In this document: positions 1-64,000 of the stretch, one piece after another | Position numbering within the stretch: position 1 is the first letter of the stretch | Layout of the letters: every line of letters starts with the position of its first letter | Source: Acidobacteriota bacterium | Lineage (GTDB): Bacteria; Acidobacteriota; Terriglobia; Versatilivoradales; Versatilivoraceae | Assembly (NCBI GenBank): GCA_022826755.1 | Contig: JAJDUG010000075.1 | Coordinates: forward strand, 1 to 64,000 | Direction of reading: 5' to 3' | Length of the DNA: 64,000 bases | The notes under the pieces: model-generated | Told to the model about the DNA's origin: nothing | The model's input: only the letters and a program-made list of their open reading frames with translations | Databases searched by the model: none | Position numbers and translations under genes: made by a program

Positions 1-921
1 AAACGTCCCCTCCCGTCCCAGCGGTCCGCCGATCGAGGCGCCGCTCTGCGCCCGGGTGTAGGCGGACTTCTCCGGATCGAAGTAATTGCGGGCCTGGACG
101 TGGCGGTTGCGGAGCAGCCCGAACAGGCTGCCGTGCAACTGGCTGGTCCCGCCCTTGGTGACGATGTTGATGGCTCCGCCCGGCGCGCCGCCCAGTTCCG
201 CCGAAAAGGTGTTGCGGTTGACCTGGAACTCCTGCACCGCCGCCTGGGTGATGGTGGACCGAACCGTGCCCGTGTCGAAGACGTTGTTCAGACCGTCCAG
301 CATGAAGGTGTTGCTCCGCCCGCTGCCTCCCCCGATCCCCAGCCCCGAATGGGGCGTCACCACGATTCGGCCGTCCCGGTCATCGACCATGTGGTTGGTA
401 TCGACCACTCCCGGCGTCAGCAGCGCCAGGTCCAGGTAGTCCCGCCGGTTGATGGGCAGGTTCTCGATGCGCACCGAGTCGATATGGTCGGCCTGCGTCG
501 TCTGATGAGTGTCGATCGCCGGGCGCTCGGCTACGGCTGATACCACGATGCTCCTGGTGGCCGTGCCCAGGGTCAGCTCCGGCGAAAAGGCCGCCGTCTC
601 TCCCACCCGAACCTCGAAGTTCTCGGCCACGTAGGGGAGAAAGCCGTCCGCCTCGAAACGCAGCGTATAGAGGCCCGGCATGACGTGGCTGAAGACATAT
701 TCGCCCAGCGGGGAACTGACGGTTGTCTGCTCCAGGTCTCGTTCCTGGTCGGTGGCGGTCACGGCGACGCCCGGTATGACGGCCAGCGTCTGGTCGAACA
801 CCCTCCCCTGGATGCGGCCGCCCTTGGTCTGGGCTCCCGACAGGGAAGCGCCGAACAGAACCAGAATGACGACTGCCGCCCATCGGCGGCCCCCTTTGTA
901 GAGTAGTGATGTCGATCGCAT
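1..921 (-). CDS. TonB-dependent receptor, N-terminal part (cut by window edge)
   Basis: This is the first 307 codons of an Oar-like outer-membrane receptor. The frame is open from the ATG at 921 to the left edge, so most of the beta-barrel lies outside. Residues 1 to about 31 form a signal peptide ending in SLSGAQ. A carboxypeptidase-regulatory-like beta-sandwich follows (about 33-120), then a plug domain with FMLDGLNNVFDTG and GGAPGGAINIVTKGG. This order is typical of the large receptor families of Acidobacteriota, which are thought to import polysaccharide- or peptide-derived substrates. The substrate cannot be told from sequence. The gene is divergent from the Tsx-like gene at 1088 and shares a 166-base intergenic region with it. 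Confidence 0.9.
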   Translation of the reverse strand, partial: MRSTSLLYKGGRRWAAVVILVLFGASLSGAQTKGGRIQGRVFDQTLAVIPGVAVTATDQERDLEQTTVSSPLGEYVFSHVMPGLYTLRFEADGFLPYVAENFEVRVGETAAFSPELTLGTATRSIVVSAVAERPAIDTHQTTQADHIDSVRIENLPINRRDYLDLALLTPGVVDTNHMVDDRDGRIVVTPHSGLGIGGGSGRSNTFMLDGLNNVFDTGTVRSTITQAAVQEFQVNRNTFSAELGGAPGGAINIVTKGGTSQLHGSLFGLLRNRHVQARNYFDPEKSAYTRAQSGASIGGPLGREGTF

Positions 922-1087
922 CGTCTGGCTTCCTTCGTTGGCGGAACACGGTTCCGACAAGACAGAAATTCAGTTGAATAACCGAATACTTGGGGCTACA
1001 TTTTACGGCCTAAGTCAAGCGGGGGGCGGTTTTTTCACCGGATTTTCGCAATCTTGGGGTAATGTTTCACCGAAATAGGAGGATCCC

Positions 1088-1879
1088 ATGACCCGACACC
1101 CCTGCCGCACGCGATTGCTGTCATCGCTTGCCACGGCTTTCCTGGTGCTGGCGATCCCCGCGGCGGCAGCCGGCCAGGCCGAATTCCACTACCAGTACGG
1201 CAAGCTGGCCAACCCCTTCTCGGGCGCGCAGGAAAATACCTCCATCCTCACCGTGCAGCATGCGACGGGATGGCGGTTGGGAGACAGTTTCTTTTTTCTC
1301 GATATTCTCAATGACGGACTTCAGGACGGATTCAACGACAAGGACCTCTACGGCGAATGGTATCCGACCCTGAGCCTCGGCAAGGTGTCGGGGAGGAAGC
1401 TCCAACTGGGACCGATCCGGGACATCTCGGTCATCGGCGGCATCAACTTCGGCGCCGACGCCAACGTCTTCAAATATCTGCCCGGTGTGCGAGCCTCCTG
1501 GAAGGTGCCGGGCTTCGCCTTCCTCAACACCGACGTGATGGCCTACATCGACGGCAACAGCGGCGCCGCCAGCGGCGGCGCGCCCCGCACCAGCAACAGC
1601 TTCACCGTCGACGTCAATTGGGCGCTGCCCTTCCGACTGGGTAGCCAATCGTTCCTGATGGGCGGTCATGCCGAGTACATCGGCGGGAGCACGGACGAGT
1701 TCGGCAACCCTGTCAAGGGGTGGGTTCTGGCGCAGCCCCAACTCACCTGGGACCTGGGCGCCGCCTTCGGAGCGGCGAACCACTTGCTGGTGGGAATCGA
1801 GTACCAGTACTGGCGCAACAAGCTGGGTGCGGAGGAAGATGAGTACGCCCCGCAGTTGCTGGTGATCTGGCGGTTCTGA
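1088..1879 (+). CDS. Tsx-like nucleoside-specific outer-membrane channel
   Basis: The 263-residue product looks like a member of the Tsx family, small barrels that let nucleosides cross the outer membrane. A signal peptide covers about residues 1-29 (cleavage near AAAAGQA). Tsx-like stretches follow: FHYQYGKLANPF, SILTVQHATGWRLGD, FFFLDI and, near the end, VGIEYQYWRNK. The chain ends in the aromatic WRF expected of a barrel. A strong TAGGAGG site at 1075-1081 supports the ATG at 1088. The next gene downstream is an NCS2 base permease, so the two could form an outer- and inner-membrane uptake route for bases or nucleosides. The pairing is inference; the family call rests on recognised motifs only. 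Confidence 0.78.
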   Translation: MTRHPCRTRLLSSLATAFLVLAIPAAAAGQAEFHYQYGKLANPFSGAQENTSILTVQHATGWRLGDSFFFLDILNDGLQDGFNDKDLYGEWYPTLSLGKVSGRKLQLGPIRDISVIGGINFGADANVFKYLPGVRASWKVPGFAFLNTDVMAYIDGNSGAASGGAPRTSNSFTVDVNWALPFRLGSQSFLMGGHAEYIGGSTDEFGNPVKGWVLAQPQLTWDLGAAFGAANHLLVGIEYQYWRNKLGAEEDEYAPQLLVIWRF

Positions 1880-2011
1880 CAGGCGCAAGAAACAGAGTCT
1901 GCGGCGCGGCGCAGGCACACCGCCCCCTTCGCACGCCCGAGTACCAAACTGCCGGGGGCGCCTTCGCGAGGTCCCGCCAAGCGTCCCATTCATGAGTAAA
2001 GGATGAACAAC

Positions 2012-3805
2012 ATGGATGATCAAGACACCGTCCGGAATACCGCCGTTCGCTATGAGCCCGATGAGAAGCCGCCGGCATTGCTGTCCCTTGGCTTGGGACT
2101 GCAACTGGCCGTCCTCTCCGTTGCCGGCGTCGTCCTGACTCCAGCCATCGTGATTCGGGTGGCCGGAGGAACAGAAGCCTTCCTCTCCTGGGCCGTGTTC
2201 GCCGCGTTGGCCGTCAGCGGGGTCACCACACTCGTCCAGGCGGTACGCTTGGGCCGCATCGGCGCCGGCTACGTTCTGTTGATGGGGACCTCGGGTGCGT
2301 TCATCGCGGTTTGCATCACGGCCATTGCCGAGGGTGGGCCGGGGATGCTGGCCACTCTGGTGGTGGCCTCCTCGCTTTTCCAGTTCGGACTGGCTGCCCG
2401 GCTTTCGCTCTTCCGCCGGGTCCTGACGCCGGTGGTGGCGGGGACCGTCATCATGCTGATTCCGGTGACGGTCATGCCCTTCATCTTCAAAATGTTGAAC
2501 GATGTGCCGGAAGGAACCCCGTTGAGCGCCTCCGGAACCTCCGCCCTGGTGACGCTGCTGGTCATCGCCGGCCTGGCGCTGAAGGCGCGCGGCAGCCTGC
2601 GGCTGTGGGCGCCGGTGGTCGGTGTGGCGGCCGGATCGGTGGTGGCCGGGTACTACGGAATCTACGACACCAGACTTATCGCCGAAGCGGCCTGGATCGG
2701 ACTTCCCTCGGAAGGATGGCCAGGGCTGGATCTGAGCTTCGGACCCACCTTCTGGGCTCTGCTTCCGGCATTCGTGTTTGTGACCCTGGTGGGCGCCATC
2801 GAAACGATCGGGGACGCGGTCGCCATCCAGCGGGTCTCCCGCCGGCGGGCCCGGGCCGTCGATTTCCGGGCCGTGCAGGGTGCGGTGGCTGCCGATGGAT
2901 TGGGGAACCTGCTGTCCGGTCTGGCCGGCACCGTGCCGAACACCACCTATTCGAGCAGCGTATCGGTGACCGAACTCACCGGGGTTGGGGCCCGCCGGGT
3001 CGGCATGGCGGTGGGCGCCGTGTTCATTACGATGGCGTTTCTGCCCAAGGCGCCGGCGGTGCTGCTGGCGATTCCGGGGCCGGTGGCGGCCGCCTACATC
3101 ACGGTTCTGCTGGCGATGCTGTTCGTGATCGGCATGAGGATCGTCGTCCAGGACGGCATCGACTACCGCAAGGGGGTGGTGGCCGGGGTGGCTTTCTGGA
3201 TTGGCGCGGGTTTCCAGAACGGCGCCATATTCCCCGAGTACTTCAACGACTTCGCGGGCGGACTACTGCAGAACGGGATGACTGCCGGCGGTCTGGCCGC
3301 CATTCTCATGACGACGTTCCTGGAGTTGACCCAGCCCCGCCGCAAACGGATGGAGACCGAGTGCCACCTGTCCGCCCTGCCCAAGATCCAGGAGTTCCTC
3401 AAGTCTTTCGCCGCGGACAACGGCTGGACACAGGCGATGCGCAACCGGTTGGACGCGGCCGTCGAGGAAACCCTGGCAACGCTGTTCCATCGGGGAGATT
3501 CCGCCGAGACGCGAGAGCCGCGCCGACTGCGGCTGGTGGCATTCAAGGAGAACGGCGGCGCCGTCCTGGAACTCATTGCCTCGGGCCGCGACGACCAGAA
3601 TCTCCAGGATCGAATCGCCCTGTTGGGCCGATACGCCGAAGGTCCGGGAGTCGAACGGGAAATCTCGCTGAGGTTGCTGCGGCACGTCGCCTCCTCCATC
3701 CGTCACCAGCAGTACCACAACACCGACATTGTCACCATCCGGGTGAAGGCTCCGGATCCGGAGTCCGGTCCAGCTTCCGAAAGCGGGTCCACCGAGGCCG
3801 AATAA
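2012..3805 (+). CDS. NCS2 xanthine/uracil permease fused to an anti-sigma-type ATPase-like domain
   Basis: An inner-membrane nucleobase transporter of the NCS2 family occupies about residues 1-440, with some 12-14 hydrophobic segments. The stretch FVTLVGAIETIGDAVAIQ is the family's conserved substrate-site region, and NTTYSSSVSVTELTGVGAR is the next family signature. Residues about 447-585 are soluble and resemble a degenerate GHKL ATPase of the SpoIIAB/RsbW kind: NRLDAAVEETLATL stands where the N-box would be, but the glycine-rich G1 box is not recognisable. At 597 residues it is much longer than plain NCS2 permeases (about 430-480). The AAAGGA at 1998-2003 overlaps an earlier ATG at 2003 and sits eight bases before the ATG at 2012, so 2012 is the better start. 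Confidence 0.87.
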   Translation: MDDQDTVRNTAVRYEPDEKPPALLSLGLGLQLAVLSVAGVVLTPAIVIRVAGGTEAFLSWAVFAALAVSGVTTLVQAVRLGRIGAGYVLLMGTSGAFIAVCITAIAEGGPGMLATLVVASSLFQFGLAARLSLFRRVLTPVVAGTVIMLIPVTVMPFIFKMLNDVPEGTPLSASGTSALVTLLVIAGLALKARGSLRLWAPVVGVAAGSVVAGYYGIYDTRLIAEAAWIGLPSEGWPGLDLSFGPTFWALLPAFVFVTLVGAIETIGDAVAIQRVSRRRARAVDFRAVQGAVAADGLGNLLSGLAGTVPNTTYSSSVSVTELTGVGARRVGMAVGAVFITMAFLPKAPAVLLAIPGPVAAAYITVLLAMLFVIGMRIVVQDGIDYRKGVVAGVAFWIGAGFQNGAIFPEYFNDFAGGLLQNGMTAGGLAAILMTTFLELTQPRRKRMETECHLSALPKIQEFLKSFAADNGWTQAMRNRLDAAVEETLATLFHRGDSAETREPRRLRLVAFKENGGAVLELIASGRDDQNLQDRIALLGRYAEGPGVEREISLRLLRHVASSIRHQQYHNTDIVTIRVKAPDPESGPASESGSTEAE

Positions 3806-3894
3806 CGGCTTTCAGCTCGCCGGCGCCAAAGATTCCATTGTCAGGACCCACCAGGAGACCGGGACGCCGCGCACCGAAGATCTGTCCAAAGCCA

Positions 3895-4623
3895 ATGCAA
3901 GCATACGACTCAATTGCCGAAGAGTACCGGGACTCCAAGCAACTGCCGTTCCGGGACCACCTGGAACGGTATACCCTGTTCCAACTGCTGGGTGACGTGC
4001 GCGGGAAAACGGTCCTGGACATGGCCTGCGGCGAGGGGTTCTACACCCGCCTGCTCAAGCGAGCCGGCGCCTCGGAGGTCACGGGCGTCGACATCTCCGC
4101 GGAGATGATTCGACTGGCCGAGGATCAGGAGGCACGCCATCCGCTGGGTTGCAGGTACGTGCGGGCGGACGCGGCGGCGTTCCAGCCCGAAGGAACGGTC
4201 GACCGGGTGGTGGCCATGTATCTGTTAAACTATGCCAGAACCGCCGAGGAGCTCGGACGATTTTGCCGGGCCTGCCATGACGCCCTGAAACCGGGCGGCC
4301 GCCTCATCGGCGTCAACGACAACGTGCGGAATGTCCCGACCGGCACGGCTTCGCTGGCGAAATACGGCCTGGAGAGATCCTGTCCCAACCCGGCGGCCGA
4401 GGGCGATGTCATCCGCTACACCATCACCAATACCGACGGACGCCGGTTCCGGTTCGACAACTTCTACCTCACCCCCGAAACCTACGAGGCAGCGTTCCGG
4501 AAGGCCGGATTCAGGGGATTTCGTTGGGTGGATTTCCGGCTGCACCCCTCCCAGAAGGGCAATCCCTTCTGGGACGATTTCCTGAGCAATCCCCCCATCG
4601 CCGCTTTCATGGCCACACGGTGA
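3895..4623 (+). CDS. class I SAM-dependent methyltransferase
   Basis: A 242-residue cytosolic methyltransferase of the Methyltransf_25/11 type. The SAM-binding motif I is clear (VLDMACGEGFYTRLL, about residues 40-54), followed by the acidic strand end VTGVDISAEMI and a motif IV-like DRVVAMYLLNYA. No substrate-specific feature is recognised, so small-molecule methylation is the only safe call. The gene lies 89 bases after the permease on the same strand and could be cotranscribed with it. It converges with the TonB receptor gene at 4785. No good Shine-Dalgarno sequence precedes the ATG, but MQAYDSIAEEYRDS is a usual N-terminus for this family. Confidence 0.88.
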   Translation: MQAYDSIAEEYRDSKQLPFRDHLERYTLFQLLGDVRGKTVLDMACGEGFYTRLLKRAGASEVTGVDISAEMIRLAEDQEARHPLGCRYVRADAAAFQPEGTVDRVVAMYLLNYARTAEELGRFCRACHDALKPGGRLIGVNDNVRNVPTGTASLAKYGLERSCPNPAAEGDVIRYTITNTDGRRFRFDNFYLTPETYEAAFRKAGFRGFRWVDFRLHPSQKGNPFWDDFLSNPPIAAFMATR

Positions 4624-4674
4624 GCAGCCGGGGCGCTTGTCCCCCACCGGCTCGACCGCGCGCTTCGCAAACGG

Positions 4675-4764
4675 GACGCCGCGTTGGCCCCCCTCCGGAT
4701 CGACTGCGGGCGGAGCCCTCGTCGAGCCGAATGGCGAAGGCTGATGCGGTGGGGGGCCGACGCC
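4675..4764. repeat. dispersed hairpin-forming intergenic repeat, copy 1
   Basis: This stretch sits between two convergent genes (4623 and 4785). Its left part around 4685-4700 (GGCCCCCCTCCGGA) and right part around 4747-4759 (CGGTGGGGGGCC) are imperfect inverted copies, so it can fold into a GC-rich hairpin. Two blocks recur at 62,408-62,429 and 62,654-62,672; the 19 bases at 4724-4742 are identical to 62,654-62,672. Both copies lie at convergent gene ends, which suggests a REP-like or bidirectional terminator element. Confidence 0.7.
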
Positions 4765-4784
4765 GGCGCCGCCTAAAAGCCCCC

Positions 4785-7556
4785 CTATTGCCCCAGCTTC
4801 TTGAATGAGAAGGCCAGGCGGAAGTAGAAAAAGGCGCCGTTGAACCCCCAGGGCGTGTATTCGCTGTACTGCTCGCCCACGCTGGTCGCGTTGGGAGAGA
4901 CATCGGGGAAGGTGTTGAAGGCGTTGCGGGCGCCAATCGCCAGCCTCGTCTGCTCGCTCAAGGGCACCCCGACCTCCAGGTCGAAGACCGGCTTGCCGCT
5001 GAAGAGGGTCTGGGCGCTGTCCCAGTCGAACCAGGCGCCATAGTAGTTCAGGCGCCCCAGAACGTTCACCGGGCCGATTTTCTGGCTGACGCCGGCGTTC
5101 CAGCGGTTCCTGGGGAGGGCTTCCTGAAGTTCCCGCAGGCGGCGCGCCGCGTTGAGCAGATCCGGATTGAAATGGGTCACCCGGGTGTCGGTGTGGTTGA
5201 AGACGGCGCTGAACACGGTGCCGCCCTTCAGCCGGGGCGGCGCGTAGCTGAAGACCAGGTCGACTCCCTGGGTGGTGGTGGAGATATCGTTGGTGAAGAA
5301 GCGAAAGCTCGCCAGGCCGCGAGCGTTCTCCACCCCCGCTTCCAGGAGTTGATCGACCTCTGCGGCCGTGAGCGTAAAATCCTGGGTTACGGCCATACGG
5401 TCATCCACATCGATGCGGAAATAGTCGGCCGTGAGAATCAACGCCCCTTGTTCCAGAACCGCCCCGGCGGTGGTGTTGACCGAGGTCTCGGGGTTGAGCG
5501 GCTCACCGCCCCGCAGCCGCGCCACGGGAAAGATCGACGGAACGGTGCCCCGTTCCACCAGGTCGCCGATGGTGGGGTCGAAAATCGTCGACAGGTTGAA
5601 CCCGTTCTGCTGGCCGGGCGTGGGGGCGCGGAACCCGCTGCTCAGGCTGGCGCGGAGCGAAAAGGGATCCGCAAGCCGGTAGCGGCCCGACAGCTTGCCG
5701 TTGACGGTGGTGCCGAAATCCTCGAAGTTCTCGATGCGAGCCGCCGTACCCACCGTCCATCGGTCCTCCGCACCCGACAGTTCCACATCGCCGTAGAACG
5801 CGATGTTGCTGCGGTTCCACTTGCCGGCCGCTTGCGGGCTGTAGCCGCTGAAGCCGTTGGAACCGGCGCTGAACCCCTGAGCGGCATAGGGGCCGACTTC
5901 CCAGGATTCCCGTTGTCCCAGCCGTGTCTCATACTGTTCGTCGCGCCACTCGGCCCCGGCGGCAAGGTTGAGACTGTCGTTGACGGCATAGGAGACATCC
6001 AGGTTGAGACTGATCTCCTGCTGCCGATTGCTGCCCAGGTCGAAGTCGGTGGGGGTGGACGGACCGAGCGAGGCGTTGACCGTGTTGCTGATGAACAGAT
6101 CGGTCCGGTGAGACCCGACGCTGACGCTCCCGTCCCAGACCAGACCCTTGCCGGTGAAGCCGCGTATCCCGGCGACCACCGCACCATCGGAAACCGAGCC
6201 TCCAAAGTTGGGCGTAAAACCTCCGGGAAAGAGTTCCTGGAAGGAAAAGCAATCGGCGCCGGCGAACACCCTTCCCAGGGGCTCCGAGTCAGGCACGTGA
6301 TCGGTAACGGGTACCGTGGGGCAGTCGGCCGAGGGTCCGCCGCGCGCGGCCGCGACGTCGCCGATGAGCAGGGTTCGACCACCGTCACCGGTAAACACGC
6401 CCCCGCGCGTGTTGGGGTTGCGGAAGAAGAAACCGCCCGTCACCTCCTTGCCGGCGTAGCCGGTGTGTCCGTAGAACTGCAGGCGATCGGTGAGAGGGAA
6501 GCCGAAATTGCCGAACAGCTTGAGGTCGCCGTCGACCTCCGGGGAGCCCCAGATCTGGGCGGGGTCTCGCACGTGGGTATTGCCGGCTGCCACCAGAGCC
6601 GCCACGTCGCTGCGCCGGATGCTGCGGTCGGTCGGCTCGGCGCCGCCGTATTCGAAGCTGAGGTTGGCAAAACCGGTCGCGCCCAGCGGCAATCCGGCGT
6701 TGCCGGCAACACTGTAGGTGGCGCCGTCCCATCGCTCGCCGTAGATGCCGGTATTGAACTCGAGACTGCCGCCCGACCGACTGTCCTTGGGCAGCAGATT
6801 GATGACTCCGGCAATGGCGTCGGAACCGTACTGGGCGGCGGCGCCGTCGCGCAGCACCTCGGCCTGCCTCAAGGCAATCGCCGGGATGCCCGAGATATCC
6901 GTCCCCTGGGACCCGAAGGCCACGCCGTTGCCGCCGTGCCAGTCGATGATGGAGGAGCGGTGGCGGCGCTTCCCGTTGACCAACACCAGCGTGTGGTCGG
7001 GCGCCAGGTTGCGCAGCATCATGGGCCGTACGACGGTGGAGGCATCGCTGATCGGCTGGGTGTTGACGTTGAAGGAGGGAACCACCGCCCGCAACTGGGT
7101 TGCCAGGTCCCGGCTTCCCTGGCTGGTGAAGTCATCGGTCCGGATGACGTCCACCGGGACGGTGGACTCGGTCGCCGACCGCGGCTCGGCCCGGCTGCCC
7201 ACCACTACAATGGAGGTGGTGACCGCTCCCAGTTCCAGCGAGAAGTTGCGCACCACCGTTTGGCCGGCAATCAGCTCGACGCCGGTGGCGGTGGCAGGCT
7301 CGAAGCCGGGAGCCTCCACCGTCACCGCGTAGACCCCAGGGGCCAGGGTCAATTGGTAGCCGCCCACGGCATCGGCGGTATCGGTCACCTGCGCGCCGGA
7401 GGCATTGTTGGTCGCCGTGACCTCCGCGGCCGGGATGGCCGAGCCGAAAGCGTCGTCGACCTCGCCTCTCAAGGTAGCGGTTCCCTGAGCGTTGGCCGTG
7501 CCGTACAACGCAATCAGGAGCGGCACAACCGTCGAAACAGCAAGTCTGAGAAACAT
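4785..7556 (-). CDS. TonB-dependent receptor with carboxypeptidase-regulatory domain
   Basis: A complete 923-residue outer-membrane receptor. Residues 1-23 are a signal peptide ending in GTANA. About 27-110 is a carboxypeptidase-regulatory-like domain (TLRGEVDDAFGSAIPAAEV). A plug follows, with DHTLVLVNGKRRHRS and LRDGAAAQYGSDAIAGVINL, the classic plug motifs of siderophore/vitamin-type receptors. A beta-barrel with VELSGAEDRWTVGTAARIENF fills the rest. The ATG at 7556 is preceded by a strong GGAGGAG, and the longer frame upstream of it lacks a signal peptide. The plug is closer to classical TonB receptors than the Oar-like receptor at 1-921. Substrate unknown. Confidence 0.93.
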   Translation of the reverse strand: MFLRLAVSTVVPLLIALYGTANAQGTATLRGEVDDAFGSAIPAAEVTATNNASGAQVTDTADAVGGYQLTLAPGVYAVTVEAPGFEPATATGVELIAGQTVVRNFSLELGAVTTSIVVVGSRAEPRSATESTVPVDVIRTDDFTSQGSRDLATQLRAVVPSFNVNTQPISDASTVVRPMMLRNLAPDHTLVLVNGKRRHRSSIIDWHGGNGVAFGSQGTDISGIPAIALRQAEVLRDGAAAQYGSDAIAGVINLLPKDSRSGGSLEFNTGIYGERWDGATYSVAGNAGLPLGATGFANLSFEYGGAEPTDRSIRRSDVAALVAAGNTHVRDPAQIWGSPEVDGDLKLFGNFGFPLTDRLQFYGHTGYAGKEVTGGFFFRNPNTRGGVFTGDGGRTLLIGDVAAARGGPSADCPTVPVTDHVPDSEPLGRVFAGADCFSFQELFPGGFTPNFGGSVSDGAVVAGIRGFTGKGLVWDGSVSVGSHRTDLFISNTVNASLGPSTPTDFDLGSNRQQEISLNLDVSYAVNDSLNLAAGAEWRDEQYETRLGQRESWEVGPYAAQGFSAGSNGFSGYSPQAAGKWNRSNIAFYGDVELSGAEDRWTVGTAARIENFEDFGTTVNGKLSGRYRLADPFSLRASLSSGFRAPTPGQQNGFNLSTIFDPTIGDLVERGTVPSIFPVARLRGGEPLNPETSVNTTAGAVLEQGALILTADYFRIDVDDRMAVTQDFTLTAAEVDQLLEAGVENARGLASFRFFTNDISTTTQGVDLVFSYAPPRLKGGTVFSAVFNHTDTRVTHFNPDLLNAARRLRELQEALPRNRWNAGVSQKIGPVNVLGRLNYYGAWFDWDSAQTLFSGKPVFDLEVGVPLSEQTRLAIGARNAFNTFPDVSPNATSVGEQYSEYTPWGFNGAFFYFRLAFSFKKLGQ

Positions 7557-7632
7557 TAACTCCTCCCGCCGGAACGATTCCTGGTACACAATCATAGCCT
7601 GCAATTCCGAATGAGAAAGGTAGCCTATCCCC

Positions 7633-9021
7633 TTGGATCGCGGAAGAGCCTTTTGGGCTCCGGACTCAACTTCAGGCGGCGGCAGGCCGCTCGTGCCCCG
7701 GCGTGAGGCTGGCCAAGCAACGCCTGCCCGGACCGTGGATGCGGTCGGTGCCTGGTGTCTGCTGGGGTATGCGGCGCTCGCCGTACTGGCGCGGCAGCCG
7801 GGCGAGCCGCCGTTGCCGGCCTTCTTCCTGCTGGTCGCCTGGACCGGTATTCCGGTGTTCGGCCTCACCCTGCACTTTCGGCGGCGAGAGGAGCCGTTTC
7901 CGCTCGGCCGCCTGCTTTTCTGGGCTATAGCCTTCCGCATCTGCGGGCTGGCGGGCGGCCCCTTCTACGAGGACGACTTCTACCGCTACCTTTGGGACGG
8001 GTACCGGTTCGCCACCGCCGGCAGCCCCTACGGGCCGGCTCCGGAGGTGTTTTTCCTCGACCCCGCCGTGCCGCCGGCCATGCAGTCCGTACTCAGCGGC
8101 ATCAACACTCCGGAACTGCCCACCATCTACGCCCCGGTGACACAGGCCATCTTCCTGCTTGGCTACTGGCTGCAGCCGGGGAGCGTCACCGTGCTGCAGG
8201 CCATCCTGATCGGGTTGGACCTGGCCTTGGTGGGGCTGCTGCTGCGCCTGGCCCCGGCGCGCAACGTGCTGCTCTATGCCTGGTGTCCCCTGGTGATCAA
8301 GGAGATCGCCTTCACCGCCCACCCGGATGGCGCCGGCGCCTGCCTGCTGCTGGCGGCCGTGGTGCTGTCCCGGGACCGTCGCTGGCAAGGGGCCGCCGTC
8401 GCCCTGGGGCTGGCAGCGGGAGCCAAGGCGTTCGGTCTGGTTCTGGCGCCGCTGGTGCTGGCCGGAGCCCGCTTCCGGCACTGGCTGCTGTTCGCCGCCA
8501 CGGTGGCGGCCGTCTACGCGCCGTTCGCGTTGAGAGGCGGAAGCGAGCTGGCCTCTCTGCAGGTGTTCGCGCAGGAGTGGGAATTCAACTCGTGGCTGTT
8601 CGGGCTGTTGAAGACCGCGCTGGCGCCGTTTGAGGCCAGGCTTGCCCTCGGGCTGGCTTTTGCGGCATTCTGGGGGTGGTACCAAGTCAAGTACTTGCGG
8701 AACCCCGCACGGGGAATCCCGCGGGGAGACTGGATCTTCGGTGGGCTGCTGGCGGCATCCCCGGTCATCAATCCCTGGTACCTGCTTTGGCTGTTGCCAT
8801 TCGCGGCGGTTTATCCGACTATTTGGGCCTGGACGGCCTCGCTGGCCGTGCTGCTCAGCTACGTGACCGGGCTGAACCTGCAGGACTATGAGATGCACCC
8901 CTACGGGCAACCCCCGTTGGTGCGCGGGCTGGAGTTCGGACTGATCCTGTGCGGGCTCGGCTGTGACCTGATCCGACGCCGGTGGACCGGCCGCGCGAGC
9001 CGCGCCGGCGCCAAAGGATGA
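7633..9021 (+). CDS. GT-C family membrane glycosyltransferase (GT87/mannosyltransferase-like)
   Basis: A polytopic membrane protein of up to 462 residues with about ten hydrophobic helices. The motif FYEDDFYRYLWDG at residues 112-123 in the first extracytoplasmic loop is the acidic catalytic-loop signature of polyprenol-phosphate-sugar-dependent GT-C enzymes. YAPVTQAIFLLGYWLQPG and SPVINPWYLLWLLPF are further family-like segments. Such enzymes add a mannose or similar sugar from a lipid carrier on the periplasmic face. The acceptor is unknown. The start is uncertain: the TTG at 7633 is the first possible one and the first 35 residues look poorly conserved. The stop TGA at 9019-9021 lies within the Shine-Dalgarno region of the next gene, which suggests coupling. 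Confidence 0.78.
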   Translation: MDRGRAFWAPDSTSGGGRPLVPRREAGQATPARTVDAVGAWCLLGYAALAVLARQPGEPPLPAFFLLVAWTGIPVFGLTLHFRRREEPFPLGRLLFWAIAFRICGLAGGPFYEDDFYRYLWDGYRFATAGSPYGPAPEVFFLDPAVPPAMQSVLSGINTPELPTIYAPVTQAIFLLGYWLQPGSVTVLQAILIGLDLALVGLLLRLAPARNVLLYAWCPLVIKEIAFTAHPDGAGACLLLAAVVLSRDRRWQGAAVALGLAAGAKAFGLVLAPLVLAGARFRHWLLFAATVAAVYAPFALRGGSELASLQVFAQEWEFNSWLFGLLKTALAPFEARLALGLAFAAFWGWYQVKYLRNPARGIPRGDWIFGGLLAASPVINPWYLLWLLPFAAVYPTIWAWTASLAVLLSYVTGLNLQDYEMHPYGQPPLVRGLEFGLILCGLGCDLIRRRWTGRASRAGAKG

Positions 9022-9027
9022 ACGACC

Positions 9028-9897
9028 ATGAAAGGAAATGAGATCGAATCGGCGCCGGCACGCATGGCGCTTCAGCGCAACCTGGCTTTGAGCCTGCTCG
9101 CCACGGCGATTCTGGTCACCTCCTGCGCTCCCCCTAAGCCCGAACGGATCTCGGAATGGGATGTCAGCGACGAGTCCAACCTCGAGCCCCTCGATCACGG
9201 CTCCTGGCAGGACATCCTGGACACCTACGTCGATCCCGATCCCCGGGGCGTCAACGTGCTCGACTATGCCGCGCTGGCAGCCAGTTCCGACGACACGGCC
9301 AAGCTGGCCGGATACGTCCGGTACCTGGAAGGGACCGATCCCCGCGAGTACCGCCGGGCGGAGCAGATGGCCTACTGGATCAACTTCTACAACGCGCGCA
9401 CCGTCAAGATGGTGCTGGACTCCTATCCGGTGGATACGATCAGGGAAATCCACCAGGGCGACGCCCCCATGACGGGACCCTGGAAAGACGTGTGCGCCAA
9501 CATCGCCGGCCGGGACCTGACCCTGGACCAGATAGAGCACGACATCCTTCGCCCCATCTGGCGGGACAAGCGGATTCACTACGCGGTGAACTGCGCTGCC
9601 TACAGTTGTCCTCAATTGATGGACACGGCCTTCACCGCCGCCAATACCGAGTCTCTGCTCGAAGCGGGGGCGCGGGCCTACGTGAACAGCTCCCGGGGGG
9701 TCGACGTGGTCGACGATGAGTTCGTCGTGTTGTCCAGTATCTACAAGTGGTACCCTGAGGATTTCGGCGACACCGAAGAATCGGTGATCGATCACCTCAC
9801 CCAATACGCCGAGGGCGATCTGGCGGCCATTCTGAAAGGGTTCGAGGGCACGATCGACTACGACTACGACTGGAAACTGAACCGGCCCCAGCAATGA
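9028..9897 (+). CDS. DUF547 lipoprotein
   Basis: A predicted lipoprotein of 289 residues. The hydrophobic segment ALSLLATAILVTSC ends in a lipobox with the lipidated cysteine at residue 33. The DUF547 domain covers about 65-265, with AYWINFYNARTVKMVLD and HYAVNCAAYSCPQL as its most recognisable segments. DUF547 is a papain-like/transglutaminase-related fold domain of unknown activity in bacterial envelopes. AAAGGA at 9013-9018 lies nine bases before the ATG, inside the end of the preceding glycosyltransferase gene, so the two are probably translated together. Whether they act in one envelope-glycan pathway is inference. Confidence 0.87.
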   Translation: MKGNEIESAPARMALQRNLALSLLATAILVTSCAPPKPERISEWDVSDESNLEPLDHGSWQDILDTYVDPDPRGVNVLDYAALAASSDDTAKLAGYVRYLEGTDPREYRRAEQMAYWINFYNARTVKMVLDSYPVDTIREIHQGDAPMTGPWKDVCANIAGRDLTLDQIEHDILRPIWRDKRIHYAVNCAAYSCPQLMDTAFTAANTESLLEAGARAYVNSSRGVDVVDDEFVVLSSIYKWYPEDFGDTEESVIDHLTQYAEGDLAAILKGFEGTIDYDYDWKLNRPQQ

Positions 9898-10119
9898 TTA
9901 CACACTTCACGCATACGGGATGCAGACGCCAAACTCCGCTCCTACCTTCCTTCGCAAATTCTCGTCGGCTGATGCCTAAAGCACGCGCTTGCACCTGACC
10001 ACACCACCACTTTGAATTCGGCAAAAACACTTCTTGTCACCGCAACTATTCGGATTCTGTTTGTCAAGCGTCACTAACGGCAGTAAGGTATTCGAGTGCA
10101 ATAAGAGGAGAATAAGGAC

Positions 10120-10494
10120 ATGAAGAAATTTGTATTGGCAGCCATCTTCCTCTCCGCAGGCATAGGGCTGTTCCAACTTTGGGTCTCGGCCTCCGGCTCC
10201 ATCGGACCTGGATCCGGCAAGGTGAGTCCGCGCGCGGCCTACTCGAAGGGCAAGGCTCTGACGTTCGACCTGCTGGTCTGCGGTTCCTGCCCGATAAAGA
10301 AGGGCGAACTCGATCGTGACCGGGCCCGGAGCCTCACCGCCAGCCTGGTAGCGGTCTACCACGGAAAGAAGACGGGATCGCCGGACGACGAAGCGATCAA
10401 GGCGCTCTGCGGCAACGGTGACGTGCAGGGCGAAGAATGCAAAACGAGGATGGAGGTCGTCCACTACTTCCTGACCCGGCGCTTCAAACTGTAG
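10120..10494 (+). CDS. small secreted cysteine-containing protein of unknown function
   Basis: A 124-residue protein that I do not recognise. It starts with a lysine-initiated signal peptide (MKKFVLAAIFLSAGIGLFQLWVSASG). The mature part has four cysteines: a CGSC pair at about residues 61-64, then LCGNGD and GEEC. The CGSC arrangement could be a redox or metal site, but no thioredoxin fold is visible. The purine-rich GAGGAGAATAAGGA before the ATG is a good ribosome-binding region. The beta-barrel gene at 10,564 follows 69 bases later on the same strand and may share its transcript. Confidence 0.72.
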   Translation: MKKFVLAAIFLSAGIGLFQLWVSASGSIGPGSGKVSPRAAYSKGKALTFDLLVCGSCPIKKGELDRDRARSLTASLVAVYHGKKTGSPDDEAIKALCGNGDVQGEECKTRMEVVHYFLTRRFKL

Positions 10495-10563
10495 CGTTCT
10501 GTCTCGGAAAACTACTGTCCGTCTTCCCGGAGACCCATTCGGCGCAAAGGAAGGTGCCCCCCA

Positions 10564-11514
10564 ATGATCCGCGAAAATAGTTCGTTCGTGCCCGTTCTGG
10601 TCGGCTCGGGACTTGCCCTGTGCCTGTCCGCCCCTCCCTCGTTCGCGCAAGGCACGCCCTGGTTGGCTGAGCCGGGGACCGGCACCGTCAACATTTCCTT
10701 CGTCAATCAGAACGCCACCGAGTTTTACCGCCAGACCACCAAGGTGAAGGGGCCGCTGGAGGCGACCGGGGCCAACCTGGCGCAGAACACCATGTGGTTC
10801 GGGGTCAACTACGCCATCAGCGACGCGGTGGCCATCGACGTGCAAACCGCCTGGGCGCGGAGCTTCGTGGCAGGCGGAGTCGGTCCCTCCGGCGGCCAGG
10901 AGAGCTACAGCGGAATCTTCGATTCCACCGTCGCCGTCACCTGGCGGATCGTGGATGAGCTCATCAGCGATGCCCCCAGCGTCGCGGTGCGCGTGGGCGC
11001 CATCATCCCCGGCGGCTACGACACCGGCTACATCAACTCGCTCGGGGACGGCGGCGCCGGGGTCGAAACCTCGCTCATCGTCGGCAAGTTCGGCAGCGCG
11101 GCCGGGGTCTCGGCGGAGATCGGCTACCGGAACCGCACCAGCACCGAGGTCAACACGCAGGCGGTGGGTGGCGCCGCGGCGGGTGGGGAGAAGGTCGACA
11201 TCCCGGCGGACATGTTCCTCAACCTCGGCCTCTTCATCCCTGCCGGCGAGGCGGTTACGGTCGGGGCCGATTATCGGATGGTCAATGCCCTGTCCGGAAT
11301 CGACATCGGCGGGCCGGGCTTCTCGCCCAGCCGGTTTCCGGGGCTGCAGGAGGACGCGCACATCGTAGGCGGACGGCTGATGGCCGACGTCGCCGACAAC
11401 GTCAGCCTGAACGGGTTCGTCGGACGAGTGGTGGCCGGGCGCAACACGGCAGCCTCGCTGCTCATCAGCCTGGGCGTCAGCTTGACCTTCGGCGGAGGCG
11501 GAGTGGGGTTCTAG
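10564..11514 (+). CDS. secreted outer-membrane beta-barrel protein
   Basis: A 316-residue protein with a signal peptide ending near PPSFAQG (about residue 29), followed by alternating hydrophobic strands and glycine-rich turns typical of an outer-membrane barrel. The last residues (SLTFGGGGVGF) end in phenylalanine, the usual barrel terminus for Bam recognition. Segments such as NTMWFGVNYAISDAVAIDVQTAWARS and VRVGAIIPGGYDTGYINSLGDG resemble transporter-like or phenol-degradation-associated (MetA-like) barrels, but I cannot assign a family. It may form an operon with the small secreted protein upstream. Substrate unknown. Confidence 0.75.
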   Translation: MIRENSSFVPVLVGSGLALCLSAPPSFAQGTPWLAEPGTGTVNISFVNQNATEFYRQTTKVKGPLEATGANLAQNTMWFGVNYAISDAVAIDVQTAWARSFVAGGVGPSGGQESYSGIFDSTVAVTWRIVDELISDAPSVAVRVGAIIPGGYDTGYINSLGDGGAGVETSLIVGKFGSAAGVSAEIGYRNRTSTEVNTQAVGGAAAGGEKVDIPADMFLNLGLFIPAGEAVTVGADYRMVNALSGIDIGGPGFSPSRFPGLQEDAHIVGGRLMADVADNVSLNGFVGRVVAGRNTAASLLISLGVSLTFGGGGVGF

Positions 11515-11784
11515 CCGGAGAGTGTGCCCGAATAATCGCATTTTTAGGGAAGGATTTTCACTTGGGGGTTGATTACATGCTCTGAACAGGGCGGAAGATC
11601 CTTTCACAGGCGATGACATCGCCCATTGTAGGGATCGCGTCGTCTCCCACCGACAGACCCTGGCAATCCTTCAACTATTGGCAGTCCCTCCTGCCTCTTC
11701 ACCCTCCGTTGGCGTAGAACAACTTCCCAAAGACCGCACCCGTGAGAGACTGGACACGCTCACGCATCCAGTCTTGTTGAATTA

Positions 11785-12756
11785 CTAGAGGCAGATTGCG
11801 GGGCGTCGGCCCGAGCCGGTTCCGGCTCGGCGGCTACGGGGACCGGAAAACGCAGCCAGGTGCACCACAACCTTGTCTACCAGCAGAGCACCGGCCACCA
11901 GGTTCTCGGACACGCAACCCAGGTCCCGACCCAGCCCCAGGGCCGGGCGGTCATCGAACGATGCCTTGAGGATGCTGTCGAGGAAGGATCGGGCCTGGGA
12001 AGCCCGCCCGGACAGCTTTTGAGAGATGGGGCGTTCGATGACGTCGACGGCGTAGCTGCGGACGAGCCGGGGAAGCATCGAGGCGAAGGTTTCGGGTTGG
12101 TCGAACAGATCCAGACCAAGGCGCTCTTTCCCCACCATGAAAACGGCACCCACCTGGCCGGGAAGCGAATTCACCGATTCGACGTATTGGTCGAGCGTCG
12201 CGGCATGTCGTTCAAAGATCGAACTCATGGCTCTGCTGGGCGATGCCGCATCCATGGCGGCGGCCTTGGCCGCGATGGAGTGCCAGACCTGGGCCTGGTC
12301 GGAGACCCTTTCACCGGTCTCAGCCAACGAATGGAGCACGCTGGCCAGCCGCTCGGTCCTGCCCCGGGCGTACTGCAGTTGTTCGGTCACGACGAAGTCG
12401 TCTCTCTCATAGTCCCAGCGGCCTTGCTCCACGCACGACACGGGAATGACCACGGTGTGCTGCTCCGGGATGAGCATGGTGAGATTGGCGACGCGATTCT
12501 GCTTGGCTCCCACCAACTCTTCCCCGTCCAGGATGAGCACCGGCAGCTTCGATCGGTTCTCCACTGCAAGGTCGGGCACGCTGCCGGCCCGCGACACCTC
12601 CTTGACGGTGACCAGGCCGCCCCGCAGGCCGTCGGCCAGCATCAGGTATTGGAGGCTGCTGCCGACCTCCGACAGCAACGGAAACATCGTCAGTCCCTTC
12701 CAAGCCTGAGGATCTCCGAGCTTCAGACTGGAGAGGGCGGTTTTCAATGGATGCAT
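11785..12756 (-). CDS. ARPP-1 domain protein (DUF6569)
   Basis: A 323-residue protein matching the ARPP-1 family, a domain named for its association with ADP-ribosylglycohydrolases and rhodanese-phosphatases. Typical segments are LTMFPLL, YLMLADGLRGGLVTVKEVS, PVLILDGEELVGAKQNRV, VVIPVSCVEQGRWDY and the C-terminal VFMVGKERLGLDLFD. Its biochemical role is not established; a regulatory or conflict-system role has been proposed for the family. An AAGGAG sits seven bases before the ATG at 12,756, so the upstream in-frame ATG at 12,783 is unlikely to be the start. The gene is divergent from a MerR-type regulator and has its own strong promoter at 12,801-12,828. The last 20 residues (GPRSRRAGTGSGRRP) look like low-complexity extension. 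Confidence 0.85.
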   Translation of the reverse strand: MHPLKTALSSLKLGDPQAWKGLTMFPLLSEVGSSLQYLMLADGLRGGLVTVKEVSRAGSVPDLAVENRSKLPVLILDGEELVGAKQNRVANLTMLIPEQHTVVIPVSCVEQGRWDYERDDFVVTEQLQYARGRTERLASVLHSLAETGERVSDQAQVWHSIAAKAAAMDAASPSRAMSSIFERHAATLDQYVESVNSLPGQVGAVFMVGKERLGLDLFDQPETFASMLPRLVRSYAVDVIERPISQKLSGRASQARSFLDSILKASFDDRPALGLGRDLGCVSENLVAGALLVDKVVVHLAAFSGPRSRRAGTGSGRRPAICL

Positions 12757-12800
12757 AGGCAACTCCTTGATATGGTCAGCCAAAATCAGTAAAGTGCATT

Positions 12801-12828
12801 ATTATAGAAGGCAGAGTGCTTATGTCAA
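12801..12828 (-). promoter_or_regulatory. near-perfect sigma-70 promoter for the ARPP-1 gene
   Basis: On the minus strand TTGACA (12,828-12,823) is followed after exactly 16 bases by TATAAT (12,806-12,801), both matching consensus. Imperfect direct repeats, AAGCACTC in the spacer and ATGCACTT just after the -10 box, flank the -10 element. A MerR-type regulator is encoded divergently from 12,866, and regulators of that class often bind within promoter spacers, so these repeats are a candidate operator (inference). Confidence 0.7.
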
Positions 12829-12865
12829 CAGTCACGACTACTAATTAACATTAAAAATCACTCAC

Positions 12866-13696
12866 ATGGCTTTTGACCGGGAAACGGAGAGCTACACGGC
12901 CGCGGAACTGCAGCGGGAGACCGGGTTCGATCGCAGGACCATCGCCTACTACGTGCACGAAGGCCTGCTGCCCAAGGTGGGAAGGCGCGGGTCGCGAACC
13001 CGCTACCCCAAGCTGATCCGGGACCGCCTGCTTTTTGTTCGGGCAGTGAGGGAGGCGGAGCAGCGGGGAACGGTGGCGCCCGTGTCCCTCCGAGACCTCC
13101 GCGAGATCTTCAAACAGGCGCCGCCGGCGCTGATTTCGGCCGTCGCGGACGGGCGGACCTCCGTGACCCCGGAAGTCGTTACCGGGATATCACCCAGCTT
13201 CCGATCGCTTGCCCGCCGGCGAGCGGCCATCGAGGATCGATGGGGCCCCGTGCGGGAGGACCGGGACAGGGCCGAGTCGCCTCGGAGGTTGGCCGATTCA
13301 AACTTCCACGAACCCGGCCAAGACGGCAGTGCGTTGCCTGAGGCTCCCTATCATCGGGACAGCCACCCGGAGGACGAAGGGAACCGCCGGGCCACCGACG
13401 GCGACCCTTCGGCCGCCGCCTACCGGCAGACAGGAGTTGGGGACTCCGAACTCAGCCACCAGTCGGAGCTCGGCGAACTGCTGGCCGCACTGCAGGAAGT
13501 CGCCCAAGGCCGCGGCAATCCGTCGCCCGCCATGGACCGCTGGCTTCAGGTAGAGGTCTCTCCGGATATCACGCTCTCGGTCCGGGGGGTGACCGACGAG
13601 GCGGCCCCGTTGCTGGAAAGAGCCGTCCACTGCCTGCGCCGCCTCATGCGCGGCCGCGCCCAACCGGCGAAGGATGAGGAGGAAGAAGAGTCGTGA
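12866..13696 (+). CDS. MerR-type helix-turn-helix regulator
   Basis: A 276-residue protein with an N-terminal winged helix of the MerR class (SYTAAELQRETGFDRRTIAYYVHEGLLPKVG and RYPKLIRDRLLFVRAVREAE, about residues 10-70). There is no cysteine or other recognisable sensor domain. The middle is charged and probably disordered. The C-terminal 70 residues (ELLAALQEVAQGR, DRWLQVEVSPDITLSVRG, LLERAVHCLRRLMRG) form a small conserved-looking domain. In acidobacterial genomes such regulators often sit beside VIT/VWA-domain genes; none is present here. It is divergent from the ARPP-1 gene, 109 bases away, which suggests it controls that gene. Confidence 0.8.
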   Translation: MAFDRETESYTAAELQRETGFDRRTIAYYVHEGLLPKVGRRGSRTRYPKLIRDRLLFVRAVREAEQRGTVAPVSLRDLREIFKQAPPALISAVADGRTSVTPEVVTGISPSFRSLARRRAAIEDRWGPVREDRDRAESPRRLADSNFHEPGQDGSALPEAPYHRDSHPEDEGNRRATDGDPSAAAYRQTGVGDSELSHQSELGELLAALQEVAQGRGNPSPAMDRWLQVEVSPDITLSVRGVTDEAAPLLERAVHCLRRLMRGRAQPAKDEEEEES

Positions 13697-13800
13697 AGGG
13701 CGTGAGTTGGACCAGCGTGCAGGTCCCGAGAGAAATCGCCGTTCAGCGCTGGTGGGAAAGTGGGTGGGGTTCGAAGGCGACCGCAGCGGCGCAAGAGCCC

Positions 13801-14010
13801 GAATGTGCTCACCGCCGACGCTCGTCACTTCATAGCTGCCGGCCTGCCTGCGCCGCGGGAGGAGCAGTCCTTATTTGCAGTTTCTCAATAACAGCATTCG
13901 CTATTTAACTTTAGACCTGCAATTACAATAGCGTAGGCGCCCCTACTCAACAAAAGCGGTCCGCCCAGGGCGAAGTCAACCGGCGTGTTTTGCGATACGG
14001 CACGGCCTCC
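13801..14010. repeat. Fic leader repeat, copy A (with remnant of a fic 5' end)
   Basis: This is a diverged direct copy of 17,647-17,962. Read on the minus strand it holds the conserved leader block, the candidate operator CTAAAGTTAAATAG (13,914-13,901) and about 22 codons of a Fic N-terminus (GSYEVTSVGGEHIRALAPL, compared with GSYEVTSVGGERVRAFVPL in the intact gene). The fic start codon is lost: CCTCCCGCGG stands where copy B has CCATCATGAGG. The homology continues into the last dozen codons of the RNA ligase gene, up to about 14,010. The remaining 100 bases between the MerR gene and this copy show no gene. Confidence 0.82.
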
Positions 14011-14653
14011 AATGCCGAGTCCAGTGCTCATTTGTCTGCACATGGCCGACGCGAACGCTCTTGCAGACGTTCTCCGAAAATTCCGCTGCAGGGAATCCTC
14101 GAGCCAACCGCAAAACAACACCTTCCCGCTGGCCACCCAGCACCGACGGTTCGCGATGGGCACTCTCCACGAACGCGCGGATCTCGGCGACCGAACTGAA
14201 GTATCCCTCAAAAAGGATCGGAACGATCGGGATGCCCCTCTGTCTTGCGTATGACTCAACATCGGCAAAAGCCGCCAACGCCCCCTCGCCGTCCCGGAGC
14301 GCAAAAGCATAAAACGTTTTCTGCTCCTCCACCGGACCGTAGGTGATGCTGTGGACCCCGTAGATGTCCTCGCCGTAGAGATAGACGTCGGGCTCGGTCA
14401 CCTTCCAGGCGTGGTGCTTCTTGACCATCGCCATCCATTTGCCCTCGGAAGGCGCCGACAAGCTGCGCCCGTAGACTCTGCCGGCGTGCAGCAGCGTGTT
14501 GCTTCCGTCGAGCTTCTCGGTCACGACCACGGCCTGTCCCACGAATCGACCTGAATTCTTGTGCACATCGTCGCCCCGACCGATTGTAGGGGACCAGGGC
14601 CAATAGGGCGTGGATGGATATTTGGCGATTGAGGGCAGGTTCTCCACGATCAT
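13976..14653 (-). CDS. ATP-dependent RNA ligase (Rnl2-like nucleotidyltransferase)
   Basis: A 225-residue RNA ligase of the covalent nucleotidyltransferase superfamily. Motif I is EKLDGSN with the AMP-accepting lysine at residue 47. The ribose-contacting YGRSL follows at 61-65, motif III is VYLYGEDIYG (E95), motif IIIa is TFYAFALRDG, motif IV is REGVVLRL (E178), and motif V is the lysine of ENVCKSVRVGH (K198). All catalytic positions look intact. Such enzymes join 5'-phosphate to 3'-hydroxyl RNA ends using ATP. The ATG overlaps the stop of the PIN gene as ATGA, so translation is coupled. The last dozen codons (RPCRIAKHAG) fall inside repeat copy A, so the natural C-terminus may have been replaced. 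No 5'-kinase or phosphatase domain is present. Confidence 0.92.
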   Translation of the reverse strand: MIVENLPSIAKYPSTPYWPWSPTIGRGDDVHKNSGRFVGQAVVVTEKLDGSNTLLHAGRVYGRSLSAPSEGKWMAMVKKHHAWKVTEPDVYLYGEDIYGVHSITYGPVEEQKTFYAFALRDGEGALAAFADVESYARQRGIPIVPILFEGYFSSVAEIRAFVESAHREPSVLGGQREGVVLRLARGFPAAEFSENVCKSVRVGHVQTNEHWTRHWRPCRIAKHAG

Positions 14654-15138
14654 GGCTGGCGTTGCCCGGTTTTGGAGGCGTACCGCGGACAGAGTTGATC
14701 GACCTGAACTCCAAGGGCCTCCGTAAGCGCCTTGTGTTCATCCCAATCGCTGTCGGTCGCGTTCAGAATGACAGCATTCGCGACGACGGCAACCGCCAGG
14801 AACTTGCGGTCTGCCCGGTCCAGCCTATTTTCAGGCAACTCTTCAAAGCCTCGCCCATCGTCCGCCGAAGGGGTGATAGCAACTCTTCGTACTCGGTCAC
14901 TGCGGTACTGGTAGTTGAACACGTGCTTGAAGAAGGTGTCACCCACACCCGGCGTTCCCGAGAAGTTGAGGCGATTCTTGTATTCGCGCAGAATCTCCCC
15001 CTTGTCGTCGATGGCGACCACCTCATTCGCGACAACGGATCTGAGTTTCTTCACGCAAAGCATCTTGCATTGCAGGTCGGCGTGAGTCCGGCACCCATTG
15101 GCGGCGACCGCAACGTTGGTGTCCACGACAAATGCCAT
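14650..15138 (-). CDS. PIN-domain nuclease
   Basis: A 162-residue PIN-like ribonuclease. VVDTNVAVAANG puts the first metal-binding aspartate at residue 6. The acidic middle positions are in VAIDDKGEILREY (E52 region), and the C-terminal acidic residues are in LDRADRKFLAVA (D110) and NATDSDW (D129/D131). This is the full PIN active-site pattern. The ATG at 15,138 overlaps the stop of the ATPase gene (TAATG), and its own stop overlaps the RNA ligase start (ATGA). No antitoxin-like gene is next to it, so this is not a simple VapBC pair. PIN enzymes cut single-stranded RNA with metal ions and leave 5'-phosphate and 3'-hydroxyl ends. The target is unknown; control by the neighbouring ATPase is inferred. 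Confidence 0.88.
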   Translation of the reverse strand: MAFVVDTNVAVAANGCRTHADLQCKMLCVKKLRSVVANEVVAIDDKGEILREYKNRLNFSGTPGVGDTFFKHVFNYQYRSDRVRRVAITPSADDGRGFEELPENRLDRADRKFLAVAVVANAVILNATDSDWDEHKALTEALGVQVDQLCPRYASKTGQRQP

Positions 15139-16517
15139 TATTGGGACGTTCCCATCCTTCTTTGCAAGGACGCCTCGGCGATTGCCGCGATCTCGCCCAT
15201 TTCGTCGCCGAAGAACTGCTCCGGCCAGTTTTCGATCTCGCCCCACTCGTTCAGTCGCAGATCGAAAACCTGCGCCGAACCTCGTTGGGAGGAAACGAAA
15301 TAGAGCTTCACGTCGTCGGAGGAGACTTGCTCTTCAGCCACACGGCGCTGCAGACGCCGCATCAAGTGCTCACTGTGGCTCTCGACAAGAATCTGCACGT
15401 TTCGCACTTTGGCCACATTCAGCATCACGTCGGCCAGTCCGCTTTGCACCGCGGGATGCAGATGGATCTCCGGCTGTTCCAGCAGCACCGTGGAGCCTTT
15501 CGGGACATAGTAGAGCAGCACCAGGGCCGGAAGAATCTGGGACACGCCAAATCCAACGTCGGTCAGTGATGTCGATGGGCTCCTGGGAGATGTCTTCACC
15601 ATGGCACGAAACAAGTTGGTGCCCTTGGCGATTTCTTCGAGACGGAAGTCAGAGATCAGCCCAAGACGATTCAGCCAATAGGCAATCATTTCCTGAAAAC
15701 GCTTCCGACGCTTTCGGTGTCCGAGACTCCTCATCTCCCGGTTGCGAGTGGCGGCAAGTATTGCGTCTACCGTGTGCTCACCGCGCTGACCGACGTCCTC
15801 GGGGCTTGACCCCGCCCAGTGATATTCACGCTTGGGGTACTCGCGCAATGGTCCGAGGTAGTAAATCGAGTCCATTAGATTCTCGTACGCCAGCTCGAAA
15901 TCGCCGAGGAAATCCGAGTTCTGATAGTAGTTTCTTGCCTTGCTGGGAAACAGGTGTGTCTTGACCGGGTGTGGCAGGTGCCAAGGACGGCCTTGCGTGC
16001 GGCGGAACCGAAATTGCTGGTTGTCTGCGACTAACCTGAAGTCCTTGTCCGAGGCGGGCCGCAACTGGAGACTGAATTCTGTGCCGCCAAACTGGTATGC
16101 CAAATGGTAGGGCCAGAGACGCGCTTGTCTCAAGCCGACTTCGCAGTGCGTGCTGAGGCAGTCGCCGCTGAACAACGGTTTCTTCGAAGGTTCCGTTGGG
16201 TCCAGTATCTTCAGCGTCTTGGGGAGCTCCCATTCCAAAAGCCAACGTATCCGCGTTTCGGCGTCATGACGGTGAACCACGTCAGTGAAGGTCCCCAGGT
16301 TTGCCATGTCCGCGGGGCCTCCGAAATCGAGCACGATGCCACGGTCGGTGGCGTTCCTGGTCTGCTTGAGCAACAGAAGGAACTGGAGGAGGCTGCTCTT
16401 GCCGGCGCTGTTAGTGCCGAAGAAACCGGTCACCTTGCCGAATGTCAAATCGGCTTCACGCCAAGCCTTGAAATTCTCGAGTTTCATGCGGTTCAACATC
16501 TCTATGGCTCCTGCCAA
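15138..16517 (-). CDS. DUF3696 ABC/SMC-like AAA ATPase
   Basis: A 459-residue ATPase of the OLD/RecF-like group. Walker A is FGTNSAGKSS (33-42), the ABC signature-like DVGFGVSQILPALV spans 320-333, Walker B is STVLLEQPEIHLHP (342-355), and the switch histidine region is LVESHSEHLMRRL (377-389). The C-terminal DUF3696 part has FDLRLNEWGEIENWPEQFFGDEMGE (418-442). Such ATPases usually partner with a separate effector nuclease in anti-phage systems. Here the partner is the overlapping PIN gene. The start at 16,517 lies within the last 16 bases of the fic gene; an internal ATG at 16,499 (MLNRMKL) is possible. No transmembrane segment is seen. Confidence 0.92.
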   Translation of the reverse strand: MAGAIEMLNRMKLENFKAWREADLTFGKVTGFFGTNSAGKSSLLQFLLLLKQTRNATDRGIVLDFGGPADMANLGTFTDVVHRHDAETRIRWLLEWELPKTLKILDPTEPSKKPLFSGDCLSTHCEVGLRQARLWPYHLAYQFGGTEFSLQLRPASDKDFRLVADNQQFRFRRTQGRPWHLPHPVKTHLFPSKARNYYQNSDFLGDFELAYENLMDSIYYLGPLREYPKREYHWAGSSPEDVGQRGEHTVDAILAATRNREMRSLGHRKRRKRFQEMIAYWLNRLGLISDFRLEEIAKGTNLFRAMVKTSPRSPSTSLTDVGFGVSQILPALVLLYYVPKGSTVLLEQPEIHLHPAVQSGLADVMLNVAKVRNVQILVESHSEHLMRRLQRRVAEEQVSSDDVKLYFVSSQRGSAQVFDLRLNEWGEIENWPEQFFGDEMGEIAAIAEASLQRRMGTSQ

Positions 16518-17704
16518 ATATTGTAAACACTTGTGCCTGGAAGGACATCCGCTTCTTCGTTGAGGACGGACAGATACCGGTCATAGACGAACAGCCGGTT
16601 CCGGCGTTTTCCGGTAATCTCCCGTGCGACACCGTGAGTGGCGAGCAGTTCCATGGCTGAGGCGGCTGCCCGGAAGGAAAGTTTCGCATCTCTGCTCGCC
16701 ACCGGCAACGATAGGATAGGCCGCGCCTTGAGTGCGTCGTGTACGCGCAGCGCTGACCCGGTCTTCCGCCCCCCGGACACTTGAATGCGGTTGCGGTCAT
16801 CCTGGAACATTTGAGACAGGCGTTGTGCGCTGGAGACCGCACCCTCAGCCGTTCGTTTCACTCCTTCCAGGAAGAAGCCAATCCAGGCCTCCCAGTCGCC
16901 GGTGCGGCGCACGTGGTTCAGCAAGTCGTAGTAGTCACCGCGGTGTTGCTTGAAATACAGGCTCAGATAGAGGAGCGGCTGGCTTAGCAAACCGGCGTGG
17001 CACAGCAGCAGCGTTATGAGCAAGCGACCAACGCGGCCGTTACCGTCGAGGAAGGGGTGAATGGTCTGGAACTGCACGTATGCAAGCCCTGCCCTCGGCA
17101 GTACGGGCAAGCCGTTGTCGGTGGCGTGCAGAAAGCGCTCAAGCGCCGACATGCAGTCGGGCACGCTGGTGTGGGGCGGCGACACGAAAGCGGCATGGCC
17201 CGGCCGGCTGCCGCCAACCCAATTCTGCGAGCGGCGGAACTCGCCGGGCGTTTGGGTCTGTCCCCGTCCGCTCGACAATAACACGCCATGAATTTCTCGG
17301 AGCAGGCGATTCGACAGGGAAAAATTTTGCCCCAGGCGACGCAAACCGTGTCTGAGCGCCGCCACGTAGTTCGAGACTTCAGTCACATCATCAAGCGAAA
17401 TCCCGGGCACTTCCTCGAGCTCGAAGATCAGAAGATCCGACAGAGATGACTGCGTGCCCGCGATTTGAGAGGAGAGCACCGCTTCCTTGCGCACATAGGC
17501 GTACAGAAAAAGCGAGTGGTCCGGCAGGAGAGTCGAGACCGCGTCGAGGCGGCCCAGGGCAAGAACCGCCGATTCCAGGAGCTGTTGCAGCGGGCCGTCC
17601 AATACCAAGGCAGGTGTCGGAGGCAACGGTAGCGGCACAAAGGCTCGAACTCGCTCGCCGCCGACGCTGGTCACTTCATAGCTGCCGCTTTCTCCGCGCC
17701 TCAT
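16502..17704 (-). CDS. Fic-domain protein (class II layout, inhibitory glutamate missing)
   Basis: A 400-residue Fic protein. The N-terminal domain begins YEVTSVGGERVRAFVPLPLPP. The inhibitory-helix region reads LSSQIAGTQSSLSDLL (77-92): this class normally has S-x-x-x-E-G, and here the glutamate is alanine (A82, codon GCG). The core motif HPFLDGNGRVGR (216-227) is intact, including catalytic H216. A C-terminal winged-helix-like part carries AASAMELLATHGVAREITGKRRNRLF. Fic enzymes of this group transfer AMP from ATP to proteins, and many regulate their own operon. It is the first gene of the operon, preceded by leader repeat copy B, with AAGGA nine bases before the ATG. Its 3' end overlaps the ATPase start. 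Confidence 0.93.
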   Translation of the reverse strand: MRRGESGSYEVTSVGGERVRAFVPLPLPPTPALVLDGPLQQLLESAVLALGRLDAVSTLLPDHSLFLYAYVRKEAVLSSQIAGTQSSLSDLLIFELEEVPGISLDDVTEVSNYVAALRHGLRRLGQNFSLSNRLLREIHGVLLSSGRGQTQTPGEFRRSQNWVGGSRPGHAAFVSPPHTSVPDCMSALERFLHATDNGLPVLPRAGLAYVQFQTIHPFLDGNGRVGRLLITLLLCHAGLLSQPLLYLSLYFKQHRGDYYDLLNHVRRTGDWEAWIGFFLEGVKRTAEGAVSSAQRLSQMFQDDRNRIQVSGGRKTGSALRVHDALKARPILSLPVASRDAKLSFRAAASAMELLATHGVAREITGKRRNRLFVYDRYLSVLNEEADVLPGTSVYNIWQEP

Positions 17705-17962
17705 GATGGACTGTCCTTATTCACGGTTGTTCAATAACACTCCTCACTATTTAACTTTAGTGTCTAAATTACAATAATGAAGGCTCCAGGCCAATTTCAG
17801 CGGAGCCGATCAAAATAGAGAATACTGGCGGGCTTACATCCTGAACTGCCCTGCATTCACCGTCCGATACTTTGAAGACGCTCAGACTCAAGCGCAGCGG
17901 TCCGGCCAGGGTGAAGTCGACCAGCGTGTGGCGCGACCGCCACACTACTCTTCCGCAGTGGA
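17647..17962. repeat. Fic leader repeat, copy B (intact, upstream of fic)
   Basis: This block holds the first 19 codons and the leader of fic. It matches copy A at 13,801-14,010 in two segments: 17,647-17,777 against 13,801-13,932, and 17,895-17,962 against 13,954-14,010. About 120 bases between the segments are absent from copy A. Both copies have the same orientation, so they are direct repeats about 3.9 kb apart that bracket the Fic-ATPase-PIN-ligase operon. The intergenic stretch 17,705-18,019 holds nothing else that I can recognise. Confidence 0.82.
17745..17762 (-). promoter_or_regulatory. candidate operator of the fic operon
   Basis: The 18-base palindrome CACTA-N8-TAGTG, with core AAGTTAAA, lies 41 bases before the fic start codon. 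Its core is conserved in copy A (13,901-13,914) while the flanking sequence is diverged. It could bind the C-terminal winged helix of the Fic protein itself or another repressor; this is inference from conservation and symmetry. Confidence 0.5.
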
Positions 17963-18019
17963 GTTGGCAGAGACAGCCGAGTAACCAAGTCTGCCCTATT
18001 GCATTCCGCTTCGGTAACC

Positions 18020-18526
18020 TCACCTGCCTCCCCGGATCTTCGTCAGGGCTTCCCTCGCAGTACTGCCTAAGCCCCAACTGTCGTGCTTGCGGATCTTTTC
18101 GAGACCTCTCACCGCCCGCCGATCTTTGAGCTCGCCGAGTTGCCAAACAATCGTCTCGCCCAGGCCGTGCCCCAGGGGGTAATAGTCTTTTCCTAAATGG
18201 TCGGATAGGGATTTGAGCAAATTAAGCAGGTGTTGACGAATTTCCTCGGAATCGGGTGAGAGTTTCCACACATACCTCGGGGACGGGGAGGTGCCGTCGT
18301 TCCGCTCGTCATAACGGGTCACCGGGCCGATCGGTATGGGGTCGCGATCGGGCCTTCGATGGGGATGGTTGGCACAGTACGTATAGAAAGGATCCTCAAT
18401 GGCCAAGTTCCTGATCTCGCAGTAGGGTGGCAGCGAACGGTCGGCATGCGTGAGCCAATCACGCTCGCCCTGGTTGGTTCGATTGAACCAGCAGGTCCCG
18501 CAGCAGTCTGACCCTCCGTTCGGCAT
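18020..18526 (-). CDS. cysteine-rich hypothetical protein
   Basis: A 168-residue protein I cannot assign to a named family. The N-terminus carries a cysteine cluster (SDCCGTCWFNRTN, then PPYCEIR, then YTYCANHPHR), which looks like a zinc-binding site. The remainder (SEEIRQHLLNLLKSLSDHLG and the helix pair RRAVRGLEKIRKHDSWGLGSTAREALTKI) resembles a short HEAT-like helical end. It lies directly upstream of the fic leader in the same direction, 315 bases away, and may belong to the same island. No signal peptide or membrane segment is visible. Confidence 0.7.
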   Translation of the reverse strand: MPNGGSDCCGTCWFNRTNQGERDWLTHADRSLPPYCEIRNLAIEDPFYTYCANHPHRRPDRDPIPIGPVTRYDERNDGTSPSPRYVWKLSPDSEEIRQHLLNLLKSLSDHLGKDYYPLGHGLGETIVWQLGELKDRRAVRGLEKIRKHDSWGLGSTAREALTKIRGGR

Positions 18527-18584
18527 GGTTCAAACCCTCCCGTCTACGGCCTGGAAGGAACGGAGAGTCCCCGGCACCCCCGCC

Positions 18585-19442
18585 TCACCCTCCAAAAACC
18601 TCTTCCAGCGCGGCGCGCATGACCGCGCTGTCGGGGTCCTGGCCGGTCCAGTAGCGGAAGCTGATGACGCCCTGGTTCACCAGCATGCCCAGGCCGTCCA
18701 GGACGGTGCAGCCCCGGTCGGCGGCGTCCTGCAGCAGGCGGGTGAGAGGGGGGTTGGCGATGACGTCGGCCACCACCATCTCCGGGGTCAGGGTGTCGGT
18801 GCGGAGGGGGATGCGGGCGCCGGCATCGGGGTGCATGCCGATGGAGGTGGCGTTGATGAGGATCTGCGTGTCCTCGGACAGCGCGTGGTCTCCCTCCCAG
18901 GGCAGGAAGCGGGCCTCCACCTCGGTTCGGGTCCGGAGCAGCTCCACCAGTTGGCGGCCCCGCCGGGGGCTGCGGTTGACAATGGTGATGCGGGAGGCTC
19001 CAGCCAGGGCGGTTTCGACGGCGATGGCCCGGGCGGCCCCGCCCGCACCCAGGATCGTCACCCGCTTGCCGGCCGGGTCGCTCACCTCCCCCAGCGACTG
19101 CAGGAACCCCTTGCCGTCGGTGTTCTCGCCCACGAGCTCCTCGCCGTCCACCACCACGCAGTTGACGGCCTCCATGAGACCGGCGGATTGTCCCAGGCGG
19201 TCCAGGTGGGGGATGACGGTGACCTTGCAGGGCATGGTGCAGTTGCCGCCGCGGAAGCCCAGCACCCGCACCGCCCGCACGGCCTCGGCCAGCCGCTCGT
19301 TGCCCAGCTCGAAGTTGACGTAGCGCCAGTTCATGCCGTGATGGCGAAAGGCCTTCTCCAGCATGTGCTGGGTGGGGTTGTCGGCCAGGTGGTGGCCGAA
19401 GCAGAACACCAGCTCCTGTTTGAAGTTCCACTGCCGGGCCAT
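18585..19442 (-). CDS. shikimate/quinate dehydrogenase-like protein (AroE family)
   Basis: A 285-residue NAD(P)-dependent dehydrogenase of the AroE family. The substrate-binding half has GGNCTMPCKVTVIPHLD, where the usual motif is NVTxPxK; the catalytic lysine is kept. NTDGKGFLQSL supplies the catalytic aspartate. The nucleotide-binding loop is ILGAGGAARAIAVETALAGA, and NATSIGMHPD is the conserved second-half motif. GGAGGAG precedes the ATG. The Asn-Cys-Thr-Met-Pro-Cys-Lys variant and its position opposite a sugar-type ABC transporter suggest a catabolic quinate- or inositol-like substrate rather than aromatic amino acid synthesis, but this is inference. Confidence 0.88.
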   Translation of the reverse strand: MARQWNFKQELVFCFGHHLADNPTQHMLEKAFRHHGMNWRYVNFELGNERLAEAVRAVRVLGFRGGNCTMPCKVTVIPHLDRLGQSAGLMEAVNCVVVDGEELVGENTDGKGFLQSLGEVSDPAGKRVTILGAGGAARAIAVETALAGASRITIVNRSPRRGRQLVELLRTRTEVEARFLPWEGDHALSEDTQILINATSIGMHPDAGARIPLRTDTLTPEMVVADVIANPPLTRLLQDAADRGCTVLDGLGMLVNQGVISFRYWTGQDPDSAVMRAALEEVFGG

Positions 19443-19610
19443 GTGCTCCTCCGATTGCGATAACGTCTGGATCGAGACTGGGCAGGCATTCTAATGGGGA
19501 CGCCGGACCGCGTCAATTTGGGCTTGACCTCCCGGCAGCGATGGCGGTTAACTCTAGGGGCTCCGATTTTCCAAGTGTTTCAAACCGTATCAAACCGTGG
19601 AAGGGACCGG

Positions 19611-20615
19611 ATGTCTGGAATCCAACGATTTCTCTCAATGCGCCCCCGCCGGGGGACGGTTGCGGCCCTGGCGATGCTGGTCCTGCTGGCGGGATGCCGT
19701 GCGGACCAGGGCGGCAAGACCCCGGGCGACGGGACCCCTTCCCGAGGGACCATCGGCCTTTCGGTGATGACCCTGACCAATCCCTTCTTCAAGGTGATCG
19801 CCGACACGCTCACCGATGAAGCCCGCAAGTACGGCTACGAGGTGGTGGTGACCAGCGGCGAGTTCGACGTGGCCCGACAGCGCAACCAGGTCAAGGACTT
19901 CATCGTGCGCAAGGTCAGCGCCATCGTGCTGTGCCCCACCGACTCCAAGGCCATCGGAACCGCCATCCAGGAGGCCAACCAGGCCGGTATCCCGGTCTTC
20001 ACCGCCGACCTGGCCTGCCTGGCCCCGGGGGCCAAGGTGGTCTCCCACATCGCCACCGACAACTACGCCGGGGGCAAGGAAGCCGGCAGGGCCATGATCG
20101 AGGTCCTGGGGGAAGCCGGGGGCAAGATCGTGGTGCTCCACTATGAGCAGGCCGAGTCCTGCCTGCTGCGGGTCAAGGGATTTACCGAGATCATCCACGA
20201 ATACAATCGGGAGCGGCAGGCGGGGAAAATCGACATCGTGGCCGTGCTGCCGGGCGGAGGCGCCAAGGACGGCGGATACAAGGCCGCCGAGGATGCCATC
20301 CAGGCCCATCCCGACCTGGTGGGGATCTTCGCCATCAACGACCCTTCGGCGCTGGGAGCCCGGGCGGCGCTGGAGAAAGCCGGCAAGGCCGACCAGGTCA
20401 GGATTATCGGCTTTGACGGCCAACCCGAGGGCAAGCAGGCGATCAAGGACGGGCTGATTTACGCCGACCCCGTCCAGTTTCCCGACCGCATCGGCCGGCA
20501 GACCATGCAGACCATCGCCAGGCACTTCGAGGGCGAGGAAGTGCCCGCGGAGATCCTGATCCCGACCGCCCTCTACCGCAAGGCCGATGCCGACAAGGAC
20601 CCGACCCTTCAGTAG
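19611..20615 (+). CDS. sugar-type ABC transporter substrate-binding lipoprotein
   Basis: A 334-residue periplasmic binding protein of the ribose/galactose (PBP1, RbsB-like) type. The N-terminus MSGIQRFLSMRPRRG leads into a signal with lipobox LLAGC. The mature protein has the family start TIGLSVMTLTNPFFKVIADTL, the hinge-region VSAIVLCPTDSKAIGTAI, and ARAALEKAGKADQVRIIGFDGQPEGKQAI. The ATG at 19,611 is chosen because the longer frame upstream lacks a signal. A permease gene follows in the same direction 145 bases after the stop. Ribose, allose, inositol or a related sugar is likely; the exact ligand cannot be told. Confidence 0.92.
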   Translation: MSGIQRFLSMRPRRGTVAALAMLVLLAGCRADQGGKTPGDGTPSRGTIGLSVMTLTNPFFKVIADTLTDEARKYGYEVVVTSGEFDVARQRNQVKDFIVRKVSAIVLCPTDSKAIGTAIQEANQAGIPVFTADLACLAPGAKVVSHIATDNYAGGKEAGRAMIEVLGEAGGKIVVLHYEQAESCLLRVKGFTEIIHEYNRERQAGKIDIVAVLPGGGAKDGGYKAAEDAIQAHPDLVGIFAINDPSALGARAALEKAGKADQVRIIGFDGQPEGKQAIKDGLIYADPVQFPDRIGRQTMQTIARHFEGEEVPAEILIPTALYRKADADKDPTLQ

Positions 20616-20760
20616 CCCCGGAGCCGGCCACTTCGCGGGGTCCCGGTCTGCCTGCCCCCCGAGCCCTCCGTCACCGTCAGCCCTGGAAGCGGACGCCTTG
20701 GCCCGGAAGGGAATCCGGGGCTCTTCCCTTTCCTGAGACCCGCTGCCGGAAGTGAACCCC

Positions 20761-22128
20761 ATGGGCCATCCCCGCTTTCATCGGCTGTTGTCCCGACTTC
20801 TCTCCGACTACGGCATGGTGCTGGTCCTGCTGTTGCTGGGGGCCTGCTTCAGCCATGTCACCTGGGACGAGCAGCACCCCACCGGAGGCGAGGCCGCCGA
20901 GCAGTTGAAGGACCGGATCACCCGGGAGTTTTCCCCGGGCTCAGCCGTCCTGGTGGTGGCCCGGGAGCACGGCGAGGATGCGATCTTCGCCGACTCCCTC
21001 GAGCGCCGCCTGAGCGACGCCGGAATGAATGTGCTGGGAACCGTCAAGGGCCAGCCCTCAGACGCCCGGGGACGCCTGGAGGCGCTGTCGCGGTCAGGGG
21101 CGGGTCTGGACGCCATCGCCTGCACCGACGTCACCGGCCGCTGGGCCGTCTTCGACCGGCTGGGGGACAAGTTTCCCGGACTGTCCGGTGCCAGGGTCCT
21201 GACGCCGCCGAGCTACCGCTGGCCCAACTTTCTCAAGCGCGACAACCTGCTGAACGTGGCCAACCAGATCGCCGTCATTGCCATTCTGGCGGTGGGGATG
21301 ACCATGGTCATCATCACGGCGGGCATCGACCTGTCGGTAGGCAGCCTGATCGCCTTCTCGGCGGTGGTGTGCACCTGGCTGATCCGCGAGGCGGCCTCGG
21401 CCGAAGCCGCCGGCCCGTTGGACATGGTGCTCTGCGGCCTGGGGGCCATCCTGCTGTGCGGCCTGCTGGGGGCCTTCTCCGGGGTCATGGTCACCTGGTT
21501 CGCCATTCCCCCCTTCATCGCCACCCTGGGCATGATGCTGGTGGCCAGCGGGTTGGCCTACATCCTGGCCGAGGGACAGTCGGTCTACCAGGTCCCCGAC
21601 TCCTTCGTATGGCTGGGCCGCGGGGCCGATTTCCTGAGAATTCCCAACGCGGTGGTGCTGATGCTGGCGCTATACTTGTCGGCACACCTGTTGATGACGC
21701 GAACCGCCCTGGGGCGCTACATCTACGCCGTGGGCGGCAACCGCGAGGCCGCCCGGCTCTCGGGAGTCCCGGTCACGGCGGTGCTGATCTTCGTCTACAC
21801 CCTGTGCGCGGCCCTGGCCGGACTGGGGGGCGTGGTCATGGCCTCGCAACTAAAGAGCGGCTCCCCCACCTACGGGCTCATGTACGAGCTCTACACCATC
21901 GCGGCCGTGGTGGTGGGCGGGGCCAGCCTGGCGGGAGGCGAGGGCAGGATCTTCGGGACCCTCATCGGGGCCTTCATCATCGCCGTGATCCAGAACGGCA
22001 TGAACCTGACCGGGGTGGAGAGCTACACCCAGAAGGTGGTGCTGGGGGCGGTGATCCTGGGCGCCGTGCTGCTCGACATCGCCAAGAAGCGAGGCTGGGG
22101 AAGGCTGCAGCGGGCCGGCCCGGCGTGA
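20761..22128 (+). CDS. RbsC-like ABC permease with extra periplasmic domain
   Basis: An inner-membrane permease of the BPD_transp_2 (RbsC/XylH) family, 455 residues rather than the usual 310-350. The first helix (GMVLVLLLLGACFS) is followed by about 115 soluble residues (about 35-150: SAVLVVAREHGEDAIFADSLERRL, DAIACTDVTGRWAVFDRLG) that resemble one lobe of a periplasmic-binding fold. The normal permease core then begins at LLNVANQIAVIAILAVGMTMVII, with AGIDLSVGS and ALGRYIYAVGGNREAARLSG. The ATG at 20,761 has GGAAG eight bases upstream; a GTG at 20,752 is the alternative. No ATPase (RbsA-like) gene lies nearby. Confidence 0.9.
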   Translation: MGHPRFHRLLSRLLSDYGMVLVLLLLGACFSHVTWDEQHPTGGEAAEQLKDRITREFSPGSAVLVVAREHGEDAIFADSLERRLSDAGMNVLGTVKGQPSDARGRLEALSRSGAGLDAIACTDVTGRWAVFDRLGDKFPGLSGARVLTPPSYRWPNFLKRDNLLNVANQIAVIAILAVGMTMVIITAGIDLSVGSLIAFSAVVCTWLIREAASAEAAGPLDMVLCGLGAILLCGLLGAFSGVMVTWFAIPPFIATLGMMLVASGLAYILAEGQSVYQVPDSFVWLGRGADFLRIPNAVVLMLALYLSAHLLMTRTALGRYIYAVGGNREAARLSGVPVTAVLIFVYTLCAALAGLGGVVMASQLKSGSPTYGLMYELYTIAAVVVGGASLAGGEGRIFGTLIGAFIIAVIQNGMNLTGVESYTQKVVLGAVILGAVLLDIAKKRGWGRLQRAGPA

Positions 22129-22265
22129 GAGGCCGCGGTCGACCGGAGCCGCGGCCCATTGGGGATCAGCCTCCCGATGCGGCGCCCGGCTGCCGGAATA
22201 GAGAGTGACAGAGATCTGAAGGACAATTGGTTTGCAGGTCATTGAACAAAGGAGGAGCTTCGACC

Positions 22266-23942
22266 ATGAACATCAAGCCACTGAGCAGGGCAGTCATCGC
22301 CGGACTATTCCTGAGCGGGCTGTTACTGGCCCTGGCGGCCCCGGCCGCGGCCGGGGAGGGAGACGGCCAGAAGGAAGTGATCTTCTATTCCGACGGGCGC
22401 CATTCCAGCGTCTACCTCTATGAGCCCCCCATGAGCGTTCGCCAGTACGTCGAGCCCATCGACGAGTTGCTGGATCTGGGCATCGATACCATCACCTACG
22501 CGGTGGGCGACTGCAGCGTGCTGCTCTACGACACCAAGGTCGGGGAGCGCTGGGGGCACAACCTGAACCTGGTCAACCACATCGTCTGGTACCGGGCCGG
22601 CCAGAACGCCCATTCGCTCATCCAGCGGGGCATGGACCCCCTGGACGTGGTCACCAGGCACGCCCAGCGCCGGGGCTTCAAGTTTCTTCCCAACATCCTG
22701 CTCAACATGCTGCACACGCCGCCCAACAAGGTCACCAACAGCCGCGTGGCCGACTTCACCACCCGGCACCCCGAGTGGCAGGTGGGGCCGGAACCCGACT
22801 ACCCGGCGGCGGTGCACGACCTGCCCCACCGGCTCTCCTACGCCCGGCCGGAGATCCGCGCCGACCGCCTGGCGGTGATCAATGAGCTGGTGAGCCGATA
22901 CTCCACCGACGGCATCGAGATCAATTTCTTTGACTACGCTCCGTTCATCGCCCGCCGGGAGGTCGCCGAACACACCGGCACCATGACCGGCTGGCTGCGT
23001 GAGATTCGCCAGGCTTGCGACCTGGCGGCCAAGGAGCAGGGCCGGGAAAAGCGCCTGGTCATTCGCATTGCCGGTTCCCTCGAGGGCAACCGCTCCCTGG
23101 GGATGGACCTGGAAACCTGGATCCGCGAGGAGCTGGTGGACTCGGTCATCGCCATGCCGGTGACCCACGGATACGAAGCCGGAACCCCCGAGCTGCGCAA
23201 GGTGGTCGAGGCCGCCAAGGGCACCAAGGTCAAGGTGCTGGCCGGGATCAACAACTCCCGCAATCCCCACGATACCCGCGAGGTCTTTGCCGCGGCCGCG
23301 GCCAACGCCTACGCGGCCGGAGCCGAAGGCGTGCTCTTCCACACCTACTACCCCGACCCCGACCGCTATCCCTACGACGACTCGGCCATGGAATCCATGC
23401 GCTTCATGGGCTACCCGGACGTGCTGGCCCACCGGGACAAGCGCTTCCGCATCGGAAGCAATCCCAAGGCGGACACTCCCCCCAAGTACGGGGTCCCCTG
23501 GCAGCTCCCCCTGGAGCTGGTCCCCGGAGAGAAGGGGAAGGAGATCCACCTGGACGTGGCCGACGACCTGGCCGCCAAGGGGGGCGAGGGCGAACTGTGG
23601 CGCTGCGAGCTGCAGGTCATGGTGCAGCACATGATGCATACCGACAAGGTGAAGCTGTGGTGGAACGGGAAGGAGCTCCCCGAAGCCAGGTGGCGCAAGG
23701 CCGACTGGACCTACCAGATGCGTCCCCGGCCCGAGCGCTACCGGGGATACCGGCTGCACGTGGACCTGCGCGGCGAGGACCTGCCCAGGATGGGCCGGAA
23801 CACCATTCGGGTCGACGTCCTCGAGAAGGACAGCAAGCTGGTCTTTCCCATTGTGATCAGCGACGTGGAGCTGGTGGTGGAATACCTGCCCGGCCGCAAC
23901 GGTTTGCGCCCGGGAGAAGGCGGGCCGGGACTAAAGCAATAG
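22266..23942 (+). CDS. secreted glycosyl hydrolase-like TIM-barrel protein
   Basis: A 558-residue secreted protein. The signal peptide ends near APAAAGEG (about residue 28). The following 350 residues look like a family-10-type or GHL10-like TIM barrel: GIDTITYAVGDCSVL, ELVSRYSTDGIEINFFDYAPF with acidic residues at a beta-strand end, VKVLAGINNSRNP, and AAGAEGVLFHTYYPDP. A C-terminal beta-sandwich follows (VKLWWNGKELPEARW). The start is the ATG at 22,266 after AAAGGAGGAG. It follows the ABC genes by 137 bases and may release the sugar they import. A paralogue lies at 42,532-44,253. The substrate is unknown. Confidence 0.8.
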   Translation: MNIKPLSRAVIAGLFLSGLLLALAAPAAAGEGDGQKEVIFYSDGRHSSVYLYEPPMSVRQYVEPIDELLDLGIDTITYAVGDCSVLLYDTKVGERWGHNLNLVNHIVWYRAGQNAHSLIQRGMDPLDVVTRHAQRRGFKFLPNILLNMLHTPPNKVTNSRVADFTTRHPEWQVGPEPDYPAAVHDLPHRLSYARPEIRADRLAVINELVSRYSTDGIEINFFDYAPFIARREVAEHTGTMTGWLREIRQACDLAAKEQGREKRLVIRIAGSLEGNRSLGMDLETWIREELVDSVIAMPVTHGYEAGTPELRKVVEAAKGTKVKVLAGINNSRNPHDTREVFAAAAANAYAAGAEGVLFHTYYPDPDRYPYDDSAMESMRFMGYPDVLAHRDKRFRIGSNPKADTPPKYGVPWQLPLELVPGEKGKEIHLDVADDLAAKGGEGELWRCELQVMVQHMMHTDKVKLWWNGKELPEARWRKADWTYQMRPRPERYRGYRLHVDLRGEDLPRMGRNTIRVDVLEKDSKLVFPIVISDVELVVEYLPGRNGLRPGEGGPGLKQ

Positions 23943-23973
23943 AGGTATCCACGAAAATGAAGGATCGGCCCGA

Positions 23974-25227
23974 CTAGAAAAAGACCCGCTCGATCATCCA
24001 ATAGGCGCCCATGGCGGCTATGGCCAGCGATCCGGGAATGACTACGGCCTTGCGGTAGCGGTCCGGATCGCGCAGCCAGATCGTCAGCACCAGGCCTGCG
24101 GCGATCACCGTCAACTGGCCCAGCTCCACCCCCAGGTTGAATCCCAGCAGTCCCACCAGCAGCGCCGATGGCGGCAGGTCCAACCGGCTCAGGGCCCCCG
24201 CAAACCCCAGCCCGTGCACCAGGCCGAAGACGAAGACCACCAGCAGCCGCCAGGAGGTGTACCTGGGGTAGAGGATGTTTTCCAGGGCGATCACCACGAT
24301 GCTCCCGGCGATTACCGGCTCCACAACCGAGGCCGGGACCTGCACCGTCCCGGTGGCGGCCAGGCCCAGGGTGAGGGTGTGGGCCAGGGTGAAGGCGGTC
24401 ACCTGCAGCAGCAGGGGCTTCCAGCGCCGGCTGAGCAGGAACAGGCCCAGCACGAAGAGAATGTGGTCCATGCCGAGCGGCACCACGTGCACGAAGCCCG
24501 AGCGAATGAAGCTGGTGAAGGTGGCCCAGTTTCCGGGGGCGGTGATGCCTTCGATCAGGTTCTGGTCGGGGTCGCCGGTCTCGGCCTCCGCCAGGTTGGA
24601 GAGGTCCAGGACCCGGCTGGTCTCACCGGGAAACAGCACCTGGATTCCCCGCAGGATGTCCCCCCGGTAGTAGTTGAGAAACAGCAGGCTCAACTCGGCC
24701 TCGGGCAGGGAACGGGCCTGGTAGCCCGTCAGGTCCGAGAGGTCCTCGAGACGCCAGGACCCGGTCAGCATCACCGGGTCGTCGGCCCGGGTGAGAGGCT
24801 GGCCCCGGAAGGTGGTGAACTCGAATTCCCACTGGGGCCGGGCCTCGCCCCCGGGCTCGAACGAGAGCTGCAGGACCTTTGCGGTGTACGCTTGCGCCTG
24901 GTCCCGCAGCCGATCCCGCTCCGCCTCGCTCAGCAGCAGGTACTCCTCCAGGAACAGGTAGGGCTCGGCTTCCGGATCCTGGCTGAAGCAACGGGTGTCC
25001 AGCTCGATCTTGATGACCGCCGAGCCGTCGTCCTCGAAGAATGACCTCAGGGGCACGTCGGGAATGGGGTGGGCGACGGCGATCGGAACGACGGACAGCA
25101 GGAACCATACCCCCAGCGCCATCCTTGCGACGACGGCCGGAGCAGAGGTTCGGCGGGATTGCAGGTTCCGGCCAGGCTCCAGGACCTCGCCGGGATTTGG
25201 GGCGGGGCAACTTGGGTGTTGTCTCAT
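23974..25227 (-). CDS. HupE/UreJ-family membrane protein
   Basis: A 417-residue membrane protein. After an internal signal-like helix (MALGVWFLLSVVPIAVAHPIPD, about residues 36-57) there is an extracytoplasmic domain of about 170 residues. The C-terminal half is a HupE/UreJ-like bundle of six or seven helices with the metal-binding-type motif FVHVVPLGMDHILFVLGLFLL, then TAFTLAHTLTLGLA and FGLVHGLGFAGAL. HupE/UreJ proteins are linked to nickel or cobalt movement; for this long form the role is unproven. The ATG at 25,227 has AGGGAG at good spacing; a start at 25,122 would remove the odd 35-residue leader but has a poorly spaced site. The gene converges with the hydrolase at 22,266. Confidence 0.85.
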   Translation of the reverse strand: MRQHPSCPAPNPGEVLEPGRNLQSRRTSAPAVVARMALGVWFLLSVVPIAVAHPIPDVPLRSFFEDDGSAVIKIELDTRCFSQDPEAEPYLFLEEYLLLSEAERDRLRDQAQAYTAKVLQLSFEPGGEARPQWEFEFTTFRGQPLTRADDPVMLTGSWRLEDLSDLTGYQARSLPEAELSLLFLNYYRGDILRGIQVLFPGETSRVLDLSNLAEAETGDPDQNLIEGITAPGNWATFTSFIRSGFVHVVPLGMDHILFVLGLFLLSRRWKPLLLQVTAFTLAHTLTLGLAATGTVQVPASVVEPVIAGSIVVIALENILYPRYTSWRLLVVFVFGLVHGLGFAGALSRLDLPPSALLVGLLGFNLGVELGQLTVIAAGLVLTIWLRDPDRYRKAVVIPGSLAIAAMGAYWMIERVFF

Positions 25228-25324
25228 GGGTGCTCCCTATGCTTTACTATGAGTAGTTAGGTCCCAATACATTTGTACGCGCCTTGTATGCGGCCTGACC
25301 GCTGTCAGCAAAAAGGAGAATCCC

Positions 25325-25612
25325 ATGAGACTCGTCTTTTCAATGATCCTGGCCGTCGTTCTTGCCTTTGGCATGAGCCTGGGTTCGGCCTACGCCGGCT
25401 GTGGCAAGAAGGTGACCAACAAGGGCACCCTGAAGAGCGTGGATGCCGACAAGAAGACCATCGTGGTCGCCAGCAAGGATGCAGAGACCAAGCTGTCGCT
25501 GACCACAGGCACCAAGGCCATCGGCGCCGACAAGGTTGCCGACATGAAGGGCAAGAAAGTCAAGGTGATCAGCGAGCACGGCAAGGTGGATTCCGTCGCC
25601 TTGCTCAACTAG
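25325..25612 (+). CDS. small secreted beta-rich protein
   Basis: A 95-residue protein with a clear signal peptide (MRLVFSMILAVVLAFGMSLGSAYAG, cleavage near AYA). The 70-residue mature part (GTLKSVDADKKTIVV, VKVISEHGKVDSVAL) has the strand pattern of a small OB- or SH3-like barrel often seen in secreted proteins of unknown role. AAAAGGAGAA lies seven bases before the ATG. It is a single gene between a divergent HupE-like gene and a convergent peptidase gene. Two lysine-rich stretches make it basic. Function unknown. Confidence 0.8.
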   Translation: MRLVFSMILAVVLAFGMSLGSAYAGCGKKVTNKGTLKSVDADKKTIVVASKDAETKLSLTTGTKAIGADKVADMKGKKVKVISEHGKVDSVALLN

Positions 25613-25657
25613 CTGGACCCAGCCATTAGAGCCGGTCAGTGGTTGAAACCGACACTG

Positions 25658-26785
25658 CTAACAACACCAGGTGCGGATGAACTCGGCGTAGGTGTCCGCG
25701 CCTCGGTGTAGCTGCTCGACCAAAATCCACTCGTCGAAGGTGTGGGCCTGCTCCACGTCTCCCGGTCCGATCACAACCCGGTTTTTGAGGTCGGTGTAGA
25801 CCGAAGCCTCGCTTCCGTACCCCACCGTACGGGCACTCTCCCGCCCCGTAACCCGCAATACTTCCTGGACGAAGGACGACTTTGGGTCGACGTGAAAGGC
25901 TCCGTGTCCCCGGTCGATCTTCAGTTCCACTCCGCAGTCCCTGGCCGCCCGGGTCACCCGCTCGATCAAGCGGTCGGTCCTGGTTCTGGGCATGGGCCGG
26001 AAGCCGATGCGGCAGATGCTGATCGGCTTCTTGACGTTCATGGCCTCGGGGAAGTCCTCGATTCCGATGTTCCCTCCCAGGGTCGGCGGGTCGAACTCCG
26101 GGTCCTGCCACTCGGGACTGCTCTGGGTTTCGTCGTAGAGCTCCTTCATCTTGACCAGGAAAGGGATCATGATCCAGTTGGCGTTCAACCCCAACCGGGT
26201 GCTGGAGTGGGCCGACTCTCCCCGGGCCGTGGCTTCGAATGAGCACCCGCCCTTGTGGGCGTAGACCACGTCCAGCAGGGTGGGTTCGCCCACGATGGTC
26301 CTGGTCTGGGCTTCCACCATCTCCCGATAGAAGCCGGATTCCTCCTTGACCTGGATGGCGCCTCCGTATCCGATCTCTTCGTCGGCGGTGCAGGCGACGT
26401 AGACGGGCTGTTTCAGCTCGGCGGCCTCGAATCGCTCGGCGGCGGCCAACATGCTGGCCACCGACCCCTTCATGTCGCAGGCTCCCCGTCCGTAGAGCTT
26501 TCCTTCCTGAACGGTGGGTGCAAAGGGACCGTGCTCTTCGGTGAACCAGTTGATGGCCGGCACCACGTCGGTGTGACCGAAATAGGCCAATCCACCCCGC
26601 CCTTCACCCTTTTTCCCGACCACGCTGGCCTTGCGGACCCCGTTCTCGTCCTCGTATTCCAGGCGTTCGGTTCGACAGCCCATCCGCTTGAGACGATCCT
26701 CCAGGTAGTCGGTCAGGGCCGCGTTGCTGAGGCTGCTGGTGGTGTCGAAGGCGATGATGTCCTTGGCGTATTGGAGGGCGTCCAC
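25658..26785 (-). CDS. M20-family peptidase / acetylornithine deacetylase-like protein
   Basis: A 375-residue metal-dependent amidohydrolase of peptidase family M20 (ArgE/DapE/CPG2 group). Metal-binding motifs are visible: YFGHTDVVPA (H and D), LYGRGACDMKGSVASM (D), CTADEEIGYGG (the catalytic EE pair), and near the end GPGDVEQAHTFDEWI (H). The dimerisation domain includes ARGESAHSSTRLGLNAN. The start is GTG at 26,785, with AAAGGA seven bases upstream. The substrate is an N-acyl amino acid or short peptide; which one is not decidable here. It is a single gene with no arginine or lysine biosynthesis neighbours. Confidence 0.92.
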   Translation of the reverse strand: MDALQYAKDIIAFDTTSSLSNAALTDYLEDRLKRMGCRTERLEYEDENGVRKASVVGKKGEGRGGLAYFGHTDVVPAINWFTEEHGPFAPTVQEGKLYGRGACDMKGSVASMLAAAERFEAAELKQPVYVACTADEEIGYGGAIQVKEESGFYREMVEAQTRTIVGEPTLLDVVYAHKGGCSFEATARGESAHSSTRLGLNANWIMIPFLVKMKELYDETQSSPEWQDPEFDPPTLGGNIGIEDFPEAMNVKKPISICRIGFRPMPRTRTDRLIERVTRAARDCGVELKIDRGHGAFHVDPKSSFVQEVLRVTGRESARTVGYGSEASVYTDLKNRVVIGPGDVEQAHTFDEWILVEQLHRGADTYAEFIRTWCC

Positions 26786-26924
26786 GAATCGGTCCTTTCT
26801 GTTGACCAGAGGAGAGGCATTCCGGCGGAAGGGGTAGTGTACAACCGGCCGGTGCCGGTCTCAATCCCTATTCCGTCTTACCGCCGCCTGCCGGGCGACC
26901 CGGGCGGCCGGGATGGGCGCCGGC

Positions 26925-29744
26925 TCAGTCGTCGCTGACCTGGAGGGTGACCTCCTCCAGCACCGGAGTGCTGCCTCCGTCCGGCGTCGTGAGGAGAGCC
27001 CGATACTGCAGCCAGCGGTGGCCGGAAGGAGCCGGCGGAAGTTCAGAGGGCTGCCGGTAGGTGCTGCCGGGGCCGCCCGGCCCTTCCCAGGCTGCGGTCT
27101 TGACGGCCTCCGGCGTCGGTCCGCTCCGCAACTGGAACTTCACCGCGGTCCCGTGGGGCGTTTTAGCCTGCCAGTCCAGCCGGGAGGGCCGTTTGCCCGG
27201 AGGGATGCTCAGCAGAGGCGAACGGTACTCCTCTTTCAGTTTCCGGTCATAGATGTTGCCGACATCGTGGCGGACGCTGAAGTGCGGACCGAAGGTCTGG
27301 ATCCAGAGCCGCCTGGCGAAGGAATACCCCTGGGGGGATCCCCAGAAGATGTTGGTGCCGACCCCGTGGTCGCCGTCGCGCAGGTGGTTGAAGGGGACGA
27401 TATCCATCCATCCGTCCCGGTTCAGATCGGCCACGGTAAGAGCCAGGGTCGATTCTCCGGGCAGTCCCGTCCTGCGGGACTCGCTGTAGCCCTCCGGGCC
27501 GCCCCAGTAGATGAAGCAGGGCAGCTTGCGGGTGGTGTAGGCGTGATAGTTGGTCATGACGATGTCCAGGTAGCCGTCCTTGTCGAGGTCGGCCACCGAC
27601 TGCTCCTCCGACTCGTAGGCCTCCAGCCTCTGGCTGCGGGAGAGGTCGAATCCTTCCGCGCCCCCCCAGAGAAGGGTGGCGTGGCGCATGGGGCGCCCGT
27701 GCCTGGCCATGTCGTAGACACCGCCCAGGACCAGGTCCAGCCAGCCGTCGGCGTTGAGATCGGCGATCTCCACCGTGGAGGCCGAATGGACCTTGAGCAG
27801 CGTGTGGCTGTCGCGGCTGTAGTCGCCACCGGAGCCGCCCCAGAAGATGTCCACGTTCTCCCGGTCCACGTCGGGGAAGATCAGATCCAGAAACCCGTCC
27901 TTGTTGAGGTCGGCGATGGCGGCGCTCTGGCTGATGTTGGTGTTCAGGCTCAGCTCGGTGCGCCGCCGGCTGCTGAATCCTCCCTCTCCGCCCCAGAGGA
28001 GGATGCCCCGGGAGGAAATCTCCCGGCTGTAGGCGGAGCCGGCGGGAATGACCAGGTCCAGGTAGCCGTCGCGATTGAGATCGGCCGTGGAGGCCCCGTG
28101 CCCCTCCTCCAGGTTCAGCTCCTCCCTCCTCTGGGCACCGTAGCCTTCGGCGTGCCCCCAGTAGATCCAGCCGTTGGGAAAGGCGATGTCGGTCCAGCCG
28201 TCCCGGTTCAGGTCGGCGATGGCCGGCACCGCGCCAATGGCTCCCGGCACCCTCGAGACGGATGCGGCCGAGTAGTGGTGGCGTGGATTCCCCCAGTAGA
28301 TCAGCGAATCAATGGCATCGCGCGAGCCGCTGTTGCGGTTGACCAGCACCAGGTCGGTCCAGCCGTCCCGGTCCAGGTCGGCGCCCTGCAGGCTCACCGG
28401 GCCGAACCCCTGCAGTTGGCCGCGGTGGGCCGGATCGAAGCCCTGGGGACCGTTCCAGTAAATGTAGGAGGGCACGTCGTGGGTTCGGGAATCGCCTTCG
28501 TTGGCAAAGGCGAGGTCGGTCCAGCCGTCCCGGTTGAAGTCGACCGCCACCACATCGCTGGCGTCCAGGGTGGGCAGGTCGGTCCGGCGCCCGCCTTCGA
28601 ATCCCTGCCGGCCGCCCCAGTAGATGGTAGAGGGCTCCTCGCCCCGGTTGGCCAGGATCAGGTCGGGAAAGCCGTCGCGGTTCAACTCGGCGACTTCGCA
28701 GCGAACGGCGCCCGCGGTGGGCAGTTCCGCCCAGGGCTCCGCGGGAAAGCCTCCAGGGCCGCCTTTGAAGAGTTGCGCCCGGTCGTCACGGTGGGTCACC
28801 ACCAGGTCCGGAGCGCCGTCCCGGTCCAGGTCGGCCAGGCGAAGCCCCACCGGATCCCCGCCCTTCATCTGGTGGCGCCGCTCGACGGAAAAGCCTTTGG
28901 GGCCGCCCCAGTAGAGATAAACGCTCTTCTCCTCGGAGTTGTTGTTCACGAACAGCAGCTCGGGAAAGCCGTCCCGGTCGAGGTCTCCGGCAGCCACGTC
29001 CAGGGCGCTGATCGAGGGCACCACCGCCCGCCTCCCGCTGCTGAAGCCCGTGGGACCGTTCCAGTAGATGTAGGATTCCAGGTGTCGGGCCGTCCCGAAG
29101 CGTTTCCAACCCTCGATGCCGTGGTTGGCGATGGCCAGGTCCACAAACCCATCCCGATTGAAATCGGCCGCCGCCACCGCGCTGCCCAGCAGGGTAGGCA
29201 ACAGCGTCCGCCGGTCGGGCCGGAACCCCTCGCGGGACCCCCAGTAGATCATGGCGTCGGTCTCGACCCCGTAGTTGTGAATGAAGTTGCAGAAGACCAG
29301 GTCCAAGTAGCCGTCCTGATTGAGGTCTTCCAGCAGGGAACGCCCGCCGCCCCTGCTGGGAAGCCGGGTCACGCCGGCCTCGCGCTTGCGAATCTCCCGC
29401 AGGAGCCTGCCCAACGGCTGCTGGTCGGGCAGGTCGGGGAGCAGGGAGCGGAACCCCCGCGGGCCTCCCCGGTAGATGAGCACGTCCTCGCTCTCGACCT
29501 GGTTGTGGTCCTGCCCCACGAACAGGTCCAGGAAACCGTCGTTGTTCAGGTCCCAGCGGTGAATCATCTCGACGGTTCCGGCCCGGCTGATATACAGGTT
29601 GGCTCCTCCGTCGGCCAGCGTCCCCCGCGAGAAGTCCTCGAAGCTGGAGTGACGCACCCAGGGTTCGTGGGAGACCGGACCGGAGGCGGCCGACAGCAGC
29701 AGCCCCGCCGCCACGCACCCGGCGATGAAGGAGGTCCTGGTCAT
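26925..29744 (-). CDS. secreted FG-GAP/VCBS repeat protein
   Basis: A 939-residue secreted protein. MTRTSFIAGCVAAGLLLSAASG is the signal peptide. It is followed by about 14 copies of a calcium-binding FG-GAP-type repeat whose core is D-[LF]-[ND]-x-D-G-[FWY]-x-[DE]-[IL]; examples are DLNNDGFLDLFVG and DLNRDGWTDIAFP. Between cores a repeated IYWGGPxGF-like strand recurs, as in a multi-bladed propeller. The last 120 residues form a separate beta domain (PSRLDWQAKTPHGTAVKFQLRSG). Such proteins are usually exported adhesins or scaffold proteins. Its ATG overlaps the stop of the CBM9 lipoprotein gene (ATGA), so the two are made together. There is no membrane anchor apart from the signal. Confidence 0.9.
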   Translation of the reverse strand: MTRTSFIAGCVAAGLLLSAASGPVSHEPWVRHSSFEDFSRGTLADGGANLYISRAGTVEMIHRWDLNNDGFLDLFVGQDHNQVESEDVLIYRGGPRGFRSLLPDLPDQQPLGRLLREIRKREAGVTRLPSRGGGRSLLEDLNQDGYLDLVFCNFIHNYGVETDAMIYWGSREGFRPDRRTLLPTLLGSAVAAADFNRDGFVDLAIANHGIEGWKRFGTARHLESYIYWNGPTGFSSGRRAVVPSISALDVAAGDLDRDGFPELLFVNNNSEEKSVYLYWGGPKGFSVERRHQMKGGDPVGLRLADLDRDGAPDLVVTHRDDRAQLFKGGPGGFPAEPWAELPTAGAVRCEVAELNRDGFPDLILANRGEEPSTIYWGGRQGFEGGRRTDLPTLDASDVVAVDFNRDGWTDLAFANEGDSRTHDVPSYIYWNGPQGFDPAHRGQLQGFGPVSLQGADLDRDGWTDLVLVNRNSGSRDAIDSLIYWGNPRHHYSAASVSRVPGAIGAVPAIADLNRDGWTDIAFPNGWIYWGHAEGYGAQRREELNLEEGHGASTADLNRDGYLDLVIPAGSAYSREISSRGILLWGGEGGFSSRRRTELSLNTNISQSAAIADLNKDGFLDLIFPDVDRENVDIFWGGSGGDYSRDSHTLLKVHSASTVEIADLNADGWLDLVLGGVYDMARHGRPMRHATLLWGGAEGFDLSRSQRLEAYESEEQSVADLDKDGYLDIVMTNYHAYTTRKLPCFIYWGGPEGYSESRRTGLPGESTLALTVADLNRDGWMDIVPFNHLRDGDHGVGTNIFWGSPQGYSFARRLWIQTFGPHFSVRHDVGNIYDRKLKEEYRSPLLSIPPGKRPSRLDWQAKTPHGTAVKFQLRSGPTPEAVKTAAWEGPGGPGSTYRQPSELPPAPSGHRWLQYRALLTTPDGGSTPVLEEVTLQVSDD

Positions 29745-30541
29745 GGTTGAGATTGGGCGGGCCGTGGCCCCTTGAACTGCAGGGGGCCGTAGACCTCGTA
29801 GGAGTGGAAGCCGCCGCTTTCGGTCACGGGGGCGGTAGCGGTATTGAGCGGCTGTTCCCAACGGGTGTCATAGTCATAGCGGCAGGCGGCCGCCTTCCAC
29901 ACCTCCCCCTCCTTCGGGATGGAGTTGCCGGCGTGATGCAGATCGGCCAGGGGAAGGGCCAGCTCCAGGGACCATCCCCGGTCGTCGTCCTCCGGATTAT
30001 TGAGGGTGCCGTCCACCGACACCGCCACCCGGAGTTGGCTGTCCCAGGCCGTTGCTTCATCCAAGGGGGCGCCGCGCTTGACGAAGTAGGCGTCGAAGAT
30101 CTGGTTGCCGGGACTGAACTCGAACTCGTAGTAGAGCAGGGAGGATTCCAGAGGCTTGATGAAGAGCTCCAGCACATCCTCCTCCCACAAGCGGGCGTCG
30201 CGGCCTTTCAGGGTGGAGCCGACATCCCGGTCCCGGGCCGTCATAGCCACGTAGAGTTCCTTCCCGTCCCAGAGAAACCTGGCCGAGGCCCGCGCCGGAG
30301 ACACCGGATTGCCCACGCCGTCGAACCGCAGCGGGATCTCCGGCGCCTGCTCCCAGGCCGCCTCGTCCGGGCGCCCGTCGATCTCGATGGGATCGCTGGT
30401 CAGATAGCAGGGAATGGGGTCGGCTACGGCCGACGGCGGGGAGCTGACCTCCGGAGTGGAATCGACCTCCGGGGCCGGAGAGCAGGAAAACGTGAACAGG
30501 ACGACAACAACTTGCGTGAGAAACCGAGTGTTGAATTGCAT
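29741..30541 (-). CDS. CBM9-like carbohydrate-binding lipoprotein
   Basis: A 266-residue lipoprotein. The hydrophobic leader LTQVVVVLFTFSC ends in a lipobox-like cysteine, followed by a proline/serine linker. From about residue 45 a family 9 carbohydrate-binding-like domain is visible: IEIDGRPDEAAWEQAP, ARFLWDGKELYVAMTARD, WEEDVLELFIKP and YYEFEFSPGNQIFDAYF. It ends with SYEVYGPLQF, usual for this domain. The ATG at 30,541 is taken as start. The stop overlaps the ATG of the FG-GAP gene, which suggests a cell-surface pair that binds polysaccharide or another cell. No catalytic residues for a hydrolase are apparent. Confidence 0.85.
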   Translation of the reverse strand: MQFNTRFLTQVVVVLFTFSCSPAPEVDSTPEVSSPPSAVADPIPCYLTSDPIEIDGRPDEAAWEQAPEIPLRFDGVGNPVSPARASARFLWDGKELYVAMTARDRDVGSTLKGRDARLWEEDVLELFIKPLESSLLYYEFEFSPGNQIFDAYFVKRGAPLDEATAWDSQLRVAVSVDGTLNNPEDDDRGWSLELALPLADLHHAGNSIPKEGEVWKAAACRYDYDTRWEQPLNTATAPVTESGGFHSYEVYGPLQFKGPRPAQSQP

Positions 30542-30699
30542 TGAATCCACCAACTTTCCATTTTCAGTTTTTTATGTGGCTTCAGGTAGTTGTGACTGTA
30601 GGGGCATCCCTGCAGCATCCACTCTTGGCTCCGGCGCATGCGACTCGCGGTGACCATCCACACCGCCCGCGTGTTCTTCTGTGTCGTCCACACACTCTA

Positions 30700-31800
30700 T
30701 CATTCTACGGGTTTGCACGCCTGATCCAACAGTTGCTCTGCATTCCTGAGAACACCCTTCGTAGCTTCCAAATCAAGCAAACCCCGACCATCCGTCTGAC
30801 GCCAATCGCCTTCCAGGACCGCAACCGTCATATGCTTACCGGTTCCGAAGTGGCCTGGCTTTCTCACGTCCATCCCTTTGAACCCCGCGGCCTTCAAGAC
30901 TTGCTGGCTCCAGTAACTTCTGCAGTCCCTTCGCCTTTCCCTCTCTTCGACTATGATCTTGAAGCACAGCTTGCACTGTTCAGCTTGCAGATACAACTCG
31001 TCTTTCCCGACGTCCGCAAAGTGCCACCAAAGCCCTAGAAAATCACCGATCGGGATGTATTTCCAATCCATGTCTCCCGAATACGTCTCTTCCAGGTAGC
31101 GATAAAAACCCTGCCAACCTTCCCAACACCACCTCTCCAGGCGCGTTTCCCGCCAAGAGTTGGAGCGAGTTTCCAACGTTTCGAGGCGAGCGTGAAAGTC
31201 TCCGAGAATTTCTGACAGGTCCCGATCACAACCCTGCAGGATATTGAGGAAGTCCTTCCGCTCGAACACGCGATAGGGCGGATCCAATTCGAGCTTTTCG
31301 ATACTGCACTTGTCCGAGAGCGACATGTTGCCTGTCTTGAGAAAAATGGGAAACAAATTGCTCGCGCAGGGTTTCACAGGCGTTCCCAAAAGTTCAAATT
31401 CGCCATCCAGCACTTTCTTATGGTACCTCTCCAGTTGATCCCCTTGCGCCCTGGAATCCGTTTTGTCCTCAATAAGCAGCGCGTACTTGTCGTTGACCCA
31501 CACCAGGACGTCGATGCTGGACACTTGCATCCCAAGTTTGACGGTGCAGATGTGGTCGGCCCCGGGGCGTTCATGTTTGTCGAAAAGCGCCCGCGCGAAC
31601 TTCTGGCCGCACTCGTGAAGATGTGGGTTCGTCTCCTTGTAGCATTCGTTGGCCCAGTCAAGCAGCCAGCAGATAATCGCGTCCTGCGACAATTCCTTGT
31701 GTCCGTAGTCAAACAGATTCGGGCATTTCTCATCATGTTCGTGCTTCCGGCAGCACTGCCCAAAAAGTATCGTAAGTATTCTCCCAACTGTTCCTCTCAT
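30700..31800 (-). CDS. PD-(D/E)XK nuclease superfamily protein
   Basis: A 366-residue protein of the PDDEXK_4-like nuclease group. The N-terminal helix ELSQDAIICWLLDWANE is characteristic. The catalytic core follows: VSSIDVLVWVNDKYALLIEDKTDS, with D, then E-x-K, in the expected spacing. The C-terminal half (WYIPIGDFLGLWWHF-like region and FKIIVEERERRRDCRSYW) has no assigned fold. The start is set at the ATG 31,800. An upstream in-frame extension to 31,890 has no leader of interest. It lies 124 bases downstream of the AIPR gene and in the same direction, so it may be the last gene of the restriction-type operon or a separate nuclease. DNA or RNA cleavage is likely from the fold only. Confidence 0.83.
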   Translation of the reverse strand: MRGTVGRILTILFGQCCRKHEHDEKCPNLFDYGHKELSQDAIICWLLDWANECYKETNPHLHECGQKFARALFDKHERPGADHICTVKLGMQVSSIDVLVWVNDKYALLIEDKTDSRAQGDQLERYHKKVLDGEFELLGTPVKPCASNLFPIFLKTGNMSLSDKCSIEKLELDPPYRVFERKDFLNILQGCDRDLSEILGDFHARLETLETRSNSWRETRLERWCWEGWQGFYRYLEETYSGDMDWKYIPIGDFLGLWWHFADVGKDELYLQAEQCKLCFKIIVEERERRRDCRSYWSQQVLKAAGFKGMDVRKPGHFGTGKHMTVAVLEGDWRQTDGRGLLDLEATKGVLRNAEQLLDQACKPVE

Positions 31801-31924
31801 AAGGCCCCCGTTCTGAACCGAATGTGCATGACCATCGTGACGGCAAACGGGCCGGTCAGCACCGGAGTCATTGCGGCACCACCCGCTCAAGATCCAACCG
31901 CATCAATGGAACGCACTCCAACGG

Positions 31925-34003
31925 TCACGTCCCGGACGGCAATTCACCCGTGTATCCTTCGGACTGCAACTTGCTCAACGCCTCGACCGCCCTGGAAGCC
32001 TGCCGTTCAGTCGGGGTCCTACCAGCCGGATTGGCCGCCACACCCAGCACCCCGACTTCGGTGGGTGTGAGCAACCCCTGTTCCGTGCCCCATGCGAGCG
32101 CGGCAGCCCAGAACGCGGGACCAGCGTTGACGACTGCTATCTGCGCCTCGACGCTGTTGAGTTGCCGCTGCTCGCGACGCGCGTTTCGAGCCAGGTCACG
32201 ACGTTCGTCGGTTGAGATCAGGCCATTGAGGAACGGCCGAGGCCACGCAATGACGAGTTCGGCGACACGGTTCCAACATGCCTGCTTCTTCGACCACTCC
32301 GTCACGTTGCTGATACCTGCGGGTGGAGAAACCAAGACGACGTGCACCGATTCGGCCACCACATTCAGAGCTGACCCCATTGCCGGCGGCGGTGCCTGCC
32401 GGCGCCAGATGTCGTGGAAGTCGACGGCTTGACCCCTTTCCCTCACATCGTGCGCCGTCTTGGCGATCGCATAAGCAACGATGTTGGCCCGATACCCGCC
32501 CTGATACCAAGGCTGGTCCGTGACCAGCCGCTCGGTTGCCTTGAAGACGATCGCCTTGGCAACAGCTTCGCGGTAAAACGCCTCGTTGAAATCGTCCGGG
32601 GCGGTTTTCCATCGCTGGCCGATGCGTCGTGCGAAGGCCCCGAAGTTCTTCTGCGCCCCGAGACTCACTTCGTGGGGGAGTTCCTCCCAGACGTTGACGA
32701 ACTTCGCCAAGTCAGTCTTCGTGAAGAGTTGCCGGCGCGGGTTTTCCAGATCGAACTTCTTGCGTTGCGCTGGCGTGAGCCCTCCGCGAGCGTCCGCGTA
32801 CTGGCCTCGAGCTCGCTCGTAGAACCACTTCGACTGCCGGAACGTGCCGTCCTGTGATGGCGCGTGGATGCGCCGGGAGAAACCCTCCATGCGAACGTGG
32901 AACGGATGATTGGCGAAGAAGTCGGCCGCGCTTACTCGGTTTTGGCTGTTGGCGAACTCGGATATCTTGGGCACCAACCTGTTCGCCCGTTCCGGATCGA
33001 CTACAGAAAGCTTCATCTGGACGAAGGTCTGCGACACGTCAACCTTGCGGCGGTGCGCCGAGTGGATTGATGCTGTCGTCTGTCCGCCGTTCACGATCTG
33101 GAAGTTCTTCAGTCGCCGCAGCAGCAGTCTGCCGGCGGCGTCCTCGATCTCGACTTTCTCGGCAGTAGCCGTGATGCCGTTGTTGTAGGCGAAGAACATG
33201 TTGGGTTCGTTCTCGATGGTCGACCTGATCCCCTTGTTGACCTTGCCGCGATGTTGCAGGAAGACCCGTACATTTTGTTCCAGAAGTCTGGTGCCCCACC
33301 GATCATAGATTGCTGCGAGTACCCTTCCGGGCATGATCGCAAGGTACGATTCATGGTCGGCCTCCGGCTGCTGGGCTGGAAGGACGGGAAGTGGGCCGCC
33401 AAAGCTGCCCGCCAGATCGACATCGATATCCTCTCGGCCGTGTCCGACTGTCGCCTGCCGGTAGAGCCGACCGATGTCCCACACGCTGTAGGTGATGGTC
33501 CTGCCGTGAAGCTCGTCCGCTTCGCGACCGTCGACTCTCTCGCTCAGCGCACGATTGGTGATCAGAAACAGGCGGACCCGACCGATGCGGCTCCAGCGCT
33601 TGGAAAGCAGATCCGCAAGCCCGAAGGCCGGACTCGTCTCCTCGAGCGCGTCGCGCCACTTGAGATCCAGGGCATGCCGAAGGAAATTGGAAAGCCTCCG
33701 GAAGATCGAGTTCATCTCGCTTCCGATAAGACGCCCAACGTCGGCCGATGGATGGAAGTCGGAGATCAGGAGACTGAAGGTGTCCGAGTCGTCGGCGGCG
33801 GGATCGCCGCCGTATCCATCGACGCGAATACCTCTCCCCGGCTGGCCCTGATAAGCAACCCGGTCGGCCGAGTCCAACTCGCCTGCCTCCATCAGGTGTT
33901 CGCAGAACTTGTGGAAGAAGACATCCTCGACGAAGTGGCCTTCGGCATCGGCTTCGGCGAGAATATCCTGGAAGAACTCGGTCGCGAATTCTTCAACAGT
34001 CAT
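31925..34003 (-). CDS. AIPR-family (abortive infection phage resistance) protein
   Basis: A 692-residue protein of the AIPR family, found in phage-defence and restriction-type loci. The central core is clear: MFFAYNNGITATAEKVEIED, LKNFQIVNGGQTTASIHSAH, and VPKISEFANSQNRVSAADFFANHPFH. The N-terminal part (SDTFSLLISDFHP, VRLFLITNRALSER) may be a PD-(D/E)XK-like fold. The biochemical role of AIPR is not firmly known. Its start overlaps the end of the DUF4420 gene by 11 bases, so the two are translated together. The C-terminal 130 residues, rich in alanine and arginine, are not recognised. Confidence 0.9.
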   Translation of the reverse strand: MTVEEFATEFFQDILAEADAEGHFVEDVFFHKFCEHLMEAGELDSADRVAYQGQPGRGIRVDGYGGDPAADDSDTFSLLISDFHPSADVGRLIGSEMNSIFRRLSNFLRHALDLKWRDALEETSPAFGLADLLSKRWSRIGRVRLFLITNRALSERVDGREADELHGRTITYSVWDIGRLYRQATVGHGREDIDVDLAGSFGGPLPVLPAQQPEADHESYLAIMPGRVLAAIYDRWGTRLLEQNVRVFLQHRGKVNKGIRSTIENEPNMFFAYNNGITATAEKVEIEDAAGRLLLRRLKNFQIVNGGQTTASIHSAHRRKVDVSQTFVQMKLSVVDPERANRLVPKISEFANSQNRVSAADFFANHPFHVRMEGFSRRIHAPSQDGTFRQSKWFYERARGQYADARGGLTPAQRKKFDLENPRRQLFTKTDLAKFVNVWEELPHEVSLGAQKNFGAFARRIGQRWKTAPDDFNEAFYREAVAKAIVFKATERLVTDQPWYQGGYRANIVAYAIAKTAHDVRERGQAVDFHDIWRRQAPPPAMGSALNVVAESVHVVLVSPPAGISNVTEWSKKQACWNRVAELVIAWPRPFLNGLISTDERRDLARNARREQRQLNSVEAQIAVVNAGPAFWAAALAWGTEQGLLTPTEVGVLGVAANPAGRTPTERQASRAVEALSKLQSEGYTGELPSGT

Positions 34004-35003
34004 CGCTGGCTCCCGAAGTGGTGATCGGAAGGGATGCGGGAACGACGAGGAATCCCTCGCAGTCCGGAAGAAAGATCATGTACCGGACGTTCCCGACTCC
34101 TCGTGGAACCATCGCGGGTGTTATCCGCGGGAATCTTCCACGCACTTCATAGAGAACTCCTTGCCCGACTACCCAGGACTTGTCCGAGTAGTCTTGCGTC
34201 CAGTCGAATCCGACGGCAGCCAGACGCTCCTCGAAGATTTCGACGGCGGCCATGTCCCGTCTGGCCAACACGACGCGGATTCTGGTCGCGATGTCGGTTA
34301 CCGTCAGAGCGTCCGGTCCTCCGTCGGCCGCAGTGGTCACCTCCGTGACGTGGAGAAACAACCTGTCGGCATTGCCTAACTCGAGCTGGTGTTCGGAGGA
34401 GATCGTCACGCGGGGTACTGCGGAACCCCGCGCCTTTGCCTCGACGTGGATCCGGGAAATCTCGAAGTCGTGGGGCGCTTCCAGCGGACCAGTCCAGCAC
34501 CGGACGGCATCCAGCGGGCCAAGCACGGGGAGCAGGTGGCTCTCCAGCACGACCAGTTCGCCGATCAATCCCCTCTGTTCGTCATCCCCGAGGCGCTTGT
34601 CACGACCACCCTGAAGAAGCCTGTGCCACCGCCAGGTACGCGCGAGGAACCGCTCTACGGCCTGCTCTTCGGTCTGCGCCAGTACCGTGGCGTCGACAAT
34701 ATCTCGACAAAATCGGAGAAAGATGTCTCTCTGTTCCGGGTCCGTCAGCCGAATGACGATCCGTTCGTCCGATCCGCCATCAGCAGGCTGCGCCTCGACC
34801 CGCAGGCCGCGGAGTCTCGGCAGGCGCCGTGACCGCTTGATCGTTCCCCTGTGCTGGAGGATCAGAAGCACGTTACGTTCGGCGTCCACCGCCCAGTACA
34901 GATCCCACGGTGTCGCCTGCGTGACACGTCGCGCGTTGATCTGAGAGACCTCCGGCGCGGCGATATCACGCCAAGGATCGTCACTCGCCATCACCTGCGT
35001 CAT
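33993..35003 (-). CDS. DUF4420 PD-(D/E)XK-motif protein
   Basis: A 336-residue protein of the DUF4420 family, annotated elsewhere as PD-(D/E)XK motif protein. The diagnostic segments are DEQRGLIGELVVLESHLLP and WTGPLEAPHDFEISRIHVEAKARGS, the second providing D and E-x-K of a nuclease core. The N-terminus DDPWRDIAAPE is also typical. In gene neighbourhoods described for MORC-like (paraMORC) restriction systems this protein accompanies a Z1 helicase and a GHKL ATPase, as here. Start sites at 35,003 or 34,991 both overlap the end of the Z1 reading frame. DNA cleavage is inferred from the motif. Confidence 0.9.
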   Translation of the reverse strand: MTQVMASDDPWRDIAAPEVSQINARRVTQATPWDLYWAVDAERNVLLILQHRGTIKRSRRLPRLRGLRVEAQPADGGSDERIVIRLTDPEQRDIFLRFCRDIVDATVLAQTEEQAVERFLARTWRWHRLLQGGRDKRLGDDEQRGLIGELVVLESHLLPVLGPLDAVRCWTGPLEAPHDFEISRIHVEAKARGSAVPRVTISSEHQLELGNADRLFLHVTEVTTAADGGPDALTVTDIATRIRVVLARRDMAAVEIFEERLAAVGFDWTQDYSDKSWVVGQGVLYEVRGRFPRITPAMVPRGVGNVRYMIFLPDCEGFLVVPASLPITTSGASDDC

Positions 35004-37692
35004 CCTCGTCGTCGTCCTCCGGGTAGTGTTCGCGCTCCCAGGTGGTGTTGACTACGTACTCGACCCTCTCTTCTTGACGGCTCGTCGCCGGGAAGCTGAT
35101 GCTCCATGCCACCACGGGCTCGTGTCCACGCAAATCGTCGTGGGCAGCTCCGATTGCGATCAGGTGGACCACGAGCAGTGCCCTTTTGCGAACTGGGCCG
35201 TAAATCCGGTCCGGGTAGTTCGCTCGCTTCGTCGCCGTGGAGTTGTTTGCGTCGTACTCGTCCTCCGCCTTGCGAGCATCTTCGTCGTCGACACCTATCC
35301 TTGCGATTCCCCTTGAGCTTACGCGCTGCTTGTTGGTGATCAGAAGCGTCTCATCGTCGCTTCGCAGACCCTTGGCACGCCGCTGGCAGATGAGCCGGAA
35401 GCCGAGGCTGGAATCCACCAGGGGCTTGGCGGGGGCCTGCTTCGGTGTGACACCGGCGAAGAGAATGTCCCATTCTCGAAGCTCGTCGCCCTGACGTTGC
35501 CGGATGTACTCGCGAACCGGCCCGGTCTCGGTGATCGCGGAACCTACATGATTGCGGAAGGCATTGAGAAACGCGTCCACGAACTGCACCGGCACACGGC
35601 GTACGAGGCGACCGCCACCGACCTGTTCCCCCTGCTCCGGCGGGAATCCGCTGCGTCGAAGCTGTTCAGCAAGGATGACGGCGGCTTGCCGGTTGGCTTG
35701 CAGACTCGACTGGTCTCGCCGCAGGATCGCCGTCTCCACGAAGTGATTGGCCAAGCCGATCAGTACCCGCAGGCTCCTGCCCGTTCCCATCTTGTTACGG
35801 GCGGTGACGACGAGCGTATCCGGATGGCTGCGTACTCGAAGCCCAAAGTCCTTCGGCGTGGCGTTCACGCTCTGCATGCGAGCCAGCTCGTCGCGAAGCT
35901 CCTCGATGGACTCGGCAATGTGCTCGTACCAGCCCTGCGCCTCCTCGGGCATCCACACGCGGCACAAGTCCTCGTACCCGCGCCGATAGCCAAACCACCG
36001 GCCCATTTGCAAGAGCGTGTCGTACATCATCGAGTTCCGCAGGAAGTAGCTGACGACAAGTCCCTCCAGCGTCAGGCCGCGGGAAAGCGAGAATCCTCCC
36101 ACGGCGATCACGTTCAGCCCCGAGGATTCGTGCGCCGCGTAATTCAGGGAACCGGCCGCTCGGCTATTCACCTCGACCACATTCACCGCGCTTGCGCTCT
36201 CGTGCAGTAGCGACTGGATGTCAGCCCAGGAAACTCCAGCGGAGTCCGCGTAGTGCTCTTTGAAAGCCTCGCGCAGCGCCGCGATTTCCGGGTCCCGCGT
36301 CGCTTGAGCCGGCGGTCTCGCACCGTTGACGCGAGCGCTGCTGCGGATTCGCCTGACTTGCGCATGGATCTCGTTGCGGATCTGGCCCTGTACGCGAACG
36401 AATCGCGAGACGTTCACCAGCATTGAGTTGTGCCGACCGATGTGCCCGCGGGCAAGCCGGATAGCGCGTGCGACGACAAAGACACGGATCGCCGTCTTCA
36501 GGGTCTCCGGTAGCTCCGTTACAGGGTGGTCAATTGGATGTTTCAGCGGCAACACGTCAGCGTGGTCGTCGACGTGGCGCAAAATGCGTTCCGAGTCGTC
36601 CGAAAACACCTTGGTTGCGCCAAAGTAGTTGTCCGGTGGGTCCAGACTGACGATGAAGTCGCGCGGGAACAAATCATGACCGAGCATCTCGTCGTCGCTG
36701 TCGGGATCGATGAAGATGTTCGCGAACGGAGTGGCGGTTTAGCCGACGTAGCAACTCCGATCAAAGAGCCGGAGAAGCTGCCTAATCTGCCCGTTGATCC
36801 TGGAAACCTCGTCCTGTCGATGCCGGATGTTGATCGAGGCGTTGTCCGCCTCGTCGTCGATAAGAAGCATCGGCTCACGGATAGTCGACGTCCCCCGTTG
36901 AACATTATGCGCGGTCAACCATTCGATCAGGTTCCGCAACGTGCTCGTATTCTTCTTGATCACGAACACCGCCGGCTCCACAAGGTTCTGGAGGGGCACA
37001 CCGACGCTGTCGGCGATTGTCTTGTTAAAATCCCGCTGGGACGTCGTGAACGCGGCGGGCCGCCGACGGAAATCGAAGCGGCCAACGCCGACGACGCTCT
37101 GGCTCGGGAGCGTGTTCTGCAGCAGATTGCTGGTACTGTCAAATCCGACGAAGCCCTCATCGATTCTTCGTTGAGTCTGATTGCGGAGGTTGTTGTGGAT
37201 GCCGGCAATGATGACGATCACCTTGTAGCCGGCGTCTGCGGCCTTGCAGACCAGTCCCGTATAGTTGGCGGTCTTGCCGGACTGGACATGACCGACGACC
37301 ATGCCCCGTCGGTCCCACTCTCCTGGTCTGGTCGGATTCTGGAGAAATCCGAGTATTCGGTCCGTCACGTCATCCAGCGTGGCAAGCACATGTCCGGAGA
37401 AGTCCTTGCTCACCAGCAGTTTGTGGTAGCGGTCCCAATAGTAGGGATCCAATCCGGAACGCGCCTCCTCCAGCCACGGCTCGAATCCGGTGTCCTGAAG
37501 GGCGGCGCCGTCCCTCATCATGACGCCGTGCACCTCCTCGAACCAGAGAGCCAACTTGTTCGCGTCCTCGTCCGTCACACCAGGAAAGGACCGTCTAAGC
37601 AGGCCAATGTACTCACGAATCTTCTCTTGCGTTGGCAGTTCGGTGCCGAGAACGCCACTGACCGCTGCCTTGAGCTTGTCGAGATCCTTCAC
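34981..37692 (-). pseudogene. Z1-domain helicase-like protein gene, interrupted by an in-frame TAA
   Basis: A Z1-family superfamily II helicase-like gene of 904 codons read in one continuous frame, but with TAA at 36,741-36,739. The first part (317 residues) has Walker A GHVQSGKTANYTG (134-146) and Walker B MLLIDDEAD. It stops in SCYVG*TATPFANIF, where the family has a tyrosine. The downstream part continues in the same frame (DLFPRDFIVSLDPP, NVIAVGGFSLSRGLTLEGLVVSYFLRNS, MGRWFGYRRGYEDL), so this is a nonsense change, not a frameshift. A TAC or TAT codon would restore it with one base. Both halves are well preserved, so the change is recent or an assembly error. The gene overlaps both neighbours by a few bases. 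Confidence 0.9.
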
Positions 37693-39185
37693 GATTCTCC
37701 CTGTGGTTCCGCCGTCAGAGCCTGGAGCACGTTGGCTGCCTCCTTCCAGCGTGCCCGGAACGGATCGGCCGATTGCATCCTTGTCTTCGCCTCGGGTTCC
37801 GACACCCCGTGTTCCCTTAGGGCGCTCCAGGTCGCTTCCACAATCTCCTTGAAGTCCTCCCGGGATAGCGCTGTCGGCACCACCGACTCGGCACTTGCGC
37901 TGACATCCGCATACAGTGCTTCGACGGGTAGCGTGGACACTATGAGCGCAACGAGCTTTCTGAATTGTTTGACCTTCGTCGACTCAAGCCGATCCTGGAA
38001 TGCGATGAAAAGCGGATGCTCAATATTGAGCCCGTACGATATCCGGTTCTTGTTCTGCGACCGCGTCCATACCGGCAAGCGGCTGTTTGCGGCCAGCCGT
38101 GAGCCGCGCACCGTATACGTCCGCTTCGACGGGACGCCGATCCGTTCAATGATGCGACGCAACCTCTCGCGAACCGGCGGTGGCGGCTGCGCCCAAGCTT
38201 TCTTGACGTCGATCTTCCACTCCGCGTCGAGACTGCTGGGCATGTCTATGCGGACGCGGCACAGTTTTGTGAGTTCTAGCTGCCGCGCGAGACCGAACCA
38301 CGTGCCGTGGACGATCAGCCGCCGATTCCGGTACAGGTAGAACCCCTGGTTCTTCACGTACCCTTCCGGTCCGCCGTACCGTGTCCAGTCGGCTTTCGAG
38401 ACCTTGTCATGGTGGGGCAGAGTCACCGGCTGGATCCGGATCTCCCTCTCGGCGAGCACGAAGGGCTCTTCCTGATGGTGCTGCGTCGCCGGATGATTCG
38501 AATGGAATGGATCGAAGGGCTTCAGCTCCCGACCGTTGAGGGAAATCTCCACGCGTCCCTCCCTGCCTTCCCTACCTGAGAGGAAGCGGTGAAACACGAA
38601 CTCCACATGCCGAGCTGTCTCGTCGAGTTGGCGAACGAGATCCCGGCGATCTCCCCGACCGTCGGCACCGACGAGGCGGTCGAGCTTCTGCCAGACGACG
38701 AGCGTTCCGTCCGCTGCAAGGCGGTTGGACCATGGAACGGTTTCGACACTCCCAGGAAGCTCGACAATCCACTTGTCGCGTACGGCAACGGTATCCAGGT
38801 CCCAGACCGCGCAGGAAGTCACACCGGCTCTGCGAGTGACCACGGTCAATCGACGGCACTGCGAGAACGACGCCGTCTTGAGTCCGAGACCAAATCGACC
38901 AAGGTCCCAGGCGGTTCTGTCGTCAAGGGGGCTCCGGCTGCCCGGTCGCATCGCTTCAAGGAGTTCCGCTTCGGTCATGCCGGTGCCATTGTCAAGTATC
39001 CCGATAATGGGGCTTTCGACATGCGTTTCCGCGAGCAACTCCACCGTCCGGGCTCCGGCGGTGAGCGAATTGTCTATGACGTCGGATATGGCTGTGTGCA
39101 ACGAGTAGCCGATGTCGCGCAGGCTTTCCACAAGGACCGATGCCTTGGGCGGAACCTCCTTCTCCCTCGTGGCACCCAACGTCAC
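37689..39185 (-). CDS. GHKL (MORC/MutL-like) ATPase of restriction-type system
   Basis: A 498-residue protein with an N-terminal GHKL ATPase domain. The N-box is AISDVIDNSLTAGA (32-45), the G1 box LDNGTGMTE (64-72), and the G2 lid LGRFGLGLKTASF (95-107). A second-domain segment, FYLYRNRRLIVHG, is the kind of S5-like fold seen in MORC and MutL homologues. MutL/MORC-like ATPases linked to methylases and Z1 helicases were described as parts of restriction-modification-type systems (Iyer, Abhiman and Aravind). The protein probably forms an ATP-driven DNA clamp that works with the nuclease parts. Its start overlaps the methylase stop by four bases (ATGA) and its stop overlaps the Z1 start in the same way. 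Confidence 0.9.
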   Translation of the reverse strand: MTLGATREKEVPPKASVLVESLRDIGYSLHTAISDVIDNSLTAGARTVELLAETHVESPIIGILDNGTGMTEAELLEAMRPGSRSPLDDRTAWDLGRFGLGLKTASFSQCRRLTVVTRRAGVTSCAVWDLDTVAVRDKWIVELPGSVETVPWSNRLAADGTLVVWQKLDRLVGADGRGDRRDLVRQLDETARHVEFVFHRFLSGREGREGRVEISLNGRELKPFDPFHSNHPATQHHQEEPFVLAEREIRIQPVTLPHHDKVSKADWTRYGGPEGYVKNQGFYLYRNRRLIVHGTWFGLARQLELTKLCRVRIDMPSSLDAEWKIDVKKAWAQPPPPVRERLRRIIERIGVPSKRTYTVRGSRLAANSRLPVWTRSQNKNRISYGLNIEHPLFIAFQDRLESTKVKQFRKLVALIVSTLPVEALYADVSASAESVVPTALSREDFKEIVEATWSALREHGVSEPEAKTRMQSADPFRARWKEAANVLQALTAEPQGES

Positions 39186-40837
39186 GACCCCTCCATGGCC
39201 ACCAGTGGCATTTGCCGCGCCGGGCCCGTAGGTTGTCGGCGCGAGGAAATCGAATCGTTGTTGCCGTGCGTTCCGACACTGTCATGACGGTCCAGCACGG
39301 TAGAAACCGTTTGAGCAATCTGATACGCGAGGAACGGTGGAACGGCGTTGCCAACCTGCACGTACTGTTGCGTGCGTGTACCGTGAAAGAAGTAATTATC
39401 CGGAAATGTCTGGAGACGTGCCACCTCCCTCACCGTGAGGCTCCGGCACTGGCCCGCATCAGGATGAATGAAATAGTGGCCGTCCTTCGACAGATGACTC
39501 GTTACTGTTGTAGATGGGCAATGGGCGGATTGCACCCGGAATCGGTCATCGAAATGACCGGTGTGCCAATTCGCGTGACTCGGCATGAGTGCCTTGGGAA
39601 AATCAAACGTCTTCGGCGAACGCCCAAAAGCATGGCCGAACGCCACCGCGAACAAGTAACGAGCCAGATCAGAGGCCATGTGCGCCCTGGTTTCATTGTT
39701 GGGTAACATCCGAATCCGTTCGTCGAAGATCCAGGCACGGAGTTCCGACGGGCAGTCTGCGGGAAGGGATGTCTTGCCAAGCACACCGCGACAGGGCGGC
39801 GCGGTCCCCTTCGTCGAGGCAAGAGCTCGGTCAAGTGCCCCTTGGAATCGGGCTTTCTCGACATTAGACATTGCCGGCTGATTCGCGTCGATCAGATCGT
39901 GGGCCGCTTGCACCGCGTCCTGCCAGGAACCGGGATGATCACCTCGGCTGAGGCGGCTGCGAAGCCTCGGCATCGCGCCAATGATGTCGTCCAGTGGCAC
40001 CGCGCCGCGTTCAGGTCCGAGCCGTGGCAGGTGTTCTTCCGCGAGCGATTCAGCAACGTCCCGCCGGACACAAATAACAAAGACCCGATGACGGGCCTGT
40101 GGCACGCCAAATTTCTCCGCGTGCACGAGGAAGTCCCCAGACTTGTGTGCGCCGTTCCGGGAGCGCACTCCCGAGCGAGAAGCAAGTGCGAAAAGTCGGT
40201 AGCTGTCCGTGCCGCCTGAATGCCGCAGTCGGCGCGCCACTTCCGGAAAGATCAGGTCACCGTTCCGCCGTGCTGAGAGCATCCCCTTGACGTTCTCCAT
40301 GACGGCAACCGCCGGGCGAAGCTGCGAAAGCACGTGCACGTATTCCTCGTAGAGCGACTGACGGGCATCCTCGTCAGCATCATATCCGGCATTGCCGGCG
40401 TTTCGCGACCTGCCGATCACAGAGTAGGCTTGGCACGGTGGACCGCCAAGAAGCACGGTTCGTCCTCCGTGTTCCGCCCGGATGCGTGCGATCCGGTCTC
40501 GTAGAAAGACACTAGCCTCGTGCGTGCCCAACTCCAAGCACCTGATCTCGTCTGAAGCAGCAGCCCACTGCTTGGGATAGAGGTCTTTCCAGTCGGGCTC
40601 GTCCGGGGTAACTCCGTTCAAGAAATCGTAGTACTCTGAAGGGAAACCCGTCTCGAACTTGTGCAAGAACGCACGTAACTTCAAGGTATGGTGGGCAACG
40701 CGGTCCTTCTCGATAGAAAGGGCGAGGCGGTACATGCGCCGACCGTTCAGTCGTTGGCATGCGGAAAAACCCTCTGCGAGCCCGCCGGGGCCCGCGAATA
40801 GATCCACAACTGGTACAATTGGCGTCACGGAGCGCAC
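39182..40837 (-). CDS. DNA (cytosine-5) methyltransferase
   Basis: A 551-residue 5-methylcytosine DNA methyltransferase. Motifs in order: I DLFAGPGGLAEGF (12-24), IV GGPPCQAYS with catalytic C135, VI AVMENVKGML, VIII PQARHRVFVICVR, IX RSLTVREVARLQTFPDNYFF, and X QQYVQVGNAVPPFLAYQIA. About 200 residues between motifs VIII and IX form the target-recognition region, so the recognised DNA sequence cannot be read from this text. It is the first gene of the leftward operon with the GHKL, Z1, DUF4420 and AIPR genes. The very short patch repair gene vsr is divergent from it, 180 bases away, which is the usual partnership for 5-methylcytosine systems. Confidence 0.96.
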   Translation of the reverse strand: MRSVTPIVPVVDLFAGPGGLAEGFSACQRLNGRRMYRLALSIEKDRVAHHTLKLRAFLHKFETGFPSEYYDFLNGVTPDEPDWKDLYPKQWAAASDEIRCLELGTHEASVFLRDRIARIRAEHGGRTVLLGGPPCQAYSVIGRSRNAGNAGYDADEDARQSLYEEYVHVLSQLRPAVAVMENVKGMLSARRNGDLIFPEVARRLRHSGGTDSYRLFALASRSGVRSRNGAHKSGDFLVHAEKFGVPQARHRVFVICVRRDVAESLAEEHLPRLGPERGAVPLDDIIGAMPRLRSRLSRGDHPGSWQDAVQAAHDLIDANQPAMSNVEKARFQGALDRALASTKGTAPPCRGVLGKTSLPADCPSELRAWIFDERIRMLPNNETRAHMASDLARYLFAVAFGHAFGRSPKTFDFPKALMPSHANWHTGHFDDRFRVQSAHCPSTTVTSHLSKDGHYFIHPDAGQCRSLTVREVARLQTFPDNYFFHGTRTQQYVQVGNAVPPFLAYQIAQTVSTVLDRHDSVGTHGNNDSISSRRQPTGPARQMPLVAMEGS

Positions 40838-41017
40838 TCGGACGGTGAGTTGGCACCAAACCTTCCGCCATCTCCCATGGCGGCGGCTTGGGCGCGACTT
40901 GGTTTGACTGATCCAAACCGTTCAGCACCGCTTTGCAGCATGGCGACAAGCTGGATCGCGTCGGAGGCATTTGGTCTGTTCCGTCGGCATCGAGACTCCC
41001 CCAATGTACGGTGCAGG

Positions 41018-41467
41018 ATGGCAGACATAGTGGATAGGACGACCCGCGCCCGCATGATGGCGAGGATCAGGAGCAGGGACACGCGGCCTGAGATGGCTCT
41101 TCGCCAAGCCATCCACAGTTGTGGACTTCGATTCCGCCTGCACGACAGGAAACTACCAGGGACTCCAGACCTTGTGTTTCGCCGGTTCAATGCTGTGTGT
41201 TTCGTGCACGGCTGCTTCTGGCACAGGCACGCCGGTTGTCCGTACACCACCATGCCGAGCACTCGCGAGAGGTTCTGGAAAGCAAAGTTCGACTCGAACA
41301 CCCAACGGGACCGACGCAACCGACGAGAACTGCTCGAAGCGGGCTGGCGCGTGGCAATCGTCTGGGAATGCGCCCTGCGCAAGCAGGCTGCGATGGAGAT
41401 TGCGCGGCAACTGGAACTTTGGTTGCACGGAAGCGCACCGGTGTTCGACACGAGTCCAGCTACCTAA
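41018..41467 (+). CDS. vsr: very short patch repair endonuclease
   Basis: A 149-residue Vsr-type DNA mismatch endonuclease, which nicks next to T:G mismatches that arise when 5-methylcytosine deaminates. The family N-terminus MADIVDRTTRARMMARIRSRDTRPE fixes the ATG at 41,018. The active-site region KLPGTPDLVFRRFNAVCFVHGCFWHRH carries the catalytic aspartate and histidines, and the zinc-site cysteines are in HAGC and VWECAL. The C-terminal segment RDRRNRRELLEAGWRVAIVWE is typical. It lies divergent from the cytosine-5 methylase, matching the need to repair its mutagenic product. Longer upstream frames to 40,850 look spurious. Confidence 0.95.
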   Translation: MADIVDRTTRARMMARIRSRDTRPEMALRQAIHSCGLRFRLHDRKLPGTPDLVFRRFNAVCFVHGCFWHRHAGCPYTTMPSTRERFWKAKFDSNTQRDRRNRRELLEAGWRVAIVWECALRKQAAMEIARQLELWLHGSAPVFDTSPAT

Positions 41468-41924
41468 AGCCCGGCGTGTCCTTGACCTATGCCATCCAGA
41501 GCCCGCAGGCCATGAGGGAGGTGGCTAAAATGGTACAGTCCAGATGGACTTCGGTCATCCACAAAACGGACAGGACTGTATCGGCTTGCAAGGAGGGTTC
41601 CCTTCCTGCGCTGCCTCCGCCGACCGAACCCTACAGCTTTGGCTGAACGCGAAGGCTCCTACTCCGCAATGGCGCGGCTGGGCCGAGGCAACCGTTTCGC
41701 GGACAGGCTACCGAGATCAGAGAAAATGTCGGAAGCGGAGCATGTTGTTACAGCGGGTCGCCTCCACACCCACCTGATTCTGGAGTGCCGGTACCGTGGC
41801 CATCCGCTGTTCCAGTGTCGCTCCAAGCTGTTGGCATGCTTTCCTGTGTCACCCGGTACACCGTCATTCAATAGGGAATTATAAACCAAATACGGATGGG
41901 AATTCGTCTCTGTTCCCTCACAGG
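41468..41924. other. intergenic stretch of 457 bases without a recognised gene
   Basis: Between vsr and the VOC-protein gene. The short frames here have no family-like motif, good start site or matching codon use. No clear hairpin, repeat or tRNA is visible. It marks the right edge of the restriction-type island. Confidence 0.6.
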
Positions 41925-42401
41925 CTATTCCGTAACGCCGGCCTGCTTCATGGCGGCCTCGGCCCGCTTCGCCATCTCCTCCTCGGAGACGTCCTCCACG
42001 TGGCTGCTGATCGTCCACACGTGGCCGAAGGGGTCGCTCAGCGTTCCGGACCGGTCTCCGTAGAACTGATTCTGCAGCGGACGCAATTCCTTGCCCCCGG
42101 CTTCGATTGCCTGCGGGTAGACCGTGTCGACATCGGCGACGTAGACCATCAGGCTCACCGAAGTTCCCCCCAGCGACTCGGGACCCTTGTAACCCATGTC
42201 GGGATACTCATCGGCGAGCATGACGGGGGAGTCTCCGATCCTGATCTCGGCGTGCCCGATCTTGCCGCCGGGAGCTTCCATTCGATACAGCTCCACGGCC
42301 CCAAGAGCCTTCTTGTAGAACTCGATGGCGGCGGCCGCGTCCTTCAGGATCAGATAGGGGGTGACCGAGTGGTACCCCTCGGGAATCGGTGAAACCGGCA
42401 T
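41925..42401 (-). CDS. VOC-family (glyoxalase/bleomycin-resistance fold) protein
   Basis: A 158-residue single-domain protein of the vicinal-oxygen-chelate superfamily, close to the PhnB-like branch. The segments VTPYLILKDAAAAIEFYKKALGAVELYRME, GHAEIRIGDSPVMLADEYPD, SVSLMVYVADVDTVYPQAIEAGG and FYGDRSGTLSDPFGHVWTISSHVEDVS are all standard. The substrate cannot be assigned; this branch includes many proteins of unknown role. The ATG at 42,401 is preceded by AAGGAGGA with seven bases spacing, which rules out the longer frame starting at 42,530. It is a single gene, downstream of the hydrolase-like gene in the same direction. Confidence 0.93.
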   Translation of the reverse strand: MPVSPIPEGYHSVTPYLILKDAAAAIEFYKKALGAVELYRMEAPGGKIGHAEIRIGDSPVMLADEYPDMGYKGPESLGGTSVSLMVYVADVDTVYPQAIEAGGKELRPLQNQFYGDRSGTLSDPFGHVWTISSHVEDVSEEEMAKRAEAAMKQAGVTE

Positions 42402-42531
42402 GGTGCTTGTCCTCCTTGATCGAGTCCATGATGGCAAATGACGCCATCGAGGTATCGGGAGAATAGTGCCTCTGGGTGGCGAATTGTACTTGGCGGGGCT
42501 TGCACTTGGCCAGTTTCTCCCGGAATCCACG

Positions 42532-44253
42532 CTACGAGCGGTGCAGCACCGTGTCCCGCAGGGGCAGGCTGGGGCCCAGGTCGGGATCCTCGTTGCGGTG
42601 GTAGTTCCTGCCCATCAGGTAACGGATTTCCAGTTCTGCGTCGTGCAGAAGAATCTGGGGAACGATGGTGGGGTCCCGATGCTCCAGCGACACCTCTATT
42701 TCGTTTTTCCCCTTTCGAGGCCACTGGGAGGAATCCAGGCGATAGATGAACCAGTAGCCGAATCCTCCGCCCCGGTTGGGGGTGCTCATGCGATAGAGTT
42801 GGTTGATCTTGCGCAAACCCGAATCGGGCAGGGTCCGGCCGTTGAGGCGGAAGACCAGCCGATCCAGTTGATTGGTGTTCATCACCCGAAACCTCAGCAG
42901 CACCTCGTGGACACGTCCGGCCCGGTTCCAGAAGGGCAGGTCGTCGCTGACGGGCAGTTCCAGGCGCAGCGGCCGGCCTTCGACCAGCTTGCGGGGCAGC
43001 GGCATCCCGGGTTCCCAGGGAGGGGACTGGTAGCTGCCCGCGGTGGGGACGAGATAGAGCTTGTCCTTGGGGGCCATGATGTCGGGATGGGGGATCTCCC
43101 GAAGCTGTTCGTAGAAGGCGGCCCGATAGGGCCAGTTGGCTCCCTGAAACCACTGGTTGAGGTAGATGCCGTCGACCCCTTGATCCCAGTAGTTGCAGGC
43201 CGCCGCCCGGATCACTTCGATGGACCCGTTGGAGAGCCGGTCGGAGTCGACCATGCTGTTGAGCACGGCGAAAACGCGGGTGGGCGTGCCCTTGGCTGCC
43301 TCAAGCAATGGCCGGTAGTCGGCCGCATGGTCCACCCGCCCCCAGTAGACCCCGAAGGTCTCGCCGATGACCACGTCCACGATCCCCTGCCGCATCCACT
43401 CCCTCACGTCCAGTCCCAGCCCCAGGCAGGTGTCGAGGTCTCCGGGGACCCGGATGGCCAGCTCGCGGTCCGGTCCGGTCTCCTTCAAGGCCCGGTGGAC
43501 CCGTTCGATCCAGGCGGTCATGATGGGCCGGCCGGCTTCGACTTCATCGGGATGGAAGAAGTGGGGCGAGGGGCTCTGGTAGGCCAGCGTCAGCTCGAAC
43601 CCGTCCACCGGATAGTTCCCGAGTACCTCTTCGATGAGGGCGAAGCGCTCCTCCCGGACCTCCGGATGCTTGAAGTCCAGACTGGTGAGCCCGGGGAACT
43701 CCGGGTCGAGGTCTCCGGCGGCGCCGATCTCGAGGTGCTGGTTGTCCAGCCGGAAGAGGGAGCTGCGTACGTCTTCCTCGCGGGACCCGCGCCGGCCCTG
43801 GTTCACCAGCAGAGCGGGATAGAGCAGCATTCCCTTTTGGTGGGCCCGATCGCAGAGCACCTGCAACTGATCCAGCCCGGCGTCCAGCAGCGACCTGGCG
43901 TTCTGTCGGGCCCGCTGGAAGACCACGTGGGGCCACTTGCGGACATGGTGTCCGAACACCTCTCCCACCCGGGTGTCGTGAAAGACGGTGCGGCCGTCCC
44001 CCAGGCAGAAATTGAGCACTTCCACCGAGGTCTCCACCAGCTCGTCCACGGCAGCCTCCACCTCCTGCTCTTGGATGGGGGGCTCGTACATGTACATGAG
44101 GGGGTGGCGGCTGTCGTGGTAGAACATGATGCGCGGCTTCGTGCGGGCGTCGCCGGGCCGCGGCCGAATCGGCTCTACCGGCGCCGCCGGGGCCAGCAGG
44201 CCCGGAGCCAGGCCGGCGGCCAGGGCGGTTCTCACGAAATGGCGTCGTTTCAT
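42532..44253 (-). CDS. secreted glycosyl hydrolase-like protein (paralogue of the 22,266 gene)
   Basis: A 573-residue protein with a twin-arginine type leader (MKRRHFVRTALAAGLAPGLLAPA). It is clearly related to the protein at 22,266-23,942: IMFYHDSRHPLMYMYEPP matches VIFYSDGRHSSVYLYEPP, FCLGDGRTVFHDTRVGEVFGHH matches YAVGDCSVLLYDTKVGERWGHN, and LLEAAKGTPTRVFAVLNS matches VVEAAKGTKVKVLAGINN. A TIM-barrel-like core (VDGFELTLAYQSPSPHF) and a C-terminal beta-sandwich (VFRLNGRTLPDSGLRK) are retained. The ATG at 44,253 is chosen for its Tat leader. The substrate is unknown. It shares a 178-base upstream region with the divergent FitA-like gene. Confidence 0.8.
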   Translation of the reverse strand: MKRRHFVRTALAAGLAPGLLAPAAPVEPIRPRPGDARTKPRIMFYHDSRHPLMYMYEPPIQEQEVEAAVDELVETSVEVLNFCLGDGRTVFHDTRVGEVFGHHVRKWPHVVFQRARQNARSLLDAGLDQLQVLCDRAHQKGMLLYPALLVNQGRRGSREEDVRSSLFRLDNQHLEIGAAGDLDPEFPGLTSLDFKHPEVREERFALIEEVLGNYPVDGFELTLAYQSPSPHFFHPDEVEAGRPIMTAWIERVHRALKETGPDRELAIRVPGDLDTCLGLGLDVREWMRQGIVDVVIGETFGVYWGRVDHAADYRPLLEAAKGTPTRVFAVLNSMVDSDRLSNGSIEVIRAAACNYWDQGVDGIYLNQWFQGANWPYRAAFYEQLREIPHPDIMAPKDKLYLVPTAGSYQSPPWEPGMPLPRKLVEGRPLRLELPVSDDLPFWNRAGRVHEVLLRFRVMNTNQLDRLVFRLNGRTLPDSGLRKINQLYRMSTPNRGGGFGYWFIYRLDSSQWPRKGKNEIEVSLEHRDPTIVPQILLHDAELEIRYLMGRNYHRNEDPDLGPSLPLRDTVLHRS

Positions 44254-44350
44254 CGAGGCCTCCTTGCAGGATGGTTGGAATGAGTGTTGGTCGGGTCCAT
44301 TATGGTACGGTAGGTGATTCGTTTCTCCGATAAACTGCGCCGCTTGCAGG

Positions 44351-44402
44351 CCAATGCTTCCAACGCTTTCTTGATTGCAATGCAATCATGGTGTAGCATT
44401 GG
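44351..44402 (+). promoter_or_regulatory. promoter and nested inverted repeats before the FitAB-like genes
   Basis: An outer inverted repeat CCAATGCT (44,351-44,358) / AGCATTGG (44,395-44,402) encloses an inner palindrome ATTGCA-A-TGCAAT (44,374-44,386). TTGATT (44,371-44,376) and TAGCAT (44,394-44,399), 17 bases apart, form a plausible sigma-70 promoter inside the repeats. FitAB-type complexes repress their own promoter by binding inverted repeats, so this is a likely operator (inference). Confidence 0.55.
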
Positions 44403-44431
44403 AATTGGTCGAATCGGATGGAGGCAAGAAT

Positions 44432-44677
44432 ATGGCAAGCATCACCATACGCAAGCTCGACGACGAGGTGAAGACCCGGCTGCGTGTGCGGGCAGCCGAC
44501 AATGGCCGTTCCATGGAAGAGGAGGCGCGGATTATCTTGCGCGACGCGGTCGGTCCCGAATTGTTCCCGGCCAAAGGGCTGGGGACGGTCATCCACGAAC
44601 TATTCAAGCCGTTCGGTGGCGTGGAACTGGAACTGCCGCCGCGGGACCCGATGCGGGACCCGCCCCGGTTCGATTGA
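44432..44677 (+). CDS. FitA-like ribbon-helix-helix antitoxin
   Basis: An 81-residue antitoxin. The N-terminal ribbon-helix-helix MASITIRKLDDEVKTRLRVRAADNGRSMEEEARIILRDAV is typical of FitA/StbC-like proteins, which bind DNA as dimers and cover the toxin active site with their C-terminal tail. Here the tail (LFKPFGGVELELPPRDP) is proline-rich. The ATG at 44,432 is followed ten bases after the stop by the PIN toxin gene. The nested inverted repeats upstream are the probable operator. Family assignment is from the RHH pattern and the partner. Confidence 0.88.
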   Translation: MASITIRKLDDEVKTRLRVRAADNGRSMEEEARIILRDAVGPELFPAKGLGTVIHELFKPFGGVELELPPRDPMRDPPRFD

Positions 44678-44687
44678 GGCGAACGGG

Positions 44688-45110
44688 ATGATCGTCCTGG
44701 ATACGAACGTCATTTCAGAGTTGATGCGCGATCACCCGCACCCCGCGGTTCTGGCTTGGCTGGATGCCCGACCCGCTCGCCAAGTGTTCGTCACTGCGGT
44801 GACGGAGGCACAGGTGAACGCCGGCCTGGCGTTCCTTCCCGAAGGCAAGCGTCGGCGAGGACTCACTGAAGCAGCCGACCGCGTTTTCGGCGGACTGTTC
44901 AAGGGTCGCGTCCTCCCTTTCGAGAGCCGTGCGGCGCGGTCATTTGCGGAGATTGCCGCTGCGTGTCGGGCTGCGGGGCACCCGATGTCCCAGGCCGATG
45001 CCCAAATCGCGGCCATCGCCCGATCACGCGGCATGGCGGTAGCGACGTGGAACATCCGAGACTTTGAGTACGCGGGAATCGATCTCGTCGATCCGTGGGC
45101 GGGCGCATAA
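44688..45110 (+). CDS. FitB/VapC-like PIN-domain toxin
   Basis: A 140-residue PIN ribonuclease toxin. MIVLDTNVISELMRDHPHPAVLAWLD contains the first catalytic aspartate (D5) and the acidic E of ISELM. SQADAQIAAIARSRG and ATWNIRDFEYAGIDLVDPW supply the C-terminal acidic residues and the usual end of the FitB group. Free toxin would cut RNA and slow growth; the FitA-like protein just upstream blocks it. This PIN protein differs from the one at 14,650-15,138, which has no antitoxin gene. The start codon at 44,688 follows the antitoxin stop closely. Confidence 0.92.
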   Translation: MIVLDTNVISELMRDHPHPAVLAWLDARPARQVFVTAVTEAQVNAGLAFLPEGKRRRGLTEAADRVFGGLFKGRVLPFESRAARSFAEIAAACRAAGHPMSQADAQIAAIARSRGMAVATWNIRDFEYAGIDLVDPWAGA

Positions 45111-45159
45111 GCGGCCCGAGGAAGAGGACAGTATCGTTCAACCCGTTCCAGTCAATCCC

Positions 45160-45708
45160 ATGAAGTGCTGCAGCCGGCCACTGGCTCGTTTTCTCCTGAT
45201 TGTTACCGCCGGAGCGGTCCTGCTCTGGTGGGTCCTGAGCCCCTCGGACTGGGGCCGGTTGCCGGCGGGTCTGCAGGCTGCCAGGGGAGCGATGGGAGCC
45301 AAGTCGGAGTTGCGCCCCCGGCCCGCTTACCCGCCGGAAAAGGTGGTGCGCATCCAGATCGAGGCTCTGGGGAACAATGACCGGCCCCACCCGGATGCCG
45401 GGATCGAGATCACCTTCCGTTTCGCCTCGCCGGCCAACAGGAAGGTCACCGGCCCCCTGGCGCGTTTCATCGAGATGGTGCACAACCCGGCCTACCGGCC
45501 CATGCTCAATCATCGCGGGGCCCGCTATGGTAAACTCAAGCAGGAGGGAGATAACGCCTCTCAGACGGTGCTCCTGAAGTCCCGGGACGGCGGCCGGGTG
45601 GGCTATCTTTTTCAGTTGTCCCGGCAGACCGAAGCTCCCTTCAAGGACTGCTGGATGACCGACAGCGTGATGCGCTTCGAGGTTCGAGACGATTACCGGC
45701 AGGTCTGA
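45160..45708 (+). CDS. DUF4864 domain protein, membrane-anchored or exported
   Basis: A 182-residue protein with one N-terminal hydrophobic segment (FLLIVTAGAVLLWWVLS), a signal anchor or signal peptide. The rest matches DUF4864: VVRIQIEALGNNDRPHPDAGIEITFRFASPANRKVTGPLARFIEMVHNPAYRPMLNHRGARYG is the family's diagnostic stretch, and SVMRFEV closes it. The family has a nuclear-transport-factor-2-like fold and unknown role. The ATG at 45,160 is chosen; longer frames overlap the toxin gene. It lies 50 bases after the toxin and 39 bases before the PSCyt1 gene. Confidence 0.9.
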   Translation: MKCCSRPLARFLLIVTAGAVLLWWVLSPSDWGRLPAGLQAARGAMGAKSELRPRPAYPPEKVVRIQIEALGNNDRPHPDAGIEITFRFASPANRKVTGPLARFIEMVHNPAYRPMLNHRGARYGKLKQEGDNASQTVLLKSRDGGRVGYLFQLSRQTEAPFKDCWMTDSVMRFEVRDDYRQV

Positions 45709-45747
45709 GTCCGGCTCCAAGCGCTGCCTCAAATGGGGAGGCGATCG

Positions 45748-48399
45748 ATGCCGGCCATAAAGCCGATGCGGACGAAATTCCTTCCAGTTCTGGCCCTGAT
45801 TGCCGGACTCTTGAGCCCGGCAACCGCCGGCGTTGCCCAGGACAAGCCGTCGGTGTATGAGTCCGTCCAGGCCATCCTGGCCGAGAACTGCCTGAGCTGC
45901 CACGGGGCCGCCCAGATGTCGGGCCTGGACCTGAGGCAGCGGGAAGCCCTCCTGAAGGGAGGCACGCGAGGGCCGGCGCTGGTCCCCGGCAAGGCCGAAG
46001 ACAGCCTCCTGTTCCAGGTCGCGGCCCATAGCGGGGAGCTGCGGATGCCTCCCGAGTCGCCCCGCCTGCCCCAGGAGAAGCTGGACCTCATCCGCCAGTG
46101 GATCGATACCGGCGCCGTCTGGGAGGAAAGCAGCGAGGACGTCGACCCGGACGCGGAAGAGCCCGACTGGTGGTCGTTCCGCAGGCCGCGGCGGCCTTCC
46201 TTGCCGCTGGTGAACGGCAAGGAGTGGCAGGGGAACCCGATCGACGCCTTCGTGTTGGCCAAGCTGCGCGAGAAGGGCCTGCCGGCGGCGCCTCCCGCCG
46301 ACAAGCGGACCTTGATTCGACGCGCCTATTTCGACCTGATCGGCCTCCCCCCCACGCCGGAGCAGGTGGACCGGTTCCTCGAGGACACCTCGCCCCAAGC
46401 CTTCCAGTCGGTGGTGAACGAGTTGCTGGAATCGCCCCACTACGGGGAACGCTGGGGAAGGCACTGGCTGGACGTGGTTCGCTACGCCGACTCGGCCGGG
46501 TTCGAGACCGATGCCTTCTTTCCCCATGCCTGGCGCTACCGGGACTACGTCATCAAGTCCTTCAACGAAGACAAGCCCTTCGACCGCTTCCTTCAGGAGC
46601 AGATCGCGGCCGACGAGCTCTGGCCCAACAACCTGGACCTGGAAGGGACCTACGCCATCCGGGTGGAGAAGCTGCGGCAACTGGAGGCCCGGGTGGGGAC
46701 CGGTCTCTACGGGCTGGTGCCGCAGACGGGCGAATCCAAGATGGACGCCAGCAGAGAGCTCAATGAAATCCTGACCGACTGGGTGGATACCACCGCCTCG
46801 GCATTCATGGGGCTCACGCTGGGCTGCTCGCGCTGCCACGACCACAAGTTCGATCCCCTGTCCCAGCAGGACTACTACCGTTTCCAGGCCATCTTCGCGG
46901 CCAGCGACACGGTGGAAATTCCGGTGGTGACCAAGCTTTCCATGTTCCACCGGTCCGAATCCTACTCCGGCTTCCTGACCCTGGCCGAACTCCGCTGGAC
47001 CCACCGGCGGCTGGAGCAGAAAGTCAGCCGGCGCGTTTTCAAAGCCAAGAAGGCGGAGTTCCCGCCGGAGGTGGTCGAAGCCTACGAAATCCCGGATGAC
47101 GATCGCACGCCGCAACAGGAAAAGCTGGCCGCCCCGCTGGCCGAGGCCCTGAAGAAGTTGGGCGATCCGAACGGATTGACCCTTCTGGACCTGGAAACGC
47201 ACCTGACCCCGCCGGAAAAAGTCCAGCGCAAGGATCTGGTGGAAAAGCTGGGGCAGGCCGTGCTGAAGATTCCGACCACCGAAGCCTCCCACCAGACCCA
47301 TTACGACGCCCTGTTCGACATTCCCAAGGCGGTGGTCATGGGCCACCGGCAGGCGGAGCTGGTTCCGGCGGTCCACGTGCTGGATCGGGGCGACCTGGGA
47401 AAGAACCTGCAGAAGGTGGAACCGGGGCTTCCCCGCATCCTGGCCAACGGAATGGATCTGGGCCGGCCTTCTTCGGAGTTTGAGGTTCCCCGGTCCCGGG
47501 CCAAGCTGGCCCTGTGGCTGAGCCGCCCCGACCATCCCCTGACGGCGCGGGTGCTGGTCAACCGCCTCTGGCAGTGGCATTTCGGGTCGGGCATCGTCAG
47601 CACGCCCAACGACTTCGGGCGGATGGGAGCCGAGCCCACCCATCCGGAACTGCTGGACTGGCTGGCGACCGAGCTGGTGCGCCGGGGCTGGAGCCTCAAG
47701 TCGATGCACCGCCTCATCATGGCCTCGGACGCCTATAAGAGGACCAGCCAGTTTTCCGACCCGGCGGCAGCCGCAGCCGACCCCAGCAATCTCTACCTTT
47801 GGCGCATGAACCGGCGCCGCCTGGAGGCCGAGGCCCTGTGGGACGCCCTCCATGCCTCCGCCGGAACCCTCAACCGCCAGTTGGGAGGCCGGTCCTTTTG
47901 CCCCACGCCGGAGGAAGGGGACCTCTCGGGCAAGAACTGGGTCCGGGTCTATGCCGACCCCGAGGAGCAGAACCGGCGGGCGGTCTACATCCTGGTGCAG
48001 CGGAACTTCGGATTCCCCATGTTCGAGACCTTCGACACGCCCGATCCGGCCGTGAGCTGCTCGGTGCGCGAAGTCACCACCGTGCCCCCCCAGGCCCTCT
48101 TTTTCCTGAACGACAAGATGGTTTTCAGCCAGGCCCAGGCCTTTGCGGCCCGGCTGGTGCGGGATGTCGGAGACAATCCTTCCGGCTGGATACGCCAGGC
48201 CTGGCGCATCGCCCTGGGGCGGGAGCCCACCGCCAAGGAGCAGGAAGAGGCAGGGACCCTGCTGGAGTCGCTGACCCGGTCGGAAGTCCAAGCCGGAAAG
48301 CCCGACTCACTGGCAGAGAAGGGTCAGGCCCGCACCCGGGCGCTCACCCAGTTGTGCCTGGCAGTCTTCAATTTGAGCGAGTTTTCCTACGTGGACTGA
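45748..48399 (+). CDS. PSCyt1/DUF1549/DUF1553 secreted protein
   Basis: An 883-residue secreted protein of the type common in Planctomycetes and Acidobacteria. A signal peptide (ends near AGVAQ) is followed by a planctomycete-type cytochrome domain PSCyt1 with heme motif CLSCHG (about residues 48-53) and the distal methionine region ELRMPPESPRL. DUF1549 then begins (WWSFRRP, PIDAFVLAKLREKGL) and includes a second motif CSRCHDHKFDPLSQQDYY. DUF1553 follows with LALWLSRPDHPLTARVLVNRLWQWHFG and LHASAGTLNRQLGG. GGGGAGG before the ATG at 45,748 favours it over 45,733. It is directly followed by a DUF1501 gene, its usual partner. The biological role is not established; breakdown of polysaccharide or sulfated compounds is often proposed. 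Confidence 0.94.
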   Translation: MPAIKPMRTKFLPVLALIAGLLSPATAGVAQDKPSVYESVQAILAENCLSCHGAAQMSGLDLRQREALLKGGTRGPALVPGKAEDSLLFQVAAHSGELRMPPESPRLPQEKLDLIRQWIDTGAVWEESSEDVDPDAEEPDWWSFRRPRRPSLPLVNGKEWQGNPIDAFVLAKLREKGLPAAPPADKRTLIRRAYFDLIGLPPTPEQVDRFLEDTSPQAFQSVVNELLESPHYGERWGRHWLDVVRYADSAGFETDAFFPHAWRYRDYVIKSFNEDKPFDRFLQEQIAADELWPNNLDLEGTYAIRVEKLRQLEARVGTGLYGLVPQTGESKMDASRELNEILTDWVDTTASAFMGLTLGCSRCHDHKFDPLSQQDYYRFQAIFAASDTVEIPVVTKLSMFHRSESYSGFLTLAELRWTHRRLEQKVSRRVFKAKKAEFPPEVVEAYEIPDDDRTPQQEKLAAPLAEALKKLGDPNGLTLLDLETHLTPPEKVQRKDLVEKLGQAVLKIPTTEASHQTHYDALFDIPKAVVMGHRQAELVPAVHVLDRGDLGKNLQKVEPGLPRILANGMDLGRPSSEFEVPRSRAKLALWLSRPDHPLTARVLVNRLWQWHFGSGIVSTPNDFGRMGAEPTHPELLDWLATELVRRGWSLKSMHRLIMASDAYKRTSQFSDPAAAAADPSNLYLWRMNRRRLEAEALWDALHASAGTLNRQLGGRSFCPTPEEGDLSGKNWVRVYADPEEQNRRAVYILVQRNFGFPMFETFDTPDPAVSCSVREVTTVPPQALFFLNDKMVFSQAQAFAARLVRDVGDNPSGWIRQAWRIALGREPTAKEQEEAGTLLESLTRSEVQAGKPDSLAEKGQARTRALTQLCLAVFNLSEFSYVD

Positions 48400-48459
48400 G
48401 AGTCCTTGTTAAACCCGGCCTCGGGCTGGTACCATCTCGGGTACAAGGAGCCAATTTCA

Positions 48460-49905
48460 ATGGATCACACCTGTTGCCACCGGCAAATGACCGCCAGGTC
48501 ACGGAGGGAGTTTCTGACTACTTCCGGATTCGGCTTCGGCGGCCTGGCCCTGGGCTACCTGCTGAATCGTGAACAGGCCCTGGGGAGCGTGGGGTCGTCC
48601 GCGCCCATCAATCCACTGGCTTCCCGGACGCCGCACTTCCCGGCCAAGGGCAAGAGCGTCATCTGCCTGTATATGAAGGGCGGCCCCAGCCAGATGGACA
48701 GCTTCGACCCCAAGCCCCTGCTCAGCCGGCTTGACGGCCAGCCCATTCCGCCCAGCTTTGTCACCAAGGACCTGGACCTGCAGTTCGTCAAGGTCGAGGA
48801 CATGAGGCTGCTGGGGTCCCGGCGGACCTTCCGCAAATATGGGAAGTCGGGCCTGGAGATCTCGGACCTCTTCAGCCGGGTGGGTCAACACGCCGACGAC
48901 CTGGCGGTGATCCGCTCCTGCTACCACGACTCCTTCATCCACGGGCCCGCCATGAGCGTCATGCTGACGGGATCGGTCCGGCTGGGGCATCCCAGCGTGG
49001 GAGCCTGGGTGGTCTACGGCCTGGGCAGCGAAACCGAGAACCTGCCCGCCTACGTGGCCATGTCGGAGGGAACCGGCGTGTCCACCAAGGCGGTCTACGG
49101 AGCGGGGTTCCTTCCGGCAGCCTACCAGGGCACCTTCATGCGGACCGAGGGAACTCCCCTGCGGAACCTGGCGCCCCTCATCGACCCCGGCAATCAGCGC
49201 AGGATCCTGGACCAGGTGGGTCGCTGGAACCAGCGGCATCTCGACCAGCAGCGACAGGACGACTCCCGCCTGTCCGCTCGCCTGACCAACTACGAGCTGG
49301 CCTTCCGTATGCAGACGGCGGCCCCCGAACTGATCGACATCTCCGGCGAACCGGAGCACGTCCGGCAGATGTACGGCCTGAATTCCGACAACACGGCCAA
49401 GTTCGGGCGCATGTGCCTGCTGGCGCGGCGCATGGTGGAGCGGGGAGTCCGTTTCATTCAGCTCTACAAGAGCGGCTGGGACGGCCATACCGAGAACGAT
49501 CAGCTCCACGTGGGCAGCGCCGCCAAGATCGACCAGCCCATCGCCGGACTGATCGCCGACCTGAAGCAGCGGGGCCTGCTGGACAGCACCCTGCTGGTCT
49601 GGACGGGCGAGTTCGGCCGCACGCCCATCAACCAGGGAAAGATGGGCCGGGACCACAACCCCTACGGCTTCACCACCTGGATGGCCGGGGGCGGCATCCG
49701 CGGCGGCAAGGCCATCGGGGCCACCGACGAGCTGGGCTTCCGGGCCGTCGAGGATCGCGTGCACGTCCACGACCTGCATGCCACCATCCTTTCGCTGCTG
49801 GGTCTGGACCACGAGAAGCTGACCTACTTCTTCGAAGGCCGCAACCGCCGCCTGACCGATGTCGGCGGACAGAACGACCTGTCGGGCAAACTGGTGGCCG
49901 GCTGA
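48460..49905 (+). CDS. DUF1501 protein with twin-arginine leader
   Basis: A 481-residue protein. The leader SRREFLTTSGFGFGGLALGYLL is a Tat signal. The DUF1501 body has VICLYMKGGPSQMDSFDPKP, VIRSCYHDSFIHGPAMSVMLTGS, YKSGWDGHTENDQLH and [37 protein letters not shown], the last being the alkaline-phosphatase-like metal-site region, then [45 protein letters not shown] lies nine bases before the ATG at 48,460. It follows the PSCyt1/DUF1549/DUF1553 gene by 60 bases and the two probably work together in the envelope. A second, truncated family member is at 63,420-64,000. Confidence 0.94.
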   Translation: MDHTCCHRQMTARSRREFLTTSGFGFGGLALGYLLNREQALGSVGSSAPINPLASRTPHFPAKGKSVICLYMKGGPSQMDSFDPKPLLSRLDGQPIPPSFVTKDLDLQFVKVEDMRLLGSRRTFRKYGKSGLEISDLFSRVGQHADDLAVIRSCYHDSFIHGPAMSVMLTGSVRLGHPSVGAWVVYGLGSETENLPAYVAMSEGTGVSTKAVYGAGFLPAAYQGTFMRTEGTPLRNLAPLIDPGNQRRILDQVGRWNQRHLDQQRQDDSRLSARLTNYELAFRMQTAAPELIDISGEPEHVRQMYGLNSDNTAKFGRMCLLARRMVERGVRFIQLYKSGWDGHTENDQLHVGSAAKIDQPIAGLIADLKQRGLLDSTLLVWTGEFGRTPINQGKMGRDHNPYGFTTWMAGGGIRGGKAIGATDELGFRAVEDRVHVHDLHATILSLLGLDHEKLTYFFEGRNRRLTDVGGQNDLSGKLVAG

Positions 49906-50059
49906 ACCGGGCGTCGGATCGGGTCGAAGTCCAACCAGGCGCCTTCCACCCGTTGCTCACGCCGCCACGGCCTCTTTCCCCCTTCCGACTGAGATCCCGG
50001 ACAATGTCTTCATGTGATAGGGAGGGCTCTTGGATATTGCCCTTCCCGAGGCTGACGCA

Positions 50060-50575
50060 ATGCTGATGCTGACGCTGGTCTTCCTTCTCTTCATCTTTCC
50101 CCTGGGCGCCGCGGCTCAAGAGGCCCCGCCGACCTACAAGGGAAGCCTTCGCCTACCGCTGGAGCTGCAGACCCCGCAGGGTCAACGCCTGGCAAAGGGG
50201 AAAGTGGACCTGGAGGTACGGCTGGAGCAAAAGGCCTGGCTGCTGTTTTCCCGGGGGGAGCAGGCCTTGGCCCGGGTGGAGGGGAAGGTTCTGGAAGGCG
50301 ACGCCCCGGACCCGCCGGGCGCGGTTCCCCTGGTAGGCACCGTATTCCTGCAGTCCTCCGCCGTACCCATTCGCAGCGACTTCGACCGGCGCTACAGCAA
50401 GACCGGAAAGCCGCAATACCGGGAAGAGAGCTACGACTGGAGAGGCACCCTCAGGGTGCACCGCCCGCTGAACCCGCAAGGCCGGGAGGTCTACTTCATC
50501 TTTCACGAACGGGGCCAGGACGAAACCCACCGGCGTATACAGTTCACCTTGCTTCGATCAGGGAACGGGACGTGA
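50060..50575 (+). CDS. secreted beta-rich protein of unknown function
   Basis: A 171-residue protein with a signal peptide (MLMLTLVFLLFIFPLGAAAQ). The mature part is rich in beta-strand (YKGSLRLPLELQTPQGQRL, GKVDLEVRLEQKAWLLFSRG, RGTLRVHRPLNPQGREVYFIFHERG). I do not recognise a family. The ATG at 50,060 is chosen because the signal starts there; a TTG at 50,030 would add ten unrelated residues. It follows the DUF1501 gene by 155 bases on the same strand and converges with the POTRA-like gene. Confidence 0.7.
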   Translation: MLMLTLVFLLFIFPLGAAAQEAPPTYKGSLRLPLELQTPQGQRLAKGKVDLEVRLEQKAWLLFSRGEQALARVEGKVLEGDAPDPPGAVPLVGTVFLQSSAVPIRSDFDRRYSKTGKPQYREESYDWRGTLRVHRPLNPQGREVYFIFHERGQDETHRRIQFTLLRSGNGT

Positions 50576-50613
50576 GGCATTCAGGGGGAAATGGGTATAG
50601 GTGGAGCAGCCAG

Positions 50614-50988
50614 CTAACCGCGCTCTTCAACCTCGAATACGACGATAATTCCGCGTTTGCCCTGCGCCAGCCCGATACGCAGCGAGTCCATACGGCCGAG
50701 TGACCACACCGCACGAAAGTCCTTCTTCAATGTGCCCGGGTCAAACCTGTCTCCGGGCCCGGTCTCGATCTTCGAGCCGATAAGCTCCTTCAAAGGCTTG
50801 GGATCGCCGACAAAAGTCCCGCAAATCTCGATATTCTGCACGACCATCTGGTCCGGCGGAACGCCCGGCTCCAGGTTGGGGTGGGACGGACACGGCTCCG
50901 ATACCGGACCCGAGGCCACGGCCGTCAAGACGAACAGGGGAGACAACAGGACGGCAACGAGACTTTTTCCGAGCAGGAATCGGACCAT
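50614..50988 (-). CDS. small secreted protein with a single POTRA-like domain
   Basis: A 124-residue protein with signal peptide MVRFLLGKSLVAVLLSPLFVLTAVASG. The mature part (VVQNIEICGTFVGDPKPLKELIGSKIETGPGDRFDPGTLKKDFRAVWSLGRMDSLRIGLAQGKRGIIVVFEVEERG) follows the POTRA pattern of BamA-type proteins: a first strand, then the IGSKxGDRFDPxxLKKDxxxLWSLGRxDSxRI core and a final hydrophobic strand. POTRA domains normally occur in tandem before a barrel; here only one, without a barrel, is encoded. AAGGAG before the ATG supports the start. It may bind a periplasmic partner or act as an assembly accessory (inference). Confidence 0.78.
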   Translation of the reverse strand: MVRFLLGKSLVAVLLSPLFVLTAVASGPVSEPCPSHPNLEPGVPPDQMVVQNIEICGTFVGDPKPLKELIGSKIETGPGDRFDPGTLKKDFRAVWSLGRMDSLRIGLAQGKRGIIVVFEVEERG

Positions 50989-51181
50989 CGGGAAAGCTCC
51001 TTGATCAAGGGGTGTCCGAATAGTGTACAACCGCGACCCATTCTTGAAAAGGGCACGTGAGGGAGGGGCACACCGTGGGGCCGGGCTCCAATCCGGGTCG
51101 ACCTCCCGTGTCCCAGAAAGCGATCCCCGTAATCGGGAACGTGGACCTATTCGGTAGGAGCAACCTCTTGAGAGACCGAAG

Positions 51182-51757
51182 CTACCATTGTCGAAACGTG
51201 TTGAATAATTCCTCCACGAACCGCTGGAAGGATCGATCCGCTCGTGCAGCACGCTGGATGTCCATTTGGAGCACGATGTCTTTAGCGTGCTCAATACCTC
51301 CCAGGTTGGGCATGTGGCCCGTGGCAAGAATGGCCTCAATGAGAATGTGCTTGTAACGGCCCCGATCACACTTCTGATCCGGCGCCTCGCACCCCGTGCC
51401 GAAGACCGCCTTGAAAGCAGCGCCGTCAAGCAGCAACCAGCGTTCGATGTGCGGGTCGGGAATCGCAAGCAACATCGGGGCAGGCGCATCTGCAACGCTC
51501 ATTTCCCGCCCGCGCTCGTTCAGGCCTTTGCAGTTGGCGTCGGCGGCAATGATAATCAGGTCGGGCCAAGGACCGCCTTGGTGCCTGAGATCACGCAAGT
51601 AGTTTCTTAGCTGCGCGACAACTTCGCCGTGACCTCTGACGGCATTGTGCCAGTCGAGTCGTACTCTGATATTACATTCGGCGGCAATTCTCTCAACCAG
51701 CGTGCCGATAACCTGTTCATGCGCATAGTCTTCGACGAAGATTGCAACCTCACGCAT
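51182..51757 (-). CDS. TOPRIM-like/DUF4276-like effector partnered with an ATPase
   Basis: A 191-residue protein probably of the DUF4276/TOPRIM-like group found beside OLD-family ATPases. The N-terminus EVAIFVEDYAHEQVIGTLVERIA has the acidic start, LIIIAADANCKGLNERG the second acidic site, and AIPDPHIERWLLLDGAAFKAVFG a further conserved helix. Its ATG at 51,757 overlaps the ATPase stop by eight bases. A TTG one codon earlier is possible. Such proteins are thought to act as nuclease-like effectors activated by the ATPase in phage defence (as in PARIS- or AbiL-like pairs); the exact class is not settled from sequence. Confidence 0.75.
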   Translation of the reverse strand: MREVAIFVEDYAHEQVIGTLVERIAAECNIRVRLDWHNAVRGHGEVVAQLRNYLRDLRHQGGPWPDLIIIAADANCKGLNERGREMSVADAPAPMLLAIPDPHIERWLLLDGAAFKAVFGTGCEAPDQKCDRGRYKHILIEAILATGHMPNLGGIEHAKDIVLQMDIQRAARADRSFQRFVEELFNTFRQW

Positions 51758-53060
51758 CAAAGTCCCCTCTCAGGATGCGCTCCGATAGGGGACGTCTTTC
51801 CTGGTGGTCGCTGAGGACTGTTTCAATATCACCGCGTCGCGCCAACGGACCCCACGTGCTGAACGGACGGATGCTTGTCTTGCGGTCACGTTTGTTCACC
51901 ACGAACAGGGAGTTGTCACCCAGCAGATCGGTCAGTAACGGCGAGTGGGTCGTGACAATGTATTGAGTCTGCCTCAGGCTTTCTCTCGTTTTGAGCAATT
52001 CCGCTACTAACTGCACACGGCGCGGGTGAACACCGTTTTCCGGTTCCTCGAAACCAACCAAAGCAGGAACTTCTTTGACTCCGGTCAGGGCCAGAAGTCC
52101 CAGCATCCGAAGAGTTCCTTCGGAAAGAACGCGGGCCGGAATGGCCACGCCTCCTTCCTTTAGGTGAAGTTCGACTTCTCCAAGATTACTCACTTCGACC
52201 TCGATGCCCTCAATATCCGGCATCAGGGTGTGCAATGACTTTTCGACTCCCCGGAACCCATTCGGATCAGTGGCCTTCATGGTATTGAGGAAGGCGGCAA
52301 GTTCTTCACCCATCAATCCGATGTGGCGTACTTCCTTGACAGGATTGACGGCACGCATGTGTTCCCGCGGCTCAAAGTAGAAAAACTGCCAGCTTTCCAA
52401 CTCGAGCCGTGCTGCTTCCAGGTGGGGATAGTGGGGAGGATAGTGGGGCATGGACAGGATGCTGTGGTCCAAATATCGATCATAGTAGATTGGGTGCGCC
52501 TGCCCTTCGTGCCGCAGATGAATTCTCTCGTCCTGCCGTTCAAGAAAGGGTTTGCGCCTACCCGTAGGATCTCCCTTGCTGTTCAGAGCGGCCAGGTATT
52601 CGTCCGCAACTCGCAGAACGCCCGACTTGGGCAGCATCTCGACTTCGATGCGGTAGCGCAAGTTGCGCTCGCGGACACGGGCAGGAACATTGCTTCTCTC
52701 TTTGGATCCGGACTTTCCATTGGTAGGACGCATCTCCCGAATCCGTCGATTGACTGCCTCGACCACCGTATCCGAAAGGCTCAGATCGGCCTCGATGGAA
52801 AACGAAAGCCTCCGATGGTTGAGCAAGCCCTTGATACCTTCGTCGCCGAGGGTAAAGGAATCAAGCGGCTTGCCGCGATAGGGTGGATCGAAGGCTTCTT
52901 TGAGCGTCCGGCTCGCGCCCAGCTTCGACAGCAGTTGCAGGGCATCGAGCAGATTGCTCTTCCCGGCGGAGTTCGGTCCGAAAAGAACCACAAGTTGAGG
53001 GAGGCAAACCTCAACGTCTTCAAGCGACTTGTACCCTCGGATATGGATGCGCTTCAGCAT
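51750..53060 (-). CDS. AAA ATPase of the OLD/RecF-like type (defence-like pair)
   Basis: A 436-residue ATPase. The N-terminus MLKRIHIRGYKSLEDVEVCLPQLVVLFGPNSAGKSNLLDALQLL gives the Walker A motif (about 29-37). Later come the ABC-like signature ARVLSEGTLRMLGLLALT, Walker B LVGFEEPENGVHPRRVQLV, and the switch region YIVTTHSPLLTDLLG. It has AAA_21-like architecture without the DUF3696 tail seen in the ATPase at 15,138. Its 3' end overlaps the TOPRIM-like gene. Such pairs sense phage infection through the ATPase and kill through the effector (inference from family). Confidence 0.9.
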   Translation of the reverse strand: MLKRIHIRGYKSLEDVEVCLPQLVVLFGPNSAGKSNLLDALQLLSKLGASRTLKEAFDPPYRGKPLDSFTLGDEGIKGLLNHRRLSFSIEADLSLSDTVVEAVNRRIREMRPTNGKSGSKERSNVPARVRERNLRYRIEVEMLPKSGVLRVADEYLAALNSKGDPTGRRKPFLERQDERIHLRHEGQAHPIYYDRYLDHSILSMPHYPPHYPHLEAARLELESWQFFYFEPREHMRAVNPVKEVRHIGLMGEELAAFLNTMKATDPNGFRGVEKSLHTLMPDIEGIEVEVSNLGEVELHLKEGGVAIPARVLSEGTLRMLGLLALTGVKEVPALVGFEEPENGVHPRRVQLVAELLKTRESLRQTQYIVTTHSPLLTDLLGDNSLFVVNKRDRKTSIRPFSTWGPLARRGDIETVLSDHQERRPLSERILRGDFDA

Positions 53061-53101
53061 GTGACCTTCTCCACGGCCTACACCTTGCAGTCAACTACAA
53101 A

Positions 53102-54406
53102 TCATTCCGCGCCCAGGTCAAAGGCCACGATCTTTTTTCGGCTGCGGACGTAGAGCGTGTCTCCAACCAGGGAGGGCACCGTCCAGCAGTTGTACTTCAG
53201 CGGCTGAGCCTGGGCCAGGATTTCTATTCCCTTCTCGCCCGGCACGGCCAGGGCCAGGGTGCCGTCCTCATCCAGGATGATGAACTTCCCGTCGGCGTAG
53301 AGCAGGGTTCCCTTGGCGAATCCCCGATGGCGCCAGGCCACCTCGCCGTCGGAGACCCGGATGGCGGTGAGAAAGGCCGGTCCGAAGTCGCCGCTGAAGC
53401 CGTAGGCCATCCCATCCAGGCGAACGACGTTGCCGTGGTGCACCCGCATCCGCTTGGTGAACCACAACTCCTCCACCGAGGTCTTGCCGTTGCGGCGTCT
53501 GAGCTCAAGGGCACGGCTCCCCCCCTTGTAGGCCGTGGAGAGGAACAGGCGGTTGTCCGCTCCCCAGGCCGGGGTGCTGACCGTCAGGCCTCCGGCCAGG
53601 CCGTGGGTGTGGTTCCAGAGCAGGTCTCCGGTCTCGGGATCCACCCCGACCACCTCCTCCTCCATCATGCCCACAAACTGATCCTGTCCGTCGACGTTGA
53701 TCAGGATGGGCGAGGAATGGGAGCGCTTGAAGTCGTGCCGGGTCCAGACCACCCGGCCGTCCGCGGCGTTGAAGGCCATCAGGCCGTGACCGGGGCCTCC
53801 CACCAGGCAGAGGACCAGGTCTCTGTAGCCGATGGGACTGGAAGAAAACCCTCGGCTCAAGGGGGTGCTTCTGAAATCCCCGGCCAGCTCGTACGACCAG
53901 AGAACCTCGCCGGTGTCCTTCTTCAGGCAGTGCAGAGTGCCGTTCCAGCCGATGGTCACCAGCCCTTCCCGGGTGAGCAGGGGGGTCGCCTGGGGTCCGA
54001 CGCCATACTTGCGGTGGGTGTTGTCCAGCTTCCTCATGATGGGCGCCGCATAGCGGTGCTGCCATAGAGTGCGGCCGCTTGCAGGCTCCAGGGCGACCAC
54101 CACTTCGTCCGCTTCCTGCCGGTACAGGGTGTAGAGGCGTTTCCCGTCAGCCAGGATCCCTGCATAGCCGTCCCCCACCTCGCGGCTCCAGAGCTGAGGT
54201 GGCCCCTCGGATGGCCACGTGGTCGAAAGACCGGCCGTCCGGACCTTGAAGTCTCCGCCGGGTCCGCCCCAACCGGGCCATCCCCGGGACGGGTGGATGG
54301 CGCAGCCGGCGGTCCACAGGAGAACGCAGGCCGCGGTAAAGGCCGACAGGCTCAAAAATTTGCAGCGGGTGGCAGAGGGTCGTTCTGCCTGCCGTGGTCT
54401 TGTCAT
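53102..54406 (-). CDS. PQQ-like beta-propeller lipoprotein
   Basis: A 434-residue secreted protein. The leader FLSLSAFTAACVLLWTAGC ends in a lipobox cysteine. The mature protein has repeats of a PQQ-like propeller: ALEPASGRTLWQHRY, CLKKDTGEVLWSYELAGDF, FNAADGRVVWTRHDF, GVDPETGDLLWNHTHGL, IRVSDGEVAWRHRGFAKGTLLYADGKFIILDEDGTLAL. There is no sign of the residues that bind PQQ itself, so a structural or binding role, as in outer-membrane assembly lipoproteins, is equally possible. The ATG at 54,406 is preceded by AGGAG. It converges with nothing; the LDH2-type gene lies 59 bases upstream on the same strand. Confidence 0.88.
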   Translation of the reverse strand: MTRPRQAERPSATRCKFLSLSAFTAACVLLWTAGCAIHPSRGWPGWGGPGGDFKVRTAGLSTTWPSEGPPQLWSREVGDGYAGILADGKRLYTLYRQEADEVVVALEPASGRTLWQHRYAAPIMRKLDNTHRKYGVGPQATPLLTREGLVTIGWNGTLHCLKKDTGEVLWSYELAGDFRSTPLSRGFSSSPIGYRDLVLCLVGGPGHGLMAFNAADGRVVWTRHDFKRSHSSPILINVDGQDQFVGMMEEEVVGVDPETGDLLWNHTHGLAGGLTVSTPAWGADNRLFLSTAYKGGSRALELRRRNGKTSVEELWFTKRMRVHHGNVVRLDGMAYGFSGDFGPAFLTAIRVSDGEVAWRHRGFAKGTLLYADGKFIILDEDGTLALAVPGEKGIEILAQAQPLKYNCWTVPSLVGDTLYVRSRKKIVAFDLGAE

Positions 54407-54464
54407 TCCTTGCTCCTCTTGGGGCCGGGTGCGGGCGCCGTGAGCATTCGGCCCGTTCCCGTCT

Positions 54465-55511
54465 TCAACACTCATCGATTTCCAGCGACTCCGCGGTCTC
54501 CACCACCCGCTGCCAAACGTCCTCCGCGATGGGGATGCCCTCACGTTCCCTTCGAGCCTGAGTCTCGACCTCGGGATCGCCCGGAACCCGCACCCGGTCG
54601 AACCCGGCCGCCGCGGGTACCGCCCGCACCCGCTGCTGCATCCGGTCGGACCGCCGGGCAAAGGTGGAGTAGGGCTGGAACAGGTCGGCCCGAAAGACCA
54701 GGAAGGTGTCTCCCTGGTGGCGCAGGACGTCGTCGGAGACCTGGGGGTCGGCAAAGGAATCGGATCCCAGCAGGATGCGGCTCAGGAACTCGGCCGCCAG
54801 CATGATGGCCCAACCCTTGTGCTGCCCGAAAGGGGTGTGGCCACCCCCGTCGAAGAAGGCGGCCGGATCGGTGGTGGGCCGTCCTTCCTTGTCCACGATG
54901 CACCCCGGAGGGAGCGATTCCCCCCGGCTGAAGGCGTTGTCGACCTTGACCCCGGAGATGGCCGAAGTGGCGAAATCGGCCACCATGGGAGGTTCGTCTC
55001 CAGCGGGAATTCCCAGGGCGATGGGATTGGTGTGCAGCAGCGGGCGGCTGCCGCCGAACGGCATCACCCTGGGCTTGTTCTCGCTCAAGCCCCCTACCCA
55101 GACCATGGAGATCATCCGCTCGGCGGCAGCCATTTCCGCGTAGTGCCCCAGGCGTCCGACGTGGTGGGCCTGGACCAGGCCCACCAGGGCCATTTGTTCC
55201 CGGCTGGCCTTGCGGATGGCGGTCTCCATGGCGAACCGGGCCGCCACCTGCCCGAAGGTCCAGTGACCCGAGATCAGAGCCGTGTTGTGGCTCTCTTCCA
55301 GAATCCCGGGCTTTTGCTCAGGGGCGAGCTGCCCGGCCCGGATGGCTTTCACGTATCCGGGGATGTGCCAGATTCCGTGGGTGTCGACTCCTCTGAGGTT
55401 GGCCAGCACCAGGTGCTCGGCAACCTCTTGGGCGTTGGACCGGTCGGCGCCGGCGGCTGACAGGATTCGGCAGGTGAGTTGACGGAGAGCCTCCGCCGTT
55501 CGAATGATCAT
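54465..55511 (-). CDS. LDH2/MDG-type NAD(P)-dependent dehydrogenase (malate/lactate/ureidoglycolate family)
   Basis: A 348-residue oxidoreductase of the Ldh_2 family. Diagnostic segments: EHLVLANLRGVDTHGIWHIPGY (the catalytic histidine region), LVGLVQAHHVGRLGHYAEMAA, MPFGGSRPLLHTNPIALGIPAGDEPPMVADFATSAI, and PFGQHKGWAIMLAAEFLSRILLG. These enzymes reduce 2-oxoacids such as oxaloacetate or related sugar-acids. The ATG at 55,511 follows a plain leader. It opens a run of leftward genes of carbohydrate-acid metabolism together with the transporter, RraA-like and isomerase genes upstream, so a sugar-acid degradation role is inferred. Confidence 0.93.
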   Translation of the reverse strand: MIIRTAEALRQLTCRILSAAGADRSNAQEVAEHLVLANLRGVDTHGIWHIPGYVKAIRAGQLAPEQKPGILEESHNTALISGHWTFGQVAARFAMETAIRKASREQMALVGLVQAHHVGRLGHYAEMAAAERMISMVWVGGLSENKPRVMPFGGSRPLLHTNPIALGIPAGDEPPMVADFATSAISGVKVDNAFSRGESLPPGCIVDKEGRPTTDPAAFFDGGGHTPFGQHKGWAIMLAAEFLSRILLGSDSFADPQVSDDVLRHQGDTFLVFRADLFQPYSTFARRSDRMQQRVRAVPAAAGFDRVRVPGDPEVETQARREREGIPIAEDVWQRVVETAESLEIDEC

Positions 55512-55569
55512 GCAAGCTCCACTTTGAATGACATGGTTGATGCAACAGCGGCGCCGAGGCACCGGCGGC

Positions 55570-56940
55570 TTACCGAATCAAGCCGGCCTGAACGGCCAGT
55601 CCAAAGACCACGCATCCGATGATGACCCCGGCCGAAGCCAGCAGCAGCACGGCCACCGGACGGCTCATTCTCAGAGGCCGCTCTGTGCGGAAGGCCAGCC
55701 AGCAGATGGCGATGGTGGCCAGGGGCGTGCCGGCCACGCCGATGATGTAGTGGCTGACCAGCACCATCAGGGCGGGCCGGGTGGGGACCAGCAGATAGAG
55801 GGTGAGCACCGACGCCAGAAAGGCGGTCTGGACCACCTGCTGGGACTTGCGCACGGCCTGGGGGCGGCTTCGGTCGACCAATCCCAGGCTGCACAGGAAG
55901 TCGGTGATGATCCGCCCGTTGACGGCCGTGGCCGCCAGCAGGGTGGAAAGCAGGGTGGCCATGGCGCTGACCAGGAAGATGCCCTTGGACCAGGGACCGT
56001 AGCTTTCGGTAAAGATGGAGGAAATCTGGTCGACCACGCCGATGCCCGCCGGCGTCATGCCCAGCGGAAAGAGAATGGCCGCTCCCAAGATGAAGTAGGC
56101 GGCCGTCACCGCCGTAGCCAGCAGGGTGGCCAGGCCGGCATCCACTTTGAGCATTCGGATCCAGCCCCGGGCCCGTTCGACCCAGCCCTTGGAATCCCTC
56201 GGCCCCAGAAGTCTGCCGTAGCCCTTCTCCAGCACCCAGTAGGGGTAGACCACCAGCTCCGCGCCGGAGACCCCCAGGGCGCCGATGAGGCTGATGACGG
56301 CGAAGGCCGCCAGGCGAACCTCGGTATCTCCCAGGGAAAAGCCCAGGCCTGACCACAAGTCGGCTCCGCTCACGCTGAAGGGGGTCCCTTGAAGCATGAC
56401 CAGGCCCACCAGCGCCGACACGCTCAGCAGCAGGGCCAGGCCGATCATCATCTTCTCCAGCCGCCCGTAGAGACCCCGCCAGAGCAGCAGTTGGACCGCG
56501 ACCACCACCAGCACCGCCCAGATTCGAGCCGATCCGATGGCGTTGGAGGAGAGCGGCACGATTCCATGCATCAGGCCGGCCATGGCTCCCACCAGCCCCG
56601 AGGAGCCCACCTGGGCCAGCAGCCACCCCAGCATGAAGCCCCACACCAGCCAGGAGGTCTGCCGCAGGCGGGGACCGGGAAAGGGGCTCAAGGCCTCGAA
56701 GACGGTCCGGTTGTGAACCAGGCAATAGCGGCCCACCTCGACCTGGAGAAAGTACTTGATCACGCAGGACAGCAGCACCGCCCACAGCAGAACGAAGCCG
56801 AACCTGGCCGCCTGCAGCGGCGTGTTGATCAGCTCGCCCGAGCCGATCACTCCGGCCGCCAGCACGATCCCCGGTCCCACGGCAAGCAGCATCGGCCAGG
56901 GCCTGACCGGTGCGTTTCTGATGGGAGAGTCGGAACTCAT
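55570..56940 (-). CDS. Nramp-family transporter, non-canonical metal site
   Basis: A 456-residue inner-membrane protein with about 11-12 helices. The first helix reads GPGIVLAAGVIGSGELI; the DPGN motif that binds divalent metals in typical Nramp proteins is not present. The sixth-helix region GALGVSGAELVVYPYWVLEKGYG also lacks the MPH motif. This matches a divergent Nramp branch whose substrate is unknown. Given neighbouring oxidoreductase and aldolase-like genes it may carry an organic acid or a metal used by those enzymes (inference). The ATG at 56,940 has no strong ribosome site. It is followed downstream by the LDH2-type gene. Confidence 0.85.
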   Translation of the reverse strand: MSSDSPIRNAPVRPWPMLLAVGPGIVLAAGVIGSGELINTPLQAARFGFVLLWAVLLSCVIKYFLQVEVGRYCLVHNRTVFEALSPFPGPRLRQTSWLVWGFMLGWLLAQVGSSGLVGAMAGLMHGIVPLSSNAIGSARIWAVLVVVAVQLLLWRGLYGRLEKMMIGLALLLSVSALVGLVMLQGTPFSVSGADLWSGLGFSLGDTEVRLAAFAVISLIGALGVSGAELVVYPYWVLEKGYGRLLGPRDSKGWVERARGWIRMLKVDAGLATLLATAVTAAYFILGAAILFPLGMTPAGIGVVDQISSIFTESYGPWSKGIFLVSAMATLLSTLLAATAVNGRIITDFLCSLGLVDRSRPQAVRKSQQVVQTAFLASVLTLYLLVPTRPALMVLVSHYIIGVAGTPLATIAICWLAFRTERPLRMSRPVAVLLLASAGVIIGCVVFGLAVQAGLIR

Positions 56941-56976
56941 AGAGAAGTGGGTTGTGGTTGCGGCAGGTTGGCCGGC

Positions 56977-57675
56977 TCAGGGCTTGTCCGGCCGCATGCG
57001 CCGTTTCAATGCATCCAGGCTGAAGCGGTTTTCCACCAGGTCGAAGAATTCCGCCTCCTCATCCTGCACCTGCCGGGCCGCGTCCGCCAGGGAATCGACG
57101 GCCTCCGCCGGGATAGTGATCAGGCCGCTCTCGTCTCCGTGCAGCAGGTCGCCGGGGTGGATGGTGAGGCCGGCGACGGTCACCGGGGTGTTGAAGCTGA
57201 GGTAGGCCGGATACCCGTGGGAAGCCACCCAACCGGCGCTGAAGATCTGGAATCCCGGAGTCCTGCGGGCGATTCCGCTCTTGTCCCGCGCATTGACGTC
57301 GGTGACGATGCCGACGCAGCCCAACTTGTCCAGAACGCAGCAGAACATGTCGCCGATGAGGCAGCAGCGCTCGCGTTGGTGGCCATTGTGCTGGATCACC
57401 AGGACGATGGGCCGGGGAGCGGCCTCCAGCACTTCCAGCAACTCGTCCACCCGAGGCGGCCTGCGGTCCCCCGGAGTGGTGCTGTCGGCCGTCGCCGTGA
57501 CCGCGTAGCCGACCATGGGTTCGAGCTGGGGAAACTGGCAACTGATCCGGTTGGAGGCATAGCCGGTGACCCGGTCCCGCAGGGCCAGCTTTTCGATGGC
57601 GTTGGAAACCGTGGCCGTATCGAAGGCCCGCAGGGCTCCGAGCACTTCCGGCGAATGGCGCGAATCGGGGGGCAT
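56977..57675 (-). CDS. RraA-like family protein
   Basis: A 232-residue protein of the RraA/4-hydroxy-4-methyl-2-oxoglutarate aldolase fold. The diagnostic segment is LIGDMFCCVLDKLGCVGIVTDVNARD (aspartates bind the metal), and AFDTATVSNAIEKL and IHPGDLLHGDESGLITIPAE are standard N- and C-terminal parts. In many genomes proteins of this kind are class II aldolases of sugar or aromatic acid degradation, not RNase E regulators. CAGGAGA precedes the ATG. Next to an LDH2-type enzyme and a TIM-barrel isomerase, a sugar-acid pathway is the best guess. Confidence 0.92.
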   Translation of the reverse strand: MPPDSRHSPEVLGALRAFDTATVSNAIEKLALRDRVTGYASNRISCQFPQLEPMVGYAVTATADSTTPGDRRPPRVDELLEVLEAAPRPIVLVIQHNGHQRERCCLIGDMFCCVLDKLGCVGIVTDVNARDKSGIARRTPGFQIFSAGWVASHGYPAYLSFNTPVTVAGLTIHPGDLLHGDESGLITIPAEAVDSLADAARQVQDEEAEFFDLVENRFSLDALKRRMRPDKP

Positions 57676-57734
57676 AGGGTCTCCTGGATCTTCAGCCGGG
57701 GGGTTAGTGTCCTGAAACAGAACACCGAGCGAGC

Positions 57735-58616
57735 TCAGACGGCCTTGGCGATTCTCTCCTGCAGGGCCGCCGATTTCTCCATCTGCTTCATGAAGTCGAT
57801 GGTGCCGGTGAGAGCGGTCCTCCAGTCGGGCTTGCAGGGAACGCTGTCGAGTGAAATGTAACCCGAGAAGTTCATGGCATTGAGCGTCCGCACCACATCC
57901 AGAAAGTCGATGTGGCCGGTCCCGGGCGTCTGGCGGTTGTTGTCGGCCAGGTGGATGTGCATGAGCCGGTCGCCGGCTGCCCGCAGGGCGTCGGTCAAGG
58001 GGCCGTCCTCCATGTTCACGTGGAAGAAATCGGCCAGGACTCCCAGGTTGGGGGCGTCGATCTCGTCCACGATCCCCTTGCCTTCAACCAGGCTGTTGAG
58101 GAAACCGGCATACCCTTCGAAGCGGTTGATGGGCTCGATGGCGATATCGACGTTTCGCTCGGCCGCATACTCGGTGATTTCCCGGGTGGACTGGATGAAG
58201 TTGGCCCGCAGCAGGTGGATCGGCGTCTTGGTCACCGGGTACTCGGACTGGGCCGGCGAGGCCACGATCTCGAAGACGGGAGGTTCCTCGAAGGTGGCCG
58301 CCAGGTCCACGCTCTTCTTGGCATAGTCCACCCCGTGGCGCCGCTCCGATTCGTCGGTGGAGGCCAGGTCCCGGACTTCCCCCGCGTGCCAGGGCGCCCA
58401 GGCTCCGATCAGGGCCGGAACCTTCAGGCCCAGCGAGAAGGCCATTTCCGTCACCTGGTTGAACAGGCTGGCCTCGATGCGGTCCGGCTCGGCATCCAGG
58501 TCCACGCCGTCATAGCCCGCTTCGGCCACCGCTTCCAGCACCTCCCGGGGCTTCTCCCAGACATTGCCGCCGGTAGACGCCAGTGTGCATAGAATCACCG
58601 AATACTTGTGCCCCAT
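57735..58616 (-). CDS. sugar phosphate isomerase/epimerase-like TIM-barrel protein
   Basis: A 293-residue AP-endonuclease-2-type TIM barrel (xylose isomerase-like superfamily). Segments on successive strands: EAVAEAGYDGVDLDAEPDRIE, VDIAIEPINRFEGYAGFLNSL (metal-binding glutamate), GVLADFFHVNMEDGPL, DRLMHIHLADNNRQTPGTGHIDFLDVVRTL, and NFSGYISLDSVPCKPDW. These are typical of hydroxypyruvate isomerase- or inosose-isomerase-like enzymes. GGAGG precedes the ATG at 58,616. As the first gene of the leftward run it may start the transcript for the RraA-like, Nramp-like and LDH2-like genes. Confidence 0.93.
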   Translation of the reverse strand: MGHKYSVILCTLASTGGNVWEKPREVLEAVAEAGYDGVDLDAEPDRIEASLFNQVTEMAFSLGLKVPALIGAWAPWHAGEVRDLASTDESERRHGVDYAKKSVDLAATFEEPPVFEIVASPAQSEYPVTKTPIHLLRANFIQSTREITEYAAERNVDIAIEPINRFEGYAGFLNSLVEGKGIVDEIDAPNLGVLADFFHVNMEDGPLTDALRAAGDRLMHIHLADNNRQTPGTGHIDFLDVVRTLNAMNFSGYISLDSVPCKPDWRTALTGTIDFMKQMEKSAALQERIAKAV

Positions 58617-58868
58617 GGCTCAACCTCCGCTCGCTTCAGATGGGTCTGCAACCGGTCCTCCCGACCTTGGCTCGCCGGTTCTGCGGCCGCCACGGCAGTC
58701 TAATCGAAAGGCCGCCATCCTTCAAGGATTGGAGGAGAGGATTAATTGAGGCTGAGAGTCGTCTTCCAACCCGGCTAAACCGCCGCAAGAAAGACTTGTA
58801 AACTAAGCTGTAACATTGAAAGATCTGCATTCGAATCACAGGGCACAATCGGTGGAAGGAGGAAAGTG

Positions 58869-60458
58869 ATGCGAAGAGCAATCGCAGGAGTGGGGGCATG
58901 GGTCTGGCTAGGCTGCTTCTCTGTTGCGACCGCCCAGCTTCCCCCGGAGGTATTGGTGGATCAGTATCTCCTTCGGGCCGATCGGCTGATGGAAGGCAAA
59001 GAAACGAAAGCTGCTCTCGACATGATGAGCAAAATCGTCGCAATACGACAAGCCCATGATCTGACATTGCCTGATGAGTTCCACTTCAAGTATGCGAAGG
59101 TTGCTTTTTCGGCAGGCTTACTCCAGAACGCTAAGGAATCCGTGAACAGGTATTTGATGGTCGCCGGGAGAGAAAGCGAATTCTATAGGGAGGCGCTGAA
59201 CTTGTCGATCGAGATCGGGGAGCTGCAGGGTGAAAAGCCCTCTTGCACTGGCAAGCCAAAAGGCTCCGAATGTTGGATGGAACTGGCCAATCCGTCGAGA
59301 AGCTATGTATGGACTTCCGACTACCAGCCGTACCAGACCGTTATCTGGACTGGGGGATATGTCGGGAATGTGGCCCACGGGAAGGGTACGCTCAAGCGGA
59401 TCTGGAAATTGGACCAACAGCTCCCCCATGCGTCGCTGTCGCGGCTCGACGGAGCCAAATGTACATCACAGTCGAAAGGTTCCTCGTGCTGGACGGAGCT
59501 GACGGGACAGGAGGGATGCTATGTCTGGAGTACTAACCCCCAGCCAAATCAAACTGTGACATGGACGGCAGACTGTTCCGGGGGACGGGCTCAGGGGAAG
59601 GGGATACTCACGTGGGTCTCGGACAGGAGCGAGAAAACTCGAGAAGGTAGGGGAGATCTCCAACATGGCAAAATGCACGGCCAGTGGATCTGGTTCAACC
59701 AAGATGGAAGCAAGAGAGATAGTTTTTATGTGGACGGAGAGCGGGTCGGGCGCACCGCGGAAGACGAATATGTAATGAAGGGGCGACTAGTGAAAGGAAG
59801 GTTGCATGGCCACTGGGTCCAGCGCTATGGGGACGGAAACGTCACGGAAGGCCCCTACGTAAGCGGCAAGCGGCATGGGGACTGGGTCTGGCGCGACAAG
59901 GACGGAAGGATCACTCGGGAAGGATCCTACGCGAACGGCAAGCGGCATGGGGGTTGGGTCGAGCGTTTCACCAACGGCGATGTAAATCTGGGCCCCTATT
60001 GGGAGGATAGGCGACACGGCAATTGGATCATTCGCTGGGCGAACGGAACCATTGAGGGCGTCTACTACGAACACGGAAGAGAGCGGAATTCCTGGTTCCA
60101 CAGAGACGCAAACGGAACGACATACGACGGTCATGTTGTTGCCGGCAAGCGGTTCGGCAAGTGGACCATAAAGACCAAAAACGGCATGCTGCTCGGAGAA
60201 GGCCCCTATGCGGAGGGGAAGAAACACGGCTTTTGGACTGAATTTTATTTCAAAACGAAGAATCGCAAACTATACATCGAAGGCTCCTACGCCGACGGAC
60301 TGAGGCAGGGACGCTGGAACATTTATCGGTTCCTGGACAGAAAAAAGAGGGTCAGGGGAGGCGGATTCTATATCGATGGAGAGAAGATCGGCTCTTGGGT
60401 CGAATTCAGGCACAATGACGGAAGAAAAACAAAGATCAGGTATGGCGGAAACAAGTGA
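58869..60458 (+). CDS. secreted MORN-type repeat protein
   Basis: A 529-residue secreted protein. A signal peptide (about residues 1-22) is followed by a helical, TPR-like part (about 30-115). Two copies of a cysteine-bearing module come next: SCTGKPKGSECWMELANPSRSYVW...GKGTL and KCTSQSKGSSCWTELTGQEGCYVW...GKGIL. The rest is built from about ten MORN-like repeats of the form G-x-[YF]-x-x-G-[KR]-x-H-G-x-W (GPYVSGKRHGDWVWRDKDGR, GSYANGKRHGGWVERF, GPYAEGKKHGFWTEFY). Such repeats give a ribbon-like scaffold. GTG at 58,866 and ATG at 58,869 are next to each other; GGAGGA upstream suits the ATG. Function unknown. Confidence 0.85.
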   Translation: MRRAIAGVGAWVWLGCFSVATAQLPPEVLVDQYLLRADRLMEGKETKAALDMMSKIVAIRQAHDLTLPDEFHFKYAKVAFSAGLLQNAKESVNRYLMVAGRESEFYREALNLSIEIGELQGEKPSCTGKPKGSECWMELANPSRSYVWTSDYQPYQTVIWTGGYVGNVAHGKGTLKRIWKLDQQLPHASLSRLDGAKCTSQSKGSSCWTELTGQEGCYVWSTNPQPNQTVTWTADCSGGRAQGKGILTWVSDRSEKTREGRGDLQHGKMHGQWIWFNQDGSKRDSFYVDGERVGRTAEDEYVMKGRLVKGRLHGHWVQRYGDGNVTEGPYVSGKRHGDWVWRDKDGRITREGSYANGKRHGGWVERFTNGDVNLGPYWEDRRHGNWIIRWANGTIEGVYYEHGRERNSWFHRDANGTTYDGHVVAGKRFGKWTIKTKNGMLLGEGPYAEGKKHGFWTEFYFKTKNRKLYIEGSYADGLRQGRWNIYRFLDRKKRVRGGGFYIDGEKIGSWVEFRHNDGRKTKIRYGGNK

Positions 60459-60587
60459 TGATGGATCGCTCTGAGCTAGCCGGCAGTTCTCACAAGTCAC
60501 CGGAAACATCCTGCAACGATAGTTTATTTGTGGTTGGGATAACCTGACGGGATTGAAGCTCTCGGGGGGGAGCGGAGGAACTGAGCC

Positions 60588-61394
60588 TTGAAAAGAGGAA
60601 TCATCCTGGCGGGTCTCTTGGGCTGCGCGTTGGCGGGCGTGGAGCGGCTGCCGGGGCACGGGGTGCTGGACCGGGTGGTGCAGCACCACATCGTGGCCAC
60701 GGCGGGAGCCTCCCACCTGGACGTGACGGTGGAGTTGACCTTTCATTCCGATTTCGCTCAACGGGAGTGCCGGCGGCTGGATGCGGACGGCGACGGACTG
60801 ATCCCGGCCGAGGAGACCCGGCGATATCCGGACGAGATTCTGGGCACTCTTGAAGCGGGCCTTTGGATCTCGGCAGGGAAGCGGGAGATCTACCTGACTA
60901 CCCTGCATCCCCCCGAAGTGGATCTGCTGGAGAATGAGGCGGCAGGGGCGCATCCGTTGCGAGTGAGGGCCTCCTACGTGGCTAGGCTTGACGACCGGAT
61001 GAGACAAGCCGGGCCGGTGGAACTGGAAGACCGACTCTGGCCGGAGGCTCCGGCTCTCTGCTCTCTGCAGGTTCGGAGCCAGGAACGCACGGGCGGGCTG
61101 GTCCGCAAGCCCTTGAGATTCTGGAACCACGACCGGGTTGAGCAGTTGATCGCCACCCGGCTGGACAGCCTGGACGAGGTGGAACGGCTGGTGGCCCGGG
61201 CCCGGTCGATCCACGGGAGCGAAGTCAGCGATGAGCCCCGGGGCGAAGGTGAACGAGCCGCATGGTGGGAGACCCGGCGACTGGCCGAGCAGGGACCCGA
61301 ACTGCTGGACAGGGTGGCCGAGGCCAGGCGCATCTACCGGCAACTGCGCCAGCGCTGGAAGCGGGAAGGCTCCCAACGTCAGGGGATTCGTTGA
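60588..61394 (+). CDS. secreted protein with an EF-hand-like site
   Basis: A 268-residue protein with a short signal peptide (MKRGIILAGLLGCALAG). The first domain includes CRRLDADGDGLIPAEE, an EF-hand-type calcium-binding loop, in a beta-rich context (HLDVTVELTFHSDFAQ) that resembles the extracytoplasmic part of the HupE-like protein at 23,974. The C-terminal 90 residues (RVEQLIATRLDSLDEVERLVARARSI, RVAEARRIYRQLRQRWKREG) are helical. The start is a TTG, with GGAGGA nine bases upstream. I do not recognise a family. It is followed by a phytanoyl-CoA dioxygenase gene on the same strand, 83 bases later. Confidence 0.68.
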   Translation: MKRGIILAGLLGCALAGVERLPGHGVLDRVVQHHIVATAGASHLDVTVELTFHSDFAQRECRRLDADGDGLIPAEETRRYPDEILGTLEAGLWISAGKREIYLTTLHPPEVDLLENEAAGAHPLRVRASYVARLDDRMRQAGPVELEDRLWPEAPALCSLQVRSQERTGGLVRKPLRFWNHDRVEQLIATRLDSLDEVERLVARARSIHGSEVSDEPRGEGERAAWWETRRLAEQGPELLDRVAEARRIYRQLRQRWKREGSQRQGIR

Positions 61395-61477
61395 GAAGCC
61401 GCCCCCCCTGGGTTGGAACCCGCTTGCCATCGACCGGGTTTTGGCTGTAGCCTGACTCATTGGAAACGGAGGAAAAC

Positions 61478-62344
61478 ATGCTGAGCCCAGAGCAGGTGCG
61501 CCAATACCACACCGACGGCTTTACCGTTTGCGACGGGTTCCTGCCGGAAGGGGAGGTCGACCGATTCCGGGAAGAAATCGAGGGCATCTGCTCCGGGAAC
61601 ACCCTGGCGAATCACGACAGCACCCTGATGGAAATGGAACCCGCCCAGACCCCTGAGGGAACCCGCGTGAGGCGGATCTACCAGCCCTGCCACCACTTTC
61701 CGGAATTCGGCCGCCTTTCGGTTTCGGACAGGCTGCTGGACTGCGTGGAGCAGCTTCTGGGGCCCGATCTGCTGATCCAGTACAGCAAGATCAACATGAA
61801 GCCCGCCGATGTGGGCTCGGTGGTGGAGTGGCACCAGGACCTGTCGTACTATCCTCTGACCAACCGGGACTCGCTGGCGGTCCTTTTCTATCTGGACGAC
61901 GCCAGCCAACGCAACGGCTGCCTGAAGATCATCCCCGGCCGCCACACCGGGCCACTGCTGAGCCACACCCGGGACGGCCTCTTCCAGGGCCGGGTTACCG
62001 AACCCGTGGATGGCTCCGGGGCGTTGCCCGTGGAGGGCGGAGCCGGAACCGCCATCTTCATGCACTGCATGGCCCCCCATGCCTCGGCCCCCAACACCTC
62101 CTCCCACCCGCGGCGAACCCTCATTCTCAGCTACCGGGCCGCCGACGCCTTCCGCATTTACGACGGCGAGAACACGGCCACCAGCGAGGTCTTTGTCCGC
62201 CTGGTCCGGGGACGCCACCGCAGCGTGGCTCGCTTTGACATGAACGAGTTTCCCATTCCCACCTATCCTGGAAAGTTCGTCTCCCTCTACGATCTTCAGG
62301 GCAAGTCCCGCCAATCGGAGGTCCAGCAGGAATCCGTTGGATAG
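61478..62344 (+). CDS. phytanoyl-CoA dioxygenase (PhyH) family protein
   Basis: A 288-residue iron(II)/2-oxoglutarate-dependent oxygenase. LSPEQVRQYHTDGFTVCDGFLPEGEV is the family N-terminus. VEWHQDLSYYPLTNRDSLAVLFYLDDASQRNGCLKIIPGRHTGPL contains the H-x-D iron ligands (WHQD), FMHCMAPHASAPNTSSHPRRTLILSYRAAD carries the distal histidine, and the arginine that binds 2-oxoglutarate is in RRTLILSYR. The substrate is unknown; many bacterial members hydroxylate small molecules. The ATG at 61,478 follows GGAGG; an earlier TTG at 61,460 is possible. It converges with the hypothetical gene at 62,803, with a 458-base repeat-rich gap. Confidence 0.93.
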   Translation: MLSPEQVRQYHTDGFTVCDGFLPEGEVDRFREEIEGICSGNTLANHDSTLMEMEPAQTPEGTRVRRIYQPCHHFPEFGRLSVSDRLLDCVEQLLGPDLLIQYSKINMKPADVGSVVEWHQDLSYYPLTNRDSLAVLFYLDDASQRNGCLKIIPGRHTGPLLSHTRDGLFQGRVTEPVDGSGALPVEGGAGTAIFMHCMAPHASAPNTSSHPRRTLILSYRAADAFRIYDGENTATSEVFVRLVRGRHRSVARFDMNEFPIPTYPGKFVSLYDLQGKSRQSEVQQESVG

Positions 62345-62407
62345 CCGGGGGCAGCGCGACCCGCCGCCAAGGTGCCACTCGAAGTGCCTCTGATCGTCAC
62401 TTTCGGA

Positions 62408-62800
62408 ACGCCGCGTTGGCCCCCTCCGGCTCGACAGCGGGCTGGGCCCTCTCGCGACGCCGCGTCGGCCCCCCTCCGGCTCGAAGACGGGCTTCGCCCT
62501 CTCGCCGACTCCCCCTCAAGGGGGGAGTGATTACAGTTGCTCCTTGCGAGGTTTCAGTTACCCCCCGCAGATCATCCCGCCCCTCAATCCCCCCAAACGT
62601 CCCTTCAAACACTCGAGTATCACTCCCCCCTTGAGGGGGAGTCGCAGAAGCCCGAGCCGAATGGCGAAGGCTTCTGCGGAGGGGGGTACGCACAAGGCGA
62701 GCCAACGGCGAGATCTTGTGCGCCGTCGCGGGTTCGCAAAGTCCAACCTACAGGCGAAGACCGATGCGGCGGGGGGTGGGCGCCGGGCTGCCAAACCGCG
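62408..62800. repeat. dispersed intergenic repeat, copy 2, with a 25-base perfect inverted repeat
   Basis: This stretch fills the gap between convergent genes and shares two blocks with the copy at 4675-4764: 62,408-62,429 and the identical 19 bases at 62,654-62,672. In addition 62,507-62,531 and 62,619-62,643 are perfect reverse complements over 25 bases with an 87-base spacer, and each arm contains a smaller palindrome (CCCCCTCAAGGGGGG). The inner 137-base unit looks like a MITE or REP-like insertion into the repeat. No gene is seen here. Confidence 0.75.
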
Positions 62801-62802
62801 GG

Positions 62803-63165
62803 TCAGAGAAACGCTTCCAGATACTTCAGGGGTTGAGGCGACAGCAGGAGTTGGTCCAGGTGGTACTGCCAGCAGCGCTCGGTGTCGGTGGACTCGAACT
62901 CCACCCTGCACCGGGAGCAGTGGACCAGGGCCACCCAGTGGTGGGGGTCGCTGCCGAAAAAGGCTTCGGCGAACTCTTCGGAAAGCAGAATCCGGTCGGG
63001 GTGGTTGAACAGCCAGCTCTTTCTGTCCAGCCGGGAGGCGTTGACCCGGACCGTTCCCTGGTGGAGGACCACCCCGTCGTAGCGATAGCCCATGTCCCGA
63101 ATGCCCAGCCACCCCTGGGCCACGGCCCGATCGACGGCCTTGATCAGGATCTCTCTTTCGGGCAT
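62803..63165 (-). CDS. hypothetical protein (cysteine and histidine bearing)
   Basis: A 120-residue protein that I do not recognise. MPEREILIKAVDRAVAQGWLGIRDMGYRYDG is its N-terminus. The middle has SWLFNHPDRILLSEEFAEAFFGSDPHHWVALVHCSRCRVEFEST, with a CSRC pair and two histidines that may bind zinc, and it ends in helical YLEAFL. The start at 63,165 is chosen because the frame upstream runs into the palindromic intergenic repeat. It converges with the dioxygenase and is on the same strand as the DUF1501 gene at 63,420. No signal or membrane segment. Confidence 0.65.
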   Translation of the reverse strand: MPEREILIKAVDRAVAQGWLGIRDMGYRYDGVVLHQGTVRVNASRLDRKSWLFNHPDRILLSEEFAEAFFGSDPHHWVALVHCSRCRVEFESTDTERCWQYHLDQLLLSPQPLKYLEAFL

Positions 63166-63253
63166 GACATTGGGCTGGCAAAGGTCATGATCTGCAGACT
63201 CCGCCCTGTGCATCCTGCGCATTGATGTAGGGGATCCATCCAGGAACAAGGAT

Positions 63254-63270
63254 GCGGGCGCGACGCCCGC
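63254..63270. repeat. short palindromic intergenic element
   Basis: GCGGGCG (63,254-63,260), a three-base loop, and CGCCCGC (63,264-63,270) form a perfect hairpin in the 254-base gap 63,166-63,419. The rest of the gap shows no gene. Elements with this core are common between genes of related bacteria, as recalled from general knowledge; no third copy was found elsewhere in this window. Confidence 0.5.
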
Positions 63271-63419
63271 GCTCCCGGGGGCCACGACCCATCCCGACAG
63301 CAAATCCCGCACCCTGACGAAATCAGAAAAAGGCTCGGCTCTTTGTAGTATTTCTTCGTGCCCCTCTGTGGAGTAGGGGCCGACATTGGGTAGAGACGGG
63401 CATGGCCGGTCTCAGCGGC

Positions 63420-64000
63420 TCACGCCATGATTTTTTGGGCGACCACGCCGTGAACATCGGTCAGGCGGAAATCGCGGCCGCCGTGGTGGTAGGTGAGGGC
63501 CTCGTGATCCAGGCCGAGCAGGTGGAGGATGGTGGCATGCAGGTCGTGAATGTGCATGCGATCCTCCACGGCGTGATAGCCGAATTCGTCGGTGGCTCCG
63601 TAGGTGGCTCCCGGCTTGACCCCGCCGCCGGCCATCCACATGGTGTAGCCGTAGGGGTTGTGGTCGCGGCCGTCGTGCTGGGCGAAGGGCGTGCGTCCGA
63701 ACTCGCCTCCCCACACCACCAGCGTATCCTTAAGCAGCCCGCGGGCCTTGAGGTCGGTCAACAGTCCCGCGATAGGCCTGTCCACCTCGCGGGCGTTCTG
63801 GGCGTGCAGCCGCGCCAGATCGCTATGCTGGTCCCACTTGTAGCTGTGCCAGCAGCGCACCACCCGCACACCCCTCTCCACCAGCCTGCGGGCCAGCAGC
63901 AACTGCCAGCCGTAGTCGTGGGTGCGCTTGTCGTCCAGACCGTAGAGCTTCCGGGTGGCTTCCGATTCCCCCTTGATATCCAGGATCTCCGGAGCGTCCA
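63420..64000 (-). CDS. DUF1501 protein, C-terminal part (cut by window edge)
   Basis: The C-terminal 193 codons of a second DUF1501 protein; the frame is open to the right edge ([48 protein letters not shown]). The diagnostic metal-site region [36 protein letters not shown] and the end [41 protein letters not shown] match the protein at 48,460 closely. The start, leader and partner gene lie outside the window. A PSCyt1-type partner would be expected upstream (to the right). Confidence 0.92.

What the first reader, a model, noticed from the sequence alone, without database searches (positions are those of the whole stretch)
36739..36741. In-frame TAA in the Z1 helicase gene of an otherwise intact restriction-type operon
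The reading frame on both sides of the TAA is continuous and well preserved. The stop replaces the tyrosine of the Y-T-A-T-P-F-A-N motif, a single-base change from TAC or TAT. All overlapping neighbours are intact. Options: recent inactivation that frees the cell from restriction while the methylase stays active, a phase-like reversible mutation, suppression, or a sequencing error.
Basis: seen in the sequence. Interest (0 to 1): 0.6.

Follow-up and report, generated by a model that had tools for sequence, protein, structure and literature searches.

The report
Nonsense-broken helicase in MZA-like defence operon
A single stop codon cuts the DNA-helicase gene of an otherwise intact, horizontally acquired bacterial anti-phage operon roughly one third of the way in, most simply a very recent switching-off of the restriction arm while the protective DNA methylase stays whole, which is an ordinary event in bacterial evolution.

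Summary
On the minus strand a TAA at 36739-36741 interrupts a 903-codon Z1 helicase gene at codon 318. It is the only disruption: 317 open codons lie before it and 585 after it. Eleven of eleven homologous loci have a tyrosine codon there, and the site abuts the T-A-T helicase motif.

The operon (Dcm methylase, MORC/MzaB, Z1/MzaC, DUF4420 nuclease/MzaD, AIPR/MzaE, divergent Vsr) belongs to the published MORC-Z1 restriction/defence group ("type II", MZA-like). It sits on an ~11.4-kb island missing at the same site in five congeneric species.

Best explanation: a real, very recent nonsense mutation that removes the helicase and, by polarity, may lower the nuclease and AIPR, while methylase and MORC upstream stay intact. 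No relaxed selection or second lesion is seen.

Against suppression: no UUA-anticodon tRNA among 42 found, and TAA ends other predicted genes. Against slipped-strand phase variation: no repeats at the site. A base-call error cannot be excluded without reads but is less likely a priori.

One relative has an independent TGA in the same gene, another a frameshift, so Z1 breakage recurs at low frequency. Restriction genes broken beside intact methylases are well known. Low interest.

The parts
36739..36741 (-). in-frame TAA at codon 318 of the Z1 (MzaC-like) gene; homologues have Tyr (TAC/TAT)
34981..37692 (-). Z1-domain SF2-type helicase gene (MzaC homologue), interrupted by the TAA; GTG start overlaps the MORC stop by 4 nt
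36742..37692 (-). 317-aa N-terminal half: Walker A (GHVQSGKT, 134-141) and DDEAD (279-283), no later motifs
34981..36738 (-). 585-aa C-terminal half: T-A-T motif, Pfam Z1 domain (PF10593) and QMGRWFGYR motif, no ATP-binding loop; first in-frame ATG at 36687
39182..40837 (-). C5-cytosine DNA methyltransferase (Dcm type), intact
37689..39185 (-). MORC/GHKL ATPase (MzaB homologue), intact
33993..35003 (-). DUF4420 PD-(D/E)XK protein (MzaD homologue), intact; overlaps the end of Z1 by 23 nt
31925..34003 (-). AIPR protein (MzaE homologue), intact; overlaps DUF4420 by 11 nt
41018..41467 (+). Vsr mismatch endonuclease, divergent (ORF opens at 40850; start at 41018 inferred from the family match)
30490..41914 (.). 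acquired island holding the operon; the flanks align to five congeneric genomes that lack it here

Best explanation
A real and very recent point mutation has made a nonsense codon in the Z1 helicase gene of a MORC-Z1 (MZA-like) restriction/defence operon. Shown: the two halves separate motifs I and II (N half) from the T-A-T motif and the later motifs (C half), so neither product carries the complete motif set. Inferred: early termination is polar on the coupled downstream DUF4420 nuclease and AIPR genes, while Dcm and MORC, translated upstream, are unaffected. The cell would then keep methylation but lose or weaken phage and DNA restriction, a loss that is safe because the methylase remains. 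Partial rescue by restart at the in-frame ATG shortly after the stop (36687) cannot be excluded but would not rebuild the broken N-terminal ATPase domain.
For: Single in-frame TAA, both halves homologous to adjoining parts of one protein; intact tyrosine codon in 11 of 11 related loci; the stop lies in a predicted beta strand (312-319) next to the invariant TATP motif; fold matches are helicases, including HsdR of EcoR124I (weak scores). Neighbours intact. No other Z1 in the genome. Recency: no second lesion, and nonsynonymous/synonymous changes on the window lineage are not raised against L008 (C half 41/70 against 41/57, p = 0.48). The island is species-specific among seven congeneric genomes. 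No suppressor tRNA found, no repeat at the site. Independent breaks of the same gene exist: TGA in L012 and a frameshift at a G run in L102. Precedents: hsdR W197* in S. aureus RN4220 (PMC12554148) and hsdR disrupted with methylation kept in M. agalactiae (PMC9465063).
Against: The genome is a draft in 81 contigs and no reads or second strain could be inspected, so a consensus error is open. Polarity, loss of restriction and methylase activity are inferred, not measured. The lack of relaxed selection fits an error as well as a recent mutation.
Confidence: 0.72

Rival explanations
1. Sequencing, assembly or strain-mixture error: the true consensus is a sense codon and the gene is intact.
For: Draft genome of 81 contigs; no second lesion and no relaxed selection; single-base difference from the relatives' codons.
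Against: The site is not in a homopolymer or repeat, where such errors concentrate. Nonsense mutations occur in this gene elsewhere (L012). My estimate, from general knowledge and not computed from data: a consensus error that makes a stop in one given gene is about 1 in 1000 or rarer, against a few per cent for a broken mobile defence gene.
Confidence: 0.2
2. Reversible switch or standing polymorphism: the stop is one state of an on/off variation in the population, lifted by reversion when phage pressure returns.
For: A relative (L102) has its Z1 frameshift inside a run of about ten G, a classic variable tract; hsdR on/off switching by tract length is suggested in M. agalactiae (PMC9465063).
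Against: The window's stop is a plain substitution with no tract or short tandem repeat around it; point reversion is slow and not a programmed switch.
Confidence: 0.05
3. Readthrough or recoding: UAA is decoded as an amino acid at useful levels and a full-length helicase is made.
For: Reading frame fully preserved after the stop; C half not relaxed in constraint.
Against: No tRNA with UUA anticodon among 42 found (the list lacks some expected tRNAs, e.g. Ile-GAT, so it is not complete); TAA ends other long predicted genes in the window (2003-3805, 15138-16517, 55570-56940); relatives have a sense codon; UAA is generally the least leaky stop (general knowledge).
Confidence: 0.02
4. Functional split gene: two separately translated halves assemble into a working helicase.
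For: In-frame ATG 36687 shortly after the stop; both halves otherwise intact.
Against: No relative is split at this place; the break runs through a core strand of the first RecA-like domain, not a linker.
Confidence: 0.01

Closest known systems
'Type II' Z1 defence system of PMC9523054 (Nat Commun 2022)
   Same: Same gene set: Z1 protein of ~900 aa, PD-(D/E)XK DUF protein, cytosine methyltransferase, AIPR, association with MORC; described as distantly related to mzaBCDE.
   Different: Here the Z1 gene carries a nonsense codon.
MORC/Z1 restriction-modification operons, third type of Iyer, Abhiman and Aravind 2008 (PMC2292703)
   Same: MORC, SF2 helicase with the DThhQXuRhFG motif (here DTLLQMGRWFG), RE-fold nuclease, DNA methylase, Vsr and AIPR in one neighbourhood.
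   Different: Interrupted helicase.
MZA (mzaABCDE) anti-phage system
   Same: Homologues of MzaB, MzaC, MzaD and MzaE in the same order.
   Different: All far below NCBIfam's equivalog cut-offs (MzaC C half 302 against 1500 bits); no MzaA was found; a Dcm gene is present.
Nonsense or frameshift hsdR alleles with intact hsdM/hsdS (S. aureus RN4220 W197*, PMC12554148; M. agalactiae, PMC9465063)
   Same: Restriction motor subunit broken, methylase left intact.
   Different: Type I systems, tested in the laboratory; here a MORC-Z1 system known only from sequence.

Membership tests
Type II Z1 system (PMC9523054) / MORC-Z1 RM operon (PMC2292703) | Z1-domain SF2 helicase of about 900 aa | tested here: met
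   PF10593 E 2.3e-80 in the C half; ~900 codons read across the stop; motifs conserved
Type II Z1 system (PMC9523054) / MORC-Z1 RM operon (PMC2292703) | PD-(D/E)XK DUF4420 protein | tested here: met
   PF14390 E 3.8e-65
Type II Z1 system (PMC9523054) / MORC-Z1 RM operon (PMC2292703) | cytosine methyltransferase | tested here: met
   PF00145 E 1e-39; TIGR00675 over cut-off
Type II Z1 system (PMC9523054) / MORC-Z1 RM operon (PMC2292703) | AIPR protein and MORC-type GHKL ATPase | tested here: met
   PF10592 E 1.9e-101; PF13589 E 9e-30; MzaB profile E 1.7e-90
Type II Z1 system (PMC9523054) / MORC-Z1 RM operon (PMC2292703) | working restriction or phage defence | not testable with these tools
   no functional data; the Z1 gene is interrupted
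MZA (mzaABCDE) | equivalog-level MzaB, MzaC, MzaD, MzaE | tested here: not met
   scores 352, 235/302, 102, 361 against cut-offs 850, 1500, 420, 1050
MZA (mzaABCDE) | MzaA (sigma-factor-like) gene | tested here: not met
   no MzaA match among the island proteins scanned against PADLOC and NCBIfam; short unscanned ORFs not covered
Pseudogene by nonsense mutation | internal stop at a site where homologues have sense codons, remaining frame recognisable | tested here: met
Pseudogene by nonsense mutation | stop present in reads / in further strains | not testable with these tools
   no reads and no second genome of the species held

The most novel reading that the evidence does not exclude
The two motor ATPases of this family (Z1 and MORC) are preferentially broken while methylase, nuclease and AIPR stay intact, so that lineages repeatedly keep a disarmed, modification-only form. 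In the sampled loci, lesions were seen in Z1 (window, L012, L102) and MORC (L016, L112, perhaps L095 and L102), none clearly in DUF4420, AIPR or Dcm. The count is post hoc and small, and some lesions lie at homopolymers and may be sequencing errors.
Probability: 0.07. Interest if true: 0.4.

Novelty: new member of a known kind. Interest (0 to 1): 0.17.

Why it matters
If real, it is a natural knock-out of the helicase of a widespread but uncharacterised MORC-Z1 defence system, caught before further decay. It shows the usual order of loss: restriction first, methylase kept. That is a modest addition; similar cases are well known for type I systems.

Tried and rejected
Suppressor tRNA: the tRNA genes found in the whole genome were collected and typed; none reads UAA. 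Genome-wide recoding of TAA: rejected, since TAA ends other long predicted genes. Phase-variable repeat: none around the stop. Intact second copy: none. Viral relatives: none found. Closest plasmid relatives: Devosia CP104975 looked like a split Z1, but MORC and AIPR are in pieces too, so a decayed or low-quality locus, not used. Relaxed selection after the stop: not seen. In-frame TGAs listed in paralogues of the flanking gene 42535-44385 looked like selenocysteine at first; in the copy inspected (L157) they lie just upstream of the open frame and are reading artefacts. Same-species strains: none in the collections.

Full report
OBSERVATION. It closes a 317-aa ORF (37692-36739), and the same frame is open from 36738 to the TGA at 34981. 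The halves match consecutive positions of one protein model, PADLOC MzaC 69-339 and 341-790 and NCBIfam MzaC 66-334 and 336-793. The Pfam Z1 domain lies wholly in the C half. No other stop or frameshift is present. In 11 of 11 related loci (L007-L017) the codon is TAC or TAT.

THE OPERON. On the minus strand: Dcm-type methylase 40837-39182, MORC/GHKL ATPase 39185-37689, Z1 37692-34981, DUF4420 PD-(D/E)XK 35003-33993, AIPR 34003-31925. All neighbouring genes overlap, by 4, 4, 23 and 11 nt. A Vsr gene is divergent at about 41018-41467. The set matches the third MORC operon type of Iyer et al. 2008 (PMC2292703), whose helicase motif DThhQXuRhFG is present here as DTLLQMGRWFG, and the 'type II' Z1 system of PMC9523054, described there as about 20% identical to mzaBCDE. 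Homology to MzaB-E is clear, but scores are far below the equivalog cut-offs, so it resembles MZA in layout but is not filed as MZA.

ORIGIN. In same-genus genomes the genes flanking 30490-41914 are neighbours or separated by unrelated DNA. Alignment of the window with the sites of G006, G003 and G002 stops at about 30489 on the left and resumes at about 41900-41935 on the right; in G006 about 200 bp stand in place of ~11.4 kb. No Z1 relative of this kind was found in the six congeners. GC at third codon positions is 0.73-0.75 in the operon genes scored, against about 0.82-0.88 in many neighbouring genes. The operon was therefore most likely acquired horizontally; close relatives sit in Vicinamibacteria, Gamma- and Alphaproteobacteria MAGs.

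WHAT THE STOP DOES. Codon 318 lies in a strand (312-319 of the predicted model, mean pLDDT 71.6) directly before the invariant T319-A320-T321-P322. Walker A (134-141) and the DDEAD box (279-283) fall in the N half; T-A-T and QMGRWFGYR (562-570) fall in the C half. Fold comparison gives helicases, PriA, HsdR of EcoR124I and Hef (E 3e-5 to 2e-4, low TM-scores); no solved relative was found by sequence. Inference: neither half is an active helicase. Because translation is coupled and the stop lies ~1.7 kb before the DUF4420 start, polarity on DUF4420 and AIPR is likely, while Dcm and MORC are upstream. This is inferred, not shown.

AGE. 3.0% of possible single substitutions in the gene make a stop; no second one and no frameshift is present. 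Using L007 as outgroup, nonsynonymous/synonymous changes on the window lineage are not raised compared with L008 for Z1 (49/109 against 55/76), for its C half (41/70 against 41/57) or for the neighbours. The stop is thus very young, or it is an error.

ALTERNATIVES. The genome's 42 detected tRNAs were fetched and typed: none has a UUA anticodon; some expected tRNAs (Ile-GAT, Ala-TGC) were not in the list, so it is not complete. TAA ends other long predicted genes in the window. No repeat surrounds the stop. No second Z1 exists. Error remains possible, since reads are not available. The size of that risk is judged from general knowledge, not measured.

FREQUENCY. Among 45 Z1-bearing loci of broad origin, 42 Z1 genes are intact in one frame. 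The three others are the window, L012 (TGA at codon 97; the near relative L010 is open) and L102 (frameshift at a G run). DUF4420 was intact in 45 of 45 and AIPR in 35 of 35 readable cases. Dcm showed no clear break: the four partial matches appear to lie at contig or fetch ends or to be divergent. MORC is split in L016 and L112 and damaged or partial in L095 and L102. A rough Fisher test of 5 lesions in 86 Z1/MORC genes against 0 in 116 others gives p = 0.013. This was chosen after looking, the loci are not independent draws, and several lesions are at homopolymers, so it is only a lead. The genome searches that report internal stops listed, among full-length Z1 matches, none besides the window and L012.

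CONCLUSION. The finding is a genuine feature of the sequence with an ordinary explanation: a recently broken restriction motor gene beside an intact methylase, as in RN4220 hsdR W197* (PMC12554148) and M. agalactiae hsdR (PMC9465063).

Noticed in passing
30490-41914: Insertion site of the island; the same intergenic region or its edge holds different cargo in congeners: trypsin/NHL protein in G004 (L167), large leucine-rich-repeat proteins in G001 (L166), almost nothing in G006, G003 and G002.
   Followed up: partly
L012:5338-5340: An independent TGA at codon 97 of the Z1 gene in an alphaproteobacterial MAG with all other operon genes intact.
   Followed up: yes
L102 (G992), about 5808-5896: Z1 frameshift at a run of about ten G; may be a variable tract or a sequencing error; MORC is also only partly matched there.
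   Followed up: partly
30700-31890: A PD-(D/E)XK_4 nuclease-family gene with the lowest GC3 of the area (0.65) lies at the left edge of the island; weak PADLOC PDC-S26 match.
   Followed up: no
42535-44385: Member of a glycosyl-hydrolase-like (GHL10-related) family with about 40 paralogues per genome in this genus.
   Followed up: partly
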